From positions 18,179,832 through 18,243,831 of the forward strand of contig OZ038458.1 of assembly GCA_964036195.1 (NCBI GenBank): 64,000 nucleotides of DNA, in the 5' to 3' direction. Numbering within the stretch: position 1 is the first letter of the stretch; each line of letters opens with the position of its first letter. The notes below the pieces were generated by a model that searched no databases, was not told the DNA's origin, and saw only the letters and a program-made list of their open reading frames with translations. Positions 1-64,000 of the stretch are shown here, piece by piece. This DNA is from Sphaerolaimus hirsutus. Lineage: Eukaryota; Nematoda; Chromadorea; Monhysterida; Sphaerolaimidae. The position numbers were made by a program, and so were the translations under genes.

Positions 1-684
1 CCATGAAAAAGGCTGAATGAACTGGCAAGGTTCCAAATTATATCGAATTGTAGACTTTTTGAAGAGAGAAATCCATGTTCTTTTGAGGCATGAAAGCTTT
101 AGAAAGACATCGGGTTTATCTTACATTGATTGTAGCTCACCCTTATCAAGTTGTTCACCAACTTAGCGAACTTAAATACAAAAGGGGTTCAATTTCTATG
201 TTCTGAAGAAATAAATGACAACTGAAAAACAAGTTATTGCTTAAGTATTTATTTTCAATATGAATTCATGATATGAGTTCTAGATGTCAACTAAACAAAA
301 TGTCAGATATGGCGTTATCTTTTATAATAAACCCCTCCCAAAATAATTCAAGTTGACAAGCCAAAACCTGTCAAATTAGAGATGTAAAAATACATGGCAC
401 CTACTTCGCTCATATTTAGAAATTATTAATCCTAGTTGCTAATTTTGCTAGTCAAATAATGAATAAAGATCTCGATCTCAATAATAATTGACATTTGGAA
501 ATCTATAACTCAGATAGGATACTCTTAATATAACTACTAATTAATCGACACTAGCCCTACTTGGGCACCGGGTATTACAACTTGTGCACCGGCCCTACTT
601 GGGCACCGGCTTTACTTGGGCCCACGCCCATCATCAATTCAAACGTAAATCAAAAAACAAAAGTGAAACATCAATTAAACTCAC
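1..684. other. AT-rich stretch, no gene recognised
   Basis: I see no convincing exon here. The stretch is AT-rich. Around 560-625 a short motif (cctacttgggcaccgg) recurs two to three times. It lies downstream of the Merlin exon on the minus strand, so remaining transposase exons would be expected here, but I could not find the later catalytic residues. Confidence 0.4.
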
Positions 685-921
685 TTCGACCACTTTGTGA
701 TCGTTCAACTCGATCAAGCCAAAGATCCACGGCCCGTTGACAGAGGGTCCATAATTTTTGGATCTCGGCGCATATTTGTCACCTTTGAGCCGGCGGCCCT
801 TCCTGTTTGTGTTTGGCTTCCGTCGACCTTTAAGCAGCGTCTCATCGATTTGAACGACGGACCCCGGTGTGGCACCAATCGGGTGTTTTTCCGCAAAAGT
901 AATCCGGTGCGCGTAGATCAA
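685..921 (-). CDS. Merlin/ISXO2-like transposase, catalytic-core exon
   Basis: This exon encodes the first part of a DDE transposase core of the ISXO2/Merlin (IS1595-like) superfamily, which moves DNA elements by cut-and-paste. Seen: the stretch VVQIDETLLKGRRK with the first catalytic Asp (IDE), then a basic insert and GPWIFGLIE, the usual layout after the first Asp. The exon begins after a good acceptor (gttgcag) and ends at an excellent donor (GTCGAA|GTGAGT). It is 79 codons, phase 0 at both ends, matching the upstream exon. The later Asp and Glu/Asp are not visible in the 684 bases that follow, so the gene is truncated or continues beyond the window. Whether it is an active transposon, a relic or a domesticated gene cannot be told. 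Confidence 0.75.
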
Positions 922-983
922 CTGCAACACGTAATATTTTCAAGGAATTCAGGATTTTAAATGACACAAAATAATGACGAAAC

Positions 984-1795
984 TAGTGATGGAAAAGCGC
1001 TAGAAAAAAAATCGCCAGGCGCCAAGGGCGCCACAGAAAAAGGGCGCCAGGCGCCAAGGGCGCCACGGAAAGAGGGCGCCAAGCGCCAAGGGCGCCATGG
1101 CGCCATTTGAAAAATAGGGCGCCAGGCACCAAGGGCGCCAGGATAAATAAGTGCATAGAACGCCATGCGTGTGCTAAAACAGTTTCTACAGCACCCTAGT
1201 ACACACATTCACTACTTAATTCGCGTTCTCCAGGATGTAATGAACAACAACAACACTAGAACAAAAAAAATAAAATAAAATCCACATGACGAATTCAAAC
1301 ACAATGGATATTGTCATTTGATAACAATCCATTCACTTCAAATAGACTGAATCGGACAAAAAATGGAATTGCAACGATTTGAATCTGTTGTTTTTTGATT
1401 TTGCAAGTTCAACGGTTCATCATTCTCGTCTTCTGATCTGTCAGACACATCTGATGGATCGTTGCACAAAAGATTTTCACTCGCTCACACCACTTTGTCC
1501 ATTTTTCTGGCGAATTTAGATCATCCACAGATGCGTTTTTCATCTTTTTTTTCATTTACATAGCACTCACCTTGAAACCCTACTGGCGCCTTTTTGGCGC
1601 CCTTTTAAAGCAGGGCGCCAGGCGCCAAGGGCGCCACTGAAAAAGGGCGCTAAGCGCCAAGGGCGCCATGGCGCCTTTCAGGATGTGGGCACCAGGCACC
1701 AAGGGCGCCACAGAAAAAGGGCGCCAAGCGCCAATGGCGCGGCGCCCTTTGGCGCCCTCAATTGGCGCCAGCGCCATGGCGCCATTCCATCACTA
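984..1795. mobile_element. hAT-like MITE with GGCGCC arrays, perfect 8-bp TSD
   Basis: Termini are TAGTGATGGAA and TTCCATCACTA, flanked by the direct repeat gacgaaac (976-983 and 1796-1803). The 8-bp target duplication and TA-start inverted ends fit the hAT superfamily. The interior is made of GGCGCCAAGCGCC-type repeats at both ends with a unique centre. It lies in the intron between two transposase exons. Same family: 36097-36761, 55616-55894, 59034-59178 and partial copies at 32866 and 63305. Confidence 0.85.
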
Positions 1796-1841
1796 GACGA
1801 AACCATAAACGACACTGAAAAAAATTAAAAATGTAAATAAC

Positions 1842-1950
1842 ATCACGGAAAGCTCTGAGCCAAAAAGTCATTGTCCCAAAGCTGGGCTGCTTTAATCGAC
1901 CGCGACGGGAGTCCATACAGGCATACTGGTCCCTAATCTGATTGCGCGTC
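1842..1950 (-). CDS. Merlin/ISXO2-like transposase, middle exon
   Basis: The exon reads WTRNQIRDQ near its start and TFWLRAFRDV at its end, matching the helical segment before the catalytic core of ISXO2/Merlin transposases. It has 1 base plus 36 codons and ends in phase 0 at GAT|GTTATT, in register with the exon at 685-921. Its upstream edge abuts a palindromic MITE (1951-2203). Joining across that MITE gives LLLVYGFSMG then WTRNQI with no extra or missing residue against the family pattern. Confidence 0.6.
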
Positions 1951-2203
1951 CATGGGGCAGTCCCAAGACATGTAAAGTGTAAAGTAAAATGTCAAATGTA
2001 AAGTCAAATGCAAAGTATAGTTTCAAATTTAGAGTCAAATGCAAAGTAAACTGTCAATTGTCATGCAAAGTTTGACTTTACATGTGTCAAATGTATGTAT
2101 TGACAGTTTACTTTGCATTTGACTTTACATTTTACAGTTTACTTTGCATTTGACTTTACATTTGACACTTTACTTTACACTTTACAGGGCTTGGGACTGC
2201 CAC
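1951..2203 (-). mobile_element. Palindromic MITE acting as an intron in the Merlin gene (GT...TG)
   Basis: A 253-bp near-perfect inverted repeat of aaagtgtcaaatg-type motifs. On the minus strand it starts GTGGCAGTCCCAAG and ends CTTGGGACTGCCCCATG. It lies between two pieces of transposase coding sequence that join in frame when it is removed. No AG lies near the required 3' boundary, so the implied ends are GT...TG (shifts to GG...AT or TG...GG are equally possible). Related copies are at 35584-35705 and 49.7-50.2 kb. Confidence 0.6.
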
Positions 2204-2238
2204 CAGCCCATGGAAAATCCATAAACCAGCAGTAACAC
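2204..2238 (-). CDS. Merlin/ISXO2-like transposase, short exon (LLLVYGF)
   Basis: A 35-bp exon after acceptor aaatttgcag, encoding VLLLVYGFSMG plus two bases. The hydrophobic LLLxY helix is typical of the segment after the N-terminal zinc ribbon in this superfamily. It begins in phase 0, matching the upstream exon, and ends in phase 2, matching the exon at 1842-1950. Confidence 0.55.
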
Positions 2239-2308
2239 CTGCAAATTTAGTAAAATGCACATAATGCCTGCAGGAAAAAACACAGGACAAAGGATGTGTT
2301 CACCTCAC

Positions 2309-2432
2309 CTGCCGCACACTCATAGATCTGAATGTTCTGCCAGTTGTCCTACTTGCATATGCGAAAAAACTGTTGTGCGCGAACGAACGCACTCTTGAGC
2401 AATTTGTGCATCGCGTGGAAGTTTCTGGGGCA
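2309..2432 (-). CDS. Merlin/ISXO2-like transposase, N-terminal exon
   Basis: An open exon from acceptor ccctgacag to donor CAG|GTGAGG, phase 2 in and phase 0 out. It reads CTNCSRVRSFAHNSFF and ends SMSVRQ, consistent with the second half of the N-terminal zinc ribbon and the Ser-Phe-Phe motif of ISXO2/Merlin transposases. A second frame here is also partly open (PQKLPRDAQIAQE), so this choice rests on the downstream phase match and motif order. Confidence 0.5.
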
Positions 2433-2566
2433 CTGTCAGGGTTCCACATCATTGCTCCTGTGCAACTATTTCTAAAACATGGCCCGTAGCTGAAAACGTG
2501 GGGGGAAGTTCATGGGCAGAAACTGTGAGCGTAATTTATCTATGACTTATGTTTATGAATTATGAT

Positions 2567-3097
2567 TAGGGTTCAAACGGGATCCCGATCCCCATCCCGG
2601 ATCCCGTGAAATTCCGGGATTTAGCAGTCCCGATCCCGATCCCGAAACCCCAATCCCGATCCCGATCCCAAAATCCAAAAATACCAATCTCGATCCCGAT
2701 CCCGAAAACTTTCAAATCCCGATCCCGACCCTGAGAATCTCCCAAGTTTGGGATCCCGATCCCGGAAAAAATAGTGGAAATAATGACGTGTTTGCATGCA
2801 AAAATGTGAACGCAAACCCCCAGTGTCCATTTTATGTCACTTTACTGGCATCCAACAGTGTTTTGAGACCTTTATGAACAACTGTGAATGCCAGAACAGT
2901 GACAAAAATCTCTATCACTAGACCCCAATCCCAATCCCGATCCCAATCCCGTGACCCCAATCCTGGTCAATCCCGATCCCAATCCCGAGATCCCGATTCC
3001 ATAAGTCCCGATCCCGATCCCGAAATCTCACTTACCAATCCCGATCCCGATCCCGAAACCTCAATCCCGATCCCGATCCCGAAAAGTCAATCCCGTT
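2567..3097. mobile_element. hAT-like MITE, (GATCCC)n subterminal arrays, right end lost
   Basis: The left terminus TAGGGTTCAAACGGGA is followed by dense GATCCC repeats. The right half has the inverted array and stops at cccgtt where the mate at 57890-58418 continues with tttgaac. The unique centre (ttgcatgcaaaaatgtgaac, then cattttatgtcac) matches the 57.9-kb copy. No right target duplication was found, consistent with terminal deletion. Confidence 0.75.
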
Positions 3098-3139
3098 CTT
3101 TAGCCAATATTTGCATAGTATTAAAAAAAATCTCAACAA

Positions 3140-3572
3140 ACACCCCATCCATAAGTAACCTTTCCTTGTCCCGGAAAAAAGCTACCGGTTTGGGCAACAA
3201 ACCATGTTCCTGTGCAAAACGTATAGCATTGAGCTCGCTTTGCAGGAACTCGCAAGCCCAAAAAGGGGGGCTAGACGGGTGTGTCCGGGCGTGTGGCTCA
3301 TATACAGTTACAGAGTCATCGACGACCACATCAATCGGTACAGGCGGCACAAACGCGGCCACGTCGTCCACCACAACGTCATTGACGACCACATCAATCG
3401 GTACAGGCGGCACAAACGCGGCCACGTCGTCCACCACAACGTCATCAACGACCACATCAATCGGTACAGGCGGCACAAACGCGGCCACGTCGTCCACCAC
3501 AACGTCATCGACGACTTCACCGCGACGAGTTCTGTCCGTGACAACTTCATCGAGGATCAGGGGTCGGTTTCG
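3140..3572 (-). CDS. Acidic repeat protein, 3' exon with 66-bp coding repeat
   Basis: Continues the reading frame of the exon pieces at 3715-4352. It starts RNRPLILDEVVTDRTRRGE, then three copies of a 22-residue block containing VVVDDVAAFVPPVPIDVV, then an unrepeated tail reaching ELNAIRFAQEHGLL. The repeats are 66-bp tandem copies at about 3310-3510, whole codons, so the frame is preserved. I recognise no family. The 3' boundary is uncertain: the frame runs to about 3087, into a hAT relic. Confidence 0.5.
3310..3510 (-). repeat. 66-bp in-frame tandem repeat, about three copies
   Basis: The copies are nearly identical (gacgaccacatcaatcgg recurs every 66 bases). The period is a multiple of three and the minus frame stays open, encoding an acidic and Pro/Val-rich 22-residue block. 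Confidence 0.85.
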
Positions 3573-3714
3573 CAAGTGGAGAAATGAGAAGTAAACAGGC
3601 GAAAGCAAACTGAAATGGCAAGTGAAATTACTTCTTTTTTAATTGTCACTTCGCTTTTTCCAATTGAATAGCCATTTTACTTCAATTTTGCCATTTCACT
3701 TCTCACTTCTCCAC
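3573..3714 (-). mobile_element. 142-bp palindromic MITE between exon pieces, copy 3
   Basis: An inverted repeat starting GTGGAGAAATGAG-like and ending CTCATTTCTCCACTTG relative to the coding strand. It separates exon pieces that rejoin in frame as ...VPQ|RNRPLI. It is one of three equally long inserts (also 3817-3958 and 4061-4202). 142 is not a multiple of three, so retention would shift the frame. Confidence 0.6.
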
Positions 3715-3816
3715 TTGCGGAACTGGCACCAGGTCGTCTGCAGAGAGTTCGACGTCAACGCTGACGTCCTCGACGTCATCGAGATCTTGCTCTCGGCGGA
3801 TCAGGGGCCACTTCCA
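3715..3816 (-). CDS. Acidic repeat protein, duplicated exon copy 2 (34 codons)
   Basis: Encodes WKWPLIRREQDLDDVEDVSV and ends SADDLVPVPQ, phase 0 at both edges. It is identical to the piece at 3959-4060. Both edges are MITE boundaries, so exon status depends on the MITEs being removed. Confidence 0.5.
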
Positions 3817-3958
3817 CAAGTGGAGAAGTTAGAAGTAGAATGGCAAAAGCGAACTGAAATGGCAAGCAAGATTACTTCTTATTTAATTGTCACTTCGCTT
3901 TTTCCAATTGAATAGCCATTTTACTTCAATTTTGCCATTTCACTTCTCACTTCTCCAC
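3817..3958 (-). mobile_element. 142-bp palindromic MITE between exon pieces, copy 2
   Basis: GTGGAGAAGTGAG at one end, CTTCTCCACTTG at the other, with a short loop. Removal joins CCG CAA to TGG AAG in frame. For this copy an AG six bases further (GGAAG|TGG) would also keep frame, so canonical GT...AG is possible here. Confidence 0.6.
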
Positions 3959-4060
3959 TTGCGGAACTGGCACCAGGTCGTCTGCAGAGAGTTCGACGTC
4001 AACGCTGACGTCCTCGACGTCATCGAGATCTTGCTCTCGGCGGATCAGGGGCCACTTCCA
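3959..4060 (-). CDS. Acidic repeat protein, duplicated exon copy 1 (34 codons)
   Basis: Same sequence as 3715-3816, phase 0 to 0. Tandem duplication of a phase-0 exon with its flanking insert lengthens the protein without a frame change. Confidence 0.5.
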
Positions 4061-4202
4061 CAAGTGGAGAAGTTAGAAGTAGAATGGCAAAAGCGAACTG
4101 AAATGGCAAGCAAGATTACTTCTTATTTAATTGTCACTTCGCTTTTTCCAATTGAATAGCCATTTTACTTCAATTTTGCCATTTCACTTCTCACTTCTCC
4201 AC
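4061..4202 (-). mobile_element. 142-bp palindromic MITE between exon pieces, copy 1
   Basis: Same family and length as the inserts at 3573-3714 and 3817-3958. On the coding strand it begins right after CCGCAA with GTGGAGAAG. Confidence 0.6.
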
Positions 4203-4352
4203 TTGCGGAACTGGCACCAGGTCGTCCTCATAGCCCGGGTAAACAACTTGCTCAACTTCGCCACCTAACATCACGACGCTCAAATACACATCAACAGACT
4301 TGTTGACATCAAGTACGTCCACAAGGTTTTCGGGAGGCTCCTCGGGAGGCTC
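4203..4352 (-). CDS. Acidic repeat protein, 5' visible exon
   Basis: 50 codons from acceptor gcaactcag. It begins EPPEEPPENLVDVLDVNK, then SVDVYLSVVMLGGEVEQVV, and ends DDLVPVPQ. If the following MITE were not spliced the frame would add VEK and stop. The strand followed by an acidic run resembles the second exon of the 35-52 kb cluster genes, so this may be a diverged relative. That is inference. Confidence 0.5.
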
Positions 4353-4656
4353 CTGAGTTGCGGTAAAGTAATCGCGACAGGAGTGAGAAAAGAATAATTC
4401 CACCCTCTTAGACGAGAGGAAAAAACACCACCCCCCCTCAAAATAGACCGCCCTCATAAATATACCCATCAACAAATTAAATTGAATTGTAAACTATTCA
4501 ATAGATAAATTTACCGAATCCATAGGACACGATCCTGCCGCCCAAACCGCCCGGCCAAAATAAACAAACGCGCTCTGCAAGAAACTGAACAGTTTAGCAG
4601 AATAGAACAAGTATTAAATATATACCGAGCAAAGTACATGCTAGGGTTCACACATG

Positions 4657-5045
4657 TAGGGTTCAAACGATATATTGTATTGAATATCGAATCTTGGATA
4701 TCGATAATTTTTTAATATTGAATATCGAATATCGATATCGAAAATTTTGAAAAAAATATAGAATATCGACCATTTTTCCGATATACATACATATTGAACC
4801 TGTATTGTGTCCCAAAATTAGGTTATCATTTTCATTTTGAGTTGTTTATGATTGATCTGATGTGCTTCTAGATCTAGTATTGTATTTGAATATCAATATC
4901 GAATATCGAAAAAATCGAATATCGACCATTTTTCAATATCGATATTGAGGTTCCATATCGTATCGATATTGAATATCGAGTTTCAAAAAAATATATATCG
5001 AATATCGAATATCGATATCGAAAAGTCATATCGTTCTAACCCTTA
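4657..5045. mobile_element. hAT-like MITE with (TATCGA)n arrays
   Basis: The left end TAGGGTTCAAACGATAT and right end ATATCGTTCTAACCCTTA are imperfect inverted repeats of the same terminal family as the elements at 7654 and 57890. Here the interior arrays are TATCGATATCGAA instead of GGTCCC or GATCCC. I could not find an exact target duplication. Confidence 0.65.
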
Positions 5046-5177
5046 TGCTATGTGCAACAAACATATGTCTGCAAAATGCATAAATAATTTTCATATAAAT
5101 ATTCTGTTTTCTTTTCTTTATTCAGCAAAATGTCCTCATCAAAATGCAAACAACAACGATATGAAACGATCACACAC

Positions 5178-5865
5178 TAGGGATGGAAAAAAAGCGCTTT
5201 TTTTTAACGGCCCCGCTTTTTTTAAAAAAAAGCGCTTTTTTTTAAAAAAACGCGCTTTTTTCGCTTTTTTTCAAAAAATGTCGGGACGTTCACTAAAAAG
5301 CTCCCAAATATGGTTCTGTATCAATATATACAGGTATATCAGACAAGTGGCAGTACTTGTGATGATATATAGCCATAGAATGGCTGTGTAGCCATAGGAT
5401 AGCATTATAAGTGGCGATTTCTGCCAAAAATACTTTTAATTTTGACTCATTATGTATATCACCCTTTGTGAATGTTTCGCAACTTCAAGTGAAGTGAGGC
5501 ATGAAATAGTGCTTATAAATAAGGCTATAAGAGAAGGCTAATACATTGAGCGTAATGTTTTACACTGTAGAAGTATGTGGTAGGACATTGGCTGGATATT
5601 CTATGCTACACTAACATATCACTACTTGTTATTACATGATAGCATACAGGAATAGAAGCAATGGAACTAAAAATGCCACAAAACCGATGAAAACAACCAC
5701 CAGTGGTAATGTGCATGTGAAATCACGCGCTTGCGCGCGAAAAATTGGAAAATACCTAGTGCATAAGTACTGAAAAATTTTGCGCTGGGACCCTTGCGCT
5801 TTTTTTTAAAAAAAGCGGCGTTTTTTAAAAAAAAAGCGCTTGAAAAAAAGCGCTGGCCATCCCTA
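5178..5865. mobile_element. hAT-like MITE, AGCGCTTTTT arrays, perfect 8-bp TSD
   Basis: Ends TAGGGATGG and CCATCCCTA, flanked by tcacacac (5170-5177 and 5866-5873). Subterminal arrays of AAAAGCGCTTTTTT lie in both orientations. A short relative is at 55948-56027, and a lone right end lies at 36074. Confidence 0.85.
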
Positions 5866-5989
5866 TCACACACCGTGGTGAAAATGCCAAAAAAAAATGC
5901 ATGATCAATAATTGTCACATGACAAGCACGACAAAGTGTGACAAAGCGCTACATATACAAAAATACCAACACATTTACGTTAGCACACA

Positions 5990-6235
5990 CACTAGTTGAC
6001 ACAAAATACCACACACGCTAGTTGATATCAATGTCAACTGGCATGCCAAATGTCAACTGGCATGCCAAATGTCAACTGGCATGCCAAATGTCAACTGGCA
6101 TGCCAAATGTCAACTTGCACCAATCCCAATTTGAAGCTTGCATTAGAACGTCGTTCGCTAGCTCGTCAGCAAAATTAGAATTGGGATCGGAACCAGTTCA
6201 CATTTGGTGTCAATGACAACTACTGTGTGTGTGCG
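5990..6235. repeat. Palindromic repeat with 17-bp array (gtcaactggcatgccaa)
   Basis: Cacacacactagttgaca at the left is mirrored by tgacaactactgtgtgtgtg at the right. Near the left arm the motif gtcaactggcatgccaaat is repeated four times. It is related to the GGGCCCACACACGCTAG palindromes at 33781, 46660 and 53902. Confidence 0.6.
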
Positions 6236-6585
6236 AGCAATACAACATTACAAAACATCTTTCAAAAAATGCAAAAAACAGCATTCCTTAGCAAAAAATG
6301 AATTCAACAGATCAGAAATACACTAGAAAAACAACGTTAAAAAAGCGAGATTTCAATTCACTGTAAATAGGTACCAACAATTTCCTGAAAGCTTTGTGAA
6401 ATTTTTAGGTTTAAATTTCAATTACGTAATTTCATCTGCTTTTTTATGTATTAGAGGTTCGGCAATACCACAACATGGGGCAGTATTCAAGGGTGGGAAA
6501 TATGCAAGAAAATTGTTGGTTGGTTTGCATACCGGACACCGAATTTCCATACCGTAATTTTGACACGTAAATTACAAAAAAATAC

Positions 6586-6795
6586 TCATTCAGTGCAGCG
6601 GGCAGAAATGATCAGGAATGAATCCGCCACCGTCATCAGGTACAGCTGCACGTACACTGAGTCGTCATCATCAGACGTGATGCCATCACAGTCTGACTCC
6701 TTGTCGCTCAACATGTAGACCCTGTCGGCAGAGCGAGGTGGGGATCGACAGCCTCTGCCCCTCTTGTCCTTCTTGCTCTTCTTTGAAGTTTTTTT
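6586..6795 (-). CDS. Gene A, terminal exon (Lys-rich, acidic, beta tail)
   Basis: From acceptor gaacgcag to TGA, phase 0 in. It starts KKTSKKSKKDKRGRG (nuclear-localisation-like), then SDKESDCDGITSDDDDS, then hydrophobic alternation VYVQLYLMTV and stop. The layout of basic start, acidic middle and beta-like C-terminus recurs in terminal exons at 42384-42503 and 36991-37163. An acidic run before a Val/Leu-rich strand could form a SUMO-interacting motif. The family is unknown to me. Confidence 0.6.
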   Translation of the reverse strand, partial: KKTSKKSKKDKRGRGCRSPPRSADRVYMLSDKESDCDGITSDDDDSVYVQLYLMTVADSFLIISARCTE

Positions 6796-6958
6796 CTGCG
6801 TTCAGGGAGGCGAGATTATCTCTAAGCACACCTGTCTTTTTGTCTCAGTCACAGACAATAGTCATCTCCACGAGTACATTGTCTGGTATTCGGTCGGTAG
6901 GCTTTCGGCGAGTTCACCGCGACGGCGGGTTCCACCTCACCTCACCTCCCATACTCAC

Positions 6959-7078
6959 TTTTATGAGACACTTCTCGCCGGCGATAACAACCACCTTGGC
7001 GTCGCGCATGTAGTTTGGCACCGGCTTGCCGCTGCTGCCCATCGGCGCCGTGCTGCTGCTGCTGCCCATCTGCTGCTG
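6959..7078 (-). CDS. Gene A, exon 3 (Gln/Ser-rich, then strand segment)
   Basis: 40 codons, phase 0 at both ends, between an acceptor (aaaatcag) and an excellent donor (AAA|GTGAGT). It reads QQQMGSSSSTAPMGSSGK, then MRDAKVVVIAGEKCLIK. The CAG/AGC codon run is low complexity. It joins in frame to the terminal exon at 6795. Confidence 0.6.
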
Positions 7079-7653
7079 CTGATTTTTGAGCGGGGGGGGC
7101 GGATTGTATACGGAGCCCGGCGAACGGGGGGGGGGAGGCGGCGCCCCCCCCTAAAATTTGTTCCTGTAGTAACGCAATGGGGCCATGGCGCTGGCGCCAG
7201 CGCCATGACTGTATTGGCGTTGGCGCCAACGCCAACGTGTACTATATTGCACTTATTTGTGCCGAAATTTATGGTACCGGGCACTGCTTTGACGGTATTT
7301 GTAGGGGTGATTTCACTCCTGAAAGTAAATTATGAATCATATATAGGGTGCGGTGCAGAAATGCGCCCTTGCGCGCAAAATTTTTGCTAAGTGGCTACAA
7401 AATCGCTTCACAAAAGTGCCGTTCCTGGCACATTTTTTTACCCGGCCCGGGAACGGGTGGGGGCGGCCCGCCCCCCCCCCCTGCGTACGTCCCTGCTAAA
7501 GTCGACAAGTCCACAAAATGTGATTTTGAGTAAATCGCATTTTAAGTTATGAACCCAATTTCAGGTCTGTGGTGCGTGTCCAATTTGGCCCTCTCATGCT
7601 TTCCATTAAGTTCCATATGTTGACAATAAAGTGTCAAATTTTCAGCCCCTAAT

Positions 7654-8202
7654 TAGGGTTCAAATGGGACCGCGGTCCCGGTACCCGGTTCGGCAAAAAG
7701 TCGGGACTGGGGTGGTCCCGGTCCCGGTCCCGGTCCCAACACCCCAGTCCCGGTTCCGACATTCAAAAAATCCTGGTCCCGATCCCAACCACCCAGTCCC
7801 GGTCCCGGTCCCGGTCCCGGAATTTTTCAGTGGTCCCGACTTCGATGATAAGTGATGGAAAAAATGTCGTTTTTTTCATCCCTTCTACAAAAATTTTTTT
7901 CCAACACTCCTAAATATAGTTGCGAGTTAACAAATCAAGGTATACGAGACAAGCGGTATTAGTTTGTGATGTTATGTATAGCATTATAAAAGGTGATTTC
8001 TGCCAAAAAATACACTTCTAACGACCCAGTCCCTGTCCCGGTCCCGACAATCCCAGTCCTGGTCCCGACAATCCCAGTCCTGGTCCCGACACCCCAGTCC
8101 CGGTCCCAGTCCCGGTCCCGACATTCAAAAATTCCTGGTCCCGATCCCGACATTGGAAAATTTCTGGTCCCGGTCCCAAAAACTGGTCCTGTTTGAACCC
8201 TA
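7654..8202. mobile_element. hAT-like MITE, (GGTCCC)n arrays, perfect 8-bp TSD
   Basis: Ends TAGGGTTCAAA and TTTGAACCCTA are exact inverted repeats, flanked by cccctaat at 7646-7653 and 8203-8210. Arrays of GGTCCC (one strand) line both flanks of a short unique centre. Confidence 0.9.
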
Positions 8203-8904
8203 CCCCTAATCTCAACGTATATGTGAAAAATGGGGTGTCCATAAAATTCCATTCGGTCAGAGCAAAACTGTTTTTGGGAGGGAAATGGACTTGTCGCCTT
8301 CTCGCACGCGAGAACATTTTTATTCCCGCCCGCGTTGCGCATCCCTTATGGGAAATTTATGCACTTGTCAACTTTTATAAATCGGTGCCCATAGTGGACT
8401 TATCACATTTCTTGTGTTTTTCCCCATAAAAAAAGGACGCGGAGGATGGACTTGTCAACTTTTAGCCCAAAACTAAGTGGACTTGTCGACTTCTTGCCCA
8501 AATTTTTTTTATTTTTCCCCAAAAATGTCAGATTTGACACTATGCCATATGGGCATGTGAGGTCAAAACAATTATGGAAAATGATGAAAAATCTGCGGAA
8601 ATAGTCACAGATGACGTTTCCGGGCCTAACTCGAAATTTTCATATATTGGACTTGTCGACTTTTAGAATTGGACGCCTCAATTATGAAAGTGGACATTGT
8701 ATTGTATGTACTTTTGTCCGGGACTCTGCAAAAATGAATGGAGTCACGGAAATCTAAAGTAAGTACCGTAATTGGTCCAATAAAGACCCCTCATCAAAAT
8801 GAAAGGTGTATGTACTTTTGTCCGGGACTATGCAAAAACGAATGGAGCCATGGAAATCTACAGTAAGTACAGTAATTGATCCAATAAAGCCCCCCCCCCG
8901 TTAC

Positions 8905-9097
8905 CTGGAACTCGTAATCCTCTGGGATATCTTCAAAACTACAGTCAATCTTTTTCACCAGCGACTCCAGCGGAGGGCGTTGCTCCCAGTCATCATCATT
9001 GCCGTCGTCGTCGTCATCGGCAGCGATCCAATGGTTGCGCATGAAGCGCACGCGGGCAATGATGGGCTCCCCGTGCGCAGTGCCAATGACAACCGAA
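8905..9097 (-). CDS. Gene A, exon 2 (beta strand into Asp-rich tract)
   Basis: From acceptor attttacag to donor CAG|GTAACG. It starts in phase 2, which fits the exon at 11274-11479, and ends in phase 0. It reads SVVIGTAHGEPIIARVRF, then an acidic run AADDDDDGNDDDWEQ, then SFEDIPEDYEFQ. The position and phase match exon 2 of the cluster genes at 35027-35141 and 44995-45120, where a strand segment also leads into acidic residues. Confidence 0.65.
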
Positions 9098-9133
9098 CTG
9101 TAAAATTTCGACAATATGACGATAAAGTGACAA

Positions 9134-9260
9134 CAGGGGTATCTTGAATTTCGACCCTCTGAGTGGTTGGATAGATAACAAATCGCTCCTCCATATGGAT
9201 AGATAGCTAAAAAAATTTCTGGGGGGTTGGGGGGGGGGGTTGGAGGGGGAGTGTGGTGGT
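9134..9260. mobile_element. Left end of a CAGGGGTATC hAT-like element
   Basis: Begins CAGGGGTATCTTGAAT and continues with tggatagata and G-rich runs, as in the complete copy at 56664-57194. No right end is seen before the gap. Confidence 0.6.
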
Positions 9261-9479
9261 TCAATATGAGGGTGTACTAATAGCCACATCTGCTCGTTAC
9301 GCACATTTGCCTGTTTTTTTCACTTAACACTTTTTCGGCAAGGGCCCATTCCGCAAAAAAGCCCATTCCGCATTTTTGCCCATCCCGCAAATTATGTGAC
9401 CCATCCCGCAAATGTGCCCATTCCGCAAACAGGTGATGCAACTTGCGGGATGGGCCATTTGCGGAATGGGCACATTTGC

Positions 9480-9679
9480 NNNNNNNNNNNNNNNNNNNNN
9501 NNNNNNNNNNNNNNNNNNNNNNNNNNNNNNNNNNNNNNNNNNNNNNNNNNNNNNNNNNNNNNNNNNNNNNNNNNNNNNNNNNNNNNNNNNNNNNNNNNNN
9601 NNNNNNNNNNNNNNNNNNNNNNNNNNNNNNNNNNNNNNNNNNNNNNNNNNNNNNNNNNNNNNNNNNNNNNNNNNNNNNN
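9480..9679. other. Assembly gap (200 N)
   Basis: Exactly 200 N, a typical placeholder gap of unknown true length. Flanking repeats (cattccgcaaa-type before, tcgagtcgag-type after) suggest the assembly broke in repeated DNA. Confidence 0.99.
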
Positions 9680-11203
9680 CTCGAAATTTGCCAAATTTCG
9701 AGTCGAGTCAGGCAAAAACCTTGAGTCTCGAGTCAGGGCCATAATTTTCCTGTCGAGTCGGGCGAGTCGAGTCGGTACCCAATTTTACCCTCGAGTCACG
9801 AGCATAGGGGATTTTGGGGTTAGCATTTGGGGGGGGAGGTTAACCTGCCGGCGCGTGCTAATAACTCGGGAACCGCTTGGCGAAAAATGTTGAAATTTGG
9901 ATATGATATAGTTCTAGGTTGGGGCTACGCACAATTTTGACTATTTTTTTCTACGACCCCCCAGACCGGAGATAGGGGGGTCTATAAAAACACTGTCATT
10001 TGCGTTTTTTTGGGTGTCGCCGAGAACATGCAAACTTTGAACATCAATATCTCGGTCATTTGTGAACCGATTTTAGTCATTAAAATGTTAAAATGATCAC
10101 AAATGTTCGGAGCGTTCATTTCTGAGGTCAAATCGGAGATACACATTTGTTTATATATCGATTTAGCCCGATTTCGAAATGCAAAATTTCCGCAAATGTT
10201 TGCTTTTTGAACATGCTATCCTATTCTCCTAATCGAGAGAAACTCAATGAAACAAAATGGAGATCGATATCTCTTTCCGATCAAAAGTTGTGGCGCTTCA
10301 AACTTTTCCCTCCCATCCACATAATTAACCACATGCATGCAACTTCAAAACTCCATATCTCGGCCATTTCTCAGCCGATTTTCACTGATGAACACTTAAA
10401 ATGATCAGAACAACATGTAGATATCATTTTTATCCACAGTTTATTTGTATGCATTTTCATTATGACAATTTAATTCAAGAGTTCGCATTATTTGCTTGTA
10501 TGGGAAATCTGCTGCAAAATACGGATAATCTGGTCCTAAAAATAAAATCTCATGTTATTCTGATCATTTTAAGTGTTCATCAGTGAAAATCGGCTGAGAA
10601 ATGGCCGAGATATGCAGTTTTGAAGTTGCATGCATGTGGTTAATTATGTGGATGGGAGGGAAAAGTTTGAAGCGCCATAACTTTTGATCGGCACTAGATA
10701 TCGATCTCATTTTTCTTTCATTGAGTTTCTCTCGATCAGGAGAATAGGATAGCATGTTCAAAAAACAAACTTTTGCGGAAATTTTGCATTTCGAAATCGG
10801 GCTAAATCGATATATAAACAAATGTGTATCTCCATCTGTGATTTGACCTCAGAAATGAACTCTCCGAACATTTGTGATCATTTTAACATTTTAATGACTA
10901 AAATCGGTTCGCAAATGACCGAGATATTGATGTTCAAAGTTTGCATGTTCTCGGCGACACCCTAAAAAACGCAATTGACAGTGTTTTTATAGACCCCCCC
11001 TATGTCCGGTCTGGGGGGTCGTAGAAAAAAATCGTTAAAATTGTGCGTAGCCCCAACCTAGAACTATATCATATCCAAATTTCAACATTTTTCGCCAAGC
11101 GGTTCCCGAGTTATTAGCACGCGCCGGCAGGTGAACCCCCCCCCCCAAAAATGCTAACCCCAAAATCCCCTATGGTCACGAGTCGAGTCGAGTTCGAGCC
11201 CTA
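9680..11203. mobile_element. (GAGTC)n hAT-like element split by a foldback insertion
   Basis: Clustered GAGTCGAGTC repeats at 9680-9794 and 11183-11195 end at GTTCGAGCCCTA (11192-11203), a terminus that parallels the TAGGGTTCAAAC family ends. The left terminus is lost in or before the gap. The 1.37-kb foldback at 9803-11174 sits inside it and duplicates gtcacgag. Confidence 0.5.
9803..11174. mobile_element. 1.37-kb foldback element with about 620-bp arms, 8-bp TSD
   Basis: The left arm 9803-10417 and right arm 10551-11174 are inverted copies over almost their whole length, leaving a 133-bp spacer. Termini are CATAGGGG and CCCCTATG, and the flanking direct repeat gtcacgag (9795-9802, 11175-11182) is perfect. 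There is no transposase ORF; the mirrored 85-residue frames on the two arms are a consequence of the palindrome. An 8-bp duplication is compatible with hAT-type mobilisation. Confidence 0.85.
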
Positions 11204-11273
11204 CTACCCCCACTCGAATCTAATGTTACCAAACAGCCTTGAAAGCAATCCCAAAAAACAAAAACACACTCAC

Positions 11274-11479
11274 TTCACCACACCCTCAGACAGCTCCAAT
11301 ATAACGCCGCAGCCAGGTACCCTTTCCACAAAATTGCGTTCGATGAAGACGAGCATGGCGCCTTCGCCTTCGGGGACGCCCGCCGGATCTTGTGTTTGCT
11401 GCACAATCCTAGTGGAATATTCCATTTCCACTATGACCAATCGGCGGTTCCGCACGAAAGAACAACGGGCAACAGGCAT
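11274..11479 (-). CDS. Gene A, first visible coding exon (ATG at acceptor, phase-2 end)
   Basis: From acceptor ttttcag|ATG to donor GAA|GTGAGTG. It opens with MPVARCSFVRNRRLVIVE and ends CGVILELSEGVVK across a phase-2 junction to 8905-9097. The same plan (ATG directly after the acceptor, a strand-rich body, a Gly-x-x-Lys end in phase 2) is seen at 43703-43798 with 43419-43567, at 35213-35856, and at 45792-46073. I infer these are paralogous first coding exons. Function unknown. The full chain A = 11479-11274, 9097-8905, 7078-6959, 6795-6586 has consistent phases throughout. Confidence 0.65.
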
Positions 11480-12753
11480 CTGAAAAAGGTCAATAGCCGA
11501 TTATCAATTGGCACAGTTCCAGAAAATTCTCAACGCGGAAAAGGAAACAGGCCGGAGGTTCAATGGCCAATTAGAGCTCTAATTTGGCATAAAACAACAA
11601 CTTACTTTTATCGTTTTTTGTCAGCGATTGTTGTCGGGCTGATGTCGCGGTGAAAAAATCGTCAATTTTGCGCGAACTTTTATCACTCTTATCGGCAGCC
11701 GTTCTTATCAATTCGTTTTTTTTTTCAAAATTATGAGGACTATGGGCGGAGCTTGCGCTTTCCGTGATAGGCTGGATAGGCTTAATAGGCGGGACTTTAA
11801 CGTCCCGATTGCATAAATTACATATTTTACTTACTTTAAATTATGTAAATTACACCAGTTTGGCGTGTTGCCAGAGCTGCGCAATTTGCGATTTATGTAA
11901 ATCACGTTGCGCGAGCTGCGGGATTCGTGCAGTGATTCGCAAATCGCGCAACCACGCAACGCAAACTCCAATGCGTAAATGCGCAGATCAGGTGCTAGTG
12001 CCGCAAATTGAGGGATGAGAAGTCAAGTGGCAAACACAAAGTGAATTGGGATGAAAATTTGCAAAAGCGAAGTGAAATGGCATACGTTTTAACTACAATG
12101 ACCTACAGTACTGTAATTTGTCAGATAACAATTAAATTCCTTGACAATTTTTCATCTTTTTACGCAAATCACATGATTTGATAATCATTGGCACGCTTCC
12201 AACGCGAGACATAAATCAGTGCGAGGGCAGAGTATCATGTACGCCGAGTATATGTATAATACCTTTGTCTGTTGGGTGATCATCATAACTACGTATAGCA
12301 CTGTAGGTACTTGTCAATGTATTTTCTACATGCCATTCTATTTGAGGTGCCACTCTATTAGAAGAAATATGGTACTTGATTTATACTTATCTACAGATGA
12401 GAACGCAACAGATGCCTCGAAAAATTGATTTATTTTATAATTAACACACCCCAAAATCTGTGCGGGTTGCACAAAAAGTGCAAAAACATCAATTTTGATC
12501 ATTTTGACCTAAGCCTATTGATAGGCTTAGGTGTCAAAGTTGCCCGCAGACGCTTCACTCACACGCAAACACTCACAGCACACACTCACACGAACACTGG
12601 TCACCAAACGAAGTCACACCAAAAAATGGTGGTTAATTATGAACGGTTACCACCATAATTACCTATATTCAAATAGAGTCCCCCTTGAAATGAACATTAT
12701 GTGTGTACTTTTGTCCGGAACTATTCTGACATATTGCATGGAAGCAAGCAAAA

Positions 12754-12815
12754 CGGGACGGGATTCGAACCAGCAAAATGAAAAGCACACTGCGCTACAC
12801 TGCACTGCGCATGTC
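12754..12815 (-). repeat. tRNA-like head in satellite (minus), repeated per unit
   Basis: The reverse complement contains an A-box-like TGTAGCGCAGTGTGC and a B box GGTTCGAATCC at RNA polymerase III spacing, without a proper cloverleaf. It recurs in each half-unit (for example 13867-13916, 15533-15595, 18171-18233). It resembles the tRNA-derived head of a SINE. Confidence 0.5.
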
Positions 12816-13233
12816 CCGATTGCATAAATTACATATTTTACTTACTTTAAATTACGTAAATTACACCAGTTTGGCGTGTTGCCAGAGCTGCGCAATTTAC
12901 GATTTAAGTAAATCACGTTGCGCGAGCTGCGTGATTCGTGCAGTGATTCGCAAATCGCGTCAATATAGAAAAGCGGGCAGCGAGTGGAAAAATCGTGATT
13001 CATACCTATTCAAATTAGGGAAATCTACATAACAGGAAATGCCAATCTACATCGTGGGACTTGTAAGAAAATACGGACGGCGTCTAGATAAGCCATTGAA
13101 TATAAACATTCTGGCCTGGGCCTTATACACAGAGAAATACGGTATTTACGTACGACACTGTATTTTGGTACTTTTGTCCATTGGGCAATTGTCACTACTT
13201 ACGACACTATAGAAAGAGTGCAAAATTGCACTT

Positions 13234-13304
13234 GCCTCAGGCGGGAATCGAACCCGCACCTCTCGTATAGAACACGAGTGCCCTAACCACTACACTACAG
13301 AGGC
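13234..13304 (-). tRNA. tRNA-Arg(TCT)-like, weakened D stem
   Basis: 71 nt. Acceptor GCCTCTG/CTGAGGC (one mismatch), anticodon stem CTCGT/ACGAG perfect with loop GTTCTAT (anticodon TCT), T arm GCGGG/CCCGC perfect with GGTTCGATTCC as B box. The D stem reads GTG/GGC, with a G-G clash where the second copy at 26552 has GTC/GGC. A T-run follows within about 15 bases. It is found only in the two satellite units that carry the extra block. It may be a pseudogene copy. Confidence 0.6.
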
Positions 13305-13958
13305 GGCTGGGCTCTTCACTATTAGGGGCTGACATGCTGCATCGGCAATGCCCTTAACACTATGTATGTACCTTTGTCCGTTGGGCAATCATAACTACGT
13401 ATAGCACTGTAGGTACTTGTCAATGTATTTTCTACATGCCGTTCTATTTGAGGTGCCACTCTATTAGAAGAAATATGGCACTTGATTTATACTTATCTAC
13501 AAATGATGAGCACTCAACAGATGTGTCGAAAAATTTATTTCTTTTATAATAAACACACCCCAAAATCTGTGCGGGTTGCACAAAAAGTGCAAAAACATCA
13601 ATTTTGATCGTTTTGACCTAAGCCTATCGATAGGCTTAGGTGTCAAAGTTGCTTGCAGACGCTTCACTCACACGCAAACACTCGCAGCACACACTCACAC
13701 GAACACTGGTCGCCAAACGAAGTCACACCAAAAAATGGTGGTTAATTATGAACGGTTACCACCATAATTACATATATTCAAATAGAGTCCCCCTTGAAAT
13801 GAAGATTATGTGTGTACTTTTGTCCGGAAATATTCTGACATATTGCATGGAAGCAAGCAAAACGGGACGGGATTCGAACCAGCAAAAAGAAAAGCACACT
13901 GCGCTACACTGCACCAAGCTATTTACCTTGTAACGCGTGGGTAAAAACAGGTTGAAAT

Positions 13959-14008
13959 TTGCTGTGGCGCAGTGTTCTTTTGATTTCACTGGTTCGAATC
14001 CCGCTAAG
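13959..14008 (+). repeat. tRNA-like head in satellite (plus), convergent with the minus head
   Basis: GTGGCGCAGTGTTC (A-box-like) is followed by ACTGGTTCGAATCCCGC (B box). It repeats at about 16589, 19230, 21867, 24498 and 27283. A decayed copy outside the array lies at 33005-33050. Confidence 0.5.
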
Positions 14009-14149
14009 TTAGGGCTTGCCTCAAAACGATCATGATTGCCTTTTTGCATTTTTTTGCCAACCCAAAAACATTCACGTTGACAATCAATCTATGCGTGACG
14101 ACACTTCGTGAATCTTCACCGCACATCACACACACACCCCTACCTAGTG

Positions 14150-14210
14150 ATGGAAAAGCGCCATGACGCTGGCGCTAGCGCCAAAGGTCAATTTGGTATG
14201 TATTTGCGCA
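14150..14210. mobile_element. Left end of a TAGTGATGGAA hAT-like element fixed in the satellite
   Basis: Tagtgatggaaaagcgcc opens as in the element at 984 but lacks the right terminus. It is present in every satellite unit (16772, 19417, 22049, 24680, 27466), so it was captured before the array expanded. Confidence 0.6.
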
Positions 14211-17200
14211 TGCGGGGGGGGTCAATCCAGCAAAATTTAATACACATCGGAAAACAGATCACTTATGATTAGCGCTAACTCAAAGCAAAAAGTGCCATGG
14301 CGCAAAATTACCCCCCCCCCTCAAAATTATCACTCAGAAACAATCACCCGCGTGGTAATTTGAGGAAATACGGTAAGTATTTATCTGCATATCTCTCAAT
14401 AGTGACAATCACGTAACTTAGCAGATTTTTAGGGGTCGCACTATTGGACTGGGGTTGCAATAATAGAGTATTTACGGTATGTACATTTGTCCGTTGGGCA
14501 AGTATCACTACGTACGACACTGTATGTACTTTTGTCCATTGGGCAAGTATCACTACCGTATTTCTCCGTGTATAAGGCCCCCCTGATCATAGTGCCCCGG
14601 GCATTATACATTGCCAAAAGTTCCATGCATAGTGCCCGGGCACTGTGCACAGTACTTGGAAAGTGTTCAAATAAAGCCCCCAAATTTGTATAGTGCCCAG
14701 GGCCTTATACGGTATTTACGGATGACACTGTATTTAGGTACTTTTGTCCATTGGGCGATTGTCACTACTTACGACACTATGTATACTCCGATTACTTTAC
14801 ACCTTGCATGCGTGGTTCCCGCTGGAAGTGTGCCAACGGTGGTTAACGCATGTGAGTTTCATAAAAAGATGACAATTTTGATTGTTGTTACAATGTTATT
14901 CATTAACATATTCACATCGATGAATTTTTTTCATCTTTTTACGCAAATCACATGATTTGATAATCATTGGCACGCTTCCAACGCGAGACATAAATCAGTG
15001 CGAGGGCAGAGTATCATGTACGCCGAGTATATGTATAATACCTTTGTCTGTTGGGTGATCATCATAACTACGTATAGCACTGTAGGTACTTGTCAATGTA
15101 TTTTCTACATGCCGTTCTATTTGAGGTGCCACTCTATTAGAAGAAATATGGTACTTGATTTATACTTATCTACAGATGAGAACGCAACAGATGCCTCGAA
15201 AAATTGATTTATTTTATAATTAACACACCCCAAAATCTGTGCGGGTTGCACAAAAAGTGCAAAAACATCAATTTTGATCATTTTGACCTAAGCCTATTGA
15301 TAGGCTTAGGTGTCAAAGTTGCCCGCAGACGCTTCACTCACACGCAAACACTCGCAGCACACACTCACACGAACACTGGTCACCAAACAAAGTCACACCA
15401 AAAAATGGTGGTTAATTATGAACGGTTACCACCATAATTACCTATATTCAAATAGAGTCCCCCTTGAAATGAACATTATGTGTGTACTTTTGTCCGGAAC
15501 TATTCTGACATATTGCATGGAAGCAAGCAAAACGGGACGGGAGTCGAACCAGCAAAATGAAAAGCACACTGCGCTACACTGCACTGCACATGTCCCGATT
15601 GCATAAATTACATATTTTACTTACTTTAAATTACGTAAATTACACCAGTTTGGCGTGTTGCCAGAGCTGCGCAATTTACGATTTAAGTAAATCACGTTGC
15701 GCGAGCTGCGTGATTCGTGTAGTGATTCGCAAATCGCGTCAATATAGAAAAGCGGGCAGCGAGTGGAAAAATCGTGATTCATACCTATTCAAATTAGGGA
15801 AATCTACATAACAGGAAATGCCAATCTACATCGTGGGACTTGTAAGAAAATACGGATGGCGTCTAGATAAGCCATTGAATATAAACATTCTGGCCAGGGC
15901 CTTATACACAGAGAAATACGGTATTTACGTACGACACTGTATTTTGGTACTTTTGTCCATTGGGCAATTGTCACTACTTACGACACTATGTATGTACCTT
16001 TGTCCGTTGGGCGATCATAACTACGTATAGCACTGTAGGTACTTGTCAATGTATTTTCTACATGCCGTTCTATTTGAGGTGCCACTCTATTAGAAGAAAT
16101 ATGGCACTTGATTTATACTTATCTACAAATGATGAGCACTCAACAGATGCGTCGAAAAATTTATTTCTTTTATAATAAACACACCCCAAAATCTGTGCGG
16201 GTTGCACAAAAAGTGCAAAAACATCAATTTTGATCGTTTTGACCTAAGCCTATCGATAGGCTTAGGTGTCAAAGTTGCCCGCAGACGCTTCACTCACACG
16301 CAAACACTCGCAGCACACACTCACACGAACACTGGTCGCCAAACGAAGTCACACCAAAAAATAGTGGTTAATTATGAACGGTTACCACCATAATTACATA
16401 TATTCAAATAGAGTCCCCCTTGAAATGAAGATTATGTGTGTACTTTTGTCCGGAAATATTCTGACATATTGCATGGAAGCAAGCAAAACGGGACGGGATT
16501 CGAACCAGCAAAAAGAAAAGCACACTGCGCTACACTGCACCAAGGTATTTACCTTGTAACGCGTGGGTAAAAACAGGTTGAAATTTGCTGTGGCGCAGTG
16601 TTCTTTTGATTTCACTGGTTCGAATCCCGCTAAGTTAGGGCTTGCCTCAAAACGATCATGATTGTCTTTTTGCATTTTTTTGCCGACCCAAAAACATTCA
16701 CGTTGACAATCAATCTATGTGTGATGACACTTCGTGAATCTTCACCGCCCATCACACACACACCCCTACCTAGTGATGGAAAAGCGCCATGACGCTGGCG
16801 CTAGCGCCAAAGGTCAATTTGGTATGTATTTGCGCATGCGGGGGGGGGGGGGTCAATCCAGCAAAATTTAATACACATCGGAAAACAGATCACTTATGAT
16901 TAGCGCTAACTCAAATCAAAAAGTGCCATGGCGCAAAATTACCCCCCCCCCCCCTCAAAATTCTCACTCAGAAACAATCACCCGCGTGGTAATTTGAGGA
17001 AATACGGTAAGTATTTATCTGCATATCTCTCAATAGTGACAATCACGTAACTTAGCAGATTTTTAGGGGTCGCACTATTGGACTGGGGTTGCAATAACAG
17101 AGTATTTACGGTATGTACTTTTGTCCGTTGGGCAAGTATCACTACGTACGACACTGTATGTACTTTTGTCCATTGGGCAAGTATCACTACCGTATTTCTC

Positions 17201-20200
17201 CGTGTATAAGGCCCCCCTGATCATAGTGCCCCGGGCATTATACATTGCCAAAAGTTCCATGCATAGTGCCCGGGCACTGTGCACAGTACTTGGAAAGTGT
17301 TCAAATAAAGCCCCCAAATTTGTATAGTGCCCAGGGCCTTATACGGTATTTACGGATGACACTGTATTTAGGTACTTTTGTCCATTGGGCGATTGTCACT
17401 ACTTACGACACTATGTATACTCCGATTACTTTACACCTTGCACGCGTGGTTCCCGCTGGAAGTGTGCCAACGGTGGTTAACGCATGTGAGTTTCATAAAA
17501 AGATGACAAAATTGATTGTTGTTACAATGTTATTCATTAACATATTCACATCGATGAATTTTTTTCATCTTTTTACGCAAATCACATGATTTGATAATCA
17601 TTGGCACGCTTCCAACGCGAGACATAAATCAGTGCGAGGGCAGAGTATCATGTACGCCGAGTATATGTATAATACCTTTGTCTGTTGGGTGATCATCGTA
17701 ACTACGTATAGCACTGTAGGTACTTGTCAATGTATTTTCTACATGCCGTTCTATTTGAGGTGCCACTCTATTAGAAGAAATATGGTACTTGATTTATACT
17801 TATCTACAGATGAGAACTCAACAGATGCCTCAAAAAATTGATTTATTTTATAATTAACACACCCCAAAATCTGTGCGGGTTGCACAAAAAGTGCAAAAAC
17901 ATCAATTTTGATCGTTTTGACCTAAGCCTATCGATAGGCTTAGGTGTCAAAGTTGCCCGCAGACGCTTCACTCACACGCAAACACTCGCAGCACACACTC
18001 ACACGAACACTGGTCGCCAAACGAAGTCACACCAAAAAATGGTGGTTAATTATGAACGGTTACCATTACCACCATAATTACCTATATTCAAATAGAGTCC
18101 CCCTTGAAATGAACATTATGTGTGTACTTTTGTCCGGAACTATTCTGACATATTGCATGGAAGCAAGCAAAACGGGACGGGATTCGAACCAGCAAAATGA
18201 AATGCACACTGCGCTACACTGCACTGCGCATGTCCCGATTGCATAAATTACATATTTTACTTACTTTAAATTACGTAAATTACACCAGTTTGGCGTGTTG
18301 CCAGAGCTGCGCAATTTACGATTTAAGTAAATCACGTTGCGCGAGCTGCGTGATTCGTGCAGTGATTCGCAAATCGCGTCAATATAGAAAAGCGGGCAGC
18401 GAGTGGAAAAATCGTGATTCATACCTATTCAAATTAGGGAAATCTACATAACAGGAAATGCCAATCTACATCGTGGGACTTGTAAGAAAATACGGACGGC
18501 GTCTAGATAGCCATTGAATATAAACATTCTGGCCAGGGCCTTATACACAGAGAAATACGGTATTTACGTACGACACTGTATTTTGGTACTTTTGTCCATT
18601 GGGCAATTGTCACTACTTACGACACTATGTATGTACCTTTGTCCGTTGGGCGATCATAACTACGTATAGCACTGTAGGTACTTGTCAATGTATTTTCTAC
18701 ATGCCGTTCTATTTGAGGTGCCACTCTATTAGAAGAAATATGGCACTTGATTTATACTTATCTACAAATGATGAGCACTCAACAGATGCGTCGAAAAATT
18801 TATTTCTTTTATAATAAACACACCCCAAAATCTGTGCGGGTTGCACAAAAAGTGCAAAAACATCAATTTTGATCGTTTTGACCTAAGCCTATCAATAGGC
18901 TTAGGTGTCAAAGTTGCCCGCAGACGCTTCACTCACACGCAAACACTCGCAGCACACACTCACACGAACACTGGTCGCCAAACGAAGTCACACCAAAAAA
19001 TGGTGGTTAATTATGAACGGTTACCACCATAATTACATATATTCAAATAGAGTCCCCCTTGAAATGAAGATTATGTGTGTACTTTTGTCCGGAAATATTC
19101 TGACATATTGCATGGAAGCAAGCAAAACGGGACGGGATTCGAACCAGCAAAAAGAAAAGCACACTGCGCTACACTGCACCAAGGTATTTACCTTGTAACG
19201 CGTGGGTAAAAACAGGTTGAAATTTGCTGTGGCGCAGTGTTCTTTTGATTTCACTGGTTCGAATCCCGCTAAGTTAGGGCTTGCCTCAAAACGATCATGA
19301 TTGTTTTTTTGCATTTTTTTGCCGACCCAAAAACATTCACGTTGACAATCAATCTAGGTATGTGTGATGACACTTCGTGAATCTTCACCGCCCATCACAC
19401 ACACACCCCTACCTAGTGATGGAAAAGCGCCATGACGCTGGCGCTAGCGCCAAAGGTCAATTTGGTATGTATTTGCGCATGCGGGGGGGGGGGTCAATCC
19501 AGCAAAATTTAATACACATCGGAAAACAGATCACTTATGATTAGCGCTAACTCAAAGCAAAAAGTGCCATGGCGCAAAATTACCCCCCCCCCCCCTCAAA
19601 ATTCTCACTCAGAAACAATCACCCGCGTGGTAATTTGAGGAAATACGGTAAGTATTTATCTGCATATCTCTCAATAGTGACAATCACGTAACTTAGCAGA
19701 TTTTTAGGGGTCGCACTATTGGACTGGGGTTGCAATAATAGAGTATTTACGGTATGTACTTTTGTCCGTTGGGCAAGTATCACTACGTACGACACTGTAT
19801 GTACTTTTGTCCATTGGGCAAGTATCACTACCGTATTTCTCCGTGTATAAGGCCCCCCCTGATCATAGTGCCCCGGGCATTATACATTGCCAAAAGTTCC
19901 ATGCATAGTGCCCGGGCACTGTGCACAGTACTTGGAAAGTGTTCAAATAAAGCCCCCAAATTTGTATAGTGCCCAGGGCCTTATACGGTATTTACGGATG
20001 ACACTGTATTTAGGTACTTTTGTCCATTGGGCGATTGTCACTACTTACGACACTATGTATACTCCGATTACTTTACACCTTGCACGCGTGGTTCCCGCTG
20101 GAAGTGTGCCAACGGTGGTTAACGCATGTGAGTTTCATAAAAAGATGACAAAATTGATTGTTGTTACAATGTTATTCATTAACATATTCACATCGATGAA

Positions 20201-23200
20201 TTTTTTTCATCTTTTTACGCAAATCACATGATTTGATAATCATTGGCACGCTTCCAACGCGAGACATAAATCAGTGCGAGGGCAGAGTATCATGTACGCC
20301 GAGTATATGTATAATACCTTTGTCTGTTGGGTGATCATCATAACTACGTATAGCACTGTAGGTACTTGTCAATGTATTTTCTACATGCCATTCTATTTGA
20401 GGTGCCACTCTATTAGAAGAAATATGGTACTTGATTTATACTTATCTACAGATGAGAACGCAACAGATGCCTCGAAAAATTGATTTATTTTATAATTAAC
20501 ACACCCCAAAATCTGTGCGGGTTGCACAAAAAGTGCAAAAACATCAATTTTGATCATTTTGACCTAAGCCTATTGATAGGCTTAGGTGTCAAAGTTGCCC
20601 GCAGACGCTTCACTCACACGCAAACACTCACAGCACACACTCACACGAACACTGGTCACCAAACGAAGTCACACCAAAAAATGGTGGTTAATTATGAACG
20701 GTTACCACCATAATTACCTATATTCAAATAGAGTCCCCCTTGAAATGAACATTATGTGTGTACTTTTGTCCGGAACTATTCTGACATATTGCATGGAAGC
20801 AAGCAAAACGGGACGGGATTCGAACCAGCAAAATGAAAAGCACACTGCGTTACACTGCACTGCGCATGTCCCGATTGCATAAATTACTCATTTTACTTAC
20901 TTTAAATTACGTAAATTACACCAGTTTGGCGTGTTGCCAGAGCTGCGCAATTTACGATTTAAGTAAATCACGTTGCGCGAGCTGCGTGATTCGTGCAGTG
21001 ATTCGCAAATCGCGTCAATATAGAAAAGCGGGCAGCGAGTGGAAAAATCGTGATTCATACCTATTCAAATTAGGGAAATCTACATAACAGGAAATGCCAA
21101 TCTACATCGTGGGACTTGTAAGAAAATACGGACGGCGTCTAGATAAGCCATTGAATATAAACATTCTGGCCTGGGCCTTATACACAGAGAAATACGGTAT
21201 TTACGTACGACACTGTATTTTGGTACTTTTGTCCATTGGGCAATTGTCACTACTTACGACACTATGTATGTACCTTTGTCCGTTGGGCGATCATAACTAC
21301 GTATAGCACTGTAGGTACTTGTCAATGTATTTTCTACATGCCGTTCTATTTGAGGTGCCACTCTATTAGAAGAAATATGGCACTTGATTTATACTTATCT
21401 ACAAATGATGAGCACTCAACAGATGCGTCGAAAAATTTATTTCTTTTATAATAAACACACCCCAAAATCTGTGCGGGTTGCACAAAAAGTGCAAAAACAT
21501 CAATTTTGATCGTTTTGACCTAAGCCTATCGATAGGCTTAGGTGTCAAAGTTGCCCGCAGATGCTTCACTCACACGCAAACACTCGCAGCACACACTCAC
21601 ACGAACACTGGTCGCCAAACGAAGTAACACCAAAAAATGGTGGTTAATTATGAACGGTTACCACCATAATTACATATATTCAAATAGAGTCCCCCTTGAA
21701 ATGAAGATTATGTGTGTACTTTTGTCCGGAAATATTCTGACATATTGCATGGAAGCAAGCAAAACGGGACAGGATTCGAACCAGCAAAAAGAAAAGCACA
21801 CTGCGCTACACTGCACCAAGGTATTTACCTTGTAACGCGTAGGTAAAAACAGGTTGAAATTTGCTGTGGCGCAGTGTTCTTTTGATTTCACTGGTTCGAA
21901 TCCCGCTAAGTTAGGGCTTGCCTCAAAACGATCATGATTGTCTTTTTGCATTTTTTTGCCGACCCAAAAACATTCACGTTGACAATCAAACTATGTGTGA
22001 CGACACTTCGTGAATCTTCACCGCCCATCACACACACACCCCTACCTAGTGATGGAAAAGCGCCATGACGCTGGCGCTAGCGCCAAAGGTCAATTTGGTA
22101 TGTATTTGCGCATGCGGGGGGGGGGGGGGGGTCAATCCAGCAAAATTTAATACACATCGAAAACAGATCACTTATGATTAGCGCTAACTCAAAGCAAAAA
22201 GTGCCATGGCGCAAAATTACCCCCCCCCCTCAAAATTCTCACTCAGAAACAATCACCCGCGTGGTAATTTGAGGAAATACGGTAAGTATTTATCTGCATA
22301 TCTCTCAATAGTGACAATCACGTAACTTAGCAGATTTTTAGGGGTCGCACTATTGGACTGGGGTTGCAATAATAGAGTATTTACAGTATGTACTTTTGTC
22401 CGTTGGGCAAGTATCACTACGTACGACACTGTATGTACTTTTGTCCATTGGGCAAGTATCACTACCGTATTTCTCCGTGTATAAGGCCCCCCTGATCATA
22501 GTGCCCCGGGCATTATACATTGCCAAAAGTTCCATGCATAGTGCCCGGGCACTGTGCACAGTACTTGGAAAGTGTTCAAATAAAGCCCCCAAATTTGTAT
22601 AGTGCCCAGGGCCTTATACGGTATTTACGGATGACACTGTATTTAGGTACTTTTGTCCATTGGGCGATTGTCACTACTTACGACACTATGTATACTCCGA
22701 TTACTTTACACCTTGCACGCGTGGTTCCCGCTGGAAGTGTGCCAACAGTGGTTAACGCATGTGAGTTTCATAAAAAGATGACAAAATTGATTGTTGTTAC
22801 AATGTTATTCATTAACATATTCACATCGATGAATTTTTTTCATCTTTTTACGCAAATCACATGATTTGATAATCATTGGCACGCTTCCAACGCGAGACAT
22901 AAATCAGTGCGAGGGCAGAGTATCATGTACGCCGAGTATATGTATAATACCTTTGTCTGTTGGGTGATCATCATAACTACGTATAGCACTGTAGGTACTT
23001 GTCAATGTATTTTCTACATGCCATTCTATTTGAGGTGCCACTCTATTAGAAGAAATATGGTACTTGATTTATACTTATCTACAGATAAGAACGCAACAGA
23101 TGCCTCGAAAAATTGATTTATTTTATAATTAACACACCCCAAAATCTGTGCGGGTTGCACAAAAAGTGCAAAAACATCAATTTTGATCATTTTGACCTAA

Positions 23201-26200
23201 GCCTATTGATAGGCTTAGGTCAAAGTTGCCCGCAGACGCTTCACTCACACGCAAACACTCACAGCACACACTCACACGAACACTGGTCACCAAACAAAGT
23301 CACCCCAAAAAATGGTGGTTAATTATGAACGGTTACCACCATAATTACCTATATTCAAATAGAGTCCCCCTTGAAATGAACATTATGTGTGTACTTTTGT
23401 CCGGAACTATTCTGACATATTGCATGGAAGCAAGCAAAACGGGACGGGATTCGAACCAGCAAAATGAAAAGCACACTGCGCTACACTGCACTGCGCATGT
23501 CCCGATTGCATAAATTACATATTTTACTTACTTTAAATTACGTAAATTACACCAGTTTGGCGTGTTGCCAGAGCTGCGCAATTTACGATTTAAGTAAATC
23601 ACGTTGCGCGAGCTGCGTGATTCGTGCAGTGATTCGCAAATCGCGTCAATATAGAAAAGCGGGCAGCGAGTGGAAAAATCGTGATTCATACCTATTCAAA
23701 TTAGGGAAATCTACATAACAGGAAATGCCAATCTACATCGTGGGACTTGTAAGAAAATACGGACGGCGTCTAGATAAGCCATTGAATATAAACATTCTGG
23801 CCTGGGCCTTATACACAGAGAAATACGGTATTTACGTACGACACTGTATTTTGGTACTTTTGTCCATTGGGCAATTGTCACTACTTACGACACTATGTAT
23901 GTACCTTTGTCCGTTGGGCGATCATAACTACGTATAGCACTGTAGGTACTTGTCAATGTATTTTCTACATGCCGTTCTATTTGAGGTGCCACTCTATTAG
24001 AAGAAATATGGCACTTGATTTATACTTATCTACAAATGATGAGCACTCAACAGATGCGTCGAAAAATTTATTTCTTTTATAATAAACACACCCCAAAATC
24101 TGTGCGGGTTGCACAAAAAGTGCAAAAACATCAATTTTGATCGTTTTGACCTAAGCCTATCGATAGGCTTAGGTGTCAAAGTTGCCCGCAGACGCTTCAC
24201 TCACACGCAAACACTCGCAGCACACACTCACACGAACACTGGTCGCCAAACAAAGTAACACCAAAAAATGGTGGTTAATTATGAACGGTTACCACCATAA
24301 TTACATATATTCAAATAGAGTCCCCCTTGAAATGAAGATTATGTGTGTACTTTTGTCCGGAAATATTCTGACATATTGCATGGAAGCAAGCAAAACGGGA
24401 CAGGATTCGAACCAGCAAAAAGAAAAGCACACTGCGCTACACTGCACCAAGGTATTTACCTTGTAACGCGTGGGTAAAAACAGGTTGAAATTTGCTGTGG
24501 CGCAGTGTTCTTTTGATTTCACTGGTTCGAATCCCGCTAAGTTAGGGCTTGCCTCAAAACGATCATGATTGTCTTTTTGCATTTTTTTGCCGACCCAAAA
24601 ACATTCACGTTGACAATCAAACTATGTGTGACGACACTTCGTGAATCTTCACCGCCCATCACACACACACCCCTACCTAGTGATGGAAAAGCGCCATGAC
24701 GCTGGCGCTAGCGCCAAAGGTCAATTTGGTATGTATTTGCGCATGCGGGGGGGGGGGGGGTCAATCCAGCAAAATTTAATACACATCGAAAACAGATCAC
24801 TTATGATTAGCGCTAACTCAAAGCAAAAAGTGCCATGGCGCAAAATTACCCCCCCCCCCTCAAAATTCTCACTCAGAAACAATCACCCGCGTGGTAATTT
24901 GAGGAAATACAGTAAGTATTTATCTGCATATCTCTCAATAGTGACAATCACGTAACTTAGCAGATTTTTAGGGGTCGCACTATTGGACTGGGGTTGCAAT
25001 AATAGAGTATTTACGGTATGTACTTTTGTCCGTTGGGCAAGTATCACTACGTACGACACTGTATGTACTTTTGTCCATTGGGCAAGTATCACTACCGTAT
25101 TTCTCCGTGTATAAGGCCCCCCTGATCATAGTGCCCCGGGCATTATACATTGCCAAAAGTTCCATGCATAGTGCCCGGGCACTGTGCACAGTACTTGGAA
25201 AGTGTTCAAATAAAGCCCCCAAATTTGTATAGTGCCCAGGGCCTTATACGGTATTTACGGATGACACTGTATTTAGGTACTTTTGTCCATTGGGCGATTG
25301 TCACTACTTACGACACTATGTATACTCCGATTACTTTACACCTTGCATGCGTGGTTCCCGCTGGAAGTGTGCTAACGGTGGTTAACGCATGTGAGTTTCA
25401 TAAAAAGATGACAAAATTGATTGTTGTTACAATGTTATTCATTAACATATTCACATCGATGAATTTTTTTCATCTTTTTACGCAAATCACATGATTTGAT
25501 AATCATTGGCACGCTTCCAACGCGAGACATAAATCAGTGCGAGGGCAGAGTATCATGTACGCCGAGTATATGTATAATACCTTTGTCTGTTGGGTGATCA
25601 TCATAACTACGTATAGCACTGTAGGTACTTGTCAATGTATTTTCTACATGCCGTTCTATTTGAGGTTCCACTCTATTAGAAGAAATATGGTACTTGATTT
25701 ATACTTATCTACAGATGAGAACTCAACAGATGCCTCGAAAAATTGATTTATTTTATAATTAACACACCCCAAAATCTGTGCGGGTTGCACAAAAAGTGCA
25801 AAAACATCAATTTTGATCATTTTGACCTAAGCCTATCGATAGGCTTAGGTGTCAAAGTTGCCCGCAGACGCTTCACTCACACGCAAACACTCGCAGCACA
25901 CACTCACACGAACACTGGTCACCAAACGAAGTCACACCAAAAAATAGTGGTTAATTATGAACGGTTACCACCATAATTACCTATATTCAAATAGAGTCCC
26001 CCTTGAAATGAACATTATGTGTGTACTTTTGTCCGGAACTATTCTGACATATTGCATGGAAGCAAGCAAAACGGGACGGGATTCGAACCAGCAAAATGAA
26101 AAGCACACTGCGCTACACTGCACTGAGCACGTCCCGATTGCATAAATTACATATTTTACTTACTTTAAATTACGTAAATTACACCAGTTTGGCGTGTTGC

Positions 26201-26551
26201 CAGGGCTGCGCAATTTACGATTTAAGTAAATCACGTTGCGCGAGCTGCGTGATTCGTGCAGTGATTCGCAAATCGCGTCAATATAGAAAAGCGGGCAGCG
26301 AGTGGAAAAATCGTGATTCATACCTATTCAAATTAGGGAAATCTACATAACATGAAATGCCAATCTACATCGTGGGACTTGTAAGAAAATACGGATGGCG
26401 TCTAGATAAGCCATTGAATATAAACATTCTGGCCTGGGCCTTATACACAGAGAAATACGGTATTTACGTATGACACTGTATTTTGGTACTTTTGTCCATT
26501 GGGCAATTGTCACTACTTACGACACTATAGAAAGAGTGCAAAATTGCACTT

Positions 26552-26622
26552 GCCTCAGGCGGGAATCGAACCCGCACCTCTCGTATAGAACACGAGTGCC
26601 CTAACCACTAGACTACAGAGGC
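26552..26622 (-). tRNA. tRNA-Arg(TCT), best copy
   Basis: Same as 13234-13304 but the D arm is intact: GTC/GGC stem with the loop TAGTGGTTAG. Anticodon TCT, U33 and a purine at 37 are present. The T arm and B box are canonical. One U-U mismatch in the acceptor remains. The copy looks able to be transcribed from its internal promoter. Only a covariance-model scan can settle function. Confidence 0.7.
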
Positions 26623-28533
26623 GGCTGGGCTCTTCACTATTAGGGGCTGACATGCTGCGTCGGCAATGCCCTTAACACTATGTATGTACCTTTGTCCGTT
26701 GGGCAATCATAACTACGTATAGCACTGTAGGTACTTGTCAATGTATTTTCTACATGCCGTTCTATTTGAGGTGCCACTCTATTAGAAGAAATATGGCACT
26801 TGATTTATACTTATCTACAAATGATGAGCACTCAACAGATGCGTCGAAAAATTTATTTCTTTTATAATAAACACACCCCAAAATCTGTGCGGGTTGCACA
26901 AAAAGTGCAAAAACATCAATTTTGATCTTTTTGACCTAAGCCTATCGATAGGCTTAGGTGTCAAAGTTGCCCGCAGACGCTTCACTCACACGCAAACACT
27001 CGCAGCACACACTCACACGAACACTGGTCGCCAAACGAAGTCACACCAAAAAATGGTGGTTAATTATGAACGGTTACCACCATAATTACATATATTCAAA
27101 TAGAGTCCCCCTTGAAATGAAGATTATGTGTGTACTTTTGTCCGGAACTATTCTGACATATTGCACGGAAGCAAGCAAAACGGGACGGGATTCGAACCAG
27201 CAAAAAGAAGAGCACACTGCGCTACACTGCACCAAAGTATTTACCTTGTAACGCATGGGTAAAAACAGGTTGAAATTTACTGTGGCGCAGTGTTCTTTTG
27301 ATTTCACTGGTTCGAATCCCGCTAAGTTAGGGCTTGCCTCAAAACAATCATGATTGTCTTTTTGCATTTTTTTGCCGACCCAAAAACATTCACGTTGACA
27401 ATGAATCTATGCGTGAAGACACTTCGTGAATCTTCACCGCCCATCACACACACACCCCTACCTAGTGATGGAAAAGCGCCATGACGCTGGCGCTAGCGCC
27501 AAAGGTCAATTTGGTATGTATTTGCGCATGCGGGGGGGGGGGGGGGCAATCCAGCAAAATATAATACACATCGGAAAACAGATCACTTGTGATTAGCATT
27601 CGAAAAAATCACCGATTTTTTGGAAAATATATATAAATATATCACTCCAATATTGGAAAAAATATAAATATATATAAATCACTCTAGGTCTCCAGAAAAT
27701 ATAATTAAATTACTGAAAAAATAACTCTAAGCTCGAAAAAAATCTCAAAAAATCACTTGTGCTTTTTTCAATTTCAAGCAATATTCTGGGCTTTTTTTAC
27801 CATTTGCAAGCACAAAAAATGTACTCTAAGATACCACAGTCCATTTATTATCATTCCACAAGCAGTATTCATTTATACAGTATTTTACAAGTGAAAACAT
27901 CAAGCAAATATCACAGAAAAGTTCAACCTTCAGTTCAACCTCAATGAAAACTTCAAAAAAATTTTGCACTGCAAATATTTAGCTCTCAACCTATAGCGCC
28001 TGGTTGTGGCAATGGACGTTTGATAAAATAGGTGCTCATTCTCAGCACTTTTTCATTGGTGATGTGCTGTGAAAACTCATTTTTGGGCACATGGCTATGT
28101 TTTGACAACATTGTGATGACACTAGTGGCTCTGGTGACACCATGGCGACAGTTTTCCACAGTTGTTCCCAATATTTGACAACAGCCGACATTGTTGCATG
28201 TGACCAAGCATCATCAGTTTTCAAAAATGGTAAACTAAGCTTGCAATCACTGTAGAAAATTGGTATTTTTTATGTAAAGTCATGTTTTATTTCAGAAAAG
28301 TATGTTAAAAAGATAGAGAGATGCTTTATACCTAAAACATAACCATAGAATTCATAGCAGGATGACATAAATAAAAAGTTATCTAACAGTTGACATTTTT
28401 GTCACATACAAAATGAAAACTAATTGATAGTGATGTCACCATTTGCCATCATTTGAGTTTGAGTTGTGATCAAACTAGTGATTTGCCAACACCACCCCAC
28501 TAAAATTCATGCCATTTGTGAAAACTGAACATA

Positions 28534-28977
28534 CTGTATTCCCTCGAATTACCCCCTGGGGGGGTTTATTTTTTCAGGGTGGAAATTTTGAGGGGGTCAA
28601 ACGAGGGGGGTATTTCGAGGGGGGGATTTTTTTCAAATCCCATTACTAAATTGTTGTTTGAAATGTACACAAACGTTGAAAAATACAACAAAAACTACCA
28701 TTTATAACACTATGGACTTATATATGTATGTAGACAGTATATAACCAGTTCTAACATCACACAGTCATTGTTTTTAACATGTGTTCTGTGTTTCCCGGAT
28801 CACGAACTGCATTATGTTCTCTATTCAGTAAATTAGGGTGGGGTATTGCAAGGGGGGGTTATAAATTCATAGTGCCCATTTTGAGGGGGGTATTTCGCAA
28901 CAGGGGGGGGGTTATAAGTTCATAGTGCCCATTTTGAGGGGGTATTTCTCAACAGGGGGTATTTTGAGGAAATATGG
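28534..28977. mobile_element. Tc1/mariner-like MITE (TA TSD, CCGTATTT ends, G-runs)
   Basis: Ends CTGTATTCCCTCGAATTA and a matching inverted right end GAGGAAATATGG, each bounded by TA. The interior is rich in ggggggtattt. Same family: 31291-31614, 33053-33467, 34491-34895, 49028-49174. Confidence 0.7.
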
Positions 28978-29076
28978 TATATAGCATTCGGTAGTGGAAA
29001 ACTTGATGAAAACATTTTTGGCCATTTCAGTTTTCAAAAAAGTCAGGGTGAAAACTAGTGTGTGTAGGCTAACAAT

Positions 29077-29250
29077 GGGCCCACACACACTAGTTTACCA
29101 TTATGAAATGCTCGACCATTTTGGTAAACTGTTTTGACAAAACAGTGCGAAACAGTGTACAGAGTTGTATGGTGTTTCGTAGTGTTTTGTCAAAACAGTT
29201 TACCAAAATGGTTGAGCATTTCATGTTGGTAAACTAGTGTGTGTGTTGGC
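29077..29250. mobile_element. Palindromic MITE, GGGCCCACACACACTAG ends, 3-bp TSD
   Basis: The left arm gggcccacacacactagttt and right arm aaactagtgtgtgtgttggc are inverted, bounded by aat on both sides. Nested inside a larger palindrome whose arms lie near 29050 and 29390. Confidence 0.65.
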
Positions 29251-29826
29251 AATATTTACCTGCTTCAAATACAATTTTAACCCAATAATGATCGACATGA
29301 ACAGAGAGATTTTCTGGAGAAAATCCCTTCAAATTTCTCTTGCACAGATTGCATGTTTTAGTCATAAAGTGCAATCATTGCACTACAATGGCCCTACACA
29401 CACTAGTTTTCACCGTGACTGATGTGAAAACTGAAATGGCAACATGGCGACATCCAGACTACTCTTATTGTATGCTATATGTGTTTTCGTTTTCAAATTT
29501 TCAAATGGTAACTTGGTAACATCAATTTCAATTCAAATTTAAATTACATCAACCGTGTTCAAATCATTCAACCGTGTTCGTTAACTTGCATTTGAAAAAA
29601 TTTCAGTTTTCACACAAAGTCACGGTGAAACTAGTGTGTGTAGGCACATCGTATCAAGTATGAGTGATTTTCTCAGTGATTTTTTTTCAAATTTAAAAAA
29701 TATATATAAATATATCACTCAGAATTTGAAAAAAATATAAATATATATAAATCACGGGTTATTTATATTTATTGTGATTTTCGAAAATATAAATCACGGG
29801 TTATTTTTCGAATGCTACTTGTGATT

Positions 29827-31110
29827 AGCACTAACTCAAAGCAAAAAGTGCCATGGCGCAAAATTACCCCCCCCCTCAAAATTCTCACTCAGAAACAATC
29901 ACCCGCGTGGTCTAATTTGAGGAAATACGGTAAGTATTTATCTGTATATCACTCAATAGTGACAATCACGTAACTTAGCAGATTTTTAGGGGTCGCACTA
30001 TTGGACTGGGGTTGCAATAATAGAGTATTTACGGTATGTACTTTTGTCCGTTGGGCAAGTATCACTACGTACGACACTGTATGTACTTTTGTCCATTGGG
30101 CAAGTATCACTACCGTATTTCTCCGTGTATAAGGCCCCCCCCCTGACCATAGTGCCCCGGGCATTATACATTGCCAAAAGTTCCATGCATAGTGCCCGGG
30201 CACTGTGCACAGTACTTGGAAAGTGTTCGAAAAAAGCCCCCAAATTTGTATAGTGCCCAGGGCCTTATACACGGAGAAATACGGTATTTACGTATGACAC
30301 TGTATTTAGGTACTTTTGTCCATTGGGCAATTGTCACTACTTACAACACTATGTATGTATAATACCTTTGTCCGTTGGGTGATCATAACTACGTATAGCA
30401 CTGTAGGTACTTGTCAATGTATTTTCTACATGCCGTTCTATTTGAGGTTCCACTCTATTAGAAGAAATATGGTACTTGATTTATACTTATCTACAGATGA
30501 GAACTCAACAGATGCCTCGAAAAATTGATTTCTTTTGTAATTAACACACCCCAAAATCTGTGCGGGTTGCACAAAAAGTGCAAAAACATCAATTTTGATC
30601 GTTTTGACCTAAGCCTATCGATAGGCTTAGGTGTCAAAGTTGCCCGCAGACGCTTCACTCACACGCAAACACTCGCAGCACACACTCACACGAACACTGG
30701 TCGCCAAACGAAGTCACACCAAAAAATGGTGGTTAATTATGAACGGTTACCACCATAATTACCTATATTCAAATAGAGTCCCCCTTGAAATGAACATTAT
30801 GTGTGTACTTTTGTCCGGAACTATTCTGACATATTGCATGGAAGCAAGCAAAACGGGACGGGAGTCGAACCAGCAAAATGAAAAGCACACTGCGCTACAC
30901 TGCACTGCGCACGTCCCGATTGCATAAATTACATATTTTACTTACTTTAAATTACGTAAACTACACCATTTTGGCGTGTTGCCAGAGTTGCGCAATTTAC
31001 GATTTAAGTAAATCACGTTGCGCGAGCTGCGTGATTCGTGCAGTGATTCGCAAATCGCGCAACCACGCAACGCAAACTCCAATGCGTAAATGGGACGGGA
31101 TTCGAACCAG
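29827..31110. repeat. Continuation of the 2.63-kb satellite
   Basis: Resumes with tgattagcactaactcaaag, the sequence that follows the insertion point in intact units, and decays after about 31110. At 30113-30289 it preserves a complete MITE (ccgtatttctccgtgtataa with inverted mate ttatacacggagaaatacgg) that is truncated at its right end in other units. Confidence 0.85.
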
Positions 31111-31290
31111 CAAAATGAAAAGCACACTGCGCTACACTGCACTGCGGCGAATTTCAAACCCGTTTTGTAAATATTTCAATGGTGGATTGGATCGGTATCA
31201 AAGTATTTTTTTTATACCTTGTAACGTGTGGGTAAAAACAGGTGGACAGAAATCTGTACAGGGTGTTTTACCTCAATTCAATTCAGAATA

Positions 31291-31614
31291 CCGTATTTGC
31301 TTGAATAGTTCCCCCCTTGAATAATTCCCCCCGTGAATAATACCCCTGTAAGACGAGTGAGGAAATAATAATTCCTCCCTCGAATAATCCCTCCTTAAAG
31401 ATATTTCATCAATTAGTTGTGCCAAATTTTAACAAAAATGGCACATTTTTGTGTTAAAAATGCACATTTGGTGAAATGACTTGATATAAAGATGCTCAGA
31501 CATTTTAACGAAAGAATAAATCCCCCCTCGAATAATTCCCCCCTCAAATAGTTCCCCTTGAAAAAAGTCTGGCCAAATAATAGTCCCCCAGGGGGATTAT
31601 TCAAGCAAATACAG
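31291..31614. mobile_element. Tc1/mariner-like MITE
   Basis: CCGTATTTGCTTGAATAGTT at the left and the inverted mate ATTCAAGCAAATACAG at the right, with TA on both sides and C/G-run interior (ttcccccc). Confidence 0.75.
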
Positions 31615-31880
31615 TAGGTACCTTACTTCAGAACTTTGCGCAAGGATCAGGTGTGCCATTTGGTCGTTTTGATATGCTCCACTGCTCACACACGCGATTT
31701 GAAAATGTTTGAAGATTTGAATGGTTTTGAACATAATGTACGTTTTGTTTCGGGTCATAAAATTTTTGGAAAATTGTAAGCCATGAGGGAAAATTGTTGT
31801 CGATACGCTGATGTTGTCGATACGCTGATCTTGTCCATTTGCAAAAATACAATCATACGGATAGGCAAAGATCAAGAAAA

Positions 31881-32086
31881 ATGCTTCCACCATCAAGTGA
31901 CGAAAGCAACTCACTGTGTGCTACAATCAACCTGCTTGGGAACAATCACTTGCTGCAGTATTATTCGACATCGTACAACTTTCTGGAACGCACAGTTGTT
32001 GCAAGTTTCTGGGCACCGGAACTGCAGAATTACAGTGAAATTGTTTGGAGCAAATATAATATGGGTCTTCTTTCGCATGCTGAAAG
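31881..32086 (+). CDS. Plus-strand 169-aa gene, exon 1
   Basis: Starts MLPPSSDESNSLCATINLLG and ends MGLLSHAER at donor GAAAG|GTTTGAG in phase 2. A later donor (ATAG|GTATCC) exists but breaks the frame with exon 2. With exons 32235-32352, 32441-32491 and 32566-32700 it forms a complete model of 510 coding bases with agreeing phases. No known family recognised. Confidence 0.6.
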
Positions 32087-32234
32087 GTTTGAGTGCATTG
32101 AATACCATATAGGTATCCTCGAGTAACAACCCCCTGAAAAGCTTGTGAAAAAAAATAACTGGGTGTTATTCAAGCATATACCCTCGATGTAACCAAATTG
32201 ATTTAATTGATAAAAAACAAAATTGACACTACAG

Positions 32235-32352
32235 AATGTTCCCCATCATGGTTGCACCAGATGGCTCAGCTGTTATTGTGCGTTCCAGTGTGGTGCCGCG
32301 AAACCAGTGCAATCTACACGATGGCATCGGTGCTATCACTAATATGCTGCAG
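32235..32352 (+). CDS. Plus-strand 169-aa gene, exon 2
   Basis: From acceptor cactacag to donor CAG|GTTGG, phase 2 in and phase 0 out. Reads MFPIMVAPDGSAVIVRSSVV then HDGIGAITNMLQ. The Met-Phe start recalls the MFQ opening of the cluster exons at 43.8 and 46.1 kb, which may be coincidence. Confidence 0.6.
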
Positions 32353-32440
32353 GTTGGTACTATATTGATACAAAAATACATAAATTACATAAAATATGGA
32401 TTTTATTTGACAAATTTGATGTAAAAATAATATTTGGCAG

Positions 32441-32491
32441 CAAATGACCTTGGAAGATGCAGCTACAGATATGGACACATCGGCTACACCT
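32441..32491 (+). CDS. Plus-strand 169-aa gene, exon 3 (17 codons)
   Basis: Reads QMTLEDAATDMDTSATP to donor CCT|GTCAGT, phase 0 both ends. The following 74-bp intron has two long C-runs that make a strong pyrimidine tract before cattcacag. Confidence 0.5.
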
Positions 32492-32565
32492 GTCAGTGTC
32501 AGTGCATTCCACTTTACCCCCCCCCCCACTTTACACTCTACTTTAGAACCCCCCCCCATTCACAG

Positions 32566-32700
32566 GTATTACCTGTTTTCAATGAGCTGTGTCCAGCAAT
32601 TCATTGGCGATTGAATGAATATGCGACATTGCCCCTTGTACCATTCACATTAAAATTGAACTGCGACAATGGTAGGCTCGATGTGACTATCCAAGCCTAG
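32566..32700 (+). CDS. Plus-strand 169-aa gene, terminal exon
   Basis: Reads VLPVFNELCPAIHW through LPLVPFTLKLNCDNGRLDV and stops at TAG (44 residues). Alternating hydrophobic residues suggest beta strands. Confidence 0.6.
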   Translation, partial: VLPVFNELCPAIHWRLNEYATLPLVPFTLKLNCDNGRLDVTIQA

Positions 32701-32706
32701 CTACTG

Positions 32707-32866
32707 TAGTGACGCTTTGCGCTGGAGTTTGAAAAAGTGCCATGGCGCAAAAGCAAAGCAAAAAGCAGAAGCTGGAGTTCGGAAAAGCAAAAAGTGCCAT
32801 GGCGCTTGGGCTGGGCTGCGAAAAAGCGCCATTACCCTTTTGGTCCTGGCGCTTTTTCCATCACTA
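32707..32866. mobile_element. Decayed TAGTGATGG-family hAT-like MITE
   Basis: The right end gctttttccatcacta is intact; the left end (tagtgacgctttgcg) is diverged and no target duplication is visible. The interior has aaaagtgccatggcgc blocks. Confidence 0.5.
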
Positions 32867-33052
32867 GTGTGGTGTCTGGAGGCGACTAAGCGATAGGCAT
32901 TGTTGTTTTTATACTTTTTGAATGACCCGCATGGATTTTGGAATGTGTTTATTATTTAAAACAGGCATTTTTAGGGCGGGCGGTTTCAAAGGGACTCCGG
33001 AAGTCGTGGCGCAGTGAAAATAGTATTTGACTGGCTCAAATCCAGCAAACTA

Positions 33053-33467
33053 CCGTATTTGCTTGAATAATCCCCCTGGGGGATTATTATTTCATCACTT
33101 TTTTGAAGGGGGAATTATTATTTCGTCAAAATGTTCAAGCATTCTTCTAACAATTCATTTTGCAAAATATGCTTTATTAACAAGATAATATGACATTGTT
33201 GTTTAAATTGCTCACAACACATTTATAAAATGCCTAAAATTCATATTCAACAGAGTCAGCGTCAGCGCACATTCATTACCTACATATGTATTATACAATG
33301 TGTACACACAACATACACATGTATTTACCTACCTATGTTCTGTTTTTAGTTCATATGTGGGGGGGATTTTTCAAGGGGAGATTATTTTTTTCTCACCAGT
33401 CTAACAGGGGCGGGATAATTCGAGGGGGGGAATATATTCAAGGGGGGAACTATTCAAGCAAATACGG
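33053..33467. mobile_element. Tc1/mariner-like MITE
   Basis: CCGTATTTGCTTGAATAAT with its inverted mate ATTCAAGCAAATACGG and TA on both sides. Confidence 0.8.
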
Positions 33468-33780
33468 TATAAACATTTGAAAAAAGTGAAAAATTTTTTT
33501 CGACTGGGCGCATTTTGTCACCTATCAGCAAAATGATACATTCCATTCCGTCACTTAAAAATGTAGGCCCCCCATTCGCCGGGTTCCGTAAACAAGCACC
33601 CCCGTTCAAAAATCCCTGTATGCCACACACCAAAGCCTAAGCTAAGATTTTGGGGTTCACTAATTACTTTCAGCTAAGATTTTGGGGTTCATAAATTACT
33701 TAAGCACCGCCGTTTTCATGGCTGACGATACGTCAATACACTTTGGTAATTGAGTTTTCTCAAAGTGACAGGTATGAAAT

Positions 33781-33876
33781 GGGCCCGCACATGCTAGTTG
33801 ACATCGACACAAAATGTCAACTGGCAACGCAACCAGTTGACATATGGTATCGATGTTAACTAGCGTGTGTGGGGCC
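33781..33876. mobile_element. Short palindromic MITE, GGGCCCGCACATGCTAG ends, 3-bp TSD
   Basis: The arms carry gttgacatcgacac/gatgttaac and are flanked by aat on both sides. Sister of 53902-54064. Confidence 0.7.
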
Positions 33877-34490
33877 AATGTGGGGGGGAGGAATTGTGCT
33901 TATCTTACCACACCCACGTCGTCGCCATCGATGCATGTGTATTCGCATGTTGTTGCTGTGATTCACAGCTTAATACATAAATCAATGAACAATGAATACG
34001 TAAACGTAATGTATTCAGTTTTTTTCATTTATTCACCATAAAACACACTACAACTATACCAAAAAAGTAATTGTGTATTTCAAACATACACCATACACCC
34101 TCACAAAGAATTTACATCCGTCTGCATAGGAAAGGCATTTTTGGTGAAACCACATAGGTAACATGACAATCTTTAAAAAAACATGCAACAATGCAATAAA
34201 AGCAACAACCGGAATTCATGAGCAATTCAACTAAAAAAAAACTCAACATATCAAAAAAGAAATATACTTGCTGGATATGCTTGGACATGTTGGAAGCATG
34301 CCAATGAAGATTAAGCAACTTTTTATGACAATTGCATGTGTAAAAAAATCGTGGGCACGCTTCCAGCTGGGAAACGTCAAAATGGACAATCGCAAGTTCC
34401 AATTCACTGAACCAACAATTTCATTCTTTTCATTTCATTCATACATTTTATTTAGGTATTCATTTTATTTATTCATTTATTTTCCATTTA

Positions 34491-34895
34491 CCGTATATCC
34501 TTGAATAAGTCCCCACAGAAGTTATTATTTCATCAGAGGTTTTGGAGGGGGGAGTTAATCAAGGGGGGATGTTATTCAAGGGGATGAGTTATTTTTTCCT
34601 CAGAATTTGCACATTTTGAATTGTATGAATGCATTCCGTCAACTCATGTAATCGGGGTATTTAACAGTTTAACAACAACAAAAACACGGTATTCATGCTA
34701 AAATCTGTGTTCATCGGCATCCAAATCATTCAAGTACACATTGTGGATACACAAATCAAATACCCAGAGGGGGAGTTATTCAAGAGGGGGGACTTATTCA
34801 AGGGAGGGAGTTATTTTTTCCTCACCTGGCCTACAGGGGGGACATATTCAAGGGGGATGTTATTCAAGGGGGAGGACTTATTCAAGGATATACGG
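34491..34895. mobile_element. Tc1/mariner-like MITE
   Basis: CCGTATATCCTTGAATAAG and the inverted mate CTTATTCAAGGATATACGG with TA on both sides; interior of aaggggg runs. Confidence 0.8.
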
Positions 34896-35026
34896 TACAT
34901 TTAATGGGAGGAGTATTTGGCCTGACGGACATGAACTTGTTGGTTTCCTACATACATACCAGAAAATGCCACATCAATCGCAAATTAATTAAATTAATTT
35001 CAAATAATTTCAATATCAATCATCAC

Positions 35027-35141
35027 AATATCGCTGAAGTCCATGGATCTCAACCTCACGTTCACGCCCTCGGAGCAGTCATCAAATAAATGAATTTTTG
35101 CCCGGAACTCCACGTCGTTCAGCTTAAACATGGTGCAATAC
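35027..35141 (-). CDS. Cluster gene B, exon 2 (RYCTMF strand/acidic exon)
   Basis: From acceptor attctcgcag, phase 2 in. Reads YCTMFKLNDVEFRAKIHLF then DDCSEG. It aligns with YFTIFTVDMVPLRLKVELYDD at 44995-45120, the best evidence of paralogy between cluster genes. The donor may be GATATT|GTGATG, or the frame may run to a stop at 35000-35002. Confidence 0.65.
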
Positions 35142-35212
35142 CTGCGAGAATTTGAAAAATCATGAAATGGGCATGGGTTGTAGAGTTGTGGGCTTAGAAA
35201 TTTATGACTAAC

Positions 35213-35306
35213 TTGGGCAAATCTCCAGGTGCCAGATGAACAGTCTGACTTTCCCGGCAATTTACAGTTACGTCATCAATATTAGCGACCGTAAATGAAG
35301 AGTTTT
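35213..35306 (-). CDS. Cluster gene B, exon 1c (NSSFTVANIDDV...APGDLPK)
   Basis: Ends in phase 2 at CCCAA|GTTAGTC, joining 35027-35141 in frame. FTVANIDDVTVNCRESQ and LAPGDLPK align with FTVNLHNIPVNALPCKA and WPGDVK at 43419-43567. The 5' edge lies in another palindromic repeat (ggagatgtcgagttt mirrored at 35480), so the start is uncertain. Confidence 0.55.
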
Positions 35307-35519
35307 CTTCCGAAACTCGACATCTCCATTTTTAATTTTTTTTGGAAATCGCATTCGAACCGTTCAAAATGGCCTGAAAAGGCAGCCTTTGAGTGACAAT
35401 CCTTGCCCACTTTCAAAAAAGGATTGTCACACAAAACGTGCATTCTCGGGTCACTGTCAATGTTTCAAAAACTGACGAAATGGAGATATTGAGTTTTGGA
35501 AAAAAACTCCTCAAATGAA

Positions 35520-35583
35520 GTCGATAGCTCCCCCCTGACCTCACGCCGGTCAGCGACATCAACACGGGGGAATTCGCGCCAGC
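35520..35583 (-). CDS. Cluster gene B, exon 1b (WREFPRVDV)
   Basis: Reads GWREFPRVDVADRREVRGEL. It continues the frame of 35706-35856 across a palindromic MITE: TRGP|GWREFP lines up residue for residue with YRSSDWREFV in the uninterrupted paralogous exon at 45792-46073. The downstream limit is uncertain. Confidence 0.55.
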
Positions 35584-35705
35584 CAGGGGGCAGTCCCAAG
35601 TCCAGTAATTGTTTTTGTATCCAAATGTTATTGTTAGCCTTGTTTTGACACATTACTTTGCATTTTAGTTTACATTTGACACTTTACAGGGCTTGGGATT
35701 GCCAC
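35584..35705 (-). mobile_element. 122-bp palindromic MITE between exon pieces (GT...TG)
   Basis: On the coding strand it starts GTGGCAATCCCAAGCCC and ends CTTGGGACTGCCCCCTG. Exact removal restores CGC GGC CCA GGC TGG CGC. A canonical alternative acceptor exists inside the element (acaag|gctaac) that would add about 16 residues, so GT...TG is preferred only by alignment with the paralog. Confidence 0.6.
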
Positions 35706-35856
35706 CTGGGCCGCGAGTGGGCATCGTAACGCGCCAAAGTAGATCGACCATTACGTTTTGGCGGCCATCCTGTTTGAACAGCTTGATATTATCCTTGAAC
35801 GTGGCCGCCAAATCCAGAACATCCAGAACGGGCGGAGGCGCGTGCATCACTTCCAT
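35706..35856 (-). CDS. Cluster gene B, exon 1a (ATG at acceptor)
   Basis: From acceptor cttttcag|ATG. Reads MEVMHAPPPVLDVLDLAATF, then KLFKQDGRQNVMVDLLW. It is similar in layout to exons at 43703-43798 (VQIFKDGNRMDVECC) and 45792-46073 (KLYIEGDHRIMIDMLYG). It ends in phase 1 at CAG|GTGGCA. Confidence 0.6.
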
Positions 35857-36096
35857 CTGAAAAGCAAAAATTATTGATAAAATATGAAGTTCAACAAAAC
35901 TTACGTCAGTAAACGACAGAAACCAAAAATTAGCCTTCTTTGATAAGCTTCCTAGCGTTCTAGGAAATGTCTTGACGTTTTTTGAAAAAAGCGAAAAAAG
36001 CACGTTTAAAAAAAAAAAGAATGCTTTAAAAAAAAAATCTGAGTTGTTAAAAAAGCGCTTTTTATCCATCCCTACCCCCAACCCCCGCCCCCCTAC

Positions 36097-36761
36097 TAGT
36101 GATGGAATGGCGCCATGGCGCTGGCGCCATTTGAGGGTGCCAAAGGGTGCCGCGCCATGGCGCCATTGGCGCTTGGCGCCCTTTTTCTGTGGCGCCCTTG
36201 ACGCCTGGCGCCCACATTCTGAAAGGCGCCATGGCGCCCTTTGGCGCTTGGCGCCCTTTTTCTGTGGCGCCCTTGGCGCCTGGCGCCCTGCTTTAGAAGG
36301 GCGCCAAAAAGGCGCCAGCAGGGTTTCACACGTGCTGTGTAAACAATAAAAAAAAATGAAAAACGCATCCGTGGATGATCTAAATTCGCCAGAAAAATGG
36401 ACGGAGTGGTGTGAGTGGGTGGAAATCTTTCGTCCAACGGTTCATCAGATCTGTCTGACGGATCAGAAGACAAGAATGATGGACCGTCTAACTTGCAAAA
36501 TCATAGGCACTTTTTTATCCTGGCGCCCTTGGCGCCTGGCACCCTATTTTCCAAATGGCGCCATGGCGCCCTTGGCGCTTGGCGCCCTCTTTCCGTGGCG
36601 CCCCTGGCGCCTGGCACCCACTTTCTGAATAGCGCCATGGCGCCCTTGGCGCCTGGCGCCCTTTTTATGTGGCGCCCTTGGCGCTTGGCGCCCACTTTCC
36701 TAATGGCGCCATGGCGCCCTTGGCGCCTGGCGCCATTTTTTCTGGCGCTTTTCCATCACTA
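36097..36761. mobile_element. hAT-like MITE with GGCGCC arrays, perfect 8-bp TSD
   Basis: TAGTGATGGAA and TTTTCCATCACTA, flanked by ccccctac (36089-36096 and 36762-36769). Same family as 984-1795, including a shared unique centre (gaaaaacgcatc, gatggaccg). Beside it at 36074 is a lone CCATCCCTA end of another family. Confidence 0.9.
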
Positions 36762-36901
36762 CCCCCTACCCTACCGTTGTATACATTTCACAGCAAAATA
36801 AAAGACACAGTGAAAACAAATGTGAACAGTATTGGATCTCATCCAACAGAAGGCTGAACTGTCATAGCTACGATAAAAAAGAACATTTCACCAGAAAAAA
36901 A

Positions 36902-36907
36902 TTTATT
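36902..36907 (-). terminator. Poly(A) signal AATAAA of gene C
   Basis: AATAAA on the minus strand about 85 bases after the stop at 36991-36993. Confidence 0.5.
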
Positions 36908-36990
36908 CATCAATGAAATAATCATCAAAAACAACAATAACAATCCTGAGAAATCGTTCTACAAAATAAAAAATATCAGTAACAAAAAGT

Positions 36991-37163
36991 TCACAGCACG
37001 GTCACATAAACGTAATTCTTAAATGGGCTCAGTTTTGTATTTACGTTAATTACAACAGGAACTTTCCTCTCAACTTTCACGGAATCCTGCCTCTTTTCTG
37101 GCTTGGCATCCTCCTGACCAGCACCCCGATCGACACTGCTCAACCAGCCGTAATCGTCAATGA
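36991..37163 (-). CDS. Cluster gene C, terminal exon
   Basis: From acceptor tttttgcag, phase 1 in. Reads IDDYGWLSSVDRGAGQEDAK, then lysine/glutamate-rich KVERK, then PVVINVNTKLSPFKNYVYV and TGA. The C-terminal alternation of hydrophobic residues parallels the terminal exons at 6586, 42384 and 44485. A poly(A) signal follows. Confidence 0.65.
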
Positions 37164-37235
37164 CTGCAAAAATTGGAAGTTGTAAAAAAGCCCACCACTA
37201 TTGGCACTACCATTTAAAAAAGCGCACAACCTAAC

Positions 37236-37394
37236 CTTTTTTAGTGGCGGAACTGGCAGCGCGCTTTTCAGTTTTCTTTTCAGATACTTTGAATTCAATC
37301 TCTGATTGGCGGATTGCGTAGATCATCGCTTGTTCTTCATCCAAAACCCCATTGTAGTCGCCGACAGGGGTAGAACAGTCTCGCTGTCCGTCTC
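37236..37394 (-). CDS. Cluster gene C, UIM-like exon 2
   Basis: From acceptor cttcggcag to donor AAAAAG|GTTAGG, phase 1 to phase 1. LDEEQAMIYAIRQSEIEF fits the ubiquitin-interacting motif pattern: acidic run, hydrophobic, Ala-x-x-x-Ser, then acidic. A basic SEKKTEKRAASS tail follows. Phases agree with both neighbours. Such motifs bind ubiquitin as a single helix. Confidence 0.7.
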
Positions 37395-37460
37395 CTGCCG
37401 AAGACAAAAAGCCTACATTTTCATTTTCTGTGCCAATGTAGCCAAAATATACCAACCACT

Positions 37461-38720
37461 CAACTAGCTATCCAACCCCCTGTCCACTCAACTAGCTATC
37501 CAACCCCCTGTCCACCAGAGTTGTTAAAATACCGGTATTTTTGGAAAGTGTAAGTGTAAGTGTAAATACACTTTCCAAATTTTGAGCATGGATACTGTAA
37601 GTGTAAGGTATTTTTAAAATACCTAGGAAAGTGTAAAAAAAGTGTAAAAATTTTTTAAGCGTGTGCGCTTTACGTTAACGCCTTTGAACATGTGACAACA
37701 CTCTTGCTTTCACTTTTAGATGAATTTAATGATCGTTTATATTCATTGTTTCATATTATCCTCATCAAACACAATCATCACAAAACAACGGAACAATTCA
37801 CTTTGTTCAACACCAGGGGTCTCGTAGGGTGATTGGGGTATGCCCCCCAAAAAGCTCCAGCTATCTATTTAACCCAGAAGTTGCTCTGGATTCTGAGGCT
37901 CAGCTATCTATTGATCCCCAACCCCCAGAAAATGTTTCAGCCTTCTATCCTACTTTCTGCTCTACTGATTTAGTATCTATCTGAACCCTTGTAGAAGTCC
38001 AAACCTACGGAACCCCTGTTCAACACAGACAGGTGTGAAGTAACTCGACAATATAACTTTGACAAAAATTACAGTTTTTTCAAATAGCAAATATGAACGT
38101 GAAAATTTGCAAAAGGAAGCAAATTTTATTGACTTTGAGAACATTGGGGGGAACATCCCTCAAAATACAATACGTTACTAGCGAATTGGACGAGGGCCAA
38201 GTGTAGTACAGCGATCCAATTTTTACGACACGCCCATATTTCAACACAATTTCTATTTCTATCGCTGTTTTCAATGAGCTATGTACACATGCAGTTGTTT
38301 TTTTTGACACACATTCTCATTCAGTTTCTTTTTTTGTAGTTTTACACTTTTTCAAAAGTGTAAAACTGGCCCGCATGAAATTCTTTTTACACTTTTTTTA
38401 CCCGGGTAATTTGGTGGGAAAGTGTAAAAAAAGTGTAAGGGTATTTTTTTAAAGTGTAAGTGTAAGTGTAAATATAAATACCCATTTACCCGGGTATTTC
38501 GGGTAAGTGTAAATACACTTTCGCAACTCTGCTGTCCACTCAACTAGCTATCCAACCCCCTGTCCACTCAACTAGCTATCCAACCCCTGTCCACTCAACC
38601 AGCTATCCAACCCCCGTCCACTCAACTAGCTATCCAACCCCCGTCCACTCAACCAGCTATCCAACCCCCCGTCGACTGAACTAGCTATCCAACCCCCCGT
38701 CGACTGAACTAGCTACCCAA
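37461..38720. repeat. 28-bp minisatellite (tgtccactcaactagctatccaaccccc), split by a hAT
   Basis: Copies run at 37461-37515 and 38532-38712 and are interrupted by the hAT-like element 37516-38531. Shorter stretches occur at 42862-42908, 45163-45205 and 45691-45773, all within the gene cluster. Confidence 0.85.
37516..38531. mobile_element. 1.0-kb hAT-like MITE, GTGTAA arrays, perfect 8-bp TSD
   Basis: CAGAGTTG and CAACTCTG ends flanked by ctgtccac (37508-37515, 38532-38539). Subterminal GTGTAAGTGTAAA arrays at both ends. It sits in the intron between the two UIM-like exons. Confidence 0.88.
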
Positions 38721-38745
38721 CGCCCTAGAAAAAAGTCATGTTTAC

Positions 38746-38862
38746 CGCTAGAGGCCGTGGTTTTCTTTTTCTTTTGCAGTTTCTTGTACTCTAATTTCGA
38801 CTGCTTAATTGCATAGCGAAGGGCCTGCTCCTCCTCATAAGAATCATCGATCGCGTCATCTA
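38746..38862 (-). CDS. Cluster gene C, UIM-like exon 1
   Basis: Reads DDAIDDSYEEEQALRYAIKQ then SKLEYKKLQKKKK, a second ubiquitin-interacting-like motif followed by a basic run, as in 37236-37394. It ends in phase 1 at AGCG|GTAAAC. The exact acceptor is uncertain (ggcacag or ttttggag). The two exons look like an internal duplication. Confidence 0.65.
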
Positions 38863-39164
38863 CTGTGCCTCCAAAAGTGTTGAAAAAGTTGTACATGTCC
38901 AAAAAATAAATTTAAATTTTTCAAATTATTTTTCAGAAATTTTTGACAATGCAACGATTCCAACACAGTCGGAGTCACACCTGGATGGCGGCGTTGGGTC
39001 GTGTACTTTCGTTTCGGCCGGGCGGAAGCTAAAACAAAGAAAATCCACTTTTCAGAAATTGAAAAAATCTAAAGCGGTAATCTACAAAACGTTGCTGTTA
39101 GAATTTATCGACCCTTATTCATCCAACGACCCCACTGATTTAACCCCACTCAAAATGGCTGTGA

Positions 39165-39395
39165 ACTAGTACGCACAAATGCCCATTACACACATTTTCC
39201 TGTTGTTTTCACTTGACACTTTTTCAAGTGATTTTCAGATATGAGTGACGTGAAAAAAAGTTGACATTAGAAAATATGCACAATGACATTAGCGAACTTT
39301 TTCACTTCACTCATATCTGAAAATCACTTGAAAAAGTGTCAAAGTGTCAAGTGAAAAAACGGGAAAATGTGGGTAATGGACATTTGTGCATAATA
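39165..39395. mobile_element. Palindromic MITE (CGCACAAATG ends)
   Basis: The arms cacttgacactttttcaagt...gattttcagatatgagtgac are mirrored almost completely. A partial relative starts near 9299 (ttacgcacatttgcctg). Confidence 0.7.
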
Positions 39396-39435
39396 GGCCT
39401 GCACCACTGAAAATGCCCACTCGAAGAAAGTAAAA

Positions 39436-39546
39436 CTAACAAATGGTAGGGTCGTGCTTGCGTGTCTCCAATTCAGCCGACGCGGTCTTCATGGTCTCCA
39501 ATTCGTCCCCACACGGCGGCTTGTCAGAATTGTTCAAAAGGTACTC
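39436..39546 (-). CDS. Cluster gene D, terminal exon
   Basis: From acceptor aattgcag, phase 0. Reads EYLLNNSDKPPCGDELETMK and ends TRKHDPTIC then TAG. In frame with 39614-39674. Confidence 0.65.
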   Translation of the reverse strand, partial: EYLLNNSDKPPCGDELETMKTASAELETRKHDPTIC

Positions 39547-39613
39547 CTGCAATTTATTGCAAAAAATAACCGATGGGTACCACGTTGTTAAAAAAACACA
39601 CAAACAAACAAAC

Positions 39614-39674
39614 CACGGCTGGTATCACATTCATCAATTTCGGATCACCATCGACTTTCGGCGATTTGATGTGC
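39614..39674 (-). CDS. Cluster gene D, penultimate exon
   Basis: Reads HIKSPKVDGDPKLMNVIPAV, phase 2 in and 0 out, between acceptor aaattgcag and donor GTG|GTTTGT. Confidence 0.6.
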
Positions 39675-39924
39675 CTGCAATTTTAGTACTTATTACGTGG
39701 TACATGGGACGTGGTACATGGTACATGGTACATGGTACGTGATTCACTGTTTTTCCGTAGATTTAGCGGCAAAATACCAGAAAAACGTTTATTTCTGTAA
39801 TTACAGGTAGTTCACTGGTTTTCTGGACATTTGGTGGAAAATCACCGAAAAAAAAGTCAATTGATGTACTGATAACGGCCACCACTTACAATACCTTCAA
39901 TGATGAATTTATGTGAACACCTAC

Positions 39925-40537
39925 CTGTGTGCATTTTCCATAATAAATTTCATACTCTTAGACAGCGTCGAAGATGACACGGCACTAGTAGCGCGCGGAT
40001 CGCTGCTGCGCGTTGTAGCGGTGCCCGTTGTTCCACCGCCGCGACCAGCGCCGGCTCTGGCAGCCGCGCGAGAGCCCCTGGCAGCCGCACCAGCGCCCCT
40101 GGCAGCCGCACCAGCGCCCCTGGCAGCCGCGCGAGCACCCCTGGCAGCCGCACCAGCGCCCCTGGCAGCCGCACCAGCGCCCTTGGCAGCCGCACCAGCG
40201 CCCCTGGCAGCCGCACCAGCGCCCCTGGCAGCCGCACCAGCGCCCCTGGCAGCCGCACCAGCGCCCCTGGCAGCCACGCGAGCACCCCTGGCAGCCGCAC
40301 CAGCGCCCTTGGCAGCCGCACCAGCGCCCCTGGCAGCCGCACCAGCGCCCCTGGCAGCCGCACCAGCGCCCCTGGCAGCCGCACCAGCGCCCCTGGCAGC
40401 CACGCGAGCACCCCTGGCAGCCGCACCAGCGCCTCTGGCAGCCGCGCCACCACCAACAGGGACGTTCGGGTCATCCACCAATAAATCGCAATATTCGTCG
40501 CCCTCATAATCAAGAAACCTTAGGTTGTACTCGTCGT
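39925..40537 (-). CDS. Cluster gene D, acidic exon with Ala/Arg/Gly repeat array
   Basis: Begins near DDEYNLRFLDYEGDEYC, a strand-then-acidic segment like exon 2 of other cluster genes, then about seventeen copies of the seven-residue unit AAARGAG, then SSSTLSKSMKFIMENAHR at donor CACAG|GTAGGT in phase 2. The repeat is a 21-bp minisatellite in whole codons. RG-rich arrays often bind nucleic acid, which is only suggestive. The 5' edge abuts a palindromic MITE. Confidence 0.6.
40080..40443 (-). repeat. 21-bp coding minisatellite (AAARGAG units)
   Basis: About seventeen units of gcaccagcgcccctggcagcc with scattered variants (ARVAARG at fixed intervals), suggesting a higher-order block was duplicated. 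Confidence 0.9.
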
Positions 40538-40557
40538 CTGGATCGGCGAATAACCGC

Positions 40558-41275
40558 ATGGCAGCAAACACCTCATGGCAACAAACACCGCATGGCAACA
40601 GCGTGCACTCAGTGGGCAACAATCACCGCATGGCAACCGCGACACGCGCCCATGCATGCCGCTGCCGCGGGGTGCCTGCCCAGCCGGCGCCAATGGCGCA
40701 GCGCATGTCTACATACTGTTGCGCTGCCGCCCAAAGTTGCGCCAGACAAATAGACGCCAGCCGCGTGGGGGGGGGCAGTATATCGCCGCGCCGCGCCGCG
40801 CTGTGTGTTCCAATGTGTTTTGCGACCAATGTGTTTTGTGAAGGTGCCAAAAATGCGACATAAATTGCTCAAAATATATAAAATATAGACATTCTGTGTC
40901 CCATCATCAGCACTGCACCAGAATGTCATGTTAAATGATACTGCACCAGTTTCCCACGTTAAAGGTGCAGTCGCGTACATGAAAAAATGCATGGGGCGGG
41001 TTATGCGGCTGAAACACATGACTGCGGCTGCGGCCTAGATGTGTGTGCCACGCGGCGCGGTGCTCTTTACATAAAATAGCGTGTGAGTGGACTCGGCCGC
41101 GCGGCAGGAATGGCGCCAGCCGGACGTGAGCGCGTCGGCCGCTCATGCATTGGCGGCGCCATGGCTCCGGCTTGGCAGGCGCCTACGGTCACTGCGCGCG
41201 TGTCGCGGTTGCCATGCGGTGATTGTTGCCCACTGAGCGCACGCTGTTGCCATGTGGTGTTAGTTGCCCACAGCT
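40558..41275. mobile_element. GC-rich palindromic MITE (gcatggcaac arms)
   Basis: The left arm aacaccgcatggcaacagcg...caaccgcgacacgcgcc is mirrored by cgcgtgtcgcggttgccatg...cgctgttgccatgtggtg. A central 300 bp is not mirrored. No target duplication was resolved. Confidence 0.65.
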
Positions 41276-41424
41276 GCTGGGCTGTCCGGATCCTATAAGA
41301 AAAAGTGAATCAATAAACTACACGTTTTTTGGGGAGAGGTCATTTAACATCACAAAATATTCAACATCCCGGACCGGGGGGGGGGGAAATATTCAACATC
41401 CCAGATGGGGGGGGGGGAATCCAG

Positions 41425-41543
<119 letters not shown>

Positions 41544-41583
41544 ACATCGCCCACCCATCTATCCTATGTCAGAGACCTATCTA

Positions 41584-42353
41584 TAGGGTGGCAGAATTTA
41601 CCGTACTGTACCGTACCGCATTTTTGGGAAATTTACCGTACCGTACCGTACCGTTTACCGCACTTTTAGAAATTTACCGTACCGTACCGCGTACCGCATT
41701 TTCCAAAATTTACCATACCGTACCGCGTACCGCACTCATTTACCGCTTAAAATGCGGTAAATTTTTCTCAGATTGACCTTAAATATGGCAATTTATTGAT
41801 GCAAATTAATGTGGTTTTCTGAAAAAAATTTGCGCGCGAACGCGCAACTTTCACAACATTGTTTTCCTGTTTGAAGCCCTTCGATTTCTGCATGCATAAT
41901 TCATGGTTAACAGTAGTATAATGTGCTTTATAAAATCAAGCCATGCGCTTCAAGACGCTCTCAAGGTGTGAAACATCACCCTCAATGTATTTACTTTCTA
42001 TTCTGAGCTTTTTGGTTGCAGTGATAGGTTTGATGTATGGTCATATACTCATTTTCAGCTACTTTTCGACTATTTTCAGCTACTTTTAGCAATTTTTCAC
42101 CCACTTTGAGCAACTTTTTCTCCATTTCTTCCTTCTACACAATAAATAAGCCCCTACATAGTTTCGCATTGATACATTTCTGACATTGGAAATTTACCGT
42201 ACTGTACCGTACCGCATACCGCACTTTTCAGATTTACCGTACCGTACCGTTTACCGCGAAATTGAAGATTTACCATACCGTACCGTTTACCGCAAAGTGG
42301 GAAATTTACCGTACCGTACGGTTTACCGCAAGGCTGTACCGTCTGCCACCCTA
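41584..42353. mobile_element. hAT-like MITE, (TACCG)n arrays, perfect 8-bp TSD
   Basis: TAGGGTGGCAGA and TCTGCCACCCTA are exact inverted ends flanked by cctatcta (41576-41583, 42354-42361). Dense TTTACCGTACCGTACCG arrays flank a unique centre. Confidence 0.92.
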
Positions 42354-42383
42354 CCTATCTATCTAACTATCAACGTATCTATG

Positions 42384-42503
42384 TTAGATTGTGCAGCTAA
42401 AAAGTGAGAAAAATACCAGTCGACTGTGAAATTGGGTGAAATCTTGACAGACCGTGAAAACCTTCTCCGCACTCGGCGTTTTCTTCACAGTACCCTTACT
42501 CTT
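42384..42503 (-). CDS. Cluster gene E, terminal exon
   Basis: From acceptor ttaccccaaag, phase 0. KSKGTVKKTPSAEK (basic), then VFTVCQDFTQFHSRLVFFSL and TAA. Same arrangement as the terminal exon at 50187-50300: it directly follows a SIM-like exon. Confidence 0.6.
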   Translation of the reverse strand, partial: KSKGTVKKTPSAEKVFTVCQDFTQFHSRLVFFSLFSCTI

Positions 42504-42582
42504 CTTTGGGGTAAGAATTTGTTATAGGAAATAATTTTGTACCCTAGTTCAATTGTGAAAAATTTAAATCTTAAATACAGAC

Positions 42583-42657
42583 GTTATCCATAGCGCGATC
42601 GGAACCCCCGGCAGGAATATGCTGCGGACCAACACCAATGATCTCCACATCACTATC
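42583..42657 (-). CDS. Cluster gene E, SIM-like exon
   Basis: 25 codons, phase 0 to 0, acceptor tttcag, donor AAC|GTCTG. DSDVEIIGVGPQHIPAGG: acidic/Ser residues next to V-E-I-I form a classic SUMO-interacting motif. The corresponding exon of gene G (50580-50663) has SDVIII at the same place. Confidence 0.65.
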
Positions 42658-42731
42658 CTGAAAGAAATAATAGAGTTGTTGAACATTTCTTAGAGTTGTT
42701 AAAAAAACCTCTTGAAATAGCATATATGAAC

Positions 42732-42836
42732 CTGATCCATCGTTTCATTTTGGTTGATGGCAGCGGTACTGGAAGAACGCAGCTTGTCGTCGGTGTCAGC
42801 CATACTGGAAGAATCCATGTTGTCCTCCGTGTGAGC
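42732..42836 (-). CDS. Cluster gene E, Ser/Asp-rich exon
   Basis: 35 codons, phase 0 to 0. Reads AHTEDNMDSSSMADTDDKLR and ends NQNETMDQ at donor CAG|GTTCAT. A duplicated MDSSSMADTDD/LRSSSTAAINQ pattern suggests small internal duplications. Confidence 0.6.
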
Positions 42837-43232
42837 CTGTGTTAAAATGTCAACTTTAGTTGAACTATCCAACCCCCGGTCCACTCAACTAGCTATCCAA
42901 CCCCCGGTCAATATTCAAAGCAGGGGTTTCCAATTAGAAAACCCCCTCTAAAAGATATGCCCGACTACCGAAGGGTGGCCTTCAGAGCCGTGGCGGGTGC
43001 TCTCTTCCCTTCTGGGGTATAATAAATACTGTACAAATGTCATATGTACAAATCTGGTGGCTTGAATTTTTGAGCCGTTGCAAAAGTCAGCGAAACATGA
43101 AGTTTGCGGGTTCGACTGTTTTCGCAGTTTCACATTCCCACTACCACTACTTCAACATAAAAATGACCAAATCTAACAAACCTCCCCAAAAAAAGAGTGC
43201 ATCCACGGCTGCGACCACTGACCCGCTTGCAC

Positions 43233-43347
43233 CAAACCAAATGCCCTCCTCGCCTTACAATCTTTGTCTTCTTTCGGCTCCACGTAAAACCTTAGAAAAA
43301 CCTTATACTCAGAAGACTGGTGCTGAATGGAGGCCACTTCCAAAACT
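43233..43347 (-). CDS. Cluster gene E, strand/acidic exon 2
   Basis: From acceptor ttttttacag, phase 2 in, matching the previous exon. Reads VLEVASIQHQSSEYKVFLRF, then YVEPKEDKDCK. The donor is either GATT|GTAAGG (phase 1, ends 43259) or TTG|GTGCAAG (phase 0, ends 43233); the latter fits the next exon. Confidence 0.55.
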
Positions 43348-43418
43348 CTGTAAAAAAATGACAAAGTTTTTAGATTTTTTTACCGAAATAAATAAAAATA
43401 ATGTTTAAATAAACCAAC

Positions 43419-43567
43419 TTAACATCTCCCGGCCACATTAAAACACATTCACTGGCCACTGCCTTGCATGGAAGAGCATTCACCGGAATATTGTGGAGAT
43501 TCACGGTGAATCTCACCTGCTTATCCAAACCATTGGCGGGCAAAAATTCGATTTTTTTGATAATTTT
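43419..43567 (-). CDS. Cluster gene E, exon 1b (…WPGDVK, phase 2)
   Basis: Reads KIIKKIEFLPANGLDKQVRF, then TVNLHNIPVNALPCKAV and WPGDVK at donor TTAA|GTTGGT. Alignable with FTVANIDDVTVNCRESQ...APGDLPK of gene B. The phase-2 junction is the same in genes A, B, E and F. Confidence 0.65.
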
Positions 43568-43702
43568 CTGGCAATCACAAAATGTATAACATGAAATGCA
43601 AAATGTCAAATGTGAAACATTTCAGTTAAACTGACACTTATCACCAGAAAAAAATCACATTTGATTTTGAATGTTTATAGTTACACATTTTGTCACTGAC
43701 AC
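43568..43702 (-). mobile_element. 135-bp palindromic MITE forming a canonical GT-AG intron
   Basis: Coding-strand ends GTGTCAGTGACAAAATG and CATTTTGTGATTGCCAG are inverted copies. Removal joins NDP to KIIKK in phase 0. Here the MITE supplies both the GT donor and the AG acceptor. Confidence 0.65.
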
Positions 43703-43798
43703 CGGGTCATTGGTGACTTCGGCGAGGTAGCAACACTCGACATCCATCCGATTTCCATCCTTAAAAATTTGCACCGACCTCCGGTACGGCTGAAACAT
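43703..43798 (-). CDS. Cluster gene E, exon 1a (ATG at acceptor)
   Basis: From acceptor acgcag|ATG. Reads MFQPYRRSVQIFKDGNRMDV, then ECCYLAEVTNDP, phase 0 out. The MFQ start matches KMFQGE at 46073. Upstream untranslated exons are not resolved. Confidence 0.6.
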
Positions 43799-44484
43799 CT
43801 GCGTATAATAGTTCTTCTTAATTTAAAAGTGACAGTATACACCAAAAGTACCCACCAAAGCTATATTACGCTTTTCCAAAAATTCACCAAAGTCAAAGAA
43901 AAAAATGAAGAACATAGCTACGCCCCCCCCACCCACCCAAGAACAAAACTAACCCTAAAATCTTGTCCGATGCGAAAACTAACCCTAAAATCTTGTCCGA
44001 TGCGAAAACTAACCCTAAAATCTTGTGTACGAAAACGTCCTCTGAGAACCCACATCTATCACGCCAAATTTATGTCACAACAAACTAAATTATGCTTTTC
44101 CAAAAATTCACCAATGTCCAACAAAAAAATTAAAAAAGTAGCTACGTCCCCCCACCCAAGAACAAAACTAACCCTAAAATCATGGACAAACAGATCCATT
44201 TTCGAAAAATCCACCGCAGAAAAAAGCTGAACAAAAAGTCAAGACGGTCGGGAGAACTGAAATTGCTTGAAAGTGTCAAAACGTGGCATAAAAATAAATA
44301 AGTAAAATAAATACACAAATACTTGACATTTGCGCACGTTTCTGTACTTCTTTGCAGAAATCATAAAAACATAACAAAGTTCCAACCAAGCCATTCATTT
44401 AACTGCACCGTCATCAAAATAGAATTGATCAATCAAAGAAAAAACAACAAATGTCATCCAACAACACACTTAAAAACAAAAAAT

Positions 44485-44631
44485 TCAATACATCTTCACA
44501 TAAATCTTGTCCCGATGCTGAAATGCGGTAATTGTGAATACAATACCATCATTTTCGATGTGCAGTACGTCTGCCTCCCCGCTACCACCACCCGCATTTT
44601 GCCCAGCACTACTCGACGACGCCAAGGGAAC
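44485..44631 (-). CDS. Cluster gene F, terminal exon
   Basis: Reads VPLASSSSAGQNAGGGSGEA, then DVLHIENDGIVFTITAF and YVKMY then TGA. Its phase does not directly match the donor of 44995-45120, so an unseen small exon or another donor must lie between. The strand-rich end resembles other cluster terminal exons. Confidence 0.55.
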   Translation of the reverse strand, partial: VPLASSSSAGQNAGGGSGEADVLHIENDGIVFTITAFQHRDKIYVKMY

Positions 44632-44994
44632 CTTCATTTTTAAATTATACTTCAATTAAAAGTTTTTTTTTCATATAAAAAAAAATCTTAAACAAATTTT
44701 TTTGAATTTTGATGTAAACTCCTCCAAATTATACAAGCATATTGACATTGACAGCAGAAAATTGACATTTTGTACTGCTTTTACATAACTTTAGACACTT
44801 TGCATGACATTTGGCATTTGACAGTGCTTTACAGAACTTTAGACACTCTGCAGGATAATTGACATTTTACAGTCCTTCTACAGACTTCTATTTGAAAAAA
44901 AGAGTAATGTTATCAAAAAAAACTTTACTTACGCACTCTGCACACAGTAACAAAACAACAAACAACCTGTCGCGCACTAGATTGACTTGCACAC

Positions 44995-45120
44995 ATGTCT
45001 TCATAATCTTTGGGGTCCTCATTTTCATCCGAGACCGGGGGGGGCTCGGGAGAACTGTCATCATACAGCTCCACTTTGAGCCGCAAGGGGACCATATCCA
45101 CGGTGAAGATTGTAAAATAT
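44995..45120 (-). CDS. Cluster gene F, strand/acidic exon
   Basis: From acceptor atctgcg-type cgcag, phase 2 in. Reads YFTIFTVDMVPLRLKVELYD, then DSSPEPPPVSDENEDPKDYE. Paralogous to 35027-35141. Confidence 0.65.
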
Positions 45121-45205
45121 CTGCGTGAATGTCAACTATAGCGACTACGGATGTGAAGAGGGCCTAGCTATCCAACCCCCTGTCCACTCAACTAGCTATC
45201 CAACC

Positions 45206-45689
45206 CAGGGGTCTCCAAGATTTTGGCCCTCTCGGGGGTGGATAGATAGCAAATCGCTCCCCCAGAGGGATAGATAGCTGAATAAATTTTCTGGGGGGGG
45301 CTGGGGGAGGGGGCTTGGGTGGGGGGGTGGCTCACGGGGGCAACATTTATAGGCTTTTTCAGTGCATAGAAGGCCGAAAGGGGAAAAAATCGCTAATAAT
45401 CGGTTAAAAGTGGCCAAAAGTAGATTAAAAAGGGCTAAAAACAGGCATATAACCATGCATATAGCCGGAGAGCACGATTTTGAAGGTAAAAAACTATAAA
45501 AAGGTGTGAAAATTGGTGATTTTTAGCGAAAATTGGGGCAAAATTTCTCAAAAACCACTCCAGATAGATAGATAGCTGAGCGATTTGGGGGGGGGGTCTT
45601 TGGGGGTAGTAGCCAAAAATTTTGCCTCGGGATAGATAGATAGCTGGCGGATTTGGGGGGGGGGGCAGCCCCCCCCTAGGAGACCCCTG
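45206..45689. mobile_element. hAT-like MITE (CAGGGGTCTC), near-perfect 8-bp TSD
   Basis: CAGGGGTCTCC and GGAGACCCCTG flanked by atccaacc / atacaacc (7 of 8). The G-rich interior carries tagatagctg motifs. Inserted in the 28-bp minisatellite. Confidence 0.85.
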
Positions 45690-45791
45690 ATACAACCCCC
45701 CGTTGACTCAACTATCTAGCCAAACCCCCGTGGACTGAACTATCTATCCAACCCCCCGTCGACTCAACTAAATAAACAAAAAATATATAAC

Positions 45792-46073
45792 TTCGGCTGG
45801 CCAGGGTACAGCATGGTAGTCTGCACAGAATGCCTTTGGACGCGAGATTCTTCCCTCACCATGAAGGTGCGCGAGATCTCATCGTGGCATTCATCCCGGT
45901 TCTCAGGGTCCACTCGAACAAACTCCCGCCAATCCGACGACCGATAAGACATGCCATATAGCATGTCGATCATAATCCGATGGTCGCCCTCTATATACAA
46001 TTTCAACGCCTCCGTATAAGTAGCCTGATGCAAAACAATTGCGTCGGTGTGCATTTCACCCTGAAACATTTTC
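45792..46073 (-). CDS. Cluster gene F, MFQ…WREF…PGQPK exon
   Basis: From acceptor catctcag, phase 2 in, to donor CCGAA|GTTATA in phase 2. Reads KMFQGEMHTDAIVLHQATYT, then LKLYIEGDHRIMIDMLYG, DWREFVRVDPENRDE, and TTMLYPGQPK. It is the uninterrupted reference for gene B, where a MITE splits the segment before WREF. It joins 47311-47413 (phase 2), so genes at 44.5-46.1 and 47.3-49.7 kb read as one transcription unit. Confidence 0.7.
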
Positions 46074-46654
46074 CTGAGATGAAAAAAACATCTAAAAGGA
46101 CAGAAAAACAGGCTTCAGCACATGAAAAGAAGTACCATACCCGATGACACCATGACAAAACATTCGCATACAGCACTTAGAACTTTTGAACTTAGAGCCA
46201 TTTGAACTTAGAACTCCCCAGGCAAAATTAGGATAAAATGCCCCCCCCCCCCTCAGAAAACCCCGAACATGGGCCCCGCCCAATAACTGACAGAAAACAA
46301 ACCTCACTCAAGAAGACAAAACGGCGCCACCAACGAACACAAAAGGACCAATACGAACCAGCAGTCGCAGATCAAAACGAATGCAGACCAGTAAATCGGC
46401 GATGATAAAAATGGAACTAATTAGTAATTAGTAAAGAAAATAACCAACTAATAAGGTCTAGAAAAAGCTAAATTTACTAATGAATTATGCTAATATTCAA
46501 CAGAATAATGTACATTTTCATTTTCATTTTTACTTTCATTTTTATGCCACAATATCAACGAGATTCAAGCTGAATACACTTGCTCAATGAAAAGCAATTT
46601 GAGATTCACGCAATAAAAAAATCACCGATCCAGACAACAATGCCAGACACTCTA

Positions 46655-46795
46655 GCTGACATCAACACCGAATGTCAACTGGTGGCCATACCAAATCAAA
46701 GTTTACTGACGAGCGGTCAAACCACCTTCAAACACGGGATCGGGAATGGAACCAGATGACATTCGGTGTCGATGTCAACTAACCTGTGTGGGCCT
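46655..46795. mobile_element. Palindromic MITE (ctagctgacatcaacacc arms)
   Basis: The arms match the GGGCCCACACACGCTAGTTGACATC family (33781, 53902), more diverged. Followed at 46837-47040 by a tandem array of tagaaaagtttgcggcgccg, about eight degenerate copies. Confidence 0.6.
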
Positions 46796-46836
46796 AAGAG
46801 CCATATAAAACTGAATAGAAAAGTTTAACACGCAGA

Positions 46837-47040
46837 AAAGTTTGCGGCGCCGCCAGTAAATTTTCATGGCACCGCTAGAAAAGTTTGCGGCGCCGCCAGT
46901 AAATTTTCCGGCGCCACGAGAAAAGTTTGCTGGTGCCGCTAGAAAAATTTGCTGGCGCCACTAGAAAAGTTTCCGACACCGCTAGAAAAGTTTGCTGGCG
47001 CCACTAGAAAAGTTTCCGGCGCCGCTAGAAAAGTTTGCGC
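46837..47040. repeat. Tandem array of about 22-bp units (agaaaagtttgcggcgccgc)
   Basis: Eight to nine degenerate units alternating ggcgccgc and ggcgccac. Noncoding, in the intron between 47311 and 46073. Confidence 0.8.
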
Positions 47041-47310
47041 GTGTCTGAATACCCTTGAAAACAATCACACTGACACACATAACTGAGACAGAACTACCAA
47101 AAAACTCTCTTAATCTAGCAATGTCTGACGAAAAAAATGTCTGACGAAAAAACAATTCCCAATGGGAATTACTTGAGGAAATATTTCATTCCACTATTTT
47201 TGCGGATCACCCAGAGAGAAATGCACCAGCCACTAGGCACCCATAATCATAAACCAACATTTGACGCAACAAAATTCACACTGACACCGATTTGAAAAGA
47301 ATCGTGTCAC

Positions 47311-47413
47311 CTGTTAATCCACTCAGCCACATTGTGACCAATTTCGAACAGGTTCATCACTCTGACGCCCATCTGGTCATACTCCAGCGACACTGCCCGC
47401 TCCAACTTCATGT
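47311..47413 (-). CDS. Cluster gene F, exon (DMKLERAVSLEYDQ)
   Basis: From acceptor acatctcag to donor ACAG|GTGACA, phase 1 in and 2 out. Reads MKLERAVSLEYDQMGVRVMN and ends HNVAEWIN. Both junctions agree with neighbours at 47975-48263 and 45792-46073. Confidence 0.65.
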
Positions 47414-47599
47414 CTGAGATGTAGATGTGAAGGTGTTTATAATGGAACCACATTATAGTGGATATTTATATTTAACAAAAGTGGGACTTTTGCGTATTTT
47501 AATTTTTTTCTTCAAAAAGAGTAAAGTGACAAAAGTTGCCGAAATGGTTCAGGTGACAGTCCTGCACTCTGTAAAGTGTCCAATGCGCTTGCACATGCT

Positions 47600-47790
47600 A
47601 GTTTAGCGCCAGATTTTGGTAAACTCATAAATCAGCTCTGCATGCTTTTGAGTTACTGGAATGAGTTATTCGGAATCCCCATCAACTGTAGTTGACAGAT
47701 AGATACGTCATTCTGGTAAACTCCAAACGTTCACAGCCGATTTATGAGTTTACCAAAATCTGGCGGTAAACTAGCTTGCGTAGCGCCAAT
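47600..47790. mobile_element. Palindromic MITE in the intron (gctagtttagcgcc arms)
   Basis: Catgctagtttagcgccagattttggtaaactcataaatc is mirrored by gatttatgagtttaccaaaatctggcggtaaactagc. Confidence 0.7.
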
Positions 47791-47974
47791 GTCATGTAAA
47801 ATGGCACACAAATTTGTCAATTGTCATATAAAGTGTCAAACTTACATCGATAAATTTTCTTTTTTTTGATAGATATTTTACATGACATTAACACTTGTGT
47901 TTACATTTTACAAGGTGAGGAACAGCCCCCAGATATTTCCAACCTACAAAAACTCCAAAAAAAACCCTCCCAAC

Positions 47975-48263
47975 CAGTCAGGAACACAATCGCAATATCG
48001 GCATCAGGGGGCGGGACCTCGTGCACCCTGGCGCAGCCATAAAGCGACTTTCTGAGCGCGTAAAAACACCGCTCAAATTCCTGCGGCCGTCTATTCGGGT
48101 TCGAATTGCATATGGCGTGCCACTCCCCGCCGAGCCGCTCGACCACGTCGCCGAACGCGTCGAAGGTGGACAGCAACTGCGGCGTTGGCGCATTATAAAC
48201 GTGAAGCGATGTGAATTTCTGCTTGAGCGCGATTTTTTTGCTCAAAAGTACGCGTGATTCCCG
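47975..48263 (-). CDS. Cluster gene F, exon (SLHVYNAP…CFYALRKS)
   Basis: Phase 0 in, phase 1 out at ACTG|GTTGGG. Reads LHVYNAPTPQLLSTFDAFGD, then GGEWHAICNSNPNRRPQEFE and PPPDADIAIVFLT. The acceptor (cgcttccag) lies within a MITE-like inverted repeat shared with the satellite, so the start is provisional. Family unknown. Confidence 0.6.
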
Positions 48264-48806
48264 CTGGAAGCGTGCCAACGATTTTTTACGCATGCTATTT
48301 TCATACAAATTTTAATTTTCTAATTTTAATAATTCTTTTTTTAATTTTAATTTCAAAATTTTAATCATACAAAGTTTAAATCATACAAAGTTTAAATCAT
48401 ACAAAGTTGAAAAAGCCATCTCAGTTAACGCTATACGTTAACTTATTCGCAACAATGATTTTTTCATCTTATATACAAAAATTGCACGCTTTATCATCAA
48501 TGGCACGCTTCCAACATGAGACATAAATGAGTCCGAGGGCAGAGTATCATGTCCGTCGAGTATACACGCAATTCATGTGCAAGCCTATACTCGGATGACA
48601 TTACGCCGTACATTTTTCCGGAGGAAACACTCCATCATGACATCATCACTTTCGTTGTCATCATCATCTCTTGCCATTACATCGTCTTAATGATGTCATC
48701 ACTTCGGCATCATCAAGTCTTCCATAAGTTCTTGGCTGGCTGTCTGCCAGCCGAAGACATAGCTTCTATCTGTTTGTAGAGTATCGTGGCTGCCAAGTAT
48801 TTATAC

Positions 48807-49009
48807 CATGGAGTCACGGTCTTTATTCGACCGATTCTTGCGCAGATAATCCAAGCACGTATGATGCACGGCGAAGCGCCAATTGCGGCCGACGTCGCAC
48901 GTGTTCGCGTCGCGCATCGCCTGCAGAATAGACCGGAGCGCGTACACGTCCATCCAGTGCAGCACGCGGAAGTCTGGCACCACGCAGCCCACTTTGCATC
49001 CCGACGTAG
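48807..49009 (-). CDS. Cluster gene F, exon (GCVVPDFRVLHWMDVY)
   Basis: From acceptor ccaccgcag, phase 1 in, donor ATG|GTATAA, phase 0 out. Reads CVVPDFRVLHWMDVYALRSI, then NTCDVGRNWRFAVHHTC and NKDRDSM. Joins 49509-49683 upstream and 47975-48263 downstream in frame. Confidence 0.6.
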
Positions 49010-49027
49010 CTGCGGTGGGGTGGTTTA

Positions 49028-49174
49028 CAGTATTTCCTAGAAATACCCCCAACAAAATGACCACTATGAATTTATAACCACCCCCTCGAAATACTACCCT
49101 CGTTTAACCCCCCACCCCCAGCAAAATTCTCACTCTGAAAATATTTCCCCGGGGGGTATTTTCAGAAAATACGG
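49028..49174. mobile_element. Tc1/mariner-like MITE
   Basis: CAGTATTTCC and inverted GAAAATACGG with TA on both sides, immediately upstream of the exon at 49009. Confidence 0.65.
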
Positions 49175-49508
49175 TAGTCAGAAAAATGGTGATAAAATTG
49201 CGATCGAATATAATTTTCGTGTTTTACAGCATGTGCGGCTGCGCAAAATACGGCATATTTACTTGTGCAGATGTTGAGAGATGATTTTGAAAATTAAAAA
49301 AAGATTCTTTCAAAATGGCCTGAAAGTAGGGCACCACAGAGGGAGGAAAATGTACATGATGTGGCACACATGTATTGTCATGTCAATTGTGGACATTACT
49401 GGTCGTTAAGCCACGGGTTGGTAAATATCATTAAGTAGTGGTGGTCAAAATCTATTGCTCTATCAACTTATCGACAAATATAAAAAAATACACCAAATAC
49501 CCACAAAC

Positions 49509-49683
49509 CAGGCTTGTATGAAGGCACAACTCCCGACGTGAGTGCAGGTTTATTGAATCCGCAACTGCCAAAACTAGTAGCACCGGAATTCTGAGATTGG
49601 GTGCTGGGCTGAAAACTGAGCAACGGCTGCGGCTGCGCAGCGCTGGAGAATGAAGAAGCAGGTGGATTCAGAAACGCGGAACC
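49509..49683 (-). CDS. Cluster gene F, FG/Ser/Gln-rich exon
   Basis: From acceptor cctctttcag to donor CTG|GTTTG, phase 0 in and 1 out. Reads GSAFLNPPASSFSSAAQPQP, then SGATSFGSCGFNK. Low-complexity FG-containing composition recalls nucleoporin-like sequences, but FG count is low. Confidence 0.6.
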
Positions 49684-49740
49684 CTGAAAGAGGATCGACC
49701 TTACACTATTATGTAGGTACAATAGATTGAATGCACTGGT

Positions 49741-50186
49741 GACACTACCAGAGCCTGTAAAATTCCCTGCAAAATGTCATGCAAAGTGTCAAGTGAAAGG
49801 TCATGTAAGTTGCCCTGGAAAATGGCAAACAGGTTTGCAATTTTTCAGCGCATATTACATGACTTTTGACACTTTGCATGACTTTTGACAGGGCACATTA
49901 CAGGCTCTGGGACTACCCCCAGGTGGCAATCCCAAGCCCTGCAAAGTGTCAAATGTAAAGTCAAATGCAAAGTAAACTGTCAAATGCAAATTCAAATGCA
50001 AAGTAAAGTGTCAAATGTAAAGTAAAATGCAAAGTAAAGTGTCAAATGTGAAGTAAAGTGTCAACTGTGTATCCAAATTTAACATTTGACACTTTACTTT
50101 ACATTTGGCACTTTACTTTGCATTTGACTTTACATTTGACACTTTACTTTACACTTTAGGGCTTGGGACTGCCCCCAGGTGGGAAA
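49741..50186. mobile_element. Two adjacent palindromic MITEs (aaagtgtcaaatg type)
   Basis: 49741-49918 has agagcctgtaaaattccctg mirrored by ggcacattacaggctctggg. 49919-50180 starts GTGGCAATCCCAAGCCC and ends GGGCTTGGGACTGCCCCCAG on the plus strand. This is the same family as the MITEs between exon pieces at 1951 and 35584, here with an AG at one end. Confidence 0.7.
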
Positions 50187-50300
50187 TCAAAATGAAAGTG
50201 TGCCCACCGGCTGCGTTGTCGGTATGACGGTGACGCTCAGCGGCGGTTTCATATCCACCGGCTCCAAACCGAGCAAAGACGGCCGGTCGCTCATCGGCTT
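50187..50300 (-). CDS. Cluster gene G, terminal exon
   Basis: 38 codons including TGA. Reads KPMSDRPSLLGLEPVDMKPP, then LSVTVIPTTQPVGTLSF. Follows a SIM-like exon, as in gene E. The acceptor (aaatcgaag) is weak. The complete model G (52429-52259, three copies of a 93-bp exon, 50663-50580, 50300-50187) is phase 0 throughout and predicts 215 residues. Confidence 0.55.
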   Translation of the reverse strand, partial: KPMSDRPSLLGLEPVDMKPPLSVTVIPTTQPVGTLSF

Positions 50301-50579
50301 CTTCGATTTGGTATTTCAAGATGAAAAAATGAACTCAAAATCAACTTCGGCACACAAAAACTCTACGGCGCCTTTCACACTGTGACGACAAAAAATGCAA
50401 TTTTTCAGCCATTTTTGTTGGATGCATATCAAATATTTTACATGTGTTAAGCCTAAATCAATCATGACTTGATCAGCCTCACTGCCTAAGACAGACTCCA
50501 ATGAGGAATCTCAGGAGGATTTACAGTAGACCGAGCTTACTTATATTTATAAGAATTCAAACCAGAGTGATTAACAAAC

Positions 50580-50663
50580 CAAAATCGCCGTGGACGTGCT
50601 CCTGGCACGGCGGGCACGAGGGTGCGTTTCCTTTATAATGATCACGTCGGATTCGCGTGAACT
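50580..50663 (-). CDS. Cluster gene G, SIM-like exon
   Basis: 28 codons, phase 0 to 0, acceptor cttttgcag, donor TTG|GTTTGT. SSRESDVIIIKETHPRARR: acid/Ser then V-I-I-I, a strong SUMO-interacting-motif candidate, followed by a basic stretch. Near-identical copies at 60131-60214 and 60746-60829. Confidence 0.65.
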
Positions 50664-50865
50664 CTGCAAAAGAGATGTTTATTTCTCACATTTTCAAAAT
50701 GATTCGCATAAGGTTGATTGTGTCATCGTGTCAACGAAAAATGTCACTTTGAGTGAAAATGCCAATACTTATCTTCGGAATACCATGTCTACTCGATCAT
50801 AATTATTGTGACACACGCCAGAAAGAAAAGCACCAGCCACTAGACACCCAATATGATAAACCAAC

Positions 50866-50958
50866 ATTTGCGGGCGATCTTCCTGCCTCCCTGGCGCTGG
50901 CGCCGCCCGCGTTCGGCGGGGTGGTTTGGCGGTTGCGGCGGGGGTCTGCCCGGCTCGA
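50866..50958 (-). CDS. Cluster gene G, tandem exon copy 3 (31 codons)
   Basis: Phase 0 to 0 from acceptor ttcagcag to donor AAT|GTTGG. Reads SSRADPRRNRQTTPPNAGGA then SAREAGRSPAN. Related exons: 60417-60509, 62257-62355 (33 codons), 59749-59849. Low-complexity, probably disordered. Confidence 0.6.
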
Positions 50959-51227
50959 CTGCTGAAAATGTCGCAGTTAGTCACTCACAGTCACAGTCAA
51001 TCGACTACGCAAAAGGTATAACCCGTATTAACGTACTCAAATATTTCTCACATTTTCAAAATGATTCGCATAAGGTTGATTGTGTCATCGTGTCAACAAA
51101 AAATGTCACTTTGAGTGAAAATGCCGATACTTATCTTCGGAATACCATGTCTACTCGATCATAATTATTGTGACACACGCCAGAAAGAAAAGCACCAGCC
51201 ACTAGACACCCAATATGATAAACCAAC

Positions 51228-51320
51228 ATTTGCGGGCGATCTTCCTGCCTCCCTGGCGCTGGCGCCGCCCGCGTTCGGCGGGGTGGTTTGGCGGTTGCGG
51301 CGGGGGTCTGCCCGGCTCGA
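51228..51320 (-). CDS. Cluster gene G, tandem exon copy 2
   Basis: Identical to 50866-50958 as far as read; phase 0 to 0. Each extra copy would add 31 residues. Confidence 0.6.
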
Positions 51321-51589
51321 CTGCTGAAAATGTCGCAGTTAGTCACTCACAGTCACAGTCAATCGACTACGCAAAAGGTATAACCCGTATTAACGTACTC
51401 AAATATTTCTCACATTTTCAAAATGATTCGCATAAGGTTGATTGTGTCATCGTGTCAACAAAAAATGTCACTTTGAGTGAAAATGCCGATACTTATCTTC
51501 GGAATACCATGTCTACTCGATCATAATTATTGTGACACACGCCAGAAAGAAAAGCACCAGCCACTAGACACCCAATATGATAAACCAAC

Positions 51590-51682
51590 ATTTGCGGGCG
51601 ATCTTCCTGCCTCCCTGGCGCTGGCGCCGCCCGCGTTCGGCGGGGTGGTTTGGCGGTTGCGGCGGGGGTCTGCCCGGCTCGA
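51590..51682 (-). CDS. Cluster gene G, tandem exon copy 1
   Basis: First of the three copies in transcription order; phase 0 matches the upstream start exon. Confidence 0.6.
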
Positions 51683-52145
51683 CTGCTGAAAATGTCGCAG
51701 TTAGTCACTCACAGTCACAGTCAATCGACTACGCAAAAGGTATAACCCGTATTAGCCGCCACCCCACCGCCCTTCCGGAGTGAGACATAGAAATGTACGG
51801 AAATGTGTTCTCGTGCAACAATCTTGGGTTCAATTTTAAAAAATTTTGCGCGCAAGCGCGCATTTGTGCTTCACGTTACAGCATTTTTATATTACAGGTC
51901 GCGATCGGCTCAAGCTGCATGAAAATGCACGCAATTCTGTCCATGTCGCTGTGTACGTACGTACATTTATTTACAGCGGTCTGTGGCGCCAATGGCGCCA
52001 TGGCGCGGCGCCTACGAATGGCGCCAACACCGTGGCGTGGCGCTTACGAATGGCGCCAGCGCCATGGCGCAAGTTCCCTACTACAGGGGTCAAATTCCCC
52101 CCCCCCCCCCAAAGGGTCAAAGAGGGGCCCCCCGCTCATTTTTTT

Positions 52146-52720
52146 GCAGACGTTGAAAGTGGCATTTTCCGGCCACTTTCTGGTCTCACCCCGGGAAGGG
52201 GGGGACTGCAGCCCCCCCTGGATACGGCCCTGAACTGTAGGTAGCTGAATAAACCAACTATCGCCATCCCGATGTCAGGATCGTCCGCAGCACCACCTGG
52301 ACACAATCCTATCCTAACGGTCATATCGTATTTGATCGATGAATCCGAGTCAGTTGTTGCTATCTCCATGTCCACTTGCGAAGTATCGCAGTCGCCGTCG
52401 CCATCAGTACATCTGTCCGCATCTGCCATAGCGATGTAGTCTCTGAGTCCGAGACAACTGATAAACACTGAGACCTTTACCAGCGCGGAGATAACTGGGG
52501 CAATGAATCAGAAAACAGAACATGAGGTTGATGACTATTCAGAGGTATTTCAAGGAAATACGGTATTTAAATGAGGTTTATTAACCAAAATGAGTTATGT
52601 TTAAAATCAATAACTTCTTTACATTTTATTTTCATTCAACTTAATTAATTTCAAAGGTGACAAAGGCACAATTACAGTTGCAATGTAACTGCAAAAACAA
52701 AAAAACACACAGCGAAGTTA
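52146..52720. repeat. Segmental duplication copy 1 (partner 62712-63286)
   Basis: About 575 bp nearly identical to 62712-63286 at a constant offset of 10566. It contains the gene G start exon. Its left edge lies inside the right half of a CAGGGACG hAT-like element (end at 52232 plus duplication partner aactgtag), which is complete only in the 62-kb copy. Confidence 0.95.
52259..52429 (-). CDS. Cluster gene G, start exon (MADADRC…)
   Basis: 57 codons from ATG to donor ATA|GTTGG, phase 0. Reads MADADRCTDGDGDCDTSQVD, then SDSSIKYDMTVRIGL, then GGAADDPDIG. A strand between acidic segments. The frame is also open upstream of this ATG, so the start is the first Met in good context, not proven. Confidence 0.6.
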
Positions 52721-53901
52721 AAAACTAGCCAACGATGTAAGCCGCATCGACTATCCCGAAATTACATCTAGTAAGAGTAAAAAATATTAATCTTTCAACA
52801 TTTTTCTTACAACATAATCTTTCAATATTCTAGAGAGAACCAATTAGGTAATTCACCAGTACATAACATGCGCCATAACGCATGTAAACTTGGTGGACAT
52901 GTAAACAGATCAGTGTGATGAAAAAATGCAGGGAAAAGGGCATACATGTGCACCGGGCCTACATGTGCAGCGGCTTTACATGTACACTGGCACAAGGTCC
53001 ATCGTACAACGAATGCTCTACCAAAGAAAAGGCAAAAGCTCACACAAAAATACAAGTGTCACAAAATCCACACTTAAAAACCCTCAGTAAAGTAACGCAA
53101 TGTTACAACCAACGATGCAAACCAACATTTAGAATTTTTTTTAAAAACACCAAAAACAGTACACAACAGGTTACCTATGTACACGGAGGCCGGCGAACGG
53201 CGGGGCGGCGCCCCCCTAACATTTTTCCCTTTTAATGGCGAAATAATGCTGTTATGGCGCTGGCGCCATTTGTAGGTGCAACGCCATGATGGTATTGGCC
53301 TTGGCGCCAGTGCCTACAAAATAAGAACATATATTTACCAAAAAGTTATGAAAATTGGCTCTGAATTGACGCGGCCGCCCCCCCCCCCCTCGCTACGCCA
53401 CTGGTTATGGAAACTTTCTCACTAATTTTTCTTTGTTGCCACAGTATGTAAACCGTGTAAACGACCCGTAATACAACATATTTATCAAAATAAAGCCACT
53501 GAACATCACTTGCCCCCGGGCTTCTTTTTGTGGTCGCCTTTGCAAAGAGAGCATTCACCGATGACGACTTTCACACATTGGTTCTGAAAAACAATACAAA
53601 ATCCATATTTTTTCGGAATTGGAAGGCATTGTTTGAGTGAAATGGAGAGTTACGATTCGAGCCAGGCATAAATGGGCTCAGTGGGGTTTACGGATCAAGG
53701 GAATCTGTCAAGTATTAATGCCAACGTATCACATTGTTCACAAGTTGAGCAATCGAGAATTTATTTTAAGCAACAATGGGCCCACACACGCTAGTTGACA
53801 TTGCAAATTTGTGTCAACTCAATGTCAATTCAATAACAGAAAAAGAATTTTAAAAGCAGCACACATAACACAATTAATCAATGAAAATTATGTGTCATTA
53901 T

Positions 53902-54064
53902 GGGCCCACACACGCTAGTTGACATCGACACCAAATGTCAACTGGTGCCGATCCCGATTCAAAGCTTGCTGACGAGTGGACGAACAACGTTCAAACGCAA
54001 TCTTTGAAGTAGGAACGGAAACAGTTGACATTTGGTGTCGATGTCAACTAGCGTGTGTGGGGCC
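53902..54064. mobile_element. Palindromic MITE, GGGCCCACACACGCTAG ends, 3-bp TSD
   Basis: The left and right arms carry gttgacatcgacaccaaatg/tttggtgtcgatgtcaac and are flanked by tat on both sides. A solo arm starts at 53778. Confidence 0.75.
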
Positions 54065-54293
54065 TATGTAACATTAACTATGCTCTATCAGATAGGAAGG
54101 TTGAAATTACATAATTCACTAAAATTTAGTTGACACAAAATCAGTTGACATTAAGCATGTGTGGTGCCATAAGGACATTGATCCAGATAGCTGGCACAAT
54201 TAATTCAGCGGAGTGGGAAAAGTCTTGTCAGGTCAGACTACCAGCAGGAGCAGAACACACCAATCAAATCCCAGCCATCCCATTCTCACTCAC

Positions 54294-54478
54294 CCTGGCG
54301 AACTCCTTGTAGTGCTCCAAACAAGCACGATAATGCGCCACTGTGTGGTGGGTGCTCAAATGTATGTCCAGCATGAGTCGGTCAAAAAAATTGGCCCCGC
54401 AGTAAGGGCATTGGTAATGGTGTCCGGCCGGTTCCATCGTTTTGACGAAGGCGGACAGGCCGTGCTGTGCTGAAACAC
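54294..54478 (-). CDS. C2H2 zinc-finger exon
   Basis: From acceptor tttgcacag to donor CAGG|GTGAGT, phase 1 in and 0 out. Contains YQCPYCGANFFDRLMLDIH then LSTHH: C-x2-C-x12-H-x3-H, a complete classical zinc finger, likely DNA- or RNA-binding. The rest (AHYRACLEHYKEFAR) looks helical. A single finger is visible; neighbouring exons were not linked with certainty. Confidence 0.75.
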
Positions 54479-54642
54479 CTGTGCAAAAAATGTGCAACTT
54501 TTATTATTATTGTAGACCCACACTAAGCGAGTTCGCGCCACTGTTTTTTTGGGTTTGTAGAGATATCCAGCGAGAACAAACTTTATGTGTGGGTAGACTG
54601 AATGAATGAATGAAACACAAGGCTGAATGAATGGCCGCAAAT

Positions 54643-55287
54643 GGGGAGTTTCATTCTAAAAATGCATATATCCAAGTTTTTAGATTTTTCAAAATCGCAT
54701 TTTAAAGTTTGACGCTGGCCCAACGGCGCTATGTTTAGGGGACGACGCTTGCCCCGCACTTTTCAGATAAATCCGACATTTCTCTACAATTTTTGCAACC
54801 ACAAATTTTGTTGGCCGGGAAATATTTAGGGAGTTATGTGAGATTTTGTAAGTCACCCAAAATTGGGAACAAATCTGAACATTTGAAATTAAATGTTAAA
54901 TAACTTCTTAACGGTGCATCGTAGGCAAAAACGATTCACGAATCACATCACTGCAAAGCCCGTGTCTAAAAGTACCTTGACCAAAATTTTCAGATCAATA
55001 TATGCACGCATATCGATTCGATATGAAACTCCGGCGGTCTGAGATGGATTTATGCATTTTCGATGTGAAAGTCCTGTTTTTCATACGGGATTGGTCATGG
55101 ATATGTGAACTTTCGATGTGAAAATTGCGATATTTTTGAAAATCGGTACCACTGTATCTCGGGAACGAAATGGACTATCACGCTGATTTTTTTCTAAAAT
55201 GTGAAAAACTATACATGAAGGTCAAATCCACGCTTAACTCGATTTTTCTGGATTTGGCGCTTGTGAACTTTTAGAATGGAACTCCCC
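54643..55287. mobile_element. 645-bp inverted-end MITE (GGGGAGTTTCATTCTAAAA)
   Basis: The left end ggggagtttcattctaaaa and right end ttttagaatggaactcccc are inverted copies. Possible short duplication aaat. No coding sequence. Confidence 0.65.
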
Positions 55288-55615
55288 AAATATTTTGTAT
55301 TGCATACAAAAGCGACAAGAACAGGAAAGCTGAACGCATACAGAAAAAAGCAAAACAATGCAATCAAGATATATATATATATGGACATCAAGTTTCACCG
55401 AATGTCTATGCAATTAAAATGAAAGTACAAATAAATGTATTTACTTTTTATTTATTTATCCACCGAACTGCGACAAAAAGACAAATCTGCCCAAATCTGG
55501 CTTCAGCGAAAAAGATCGAAAAAAGCGAAAAGTTACAAAACTGCACAAAGACGCAATGAAAACACACCGGCAATATTTCAATCTTAAGTAACACAACACA
55601 CTTTCAACACTTAAG

Positions 55616-55894
55616 TAGTGATGTGCAAGCGCCACAATGTTGGCGCCAAGCGCCAATGGCGCCATGGCGCTTTTCCGACCCCTAGCGCCAAGCGCCAATG
55701 GCGCCGGAGCAAAATGGCGCCAAGCGCCAGAAGCGCCATGGCGCTTTTTGCTTAGGCGCTAGCGCCAAGCACCAGCGCCAGGCATTTTTTTCTTGGCGCC
55801 AGTCAAAAATAGCGCCAAGCGCCAAAAGCGCCATGGTGCTTTTTACTTTGGCGCTAGCACCAGACGCCAGTGCCATGGCGCTTTTACATCACTA
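55616..55894. mobile_element. TAGTGATG-family hAT-like MITE, imperfect TSD
   Basis: Tagtgatgtgc and ttttacatcacta ends with GGCGCC interior. Flanks cacttaag / tacttatg agree at 6 of 8. Confidence 0.7.
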
Positions 55895-55947
55895 TACTTA
55901 TGTGACACACAAGTATCAGAAAAAAACTCATCAGAAAGATCAACAGA

Positions 55948-56027
55948 TAGGGATGGCCCAAAAATGTTTTTAAACGTTTTTTTTTATACAGCAGCCAACC
56001 TTTTTTTTTAAACACGTGCCATCCCTA
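55948..56027. mobile_element. 80-bp hAT-like MITE (TAGGGATGG)
   Basis: Tagggatggc and gccatcccta flanked by tcaacaga / tcaacagg (7 of 8). An internally deleted relative of 5178-5865. Confidence 0.8.
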
Positions 56028-56663
56028 TCAACAGGACAGCATCACAAAAAAAAAAACTAATCTGCCCAAATCTGGCTTCAGCGAAAACAATCGAAAAAAG
56101 CAAAAACTTTTGAAACATGCACAAAGACGCAATGAAAACACATCGACACACAGTTACAAAATACTACAACTTGGAGATTCACACTTTATAACAAACAATT
56201 TCCAATCGTATTTCCGATTTCCAATCTTAAATTAAACATTTTCTTCCTTTTCAAAATTATAATTTGGAAACGGAATGGGGCAGTATTCGAGAGTGGGTGA
56301 AAATACAACAGATTGTTCATTTGTCCTAAAGATGCATAGATGCAACCATACAAAAGTATACCAGCATTTTCTACCTGAATTTCCTTCAAAAACAACAAAA
56401 CCACGTACCGCAAATCCTCGAATAACTCCCCCCTTTTGGCGAGGTGAGCAAAAAATAACTTCCCCCTCGAATAACTTTTGAATAACTCCCCCTTTGGATG
56501 AAAACGATACAATACGAAAATACAAAATGATATTATCCGCTCCCCCCCTGGCTATGTCACTGAGGCAAAGGTAAATATGGACTCCACTTCGCCATAAAAA
56601 ACAATAACAACACATCGGAGCAAATGTGCGCATCACAAAGTTCGCACCACAATCACTTGCAAA

Positions 56664-57194
56664 CAGGGGTATCTTGAATTTTGACCCTCCGAGTGGTTGG
56701 ATAGATAGCAAATCGCTCCTCCAGAGGGATAGATAGCTGAAAAATTTTCTGGGGGGGGGTTGGGGGGGGATTTGGGGGGGGGTTGTGGTGGTTCGATATA
56801 TTGGCTTTTTCGGGGCATAGAAGGAAGAAAAGGGAGAAAAATCGCTAGAAGTAGGTGTAAAATAGCTCAAAATGGGTATACAAGAGCATATAGTACTTAA
56901 AATAGCTGAAAATAGGCAGTTAGACACATGAACCAGTGATTTTGGAGGTGAAAATCTATATATAGGTATGAAAAATAGCGATTTTGAGCGAAAATTGGGG
57001 TATAGTTTCTGAAAAATCGCTCCAGATAGGTAGATAGCTGGGCGATTTGGGGGGGGGGGGTTTAGGGGGTTGTAGCCCAAAATTTTGCCTCCGGGATAGA
57101 TAGATAGCTGAGCGGCCTCCGGGATAGATAGATAGCTGAGCGGTTTGGGGGGGGGGGTAACCCCCCCCCAACCCCCCCCCATTCGAGACCCCTG
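56664..57194. mobile_element. hAT-like MITE (CAGGGGTATC), perfect 8-bp TSD
   Basis: CAGGGGTATCTTGAAT and ATTCGAGACCCCTG flanked by cttgcaaa (56656-56663, 57195-57202). The interior has G-runs and tagatagctga motifs, as in 45206-45689. Confidence 0.9.
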
Positions 57195-57347
57195 CTTGCA
57201 AACAGCACCGCTAGCGAATGCAGGCACAGCAACCTGCGCAGTATAGAAGAAGAATGCGCAGTATAGAATAACAATCAGCGGTCGGCAACATGCAAAACAC
57301 CGCCTATACATATAAAATGCTCATGACGCAAACAAACCTTCGAAAAT

Positions 57348-57463
57348 GTTCGCATTATTCCTGCCCCACATCCCGGCCCCCGCGGCCCCTTGTCCACCAT
57401 GGCTGAGTACCAAATCGTGCCCCAGGACGTGCGCGTACGGGTAGCCAATCCCGCCCTACAAAC
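57348..57463 (-). CDS. Possible exon, unrecognised
   Basis: Between acceptor cgtttgtag and donor GAAG|GTTTGT all frames are mostly open: one reads GIGYPYAHVLGHDLVLSHGG. A second short piece at 57525-57550 (VWEYPLIHVA) has good splice signals. Phases with 58681-58749 do not fit, so the linkage is unresolved. Confidence 0.3.
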
Positions 57464-57889
57464 GATTGTCAAAATTCATATTTACCTAAATTCGATTCAG
57501 TACAGGAATACACTCACAGCCACATGAATCAGTGGGTATTCCCAGACCCTGCAAAAAGTACCAAATGTCATGTCAACTGTGGGTAAAATAGGTTAAAAAT
57601 GTGATAAGGATAGCTGCCCGTTTGGTATTCTTCATGACATTTGACACCTTACATGATGCGGTATTATGCCTAACCACAGTTTTCACTGTGACTTCGTGTG
57701 AAAACTGAAATCTTCAAAAATGCAATTTAAATCAATAAAAGTAAAAAAATTGAAAATTTGAAAACTAAAACACAAATAACATACAATAAGAGTAGGCTGG
57801 ATGTCGCCATGTCGTCATTTCAGTTTCCACACAAGTCACAGTGAAAACTAGTGTGTGTACTGTAGGGCTAATGACGATGGGCACACTAC

Positions 57890-58418
57890 TAGGGTTCAAA
57901 CGGGATTGACTTTTCGGGATCAGGATTCACTTTTTGAGATTTCAGGATCGGGATCGGGATTGGGGTTTCGGGATCATGATCGGGATTGGTATTTTGAGAT
58001 TTCGGGCTTGGGATCGGGATTGGCCGAGATTGGGGTCACAGGGTTTGGCATTTTTTCGGGATCGGGATTGGGGTCTAGGGATAGAGATTTTTGTCACTGT
58101 TCTGGCATTCAGTTGTTCATAAAGGTCTCAAAACACTGTTGGATGCCAGAAAAGTGACATAAAATGGACGCTGGGGGTTTGCATTCACATTTTTGCATGC
58201 AAAAATGTCATTTTTTCACTTTTTAAAATTTCCACTGTTTTTTCCGGGATCGGGAGCCCGGACTTGGGAGATTCTCGGGATCTAGATTTGAAAGTTTTCG
58301 GGATCGGGATTGGTATTTTTGGATTTTGGGATCGGGATTGGGGATTTGGGATCGGGATTGCTAAATCCCAGAATTTCACGGGATCCGGGATCGGGATTGG
58401 GATCCCGTTTGAACCATA
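57890..58418. mobile_element. hAT-like MITE, (GGGATC)n arrays, perfect 8-bp TSD
   Basis: TAGGGTTCAAAC and GTTTGAACCATA flanked by cacactac (57882-57889, 58419-58426). The best-preserved mate of 2567-3097. Confidence 0.92.
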
Positions 58419-58680
58419 CACACTACCTAGTTTTCACACGACATTGCGAAAACTCATACATGAGCTTTGAGCGTGTTTGATTTTTTCACAATGAGTGATT
58501 TTCAATCTCTGTCAATGGAAGTTGACATCCAATTCCGTGTAGAAAACTCAAATTTGTTCTCAAAGCGTGCGTTTACCAACATTTTTGATAGATAAATTAC
58601 CTACATTGACAATGTGAGCAAGTTGCTATGCACCTGCTTAGACAGTATCTAGCACATGGACCACCAGATAACTGACTCAC

Positions 58681-58749
58681 CTAGGAGCCTGTCTTCTTCC
58701 ATTTGTCGCACACGCGCAGCCTCCAATAACCCATGGCGTAGATAGAACT
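58681..58749 (-). CDS. Gene H, short helical exon
   Basis: From acceptor atttatag to donor CTAG|GTGAGT, phase 1 to 1. Reads FYLRHGLLEAARVRQMEEDR then LL, strongly helical. In frame with 59235-59410. Confidence 0.6.
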   Translation of the reverse strand, partial: SSIYAMGYWRLRVCDKWKKTGS

Positions 58750-59033
58750 CTATAAATGAAAAGAACTCATAAAAATCATTCAATAACAAATTTCCCCACC
58801 ATATCGCTTAAAATAAAATTACTCCCTCCTCTTGATGCGTGGGGAACAGGCATGAACACGTTGTGTTATCGGAAAATGTGCTTTCGCGCGCAAATTTTTT
58901 TAAAACAGTCAACAAAATCATCTTCTGGAAGTGACATTTCTGGCACATTTTTGGTCCGGCCCGGGAAGGGGGGGGGGGCCCCCCCTTGCCCCCTGGCTAA
59001 ATCCTTCCTTCCTTGTAGATAGCTAAATATTTA

Positions 59034-59178
59034 TTAGTGATGGAATGGTGCCATTGTGCTGGTGCAATGGCGCCATTGGCACCTGACGCCCTTTTCTTTG
59101 ACACAATCTGGTAGTGAATGGCGCCATTGGCAACTGGTGTCTGGCTCCATTTTTCTTGGCACTTTTCCATCACCACTA
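59034..59178. mobile_element. TAGTGATGG-family MITE, decayed
   Basis: Tagtgatggaa and ttttccatcaccacta ends; flanks aatattta / aattttag match weakly. Confidence 0.55.
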
Positions 59179-59234
59179 AATTTTAGGTATACAGATTTTG
59201 GCAGCGACTTACTCCAGGATTCACAGTGGCTTAC

Positions 59235-59410
59235 CGCGATCTGAAGGGCCTTCAGCATGACCACGGGTCAAGCGCGGAATCCTTGGCAGCATATTTAGGT
59301 CAATGTCCGCATCTCTGCTAGACCCAGTGCTAACCAGCATGCGCTGAACTTCCACATTTCGCTCGTTGATAACATGGAGTTCATCGGCGCTTCTCACAGG
59401 AATGTTGAGC
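59235..59410 (-). CDS. Gene H, exon (LNIPVRSADELHVINERN)
   Basis: From acceptor gtttccag to excellent donor CGCG|GTAAGC, phase 2 in and 1 out. Reads LNIPVRSADELHVINERNVE, then VQRMLVSTGSSRDADIDL and LPRIPRLTRGHAEG. Unrecognised. Both neighbours (59749-59849 and 58681-58749) agree in phase. Confidence 0.65.
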
Positions 59411-59748
59411 CTGGAAACGACGACGGCAGGGTTTTCAACCATTTATGTGTTATATCTACCTCATTTGAACCTTATTTAAGCTATGTTCCATGTTTCACGT
59501 TATTTGCAATCCAGTTACCGTATTTCCTTGAAATACTCCGGTGGGTGATTGTTGAAAAGTGGTATCTTTGAGAGGGGGTTGGGGGTTAAACGAGAAGGGG
59601 GGGTTTGAGGGGAACAAACAGCACCAGTATAAGAGTCTACACACTTATATAAGTATGCAAATGGTGTAAAACAGGTTCATTTTGTGGACTTGTTGACTTT
59701 TAGAATTAGACACCTCAAATGTTGACACTGTTTTTATCCCTTCCCTAC

Positions 59749-59849
59749 CTTGGAAGCGTGACAGTGCTGCTGGCACCAGCGTCGCGCTGGCCCTGCCCGC
59801 CCGCGCTGGATGAACCCGCATGGTTGCGGCGGGGGTCCACCGTGCTCGG
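59749..59849 (-). CDS. Gene H, exon related to the gene G tandem exon
   Basis: Reads PSTVDPRRNHAGSSSAGGQG and ends TVTLPR across donor CAAG|GTAGGG (phase 2). DPRRN and the Ala/Gly/Ser tail match the 93-bp exon of gene G, linking gene H to the cluster by exon sharing. Confidence 0.55.
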
Positions 59850-60130
59850 CTGCTGAAAATGTCGGATGGTAGTGGTGGTGGGGTGGCAATGCAATCACTC
59901 GCAGTCAGTTCAGTCGACTATGCAATATGTACCGTATTTTCTCGAAATATAGCCCTCAAAAGGGGACACTGAGAATTTATAAACCAATACTCGAACATTT
60001 CTAAACGCACAACATCATACACAGTCGCCAGTCGCGGAAGTGTGAAAATGACTTCCAATGAGGAATCGCAGGAGGATTTACGGTAGACCGAGCTTATTTA
60101 TAAGAATTCAAACCAGAGTGATTAACAAAC

Positions 60131-60214
60131 CAAAATCACCGTGGGCGTGCTCCTGGCACGGCGGGCACGAGGGTGCGTTTCCTTTATAATGATCACGTCG
60201 GATTCGCGTGAACT
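60131..60214 (-). CDS. SIM-like exon, duplicate copy
   Basis: Near-identical to 50580-50663, same splice sites and phase. Part of the duplicated 50-52 kb block. Confidence 0.6.
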
Positions 60215-60416
60215 CTGCAAAAGAGATGTTTATTTCTCACATTTTCAAAATGATTCGCATAAGGTTGATTGTGTCATCGTGTCAACGAAAAATGTCACTT
60301 TGAGTGAAAATGCCAATACTTATCTTCGGAATACCATGTCTACTCGATCATAATTATTGCGACACACCCCAGAAAGAAAAGCACCAGCCACTAGACACCC
60401 AATATGATAAACCAAC

Positions 60417-60509
60417 ATTTGCGGGCGATCTTCCTGCCTCCCTGGCGCTGGCGCCGCCCGCGTTCGGCGGGGTGGTTTGGCGGTTGCGGCGGGGGTCTGC
60501 CCGGCTCGA
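60417..60509 (-). CDS. 93-bp exon, duplicate copy
   Basis: Same as 50866-50958; only one copy here rather than three. Confidence 0.6.
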
Positions 60510-60745
60510 CTGCTGAAAATGTCGCAGTTAGTCACTCACAGTCACAGTCAATCGACTACGCAAAAGGTATAACCCGTATTAACGTACTCAAACCAATAGT
60601 AGAACCTTTCGAAACGCACAACATCATACACAGTCGCCAGTCACGGAAGTGTGAAAATAACTTCCAATGAGGAATCTCAGGAGGATTTACAGTAGACCGA
60701 GCTTACTTATATTTATAAGAATTCAAACCAGAGTGATTAACAAAC

Positions 60746-60829
60746 CAAAATCACCGTGGACGTGCTCCTGGCACGGCGGGTGCGAGGGTGCGTTTCCTTT
60801 ATAATGATCACGTCGGATTCACGTGAACT
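60746..60829 (-). CDS. SIM-like exon, second duplicate copy
   Basis: Same exon again (acceptor tattttgcag), phase 0 to 0, so exons alternate SIM / 93-bp / SIM in this region. Confidence 0.6.
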
Positions 60830-61479
60830 CTGCAAAATAGATGTTTATTTCTCACATTTTCAAAATGATTCGCATAAGGTTGATTGTGTCATCGTGTCAA
60901 CAAAAAATGTCAATACTTATCTTCGGAATACCATGTCTACTCGAATACCCCCCCCCCCACTTGAATAATTCCCCCTCGATCAGGATCACCTGTTAGACGA
61001 AAGGGTAAATAAGAGTCCCAAATTTCCCAATCCCCCAATGATGGGATAAAGATCATGATGGGATAATGCAACACATCCAGTGTGTGCAAAGATGTAATGG
61101 AATGTGCACTACAGTGCGCGCAGATATTTTGCTTTGCATGCGGCGGTCGGCGCAAGCTCTGCCCACTTTCGTGTAAATGCCCACTAGCACTAACCCCCAA
61201 AATCACGAACGTTCCGTCAGGCTCGCCTTTTTTTGTGTGTGAGCTCAATAACGACAGTCAAATTTCTATGATTTCTTACATTCGACAGAGAACGCACATA
61301 ATTTTAGCCCTCTGCGTACGCTCGACCCACAATTCCCATTTTTAAGCGCGTGGTGGGCCTCGAAAGGTTCGTAAAAATCACAAGTTTGTATAGGGACAAC
61401 GACACGCCCGGCCGAGCAAAAGTCACGTGCAGTTTTAAGATGTAGCCTGGAGCGAGTGCGCGGAGGAACAGTGGCACAT

Positions 61480-62028
61480 GGCACCGAACCGAGAACCGAG
61501 CACTATTTTGGAACCGAGAAGAGAACTGAGAACCGAAACCGAGCTTGAGAACTGAATCGGAACCGAGAACCGGCACTTATACCCGGAACCAAACTAAATA
61601 CCCGAAAGAACCGAAATTTTCTAAGAATCTTAAAATTTTTTAACAGCGTTTTTCAACACCTACATCTAAGCCTTTAAACAGCAGCTGAACAAAATTTGCG
61701 TTTGCAAAATGATTGCGCGGCAGCGTGTAATTTCAGATATACTCCAGCGACATTACACCTTACAATGAAATCTACCATATCCACCTGAATAAAAGAACAA
61801 ACAAAAAAATTTCATCATATTTATCAAATTGCTTTGATCAAATCAAACCCGGAATCGAAATTTTGATCATTTTAGAACCGAAAGCAAACCGGAACCGAGT
61901 TTAAGAACCGAACCGAGAACAGGAACAGAACATTTTCAGGAACTGAGAACCGATACCCGAACCGAAATCTTTTGGAACCAAGAACCGAGAACCGGAACCG
62001 AAAATTTTGAAATTCCCAACCCTAATGG
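61480..62028. mobile_element. (GAACCGA)n element, right end TTCCCAACCCTA
   Basis: Two blocks of ccgagaaccgaaccg repeats flank a unique centre. The right end mirrors a TAGGGTTGGGAA terminus; the left end is diverged. Layout as in the other subterminal-repeat MITEs. Confidence 0.55.
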
Positions 62029-62256
62029 AGACTAGGAGAAAATGTGTACGTGGTGTGATATACACACACATGCTTGATAATTTTGAGGGAATTATAATTC
62101 CCCTATTCGAATACCCCCTTCAAATAGAATAGTTTCTCAAAAAAATGTCTGACAAAAAAACAATTCCCAATGGGAATTACTCGAGGAAATATTTCATTCC
62201 ACTATTTTTGCGAATCACCCCAGAGAGAAAAGCACCACCCATAATCATAAACCAAC

Positions 62257-62355
62257 ATTTACAGGCGAACTTCCTGCCTTCCTGGCGCTAGCGCCGCCCG
62301 CAGGATCAAGAGCCGCGCCTGCCCAGCCACCGTTTCTGGCTTCGTCGCTGGAATC
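62257..62355 (-). CDS. 33-codon exon related to the gene G tandem exon
   Basis: From acceptor aaatttgcag to AAT|GTTGG, phase 0 to 0. Reads DSSDEARNGGWAGAALDPAG then GASARKAGSSPVN. It aligns at its 3' half with the 93-bp exon (AGGASAREAGRSPAN). Confidence 0.55.
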
Positions 62356-62412
62356 CTGCAAATTTAAGTGCATTGTGAGTATACATACATAAAATATGCA
62401 TTGGAACTGTAG

Positions 62413-62798
62413 CAGGGACGTATCCAGGATTTTTGAGCGGTGAGCTGCTTGTTTACGGAGGCCGCCGGCCCCTAAAATTTTACGTGGCGGAATGGAATGG
62501 CGGAGGAGTGGCGGAATGGCGCTGGCACCAATAGTAGGCGTAACGTTATGGCGCCATTGGCCTTGGCGCTAGCGCCATGGAACACCGTAAATATCCATAC
62601 AAATGCAACAAACAGCACACAATTGAGTGTATGTTTAACGATTTCGGCCACAGGGAGAAAATCTACTGATAATAGATCGCGTCTGGTGAAAAATTCGCGC
62701 AAATTTTTTTTGCAGACGTTGAAAGTGGCATTTTCCGGCCACTTTCTGGTCTCACCCCGGGAAGGGGGGGACTGCAGCCCCCCCTGGATACGGCCCTG
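62413..62798. mobile_element. hAT-like MITE (CAGGGACGTATCC), perfect 8-bp TSD
   Basis: CAGGGACGTATCCAGG and CCTGGATACGGCCCTG flanked by aactgtag (62405-62412, 62799-62806). It sits just downstream of the 62825-62995 exon. Confidence 0.9.
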
Positions 62799-63286
62799 AA
62801 CTGTAGGTAGCTGAATAAACCAACTATCGCCATCCCGATGTCAGGATCGTCCGCAGCACCACCTGGACACAATCCTATCCTAACGGTCATATCGTATTTG
62901 ATCGATGAATCCGAGTCAGTTGTTGCTATCTCCATGTCCACTTGCGAAGTATCGCAGTCGCCGTCGCCATCAGTACATCTGTCCGCATCTGCCATAGCGA
63001 TGTAGTCTCTGAGTCCGAGACAACTGATAAACACTGAGACCTTTACCAGCGCGGAGATAACTGGGGCAATGAATCAGAAAACAGAACATGAGGTTGATGA
63101 CTATTCAGAGGTATTTCGAGGAAATACGGTATTTAAATGAGGTTTATTAACCAAAATGAGTTATGTTTAAAATCAATAACTTCTTTACATTTTATTTTCA
63201 TTCAACTTAATTAATTTCAAAGGTGACAAAGGCACAATTACAGTTGCAATGTAACTGCAAAAACAAAAAAACACACAGCGAAATTA
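62712..63286. repeat. Segmental duplication copy 2 (partner 52146-52720)
   Basis: Nearly identical over about 575 bp. Includes the MADADRC start exon and a downstream AT-rich stretch. Confidence 0.95.
62825..62995 (-). CDS. Duplicate start exon (MADADRC…)
   Basis: Same 57 codons and donor as 52259-52429. With 62257-62355 and the 60-kb exons it forms a second, rearranged gene G copy. Confidence 0.6.
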
Positions 63287-63304
63287 AATTATGAATCTAT
63301 TGAC

Positions 63305-63515
63305 TAGTGATGGAAAAAGCGCCAGGCTTTCAGCGCCAAGCGCCAAAAGCGCCATGGCGCTTTTCCTACTTACAGCGCCAAGCGCCAATGGCGCCAGAGC
63401 AAAAAAGCGCCAAGCGCCAAAAGCGCCATGGCGCTTTTCTGGACCTCAGCGCCAAGCGCCAATGGCGCCATAGGGTAATGGCGCCAAGCGCCAATAGCGC
63501 CAGCGCCAAAAAATT
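63305..63515. mobile_element. Partial TAGTGATGG-family MITE
   Basis: Tagtgatggaaaaagcgcc start and GGCGCC arrays with no right terminus. Confidence 0.6.
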
Positions 63516-63544
63516 TTTCTTCAATTCGTTTTTAGAGTTATGAA

Positions 63545-64000
63545 TACATAACTGTGACGTACTGCTGATGTCGATGTAGTCTATTTAACTTTGGCCATTA
63601 AAGTTCAATCCACCATGTAAAGGGGGAAGGGAAATTCTGGGAGGGGATTCAGTGATTAGAAAAAATCCATTTTCTTGAAATCAATCATTTCTTGTGTCTT
63701 AATCATCAATGTTTATCAGTTGAGGCTTAAAATGAATAAAGGTGGATACAATACCAGTACATTTTTGTGAGAACTAAGGTATTTAGACAAATATGAGGAC
63801 CTTTGAAAAGGGCACCATTTTACACCTTTGATTGAATTCGATGCAAAAAAAGTTGTCTCCTAATATTAATCAATCTTTTATAAATAATGTAAAATTGTAA
63901 AATAATCAATCACCTTTTACAAAACCCTTACATCAATCAAAATTTATTCAGTTGCCCTCAAAGTTGATCAACTGGAGTTTCAATTTCACAGTATGATAGC
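63545..64000. other. AT-rich end of window, no feature seen
   Basis: No exon, inverted repeat or tandem repeat recognised. Confidence 0.4.

Follow-up and report, generated by a model that had tools for sequence, protein, structure and literature searches.

We propose that, in the nematode Sphaerolaimus hirsutus, NuwaI-like MITEs which enter coding exons probably become introns that are removed at GT...TG, so that the reading frame is restored. The proposal arose from a stretch of 64,000 nucleotides (contig OZ038458.1, positions 18,179,832 to 18,243,831 of the forward strand; hereafter the window), and its support is drawn from sequence: the anatomy of the element and its target, an insertion shared by the copies of a gene at 35.6 kb, and three further such insertions in two Merlin genes. 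Since the shared insertion is old, selection is apparently purifying in the frame restored by GT...TG removal, retention brings stop codons and two paralogs offer no AG alternative within the range searched, introns derived from MITEs and lacking AG at the 3' end are likely to be real.

The informative copy of the MITE is the one at 35705-35584, and not those in the Merlin-1 gene or in its acidic stretch, on which the earlier note had relied. The gene that carries it was read as follows.

35706..35856, minus strand: exon 1 (MEVMHAPPP...MPTRGP), start ATG after TTTTCAG, ending CCA G
35584..35705, minus strand: family-1 (NuwaI-like) MITE as putative intron, 122 nt, GTGGCA...CCCCTG, flanks CAG / CTG, at the shared site
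35545..35583, minus strand: exon 2 (GWREFPRVDVADR), taken as ending before GTGAGG, its frame tested as described below

Exon 1 has 15 matches in the genome including the window's own, and in six of the seven copies read the MITE, complete with its two edges, breaks into the same codon; the seventh (L112) has lost its 3' half. Three of the copies with the MITE are diverged, at about 78, 73 and 74% identity. Since L107 and L108 hardly differ from the window copy (WIN), and L109 and L110 share GTGTCA, the diverged set consists of WIN, L109, L110 and L111. Removal of GT...TG yields GPGWREF[PT]RV in all six copies with both edges. Intron lengths of 122, 120 and 531 nt are unequal modulo 3, and retention of the MITE leaves 1-10 stops in each of the six. 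The 3' edge reads CCCTG|G in every one of them, lacking the canonical AG end of a U2 intron, and the flanks are CAG / CTG in five and CGG / CTG in the sixth.

In the six pairs that can be formed from four copies, which are not independent and offer few sites, pN/pS was 0.30-0.49 for exon 1 and 0.08-0.31 for exon 2. When the frames of exon 2 (only about 39 nt) were compared, pN/pS was 0.11 in frame X, which GT...TG removal gives, whereas the two other frames had 1.8 and 1.21; the candidate frame Y (AGANSPVLMS) was ruled out in this way. As judged from these ratios, the coding sequence to either side of the MITE has been under purifying selection in this family, along branches every one of which has the MITE. 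At five distant loci, one of them G000:C3:9866148-9866303, the joined peptide finds a match that runs across the MITE site without interruption at 44-47% identity, as seen in match coordinates only; these matches are 3-5 codons shorter than the query stretch and are therefore gapped somewhere. No Pfam or PDB match was obtained for the 35.6-kb gene, which may belong to a transposon.

The family-1 TIR GTGGCARTCCCAAG has 1,068 + 1,091 exact matches in the genome (2,159 ends) against 1 + 0 for a reversed-pattern control, and the family-2 TIR GCAAGTGGAGAAGTGAG has 164 + 167 against 0. Family-1 elements are short, most commonly 192 bp (17 of 57 copies) or 223 bp (8 of 57), with the TIR pair GTGGCARTCCCAAG / CTTGGGAYTGCCCC, as in NuwaI-type elements. 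Among 64 family-1 copies scored, the target flanks were CTG/CTG in 14, CAG/CAG in 12, mixed CAG/CTG or CTG/CAG in 9, ATG/ATG in 3 and other in 26. For family 2, the outer ends CWG|GTGCCAGTTCC...GGAACTGGCCCC|CWG come from the 8 of 16 sampled copies where both TIRs were found, and CWG stood on both sides in all five copies whose two outer ends were readable by eye, W being equal in only two. Both families thus have the 3-bp CWG target duplication of the NuwaI type; they look NuwaI-like, PIF/Harbinger-related, and appear to be one type. The earlier note had inferred introners from two MITE families; of this, introns made from MITEs with apparent GT...TG ends find support, the division into two families and the term introner less. 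Open frames of at least 40 codons on each side surrounded 5 of 57 sampled family-1 copies in sense and 3 of 57 in antisense, against 12.2% of 1,744 control positions, so this sample shows no excess of open frames, and in that measure none of the enrichment at exon-exon junctions expected of an introner, for which that note had proposed a test; family 1 is better regarded as an abundant MITE that turns into an intron in some cases than as a bulk introner. One further family-1 copy lies in the window.

49923..50175, plus strand: third family-1 copy, target copies CAG / CAG, putatively within a longer intron, the gene lying on the minus strand

The Merlin-1 gene, where the GT...TG pattern had first been noticed, contains inserts of both families.

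4046..4217, minus strand: family-2 MITE, third unit of a 244-bp tandem repeat, 172 nt
3802..3973, minus strand: family-2 MITE, second unit of the 244-bp tandem repeat, 172 nt
3558..3729, minus strand: family-2 (NuwaI-like) MITE with target copy, GTGCCAG...CCCCTG, 172 nt
3140..4400 (outer limits approximate), minus strand: acidic N-terminal coding stretch, with a 24-codon unit IRREQDLDDVEDVSVDVELSADDL, 63-bp repeats, then PPFW...AIRFAQEHGLLPKP
2309..2452, minus strand: Merlin-1 transposase exon A (gene model)
2204..2238, minus strand: exon B (VLLLVYGFSMG-W); canonical intron A/B CGGCAG|GTGAGG...TTTGCAG in the model
1951..2203, minus strand: family-1 MITE between exons B and C, 253 nt, GTGGCA...CCCATG, target duplication CTG / ATG
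1842..1950, minus strand: exon C (TRNQIRDQ...RD), from gene model and paralogs
685..921, minus strand: exon D (LIYAHRIT...QIDETLLKGRRK...VVE; gene model)
beyond the window start: exons E and F, read at 3655-3727 and 3803-4143 of locus L069

The spliced 313-aa protein matches PF12762, which we take to be the Merlin domain, with E 2.3e-18; it has the IS1595 DDE domain with QIDET, SDSWAAY and IEGVW, presumably the catalytic motifs. A protein search with it gave nine matches, while a 175-aa partial Merlin protein gave none and a Pfam search on two minus-strand frames of window positions 1-14999 was negative. The acidic stretch, described before as a gene of its own, is on sequence grounds the 5' part of the Merlin-1 transposase gene: it is open once the three family-2 MITEs are removed, and Merlin-2 has a homologous NPPFWNLDFLKGELEAIRFAQSEGLLPSP upstream of exon A. 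The inserts in it are longer than had been proposed (4202-4061 and so on), running over 4217-4046, 3973-3802 and 3729-3558, and the frame is preserved with either choice of edges; their position within the 244-bp tandem repeat means that they probably go back to one insertion event. At 1951-2203 the earlier placement stands, exons B and C joining in frame as GGC TG|G ACG, and all eight paralogous exons read lack the MITE at this site. In-frame rejoining is nevertheless trivial by itself, because the removal of any insertion together with one target duplication restores the old frame.

In Merlin-2 the catalytic motif SDSW|SAYK is split by a related MITE, GTGCCAATCCC...CCCTCTG, again with GT...TG. 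All five loci of the Merlin-2 type break at this point (one read, four from the match table), and the site is crossed without a break by six Merlin-1 copies and by 12 other loci, six of the latter having stops. Similar elements are therefore found at putative introns of several genes, all of which would be spliced: the 35.6-kb family carries family 1, Merlin-1 carries both families and Merlin-2 a related element. Other Merlin-family introns, namely A/B in L072, L073, L074 and L077 and those of the Merlin-1 model, have GT-AG ends as read. U1 snRNA is present in the genome, over the cut-off in 25 of the 26 matches listed. On a separate subject, mitochondrial COX1 (contig C762) reads TGA as Trp 14 times and has AGA at conserved Ser positions, which indicates code 5. 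Its best matches stand at 89, 79 and 70%, and among the 120 listed of 7,999 matches those with a species or group name are insects, or groups that include insects, at 64-67%.

These could all be ordinary MITE insertions in dead or dying transposon genes, the GT...TG arising only from the GT end of the element and the CWG target. With one end GT and a CWG target, about half of all insertions would read GT...TG without any splicing, so that the apparent GT...TG introns described earlier find their first explanation in the element and its target, and the sampled copies show no preference for open frames. Merlin-1 has FW where all eight paralogs have DW, and thus has lost a D; its exons B+C compared with Merlin-2 give pN/pS 0.59; and the probability that no stop arose since insertion is 0.23-0.34, substitutions alone being considered. 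The Merlin-1 MITE has about 8 private changes in about 212 bp, counted by eye on the alignment. Nor has Merlin-1 spread the MITE by moves of its own, as its six copies are one duplicated segment of more than 5 kb, 99-100% identical. Merlin-1 alone is weak evidence for a MITE intron; the case for GT...TG is best in the 35.6-kb family and Merlin-2, and the selection seen in the former, to the left and right of the MITE and on MITE-bearing branches, makes the insertion of MITEs into dying genes an unlikely account of the whole.

It is somewhat less likely still that the MITEs are introns which use canonical GT-AG sites inside or beyond the element, at the price of small changes in the protein. 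TTTACAG lies just inside the 3' end in 12 of 16 aligned family-1 copies, and in-frame GT...AG options number five in Merlin-1, three in Merlin-2, 11 in L109, four in the window copy, and from 4 to 11 across the four 35.6-kb copies other than L110 and L111. The earlier statement that no AG is available at 1951-2203 therefore applies to the 3' edge only. Use of these options would cost the protein residues or add some, as with SAYKCLAQ in Merlin-2 and TRNQIR in Merlin-1, where all five delete exon residues and some add MITE codons, and the internal TTTACAG of Merlin-1 reads TTTACATG. In L110 and L111 no in-frame open GT...AG option was found for donors between -45 and +80 and acceptors no farther than +25 relative to the junction. 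Removal from the DNA, in which precise excision of Harbinger-type MITEs would make the gene whole again in some cells, is very improbable: precise excision is described as general for Tourist-like PIF/Harbinger MITEs in the available text of PMC4561436, but there non-matching duplications cut the repair of mPing excision sites and raised footprints, the flanks at the 35.6-kb site are those non-matching triplets given above, and L110 has changed MITE ends and extra repeat sequence inside.

A NuwaI-like MITE inserts at CWG within ACCWGGT, producing CWG|GT...CCC-CWG. Where it has entered a coding exon so that the GT end leads, the hairpin formed in the RNA would bring the two ends together, and the transcript would be cut at GT and at the TG of the second target copy, which gives back the old reading frame. 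We infer that the removal takes place in RNA rather than DNA and that the cut falls exactly at GT...TG, and not at the equivalent slides GG...CT or TG...GG; the spliceosome, for which U1 is at hand, would do the cutting, and the hairpin might help. The palindrome at 1951-2203 has arms of 103 nt, 91% complementary, and a fold z of -23.2. Stable pairing that joins both ends was found in the folds of the six 35.6-kb introns and the Merlin-1 MITE, a pairing that MITE descent alone predicts. That this animal uses TG as the sole 3' splice site of NuwaI-MITE introns, the hairpin replacing the AG requirement, is a stronger statement, which could equally well prove right or wrong.

AG at the 3' end has been held as a rule for U2 introns. 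Introners are, in the accessible portions of PMC9860276 and PMC7789003, non-autonomous DNA transposons with TIR and TSD, one splice site being carried and the other coming from the TSD; as with them, insertion and removal here would leave protein length unchanged, but most sampled copies lie outside open frames and the target copy provides, where this can be judged, TG and not AG as the 3' site. The elements share the CWG target duplication and TIRs with the NuwaI group of the PHIS (PIF/Harbinger) superfamily, which occurs mainly in animals; introns are not mentioned in the excerpt of that report (PMC4482050), and one GT and one GG end are noted here. The nonconventional introns known from euglenids and hemistasiid diplonemids, as partly available (PMC4770533, PMC12621601), similarly have non-canonical ends, an end-joining hairpin and a proposed MITE origin; in contrast to them, the present case is in an animal, the 5' GT is kept, GT-AG introns occur in the same genes and young MITE copies are recognisable. 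In the copepod Eurytemora affinis, recently gained non-canonical introns have GA/GG donors (PMC5714493, in part); here it is the acceptor that would be altered. In a survey of human U2 introns, as far as its text is available, TG ends a GT intron solely as an alternative to an AG (PMC2374985), whereas here two paralogs have no frame-keeping AG competitor within the range searched. Because TG was never the sole 3' splice site in that survey, the putative GT...TG MITE introns would be a surprising variant of transposon-derived introns, and no sole-TG intron made by a MITE was found in the open-licence literature searched.

If TG is the only workable 3' end of these introns, any MITE having GT at one end and CWG as its target would be a ready-made intron in either orientation of the target, and intron birth could be followed where parent element and target rule are known and the 3' splice site is relaxed. 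Such a case would also provide a natural system for the question whether RNA structure can substitute for AG, and would link MITE-derived introns of an animal to the hairpin introns of euglenids and diplonemids.

In the minus-strand gene at 35856-35545 of the window (the 35.6-kb gene) a palindromic MITE of family 1 at 35705-35584 interrupts an exon that has 15 matches in the genome searched (348 Mb, 762 contigs), the window's own counted, and six other copies, picked to span the range of identity, were read alongside the window copy (n = 7). In that assembly the window occupies C14:18179832-18243831. The 5' half of the MITE stands at the same codon in all seven; both edges are kept in six, and in L112 the 3' half is gone. 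Two copies, L107 and L108, are close to that of the window and three are diverged (L109 78%, L110 73%, L111 74%); GTGTCA is common to L109 and L110. Removal of the MITE from GT to TG gives GPGWREF[PT]RV in 6/6 copies with both edges, its retention leaves 1-10 stops in each copy, and the MITE introns (122, 122, 531 and 120 nt) are unequal in length modulo 3. When donors between -45 and +80 and acceptors as far as +25 were allowed, four in-frame open GT...AG alternatives were found in each of the window copy, L107 and L108, 11 in L109, and none in L110 or L111.

Comparison of the window copy, L109, L110 and L111 gave pN/pS of 0.30-0.49 for exon 1 and 0.08-0.31 for exon 2, the latter from few sites and non-independent pairs. 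By frame, exon 2 gave 0.11, 1.8 and 1.21, and the conserved frame is the one joined to exon 1 by the GT...TG removal. Since the MITE is present in all four copies compared, selection on the exons postdates the insertion. The target copies differ in this family, CAG standing in front and CTG closing the intron; the difference is silent because it concerns the third base of a proline codon, and CAG is presumably the better donor context. The joined peptide was matched across the MITE site without interruption at five distant loci (44-47% identity, E ~1e-5); these matches are 3-5 codons shorter than the query stretch, thus gapped somewhere, and the loci, which may be copies of one segment, lie close to the five loci of the related transposase gene Merlin-2. 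At five loci (C3, C15, C2, C6, C747) the Merlin-2 exons are preceded, some 2 kb upstream on the same strand, by a copy of the 35.6-kb gene, which may therefore belong to that transposon or its gene. A further imperfect palindrome, seen by eye at 35100-35550, 3' of exon 2, points to a possible MITE in the following intron too.

In Merlin-2 (locus L114) a related MITE of 110 nt lies within the catalytic motif, TCC TG/GTGCCAATCCC...CCCTCTG/G TCT GCT TAC (slashes mark the edges), and its removal gives SDSWSAYK. A break at this residue is found in five Merlin-2-type loci (one read, four from the match table); no such break was seen in the six Merlin-1 copies or in 12 further loci, six of which contain stop codons. 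Three in-frame GT...AG options were found, each losing residues after SDSW.

In the minus-strand transposase gene Merlin-1 the joined exons A-F encode 313 aa, matching PF12762 (E 2.3e-18) and nine homologs, including transposases of Thelohanellus and Stylophora. The family-1 MITE at 1951-2203 sits at GGC TG/G ACG, and the site is uninterrupted, with neither gap nor MITE, in 8/8 paralog exons read, where DW stands for the FW of Merlin-1; the remaining introns in the gene model are GT-AG. The earlier note had treated the acidic stretch as a separate gene; since the homologous NPPFWNLDFLKGELEAIRFAQSEGLLPSP precedes exon A in Merlin-2, it is the 5' part of Merlin-1. Its coding pieces do rejoin in frame, as claimed: the frame is open after removal of the three family-2 MITEs, with anatomical edges or those first proposed. 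The Merlin-1 MITE has arms 91% complementary; its closest relative in the sample is 82% identical, whereas the 192- and 223-bp copies are mostly 96-99% alike, and the MITE is older than the bulk of the copies. The chance of no stop from substitutions alone is P 0.23-0.34 at 3.3-3.8% divergence, and P 0.01-0.03 with an assumed indel rate added; the intact frame is weak evidence. With synonymous sites near saturation, pN/pS against Merlin-2 was 0.59 for exons B+C and 0.32 for exon F. The six Merlin-1 copies are one recent segmental duplication: a segment of >5 kb including the window's first kilobases is found six times at 99-100% identity, with varying numbers of 63-bp and 244-bp repeats, at the following loci.

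C6:11.930 Mb, inverted relative to the next
C6:11.956 Mb, inverted relative to the preceding
C14:13.44 Mb
C14:18.18 Mb
C322
C508

Inside the canonical C/D intron of Merlin-1, a repeat at 980-1795 with the ends CTAGTGATGGAA...TTCCATCACTAG looks like another MITE, which going by its ends we take to be hAT-like.

The GTGGCARTCCCAAG terminus of family 1 was found at 2,159 places; 60 stretches of 4 kb from contig C1, holding 62 of the 100 places listed, were sampled, giving 65 left ends with the three of the window. The flanks, CWG/GTGGCARTCCCAAG...CTTGGGAYTGCCCC/CWG with a weaker A/C before and G/T after, indicate a target of about ACCWGGT and a CWG duplication, like the 5'-CWG-3' duplications of the NuwaI group, found mainly in animals (PMC4482050). 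Counts at the second-last base 5' of the element are T 34, A 29 and G 2 (n = 65), and those at the corresponding base of the right target copy T 27, A 21, G 8 and C 1 (n = 57); the pairs of the 64 copies with a right end are CTG/CTG 14, CAG/CAG 12, mixed 9, ATG/ATG 3 and other 26. Read inwards, family 1 begins with GT on the left and with GG on the right. From family 2, 16 of 331 places were sampled and eight had both inner TIRs; by these eight copies the outer ends, CWG/GTGCCAGTTCCGCAAG...CTTGCGGAACTGGCCCC/CWG, extend further than had been proposed. In the five copies readable by eye at both outer ends (L079, L083, L084, L087, L092) CWG flanks both sides and one end is GT-type, the other GG-type; W is identical on both sides in only two. 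A GT end paired with an AG or TG end is thus a property of insertion and no evidence of splicing. The two sides disagree, one having A where the other has T, in 9/35 family-1 copies flanked at both ends by CAG or CTG and in 3/5 of family 2, a frequency above that expected from scattered mutation; exchange between copies or a quirk of transposition could be the cause. At 49740-50178 two palindromes of related type stand head to tail, with a common CCCCCAGGT between them.

Enrichment of the MITEs at coding junctions, which the earlier note had proposed to test, was not seen in the family-1 sample. When the flanks of 57 family-1 copies with both ends (three from the window) were joined, at least 40 open codons on each side were found in 5/57 sense and 3/57 antisense, against 12.2% of 1,744 random control positions. 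Family 1 lies mostly outside long open frames, which argues against introners in bulk.

In all four coding insertions (the 35.6-kb family, families 1 and 2 in Merlin-1, and Merlin-2) the GT end leads on the coding strand and the 3' end is TG; this agreement in four of four is suggestive only. In the folds the hairpins place the MITE ends close together, as expected from MITE descent. The spliceosome would use GT in the normal way, and TG may be accepted owing to its presentation by the hairpin; removal might instead need no spliceosome, as has been proposed for euglenids. A U1 snRNA was found in this genome (25 of the 26 matches listed exceed the cut-off), unlike in Amoebophrya, where non-canonical introners occur and U1 was undetected (PMC7789003). 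The COX1 of contig C762, as read from its sequence, has 14 TGA for Trp and AGA where Ser is expected, so the invertebrate mitochondrial code fits. Among the 120 COX1 matches listed, those bearing the name of a species or group are insects or taxa that include insects, at 64-67%, and matches lacking such a label go up to 89%; the host is accordingly an animal, probably an invertebrate. A tandem array of ~2.6 kb units at 12556-28000 holds two tRNA genes.

13233, tRNA-Arg (TCT) gene
26551, tRNA-Arg (TCT) gene

Introners likewise carry their own donor and borrow the acceptor from the duplication (PMC9860276), and the putative MITE introns described here also resemble hairpin introns reported in euglenids and diplonemids (PMC4770533, PMC12621601). 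No MITE-made intron with TG alone at its 3' end was found in the open-licence literature searched, and the putative GT...TG MITE introns of S. hirsutus would be a variant of transposon-derived introns.
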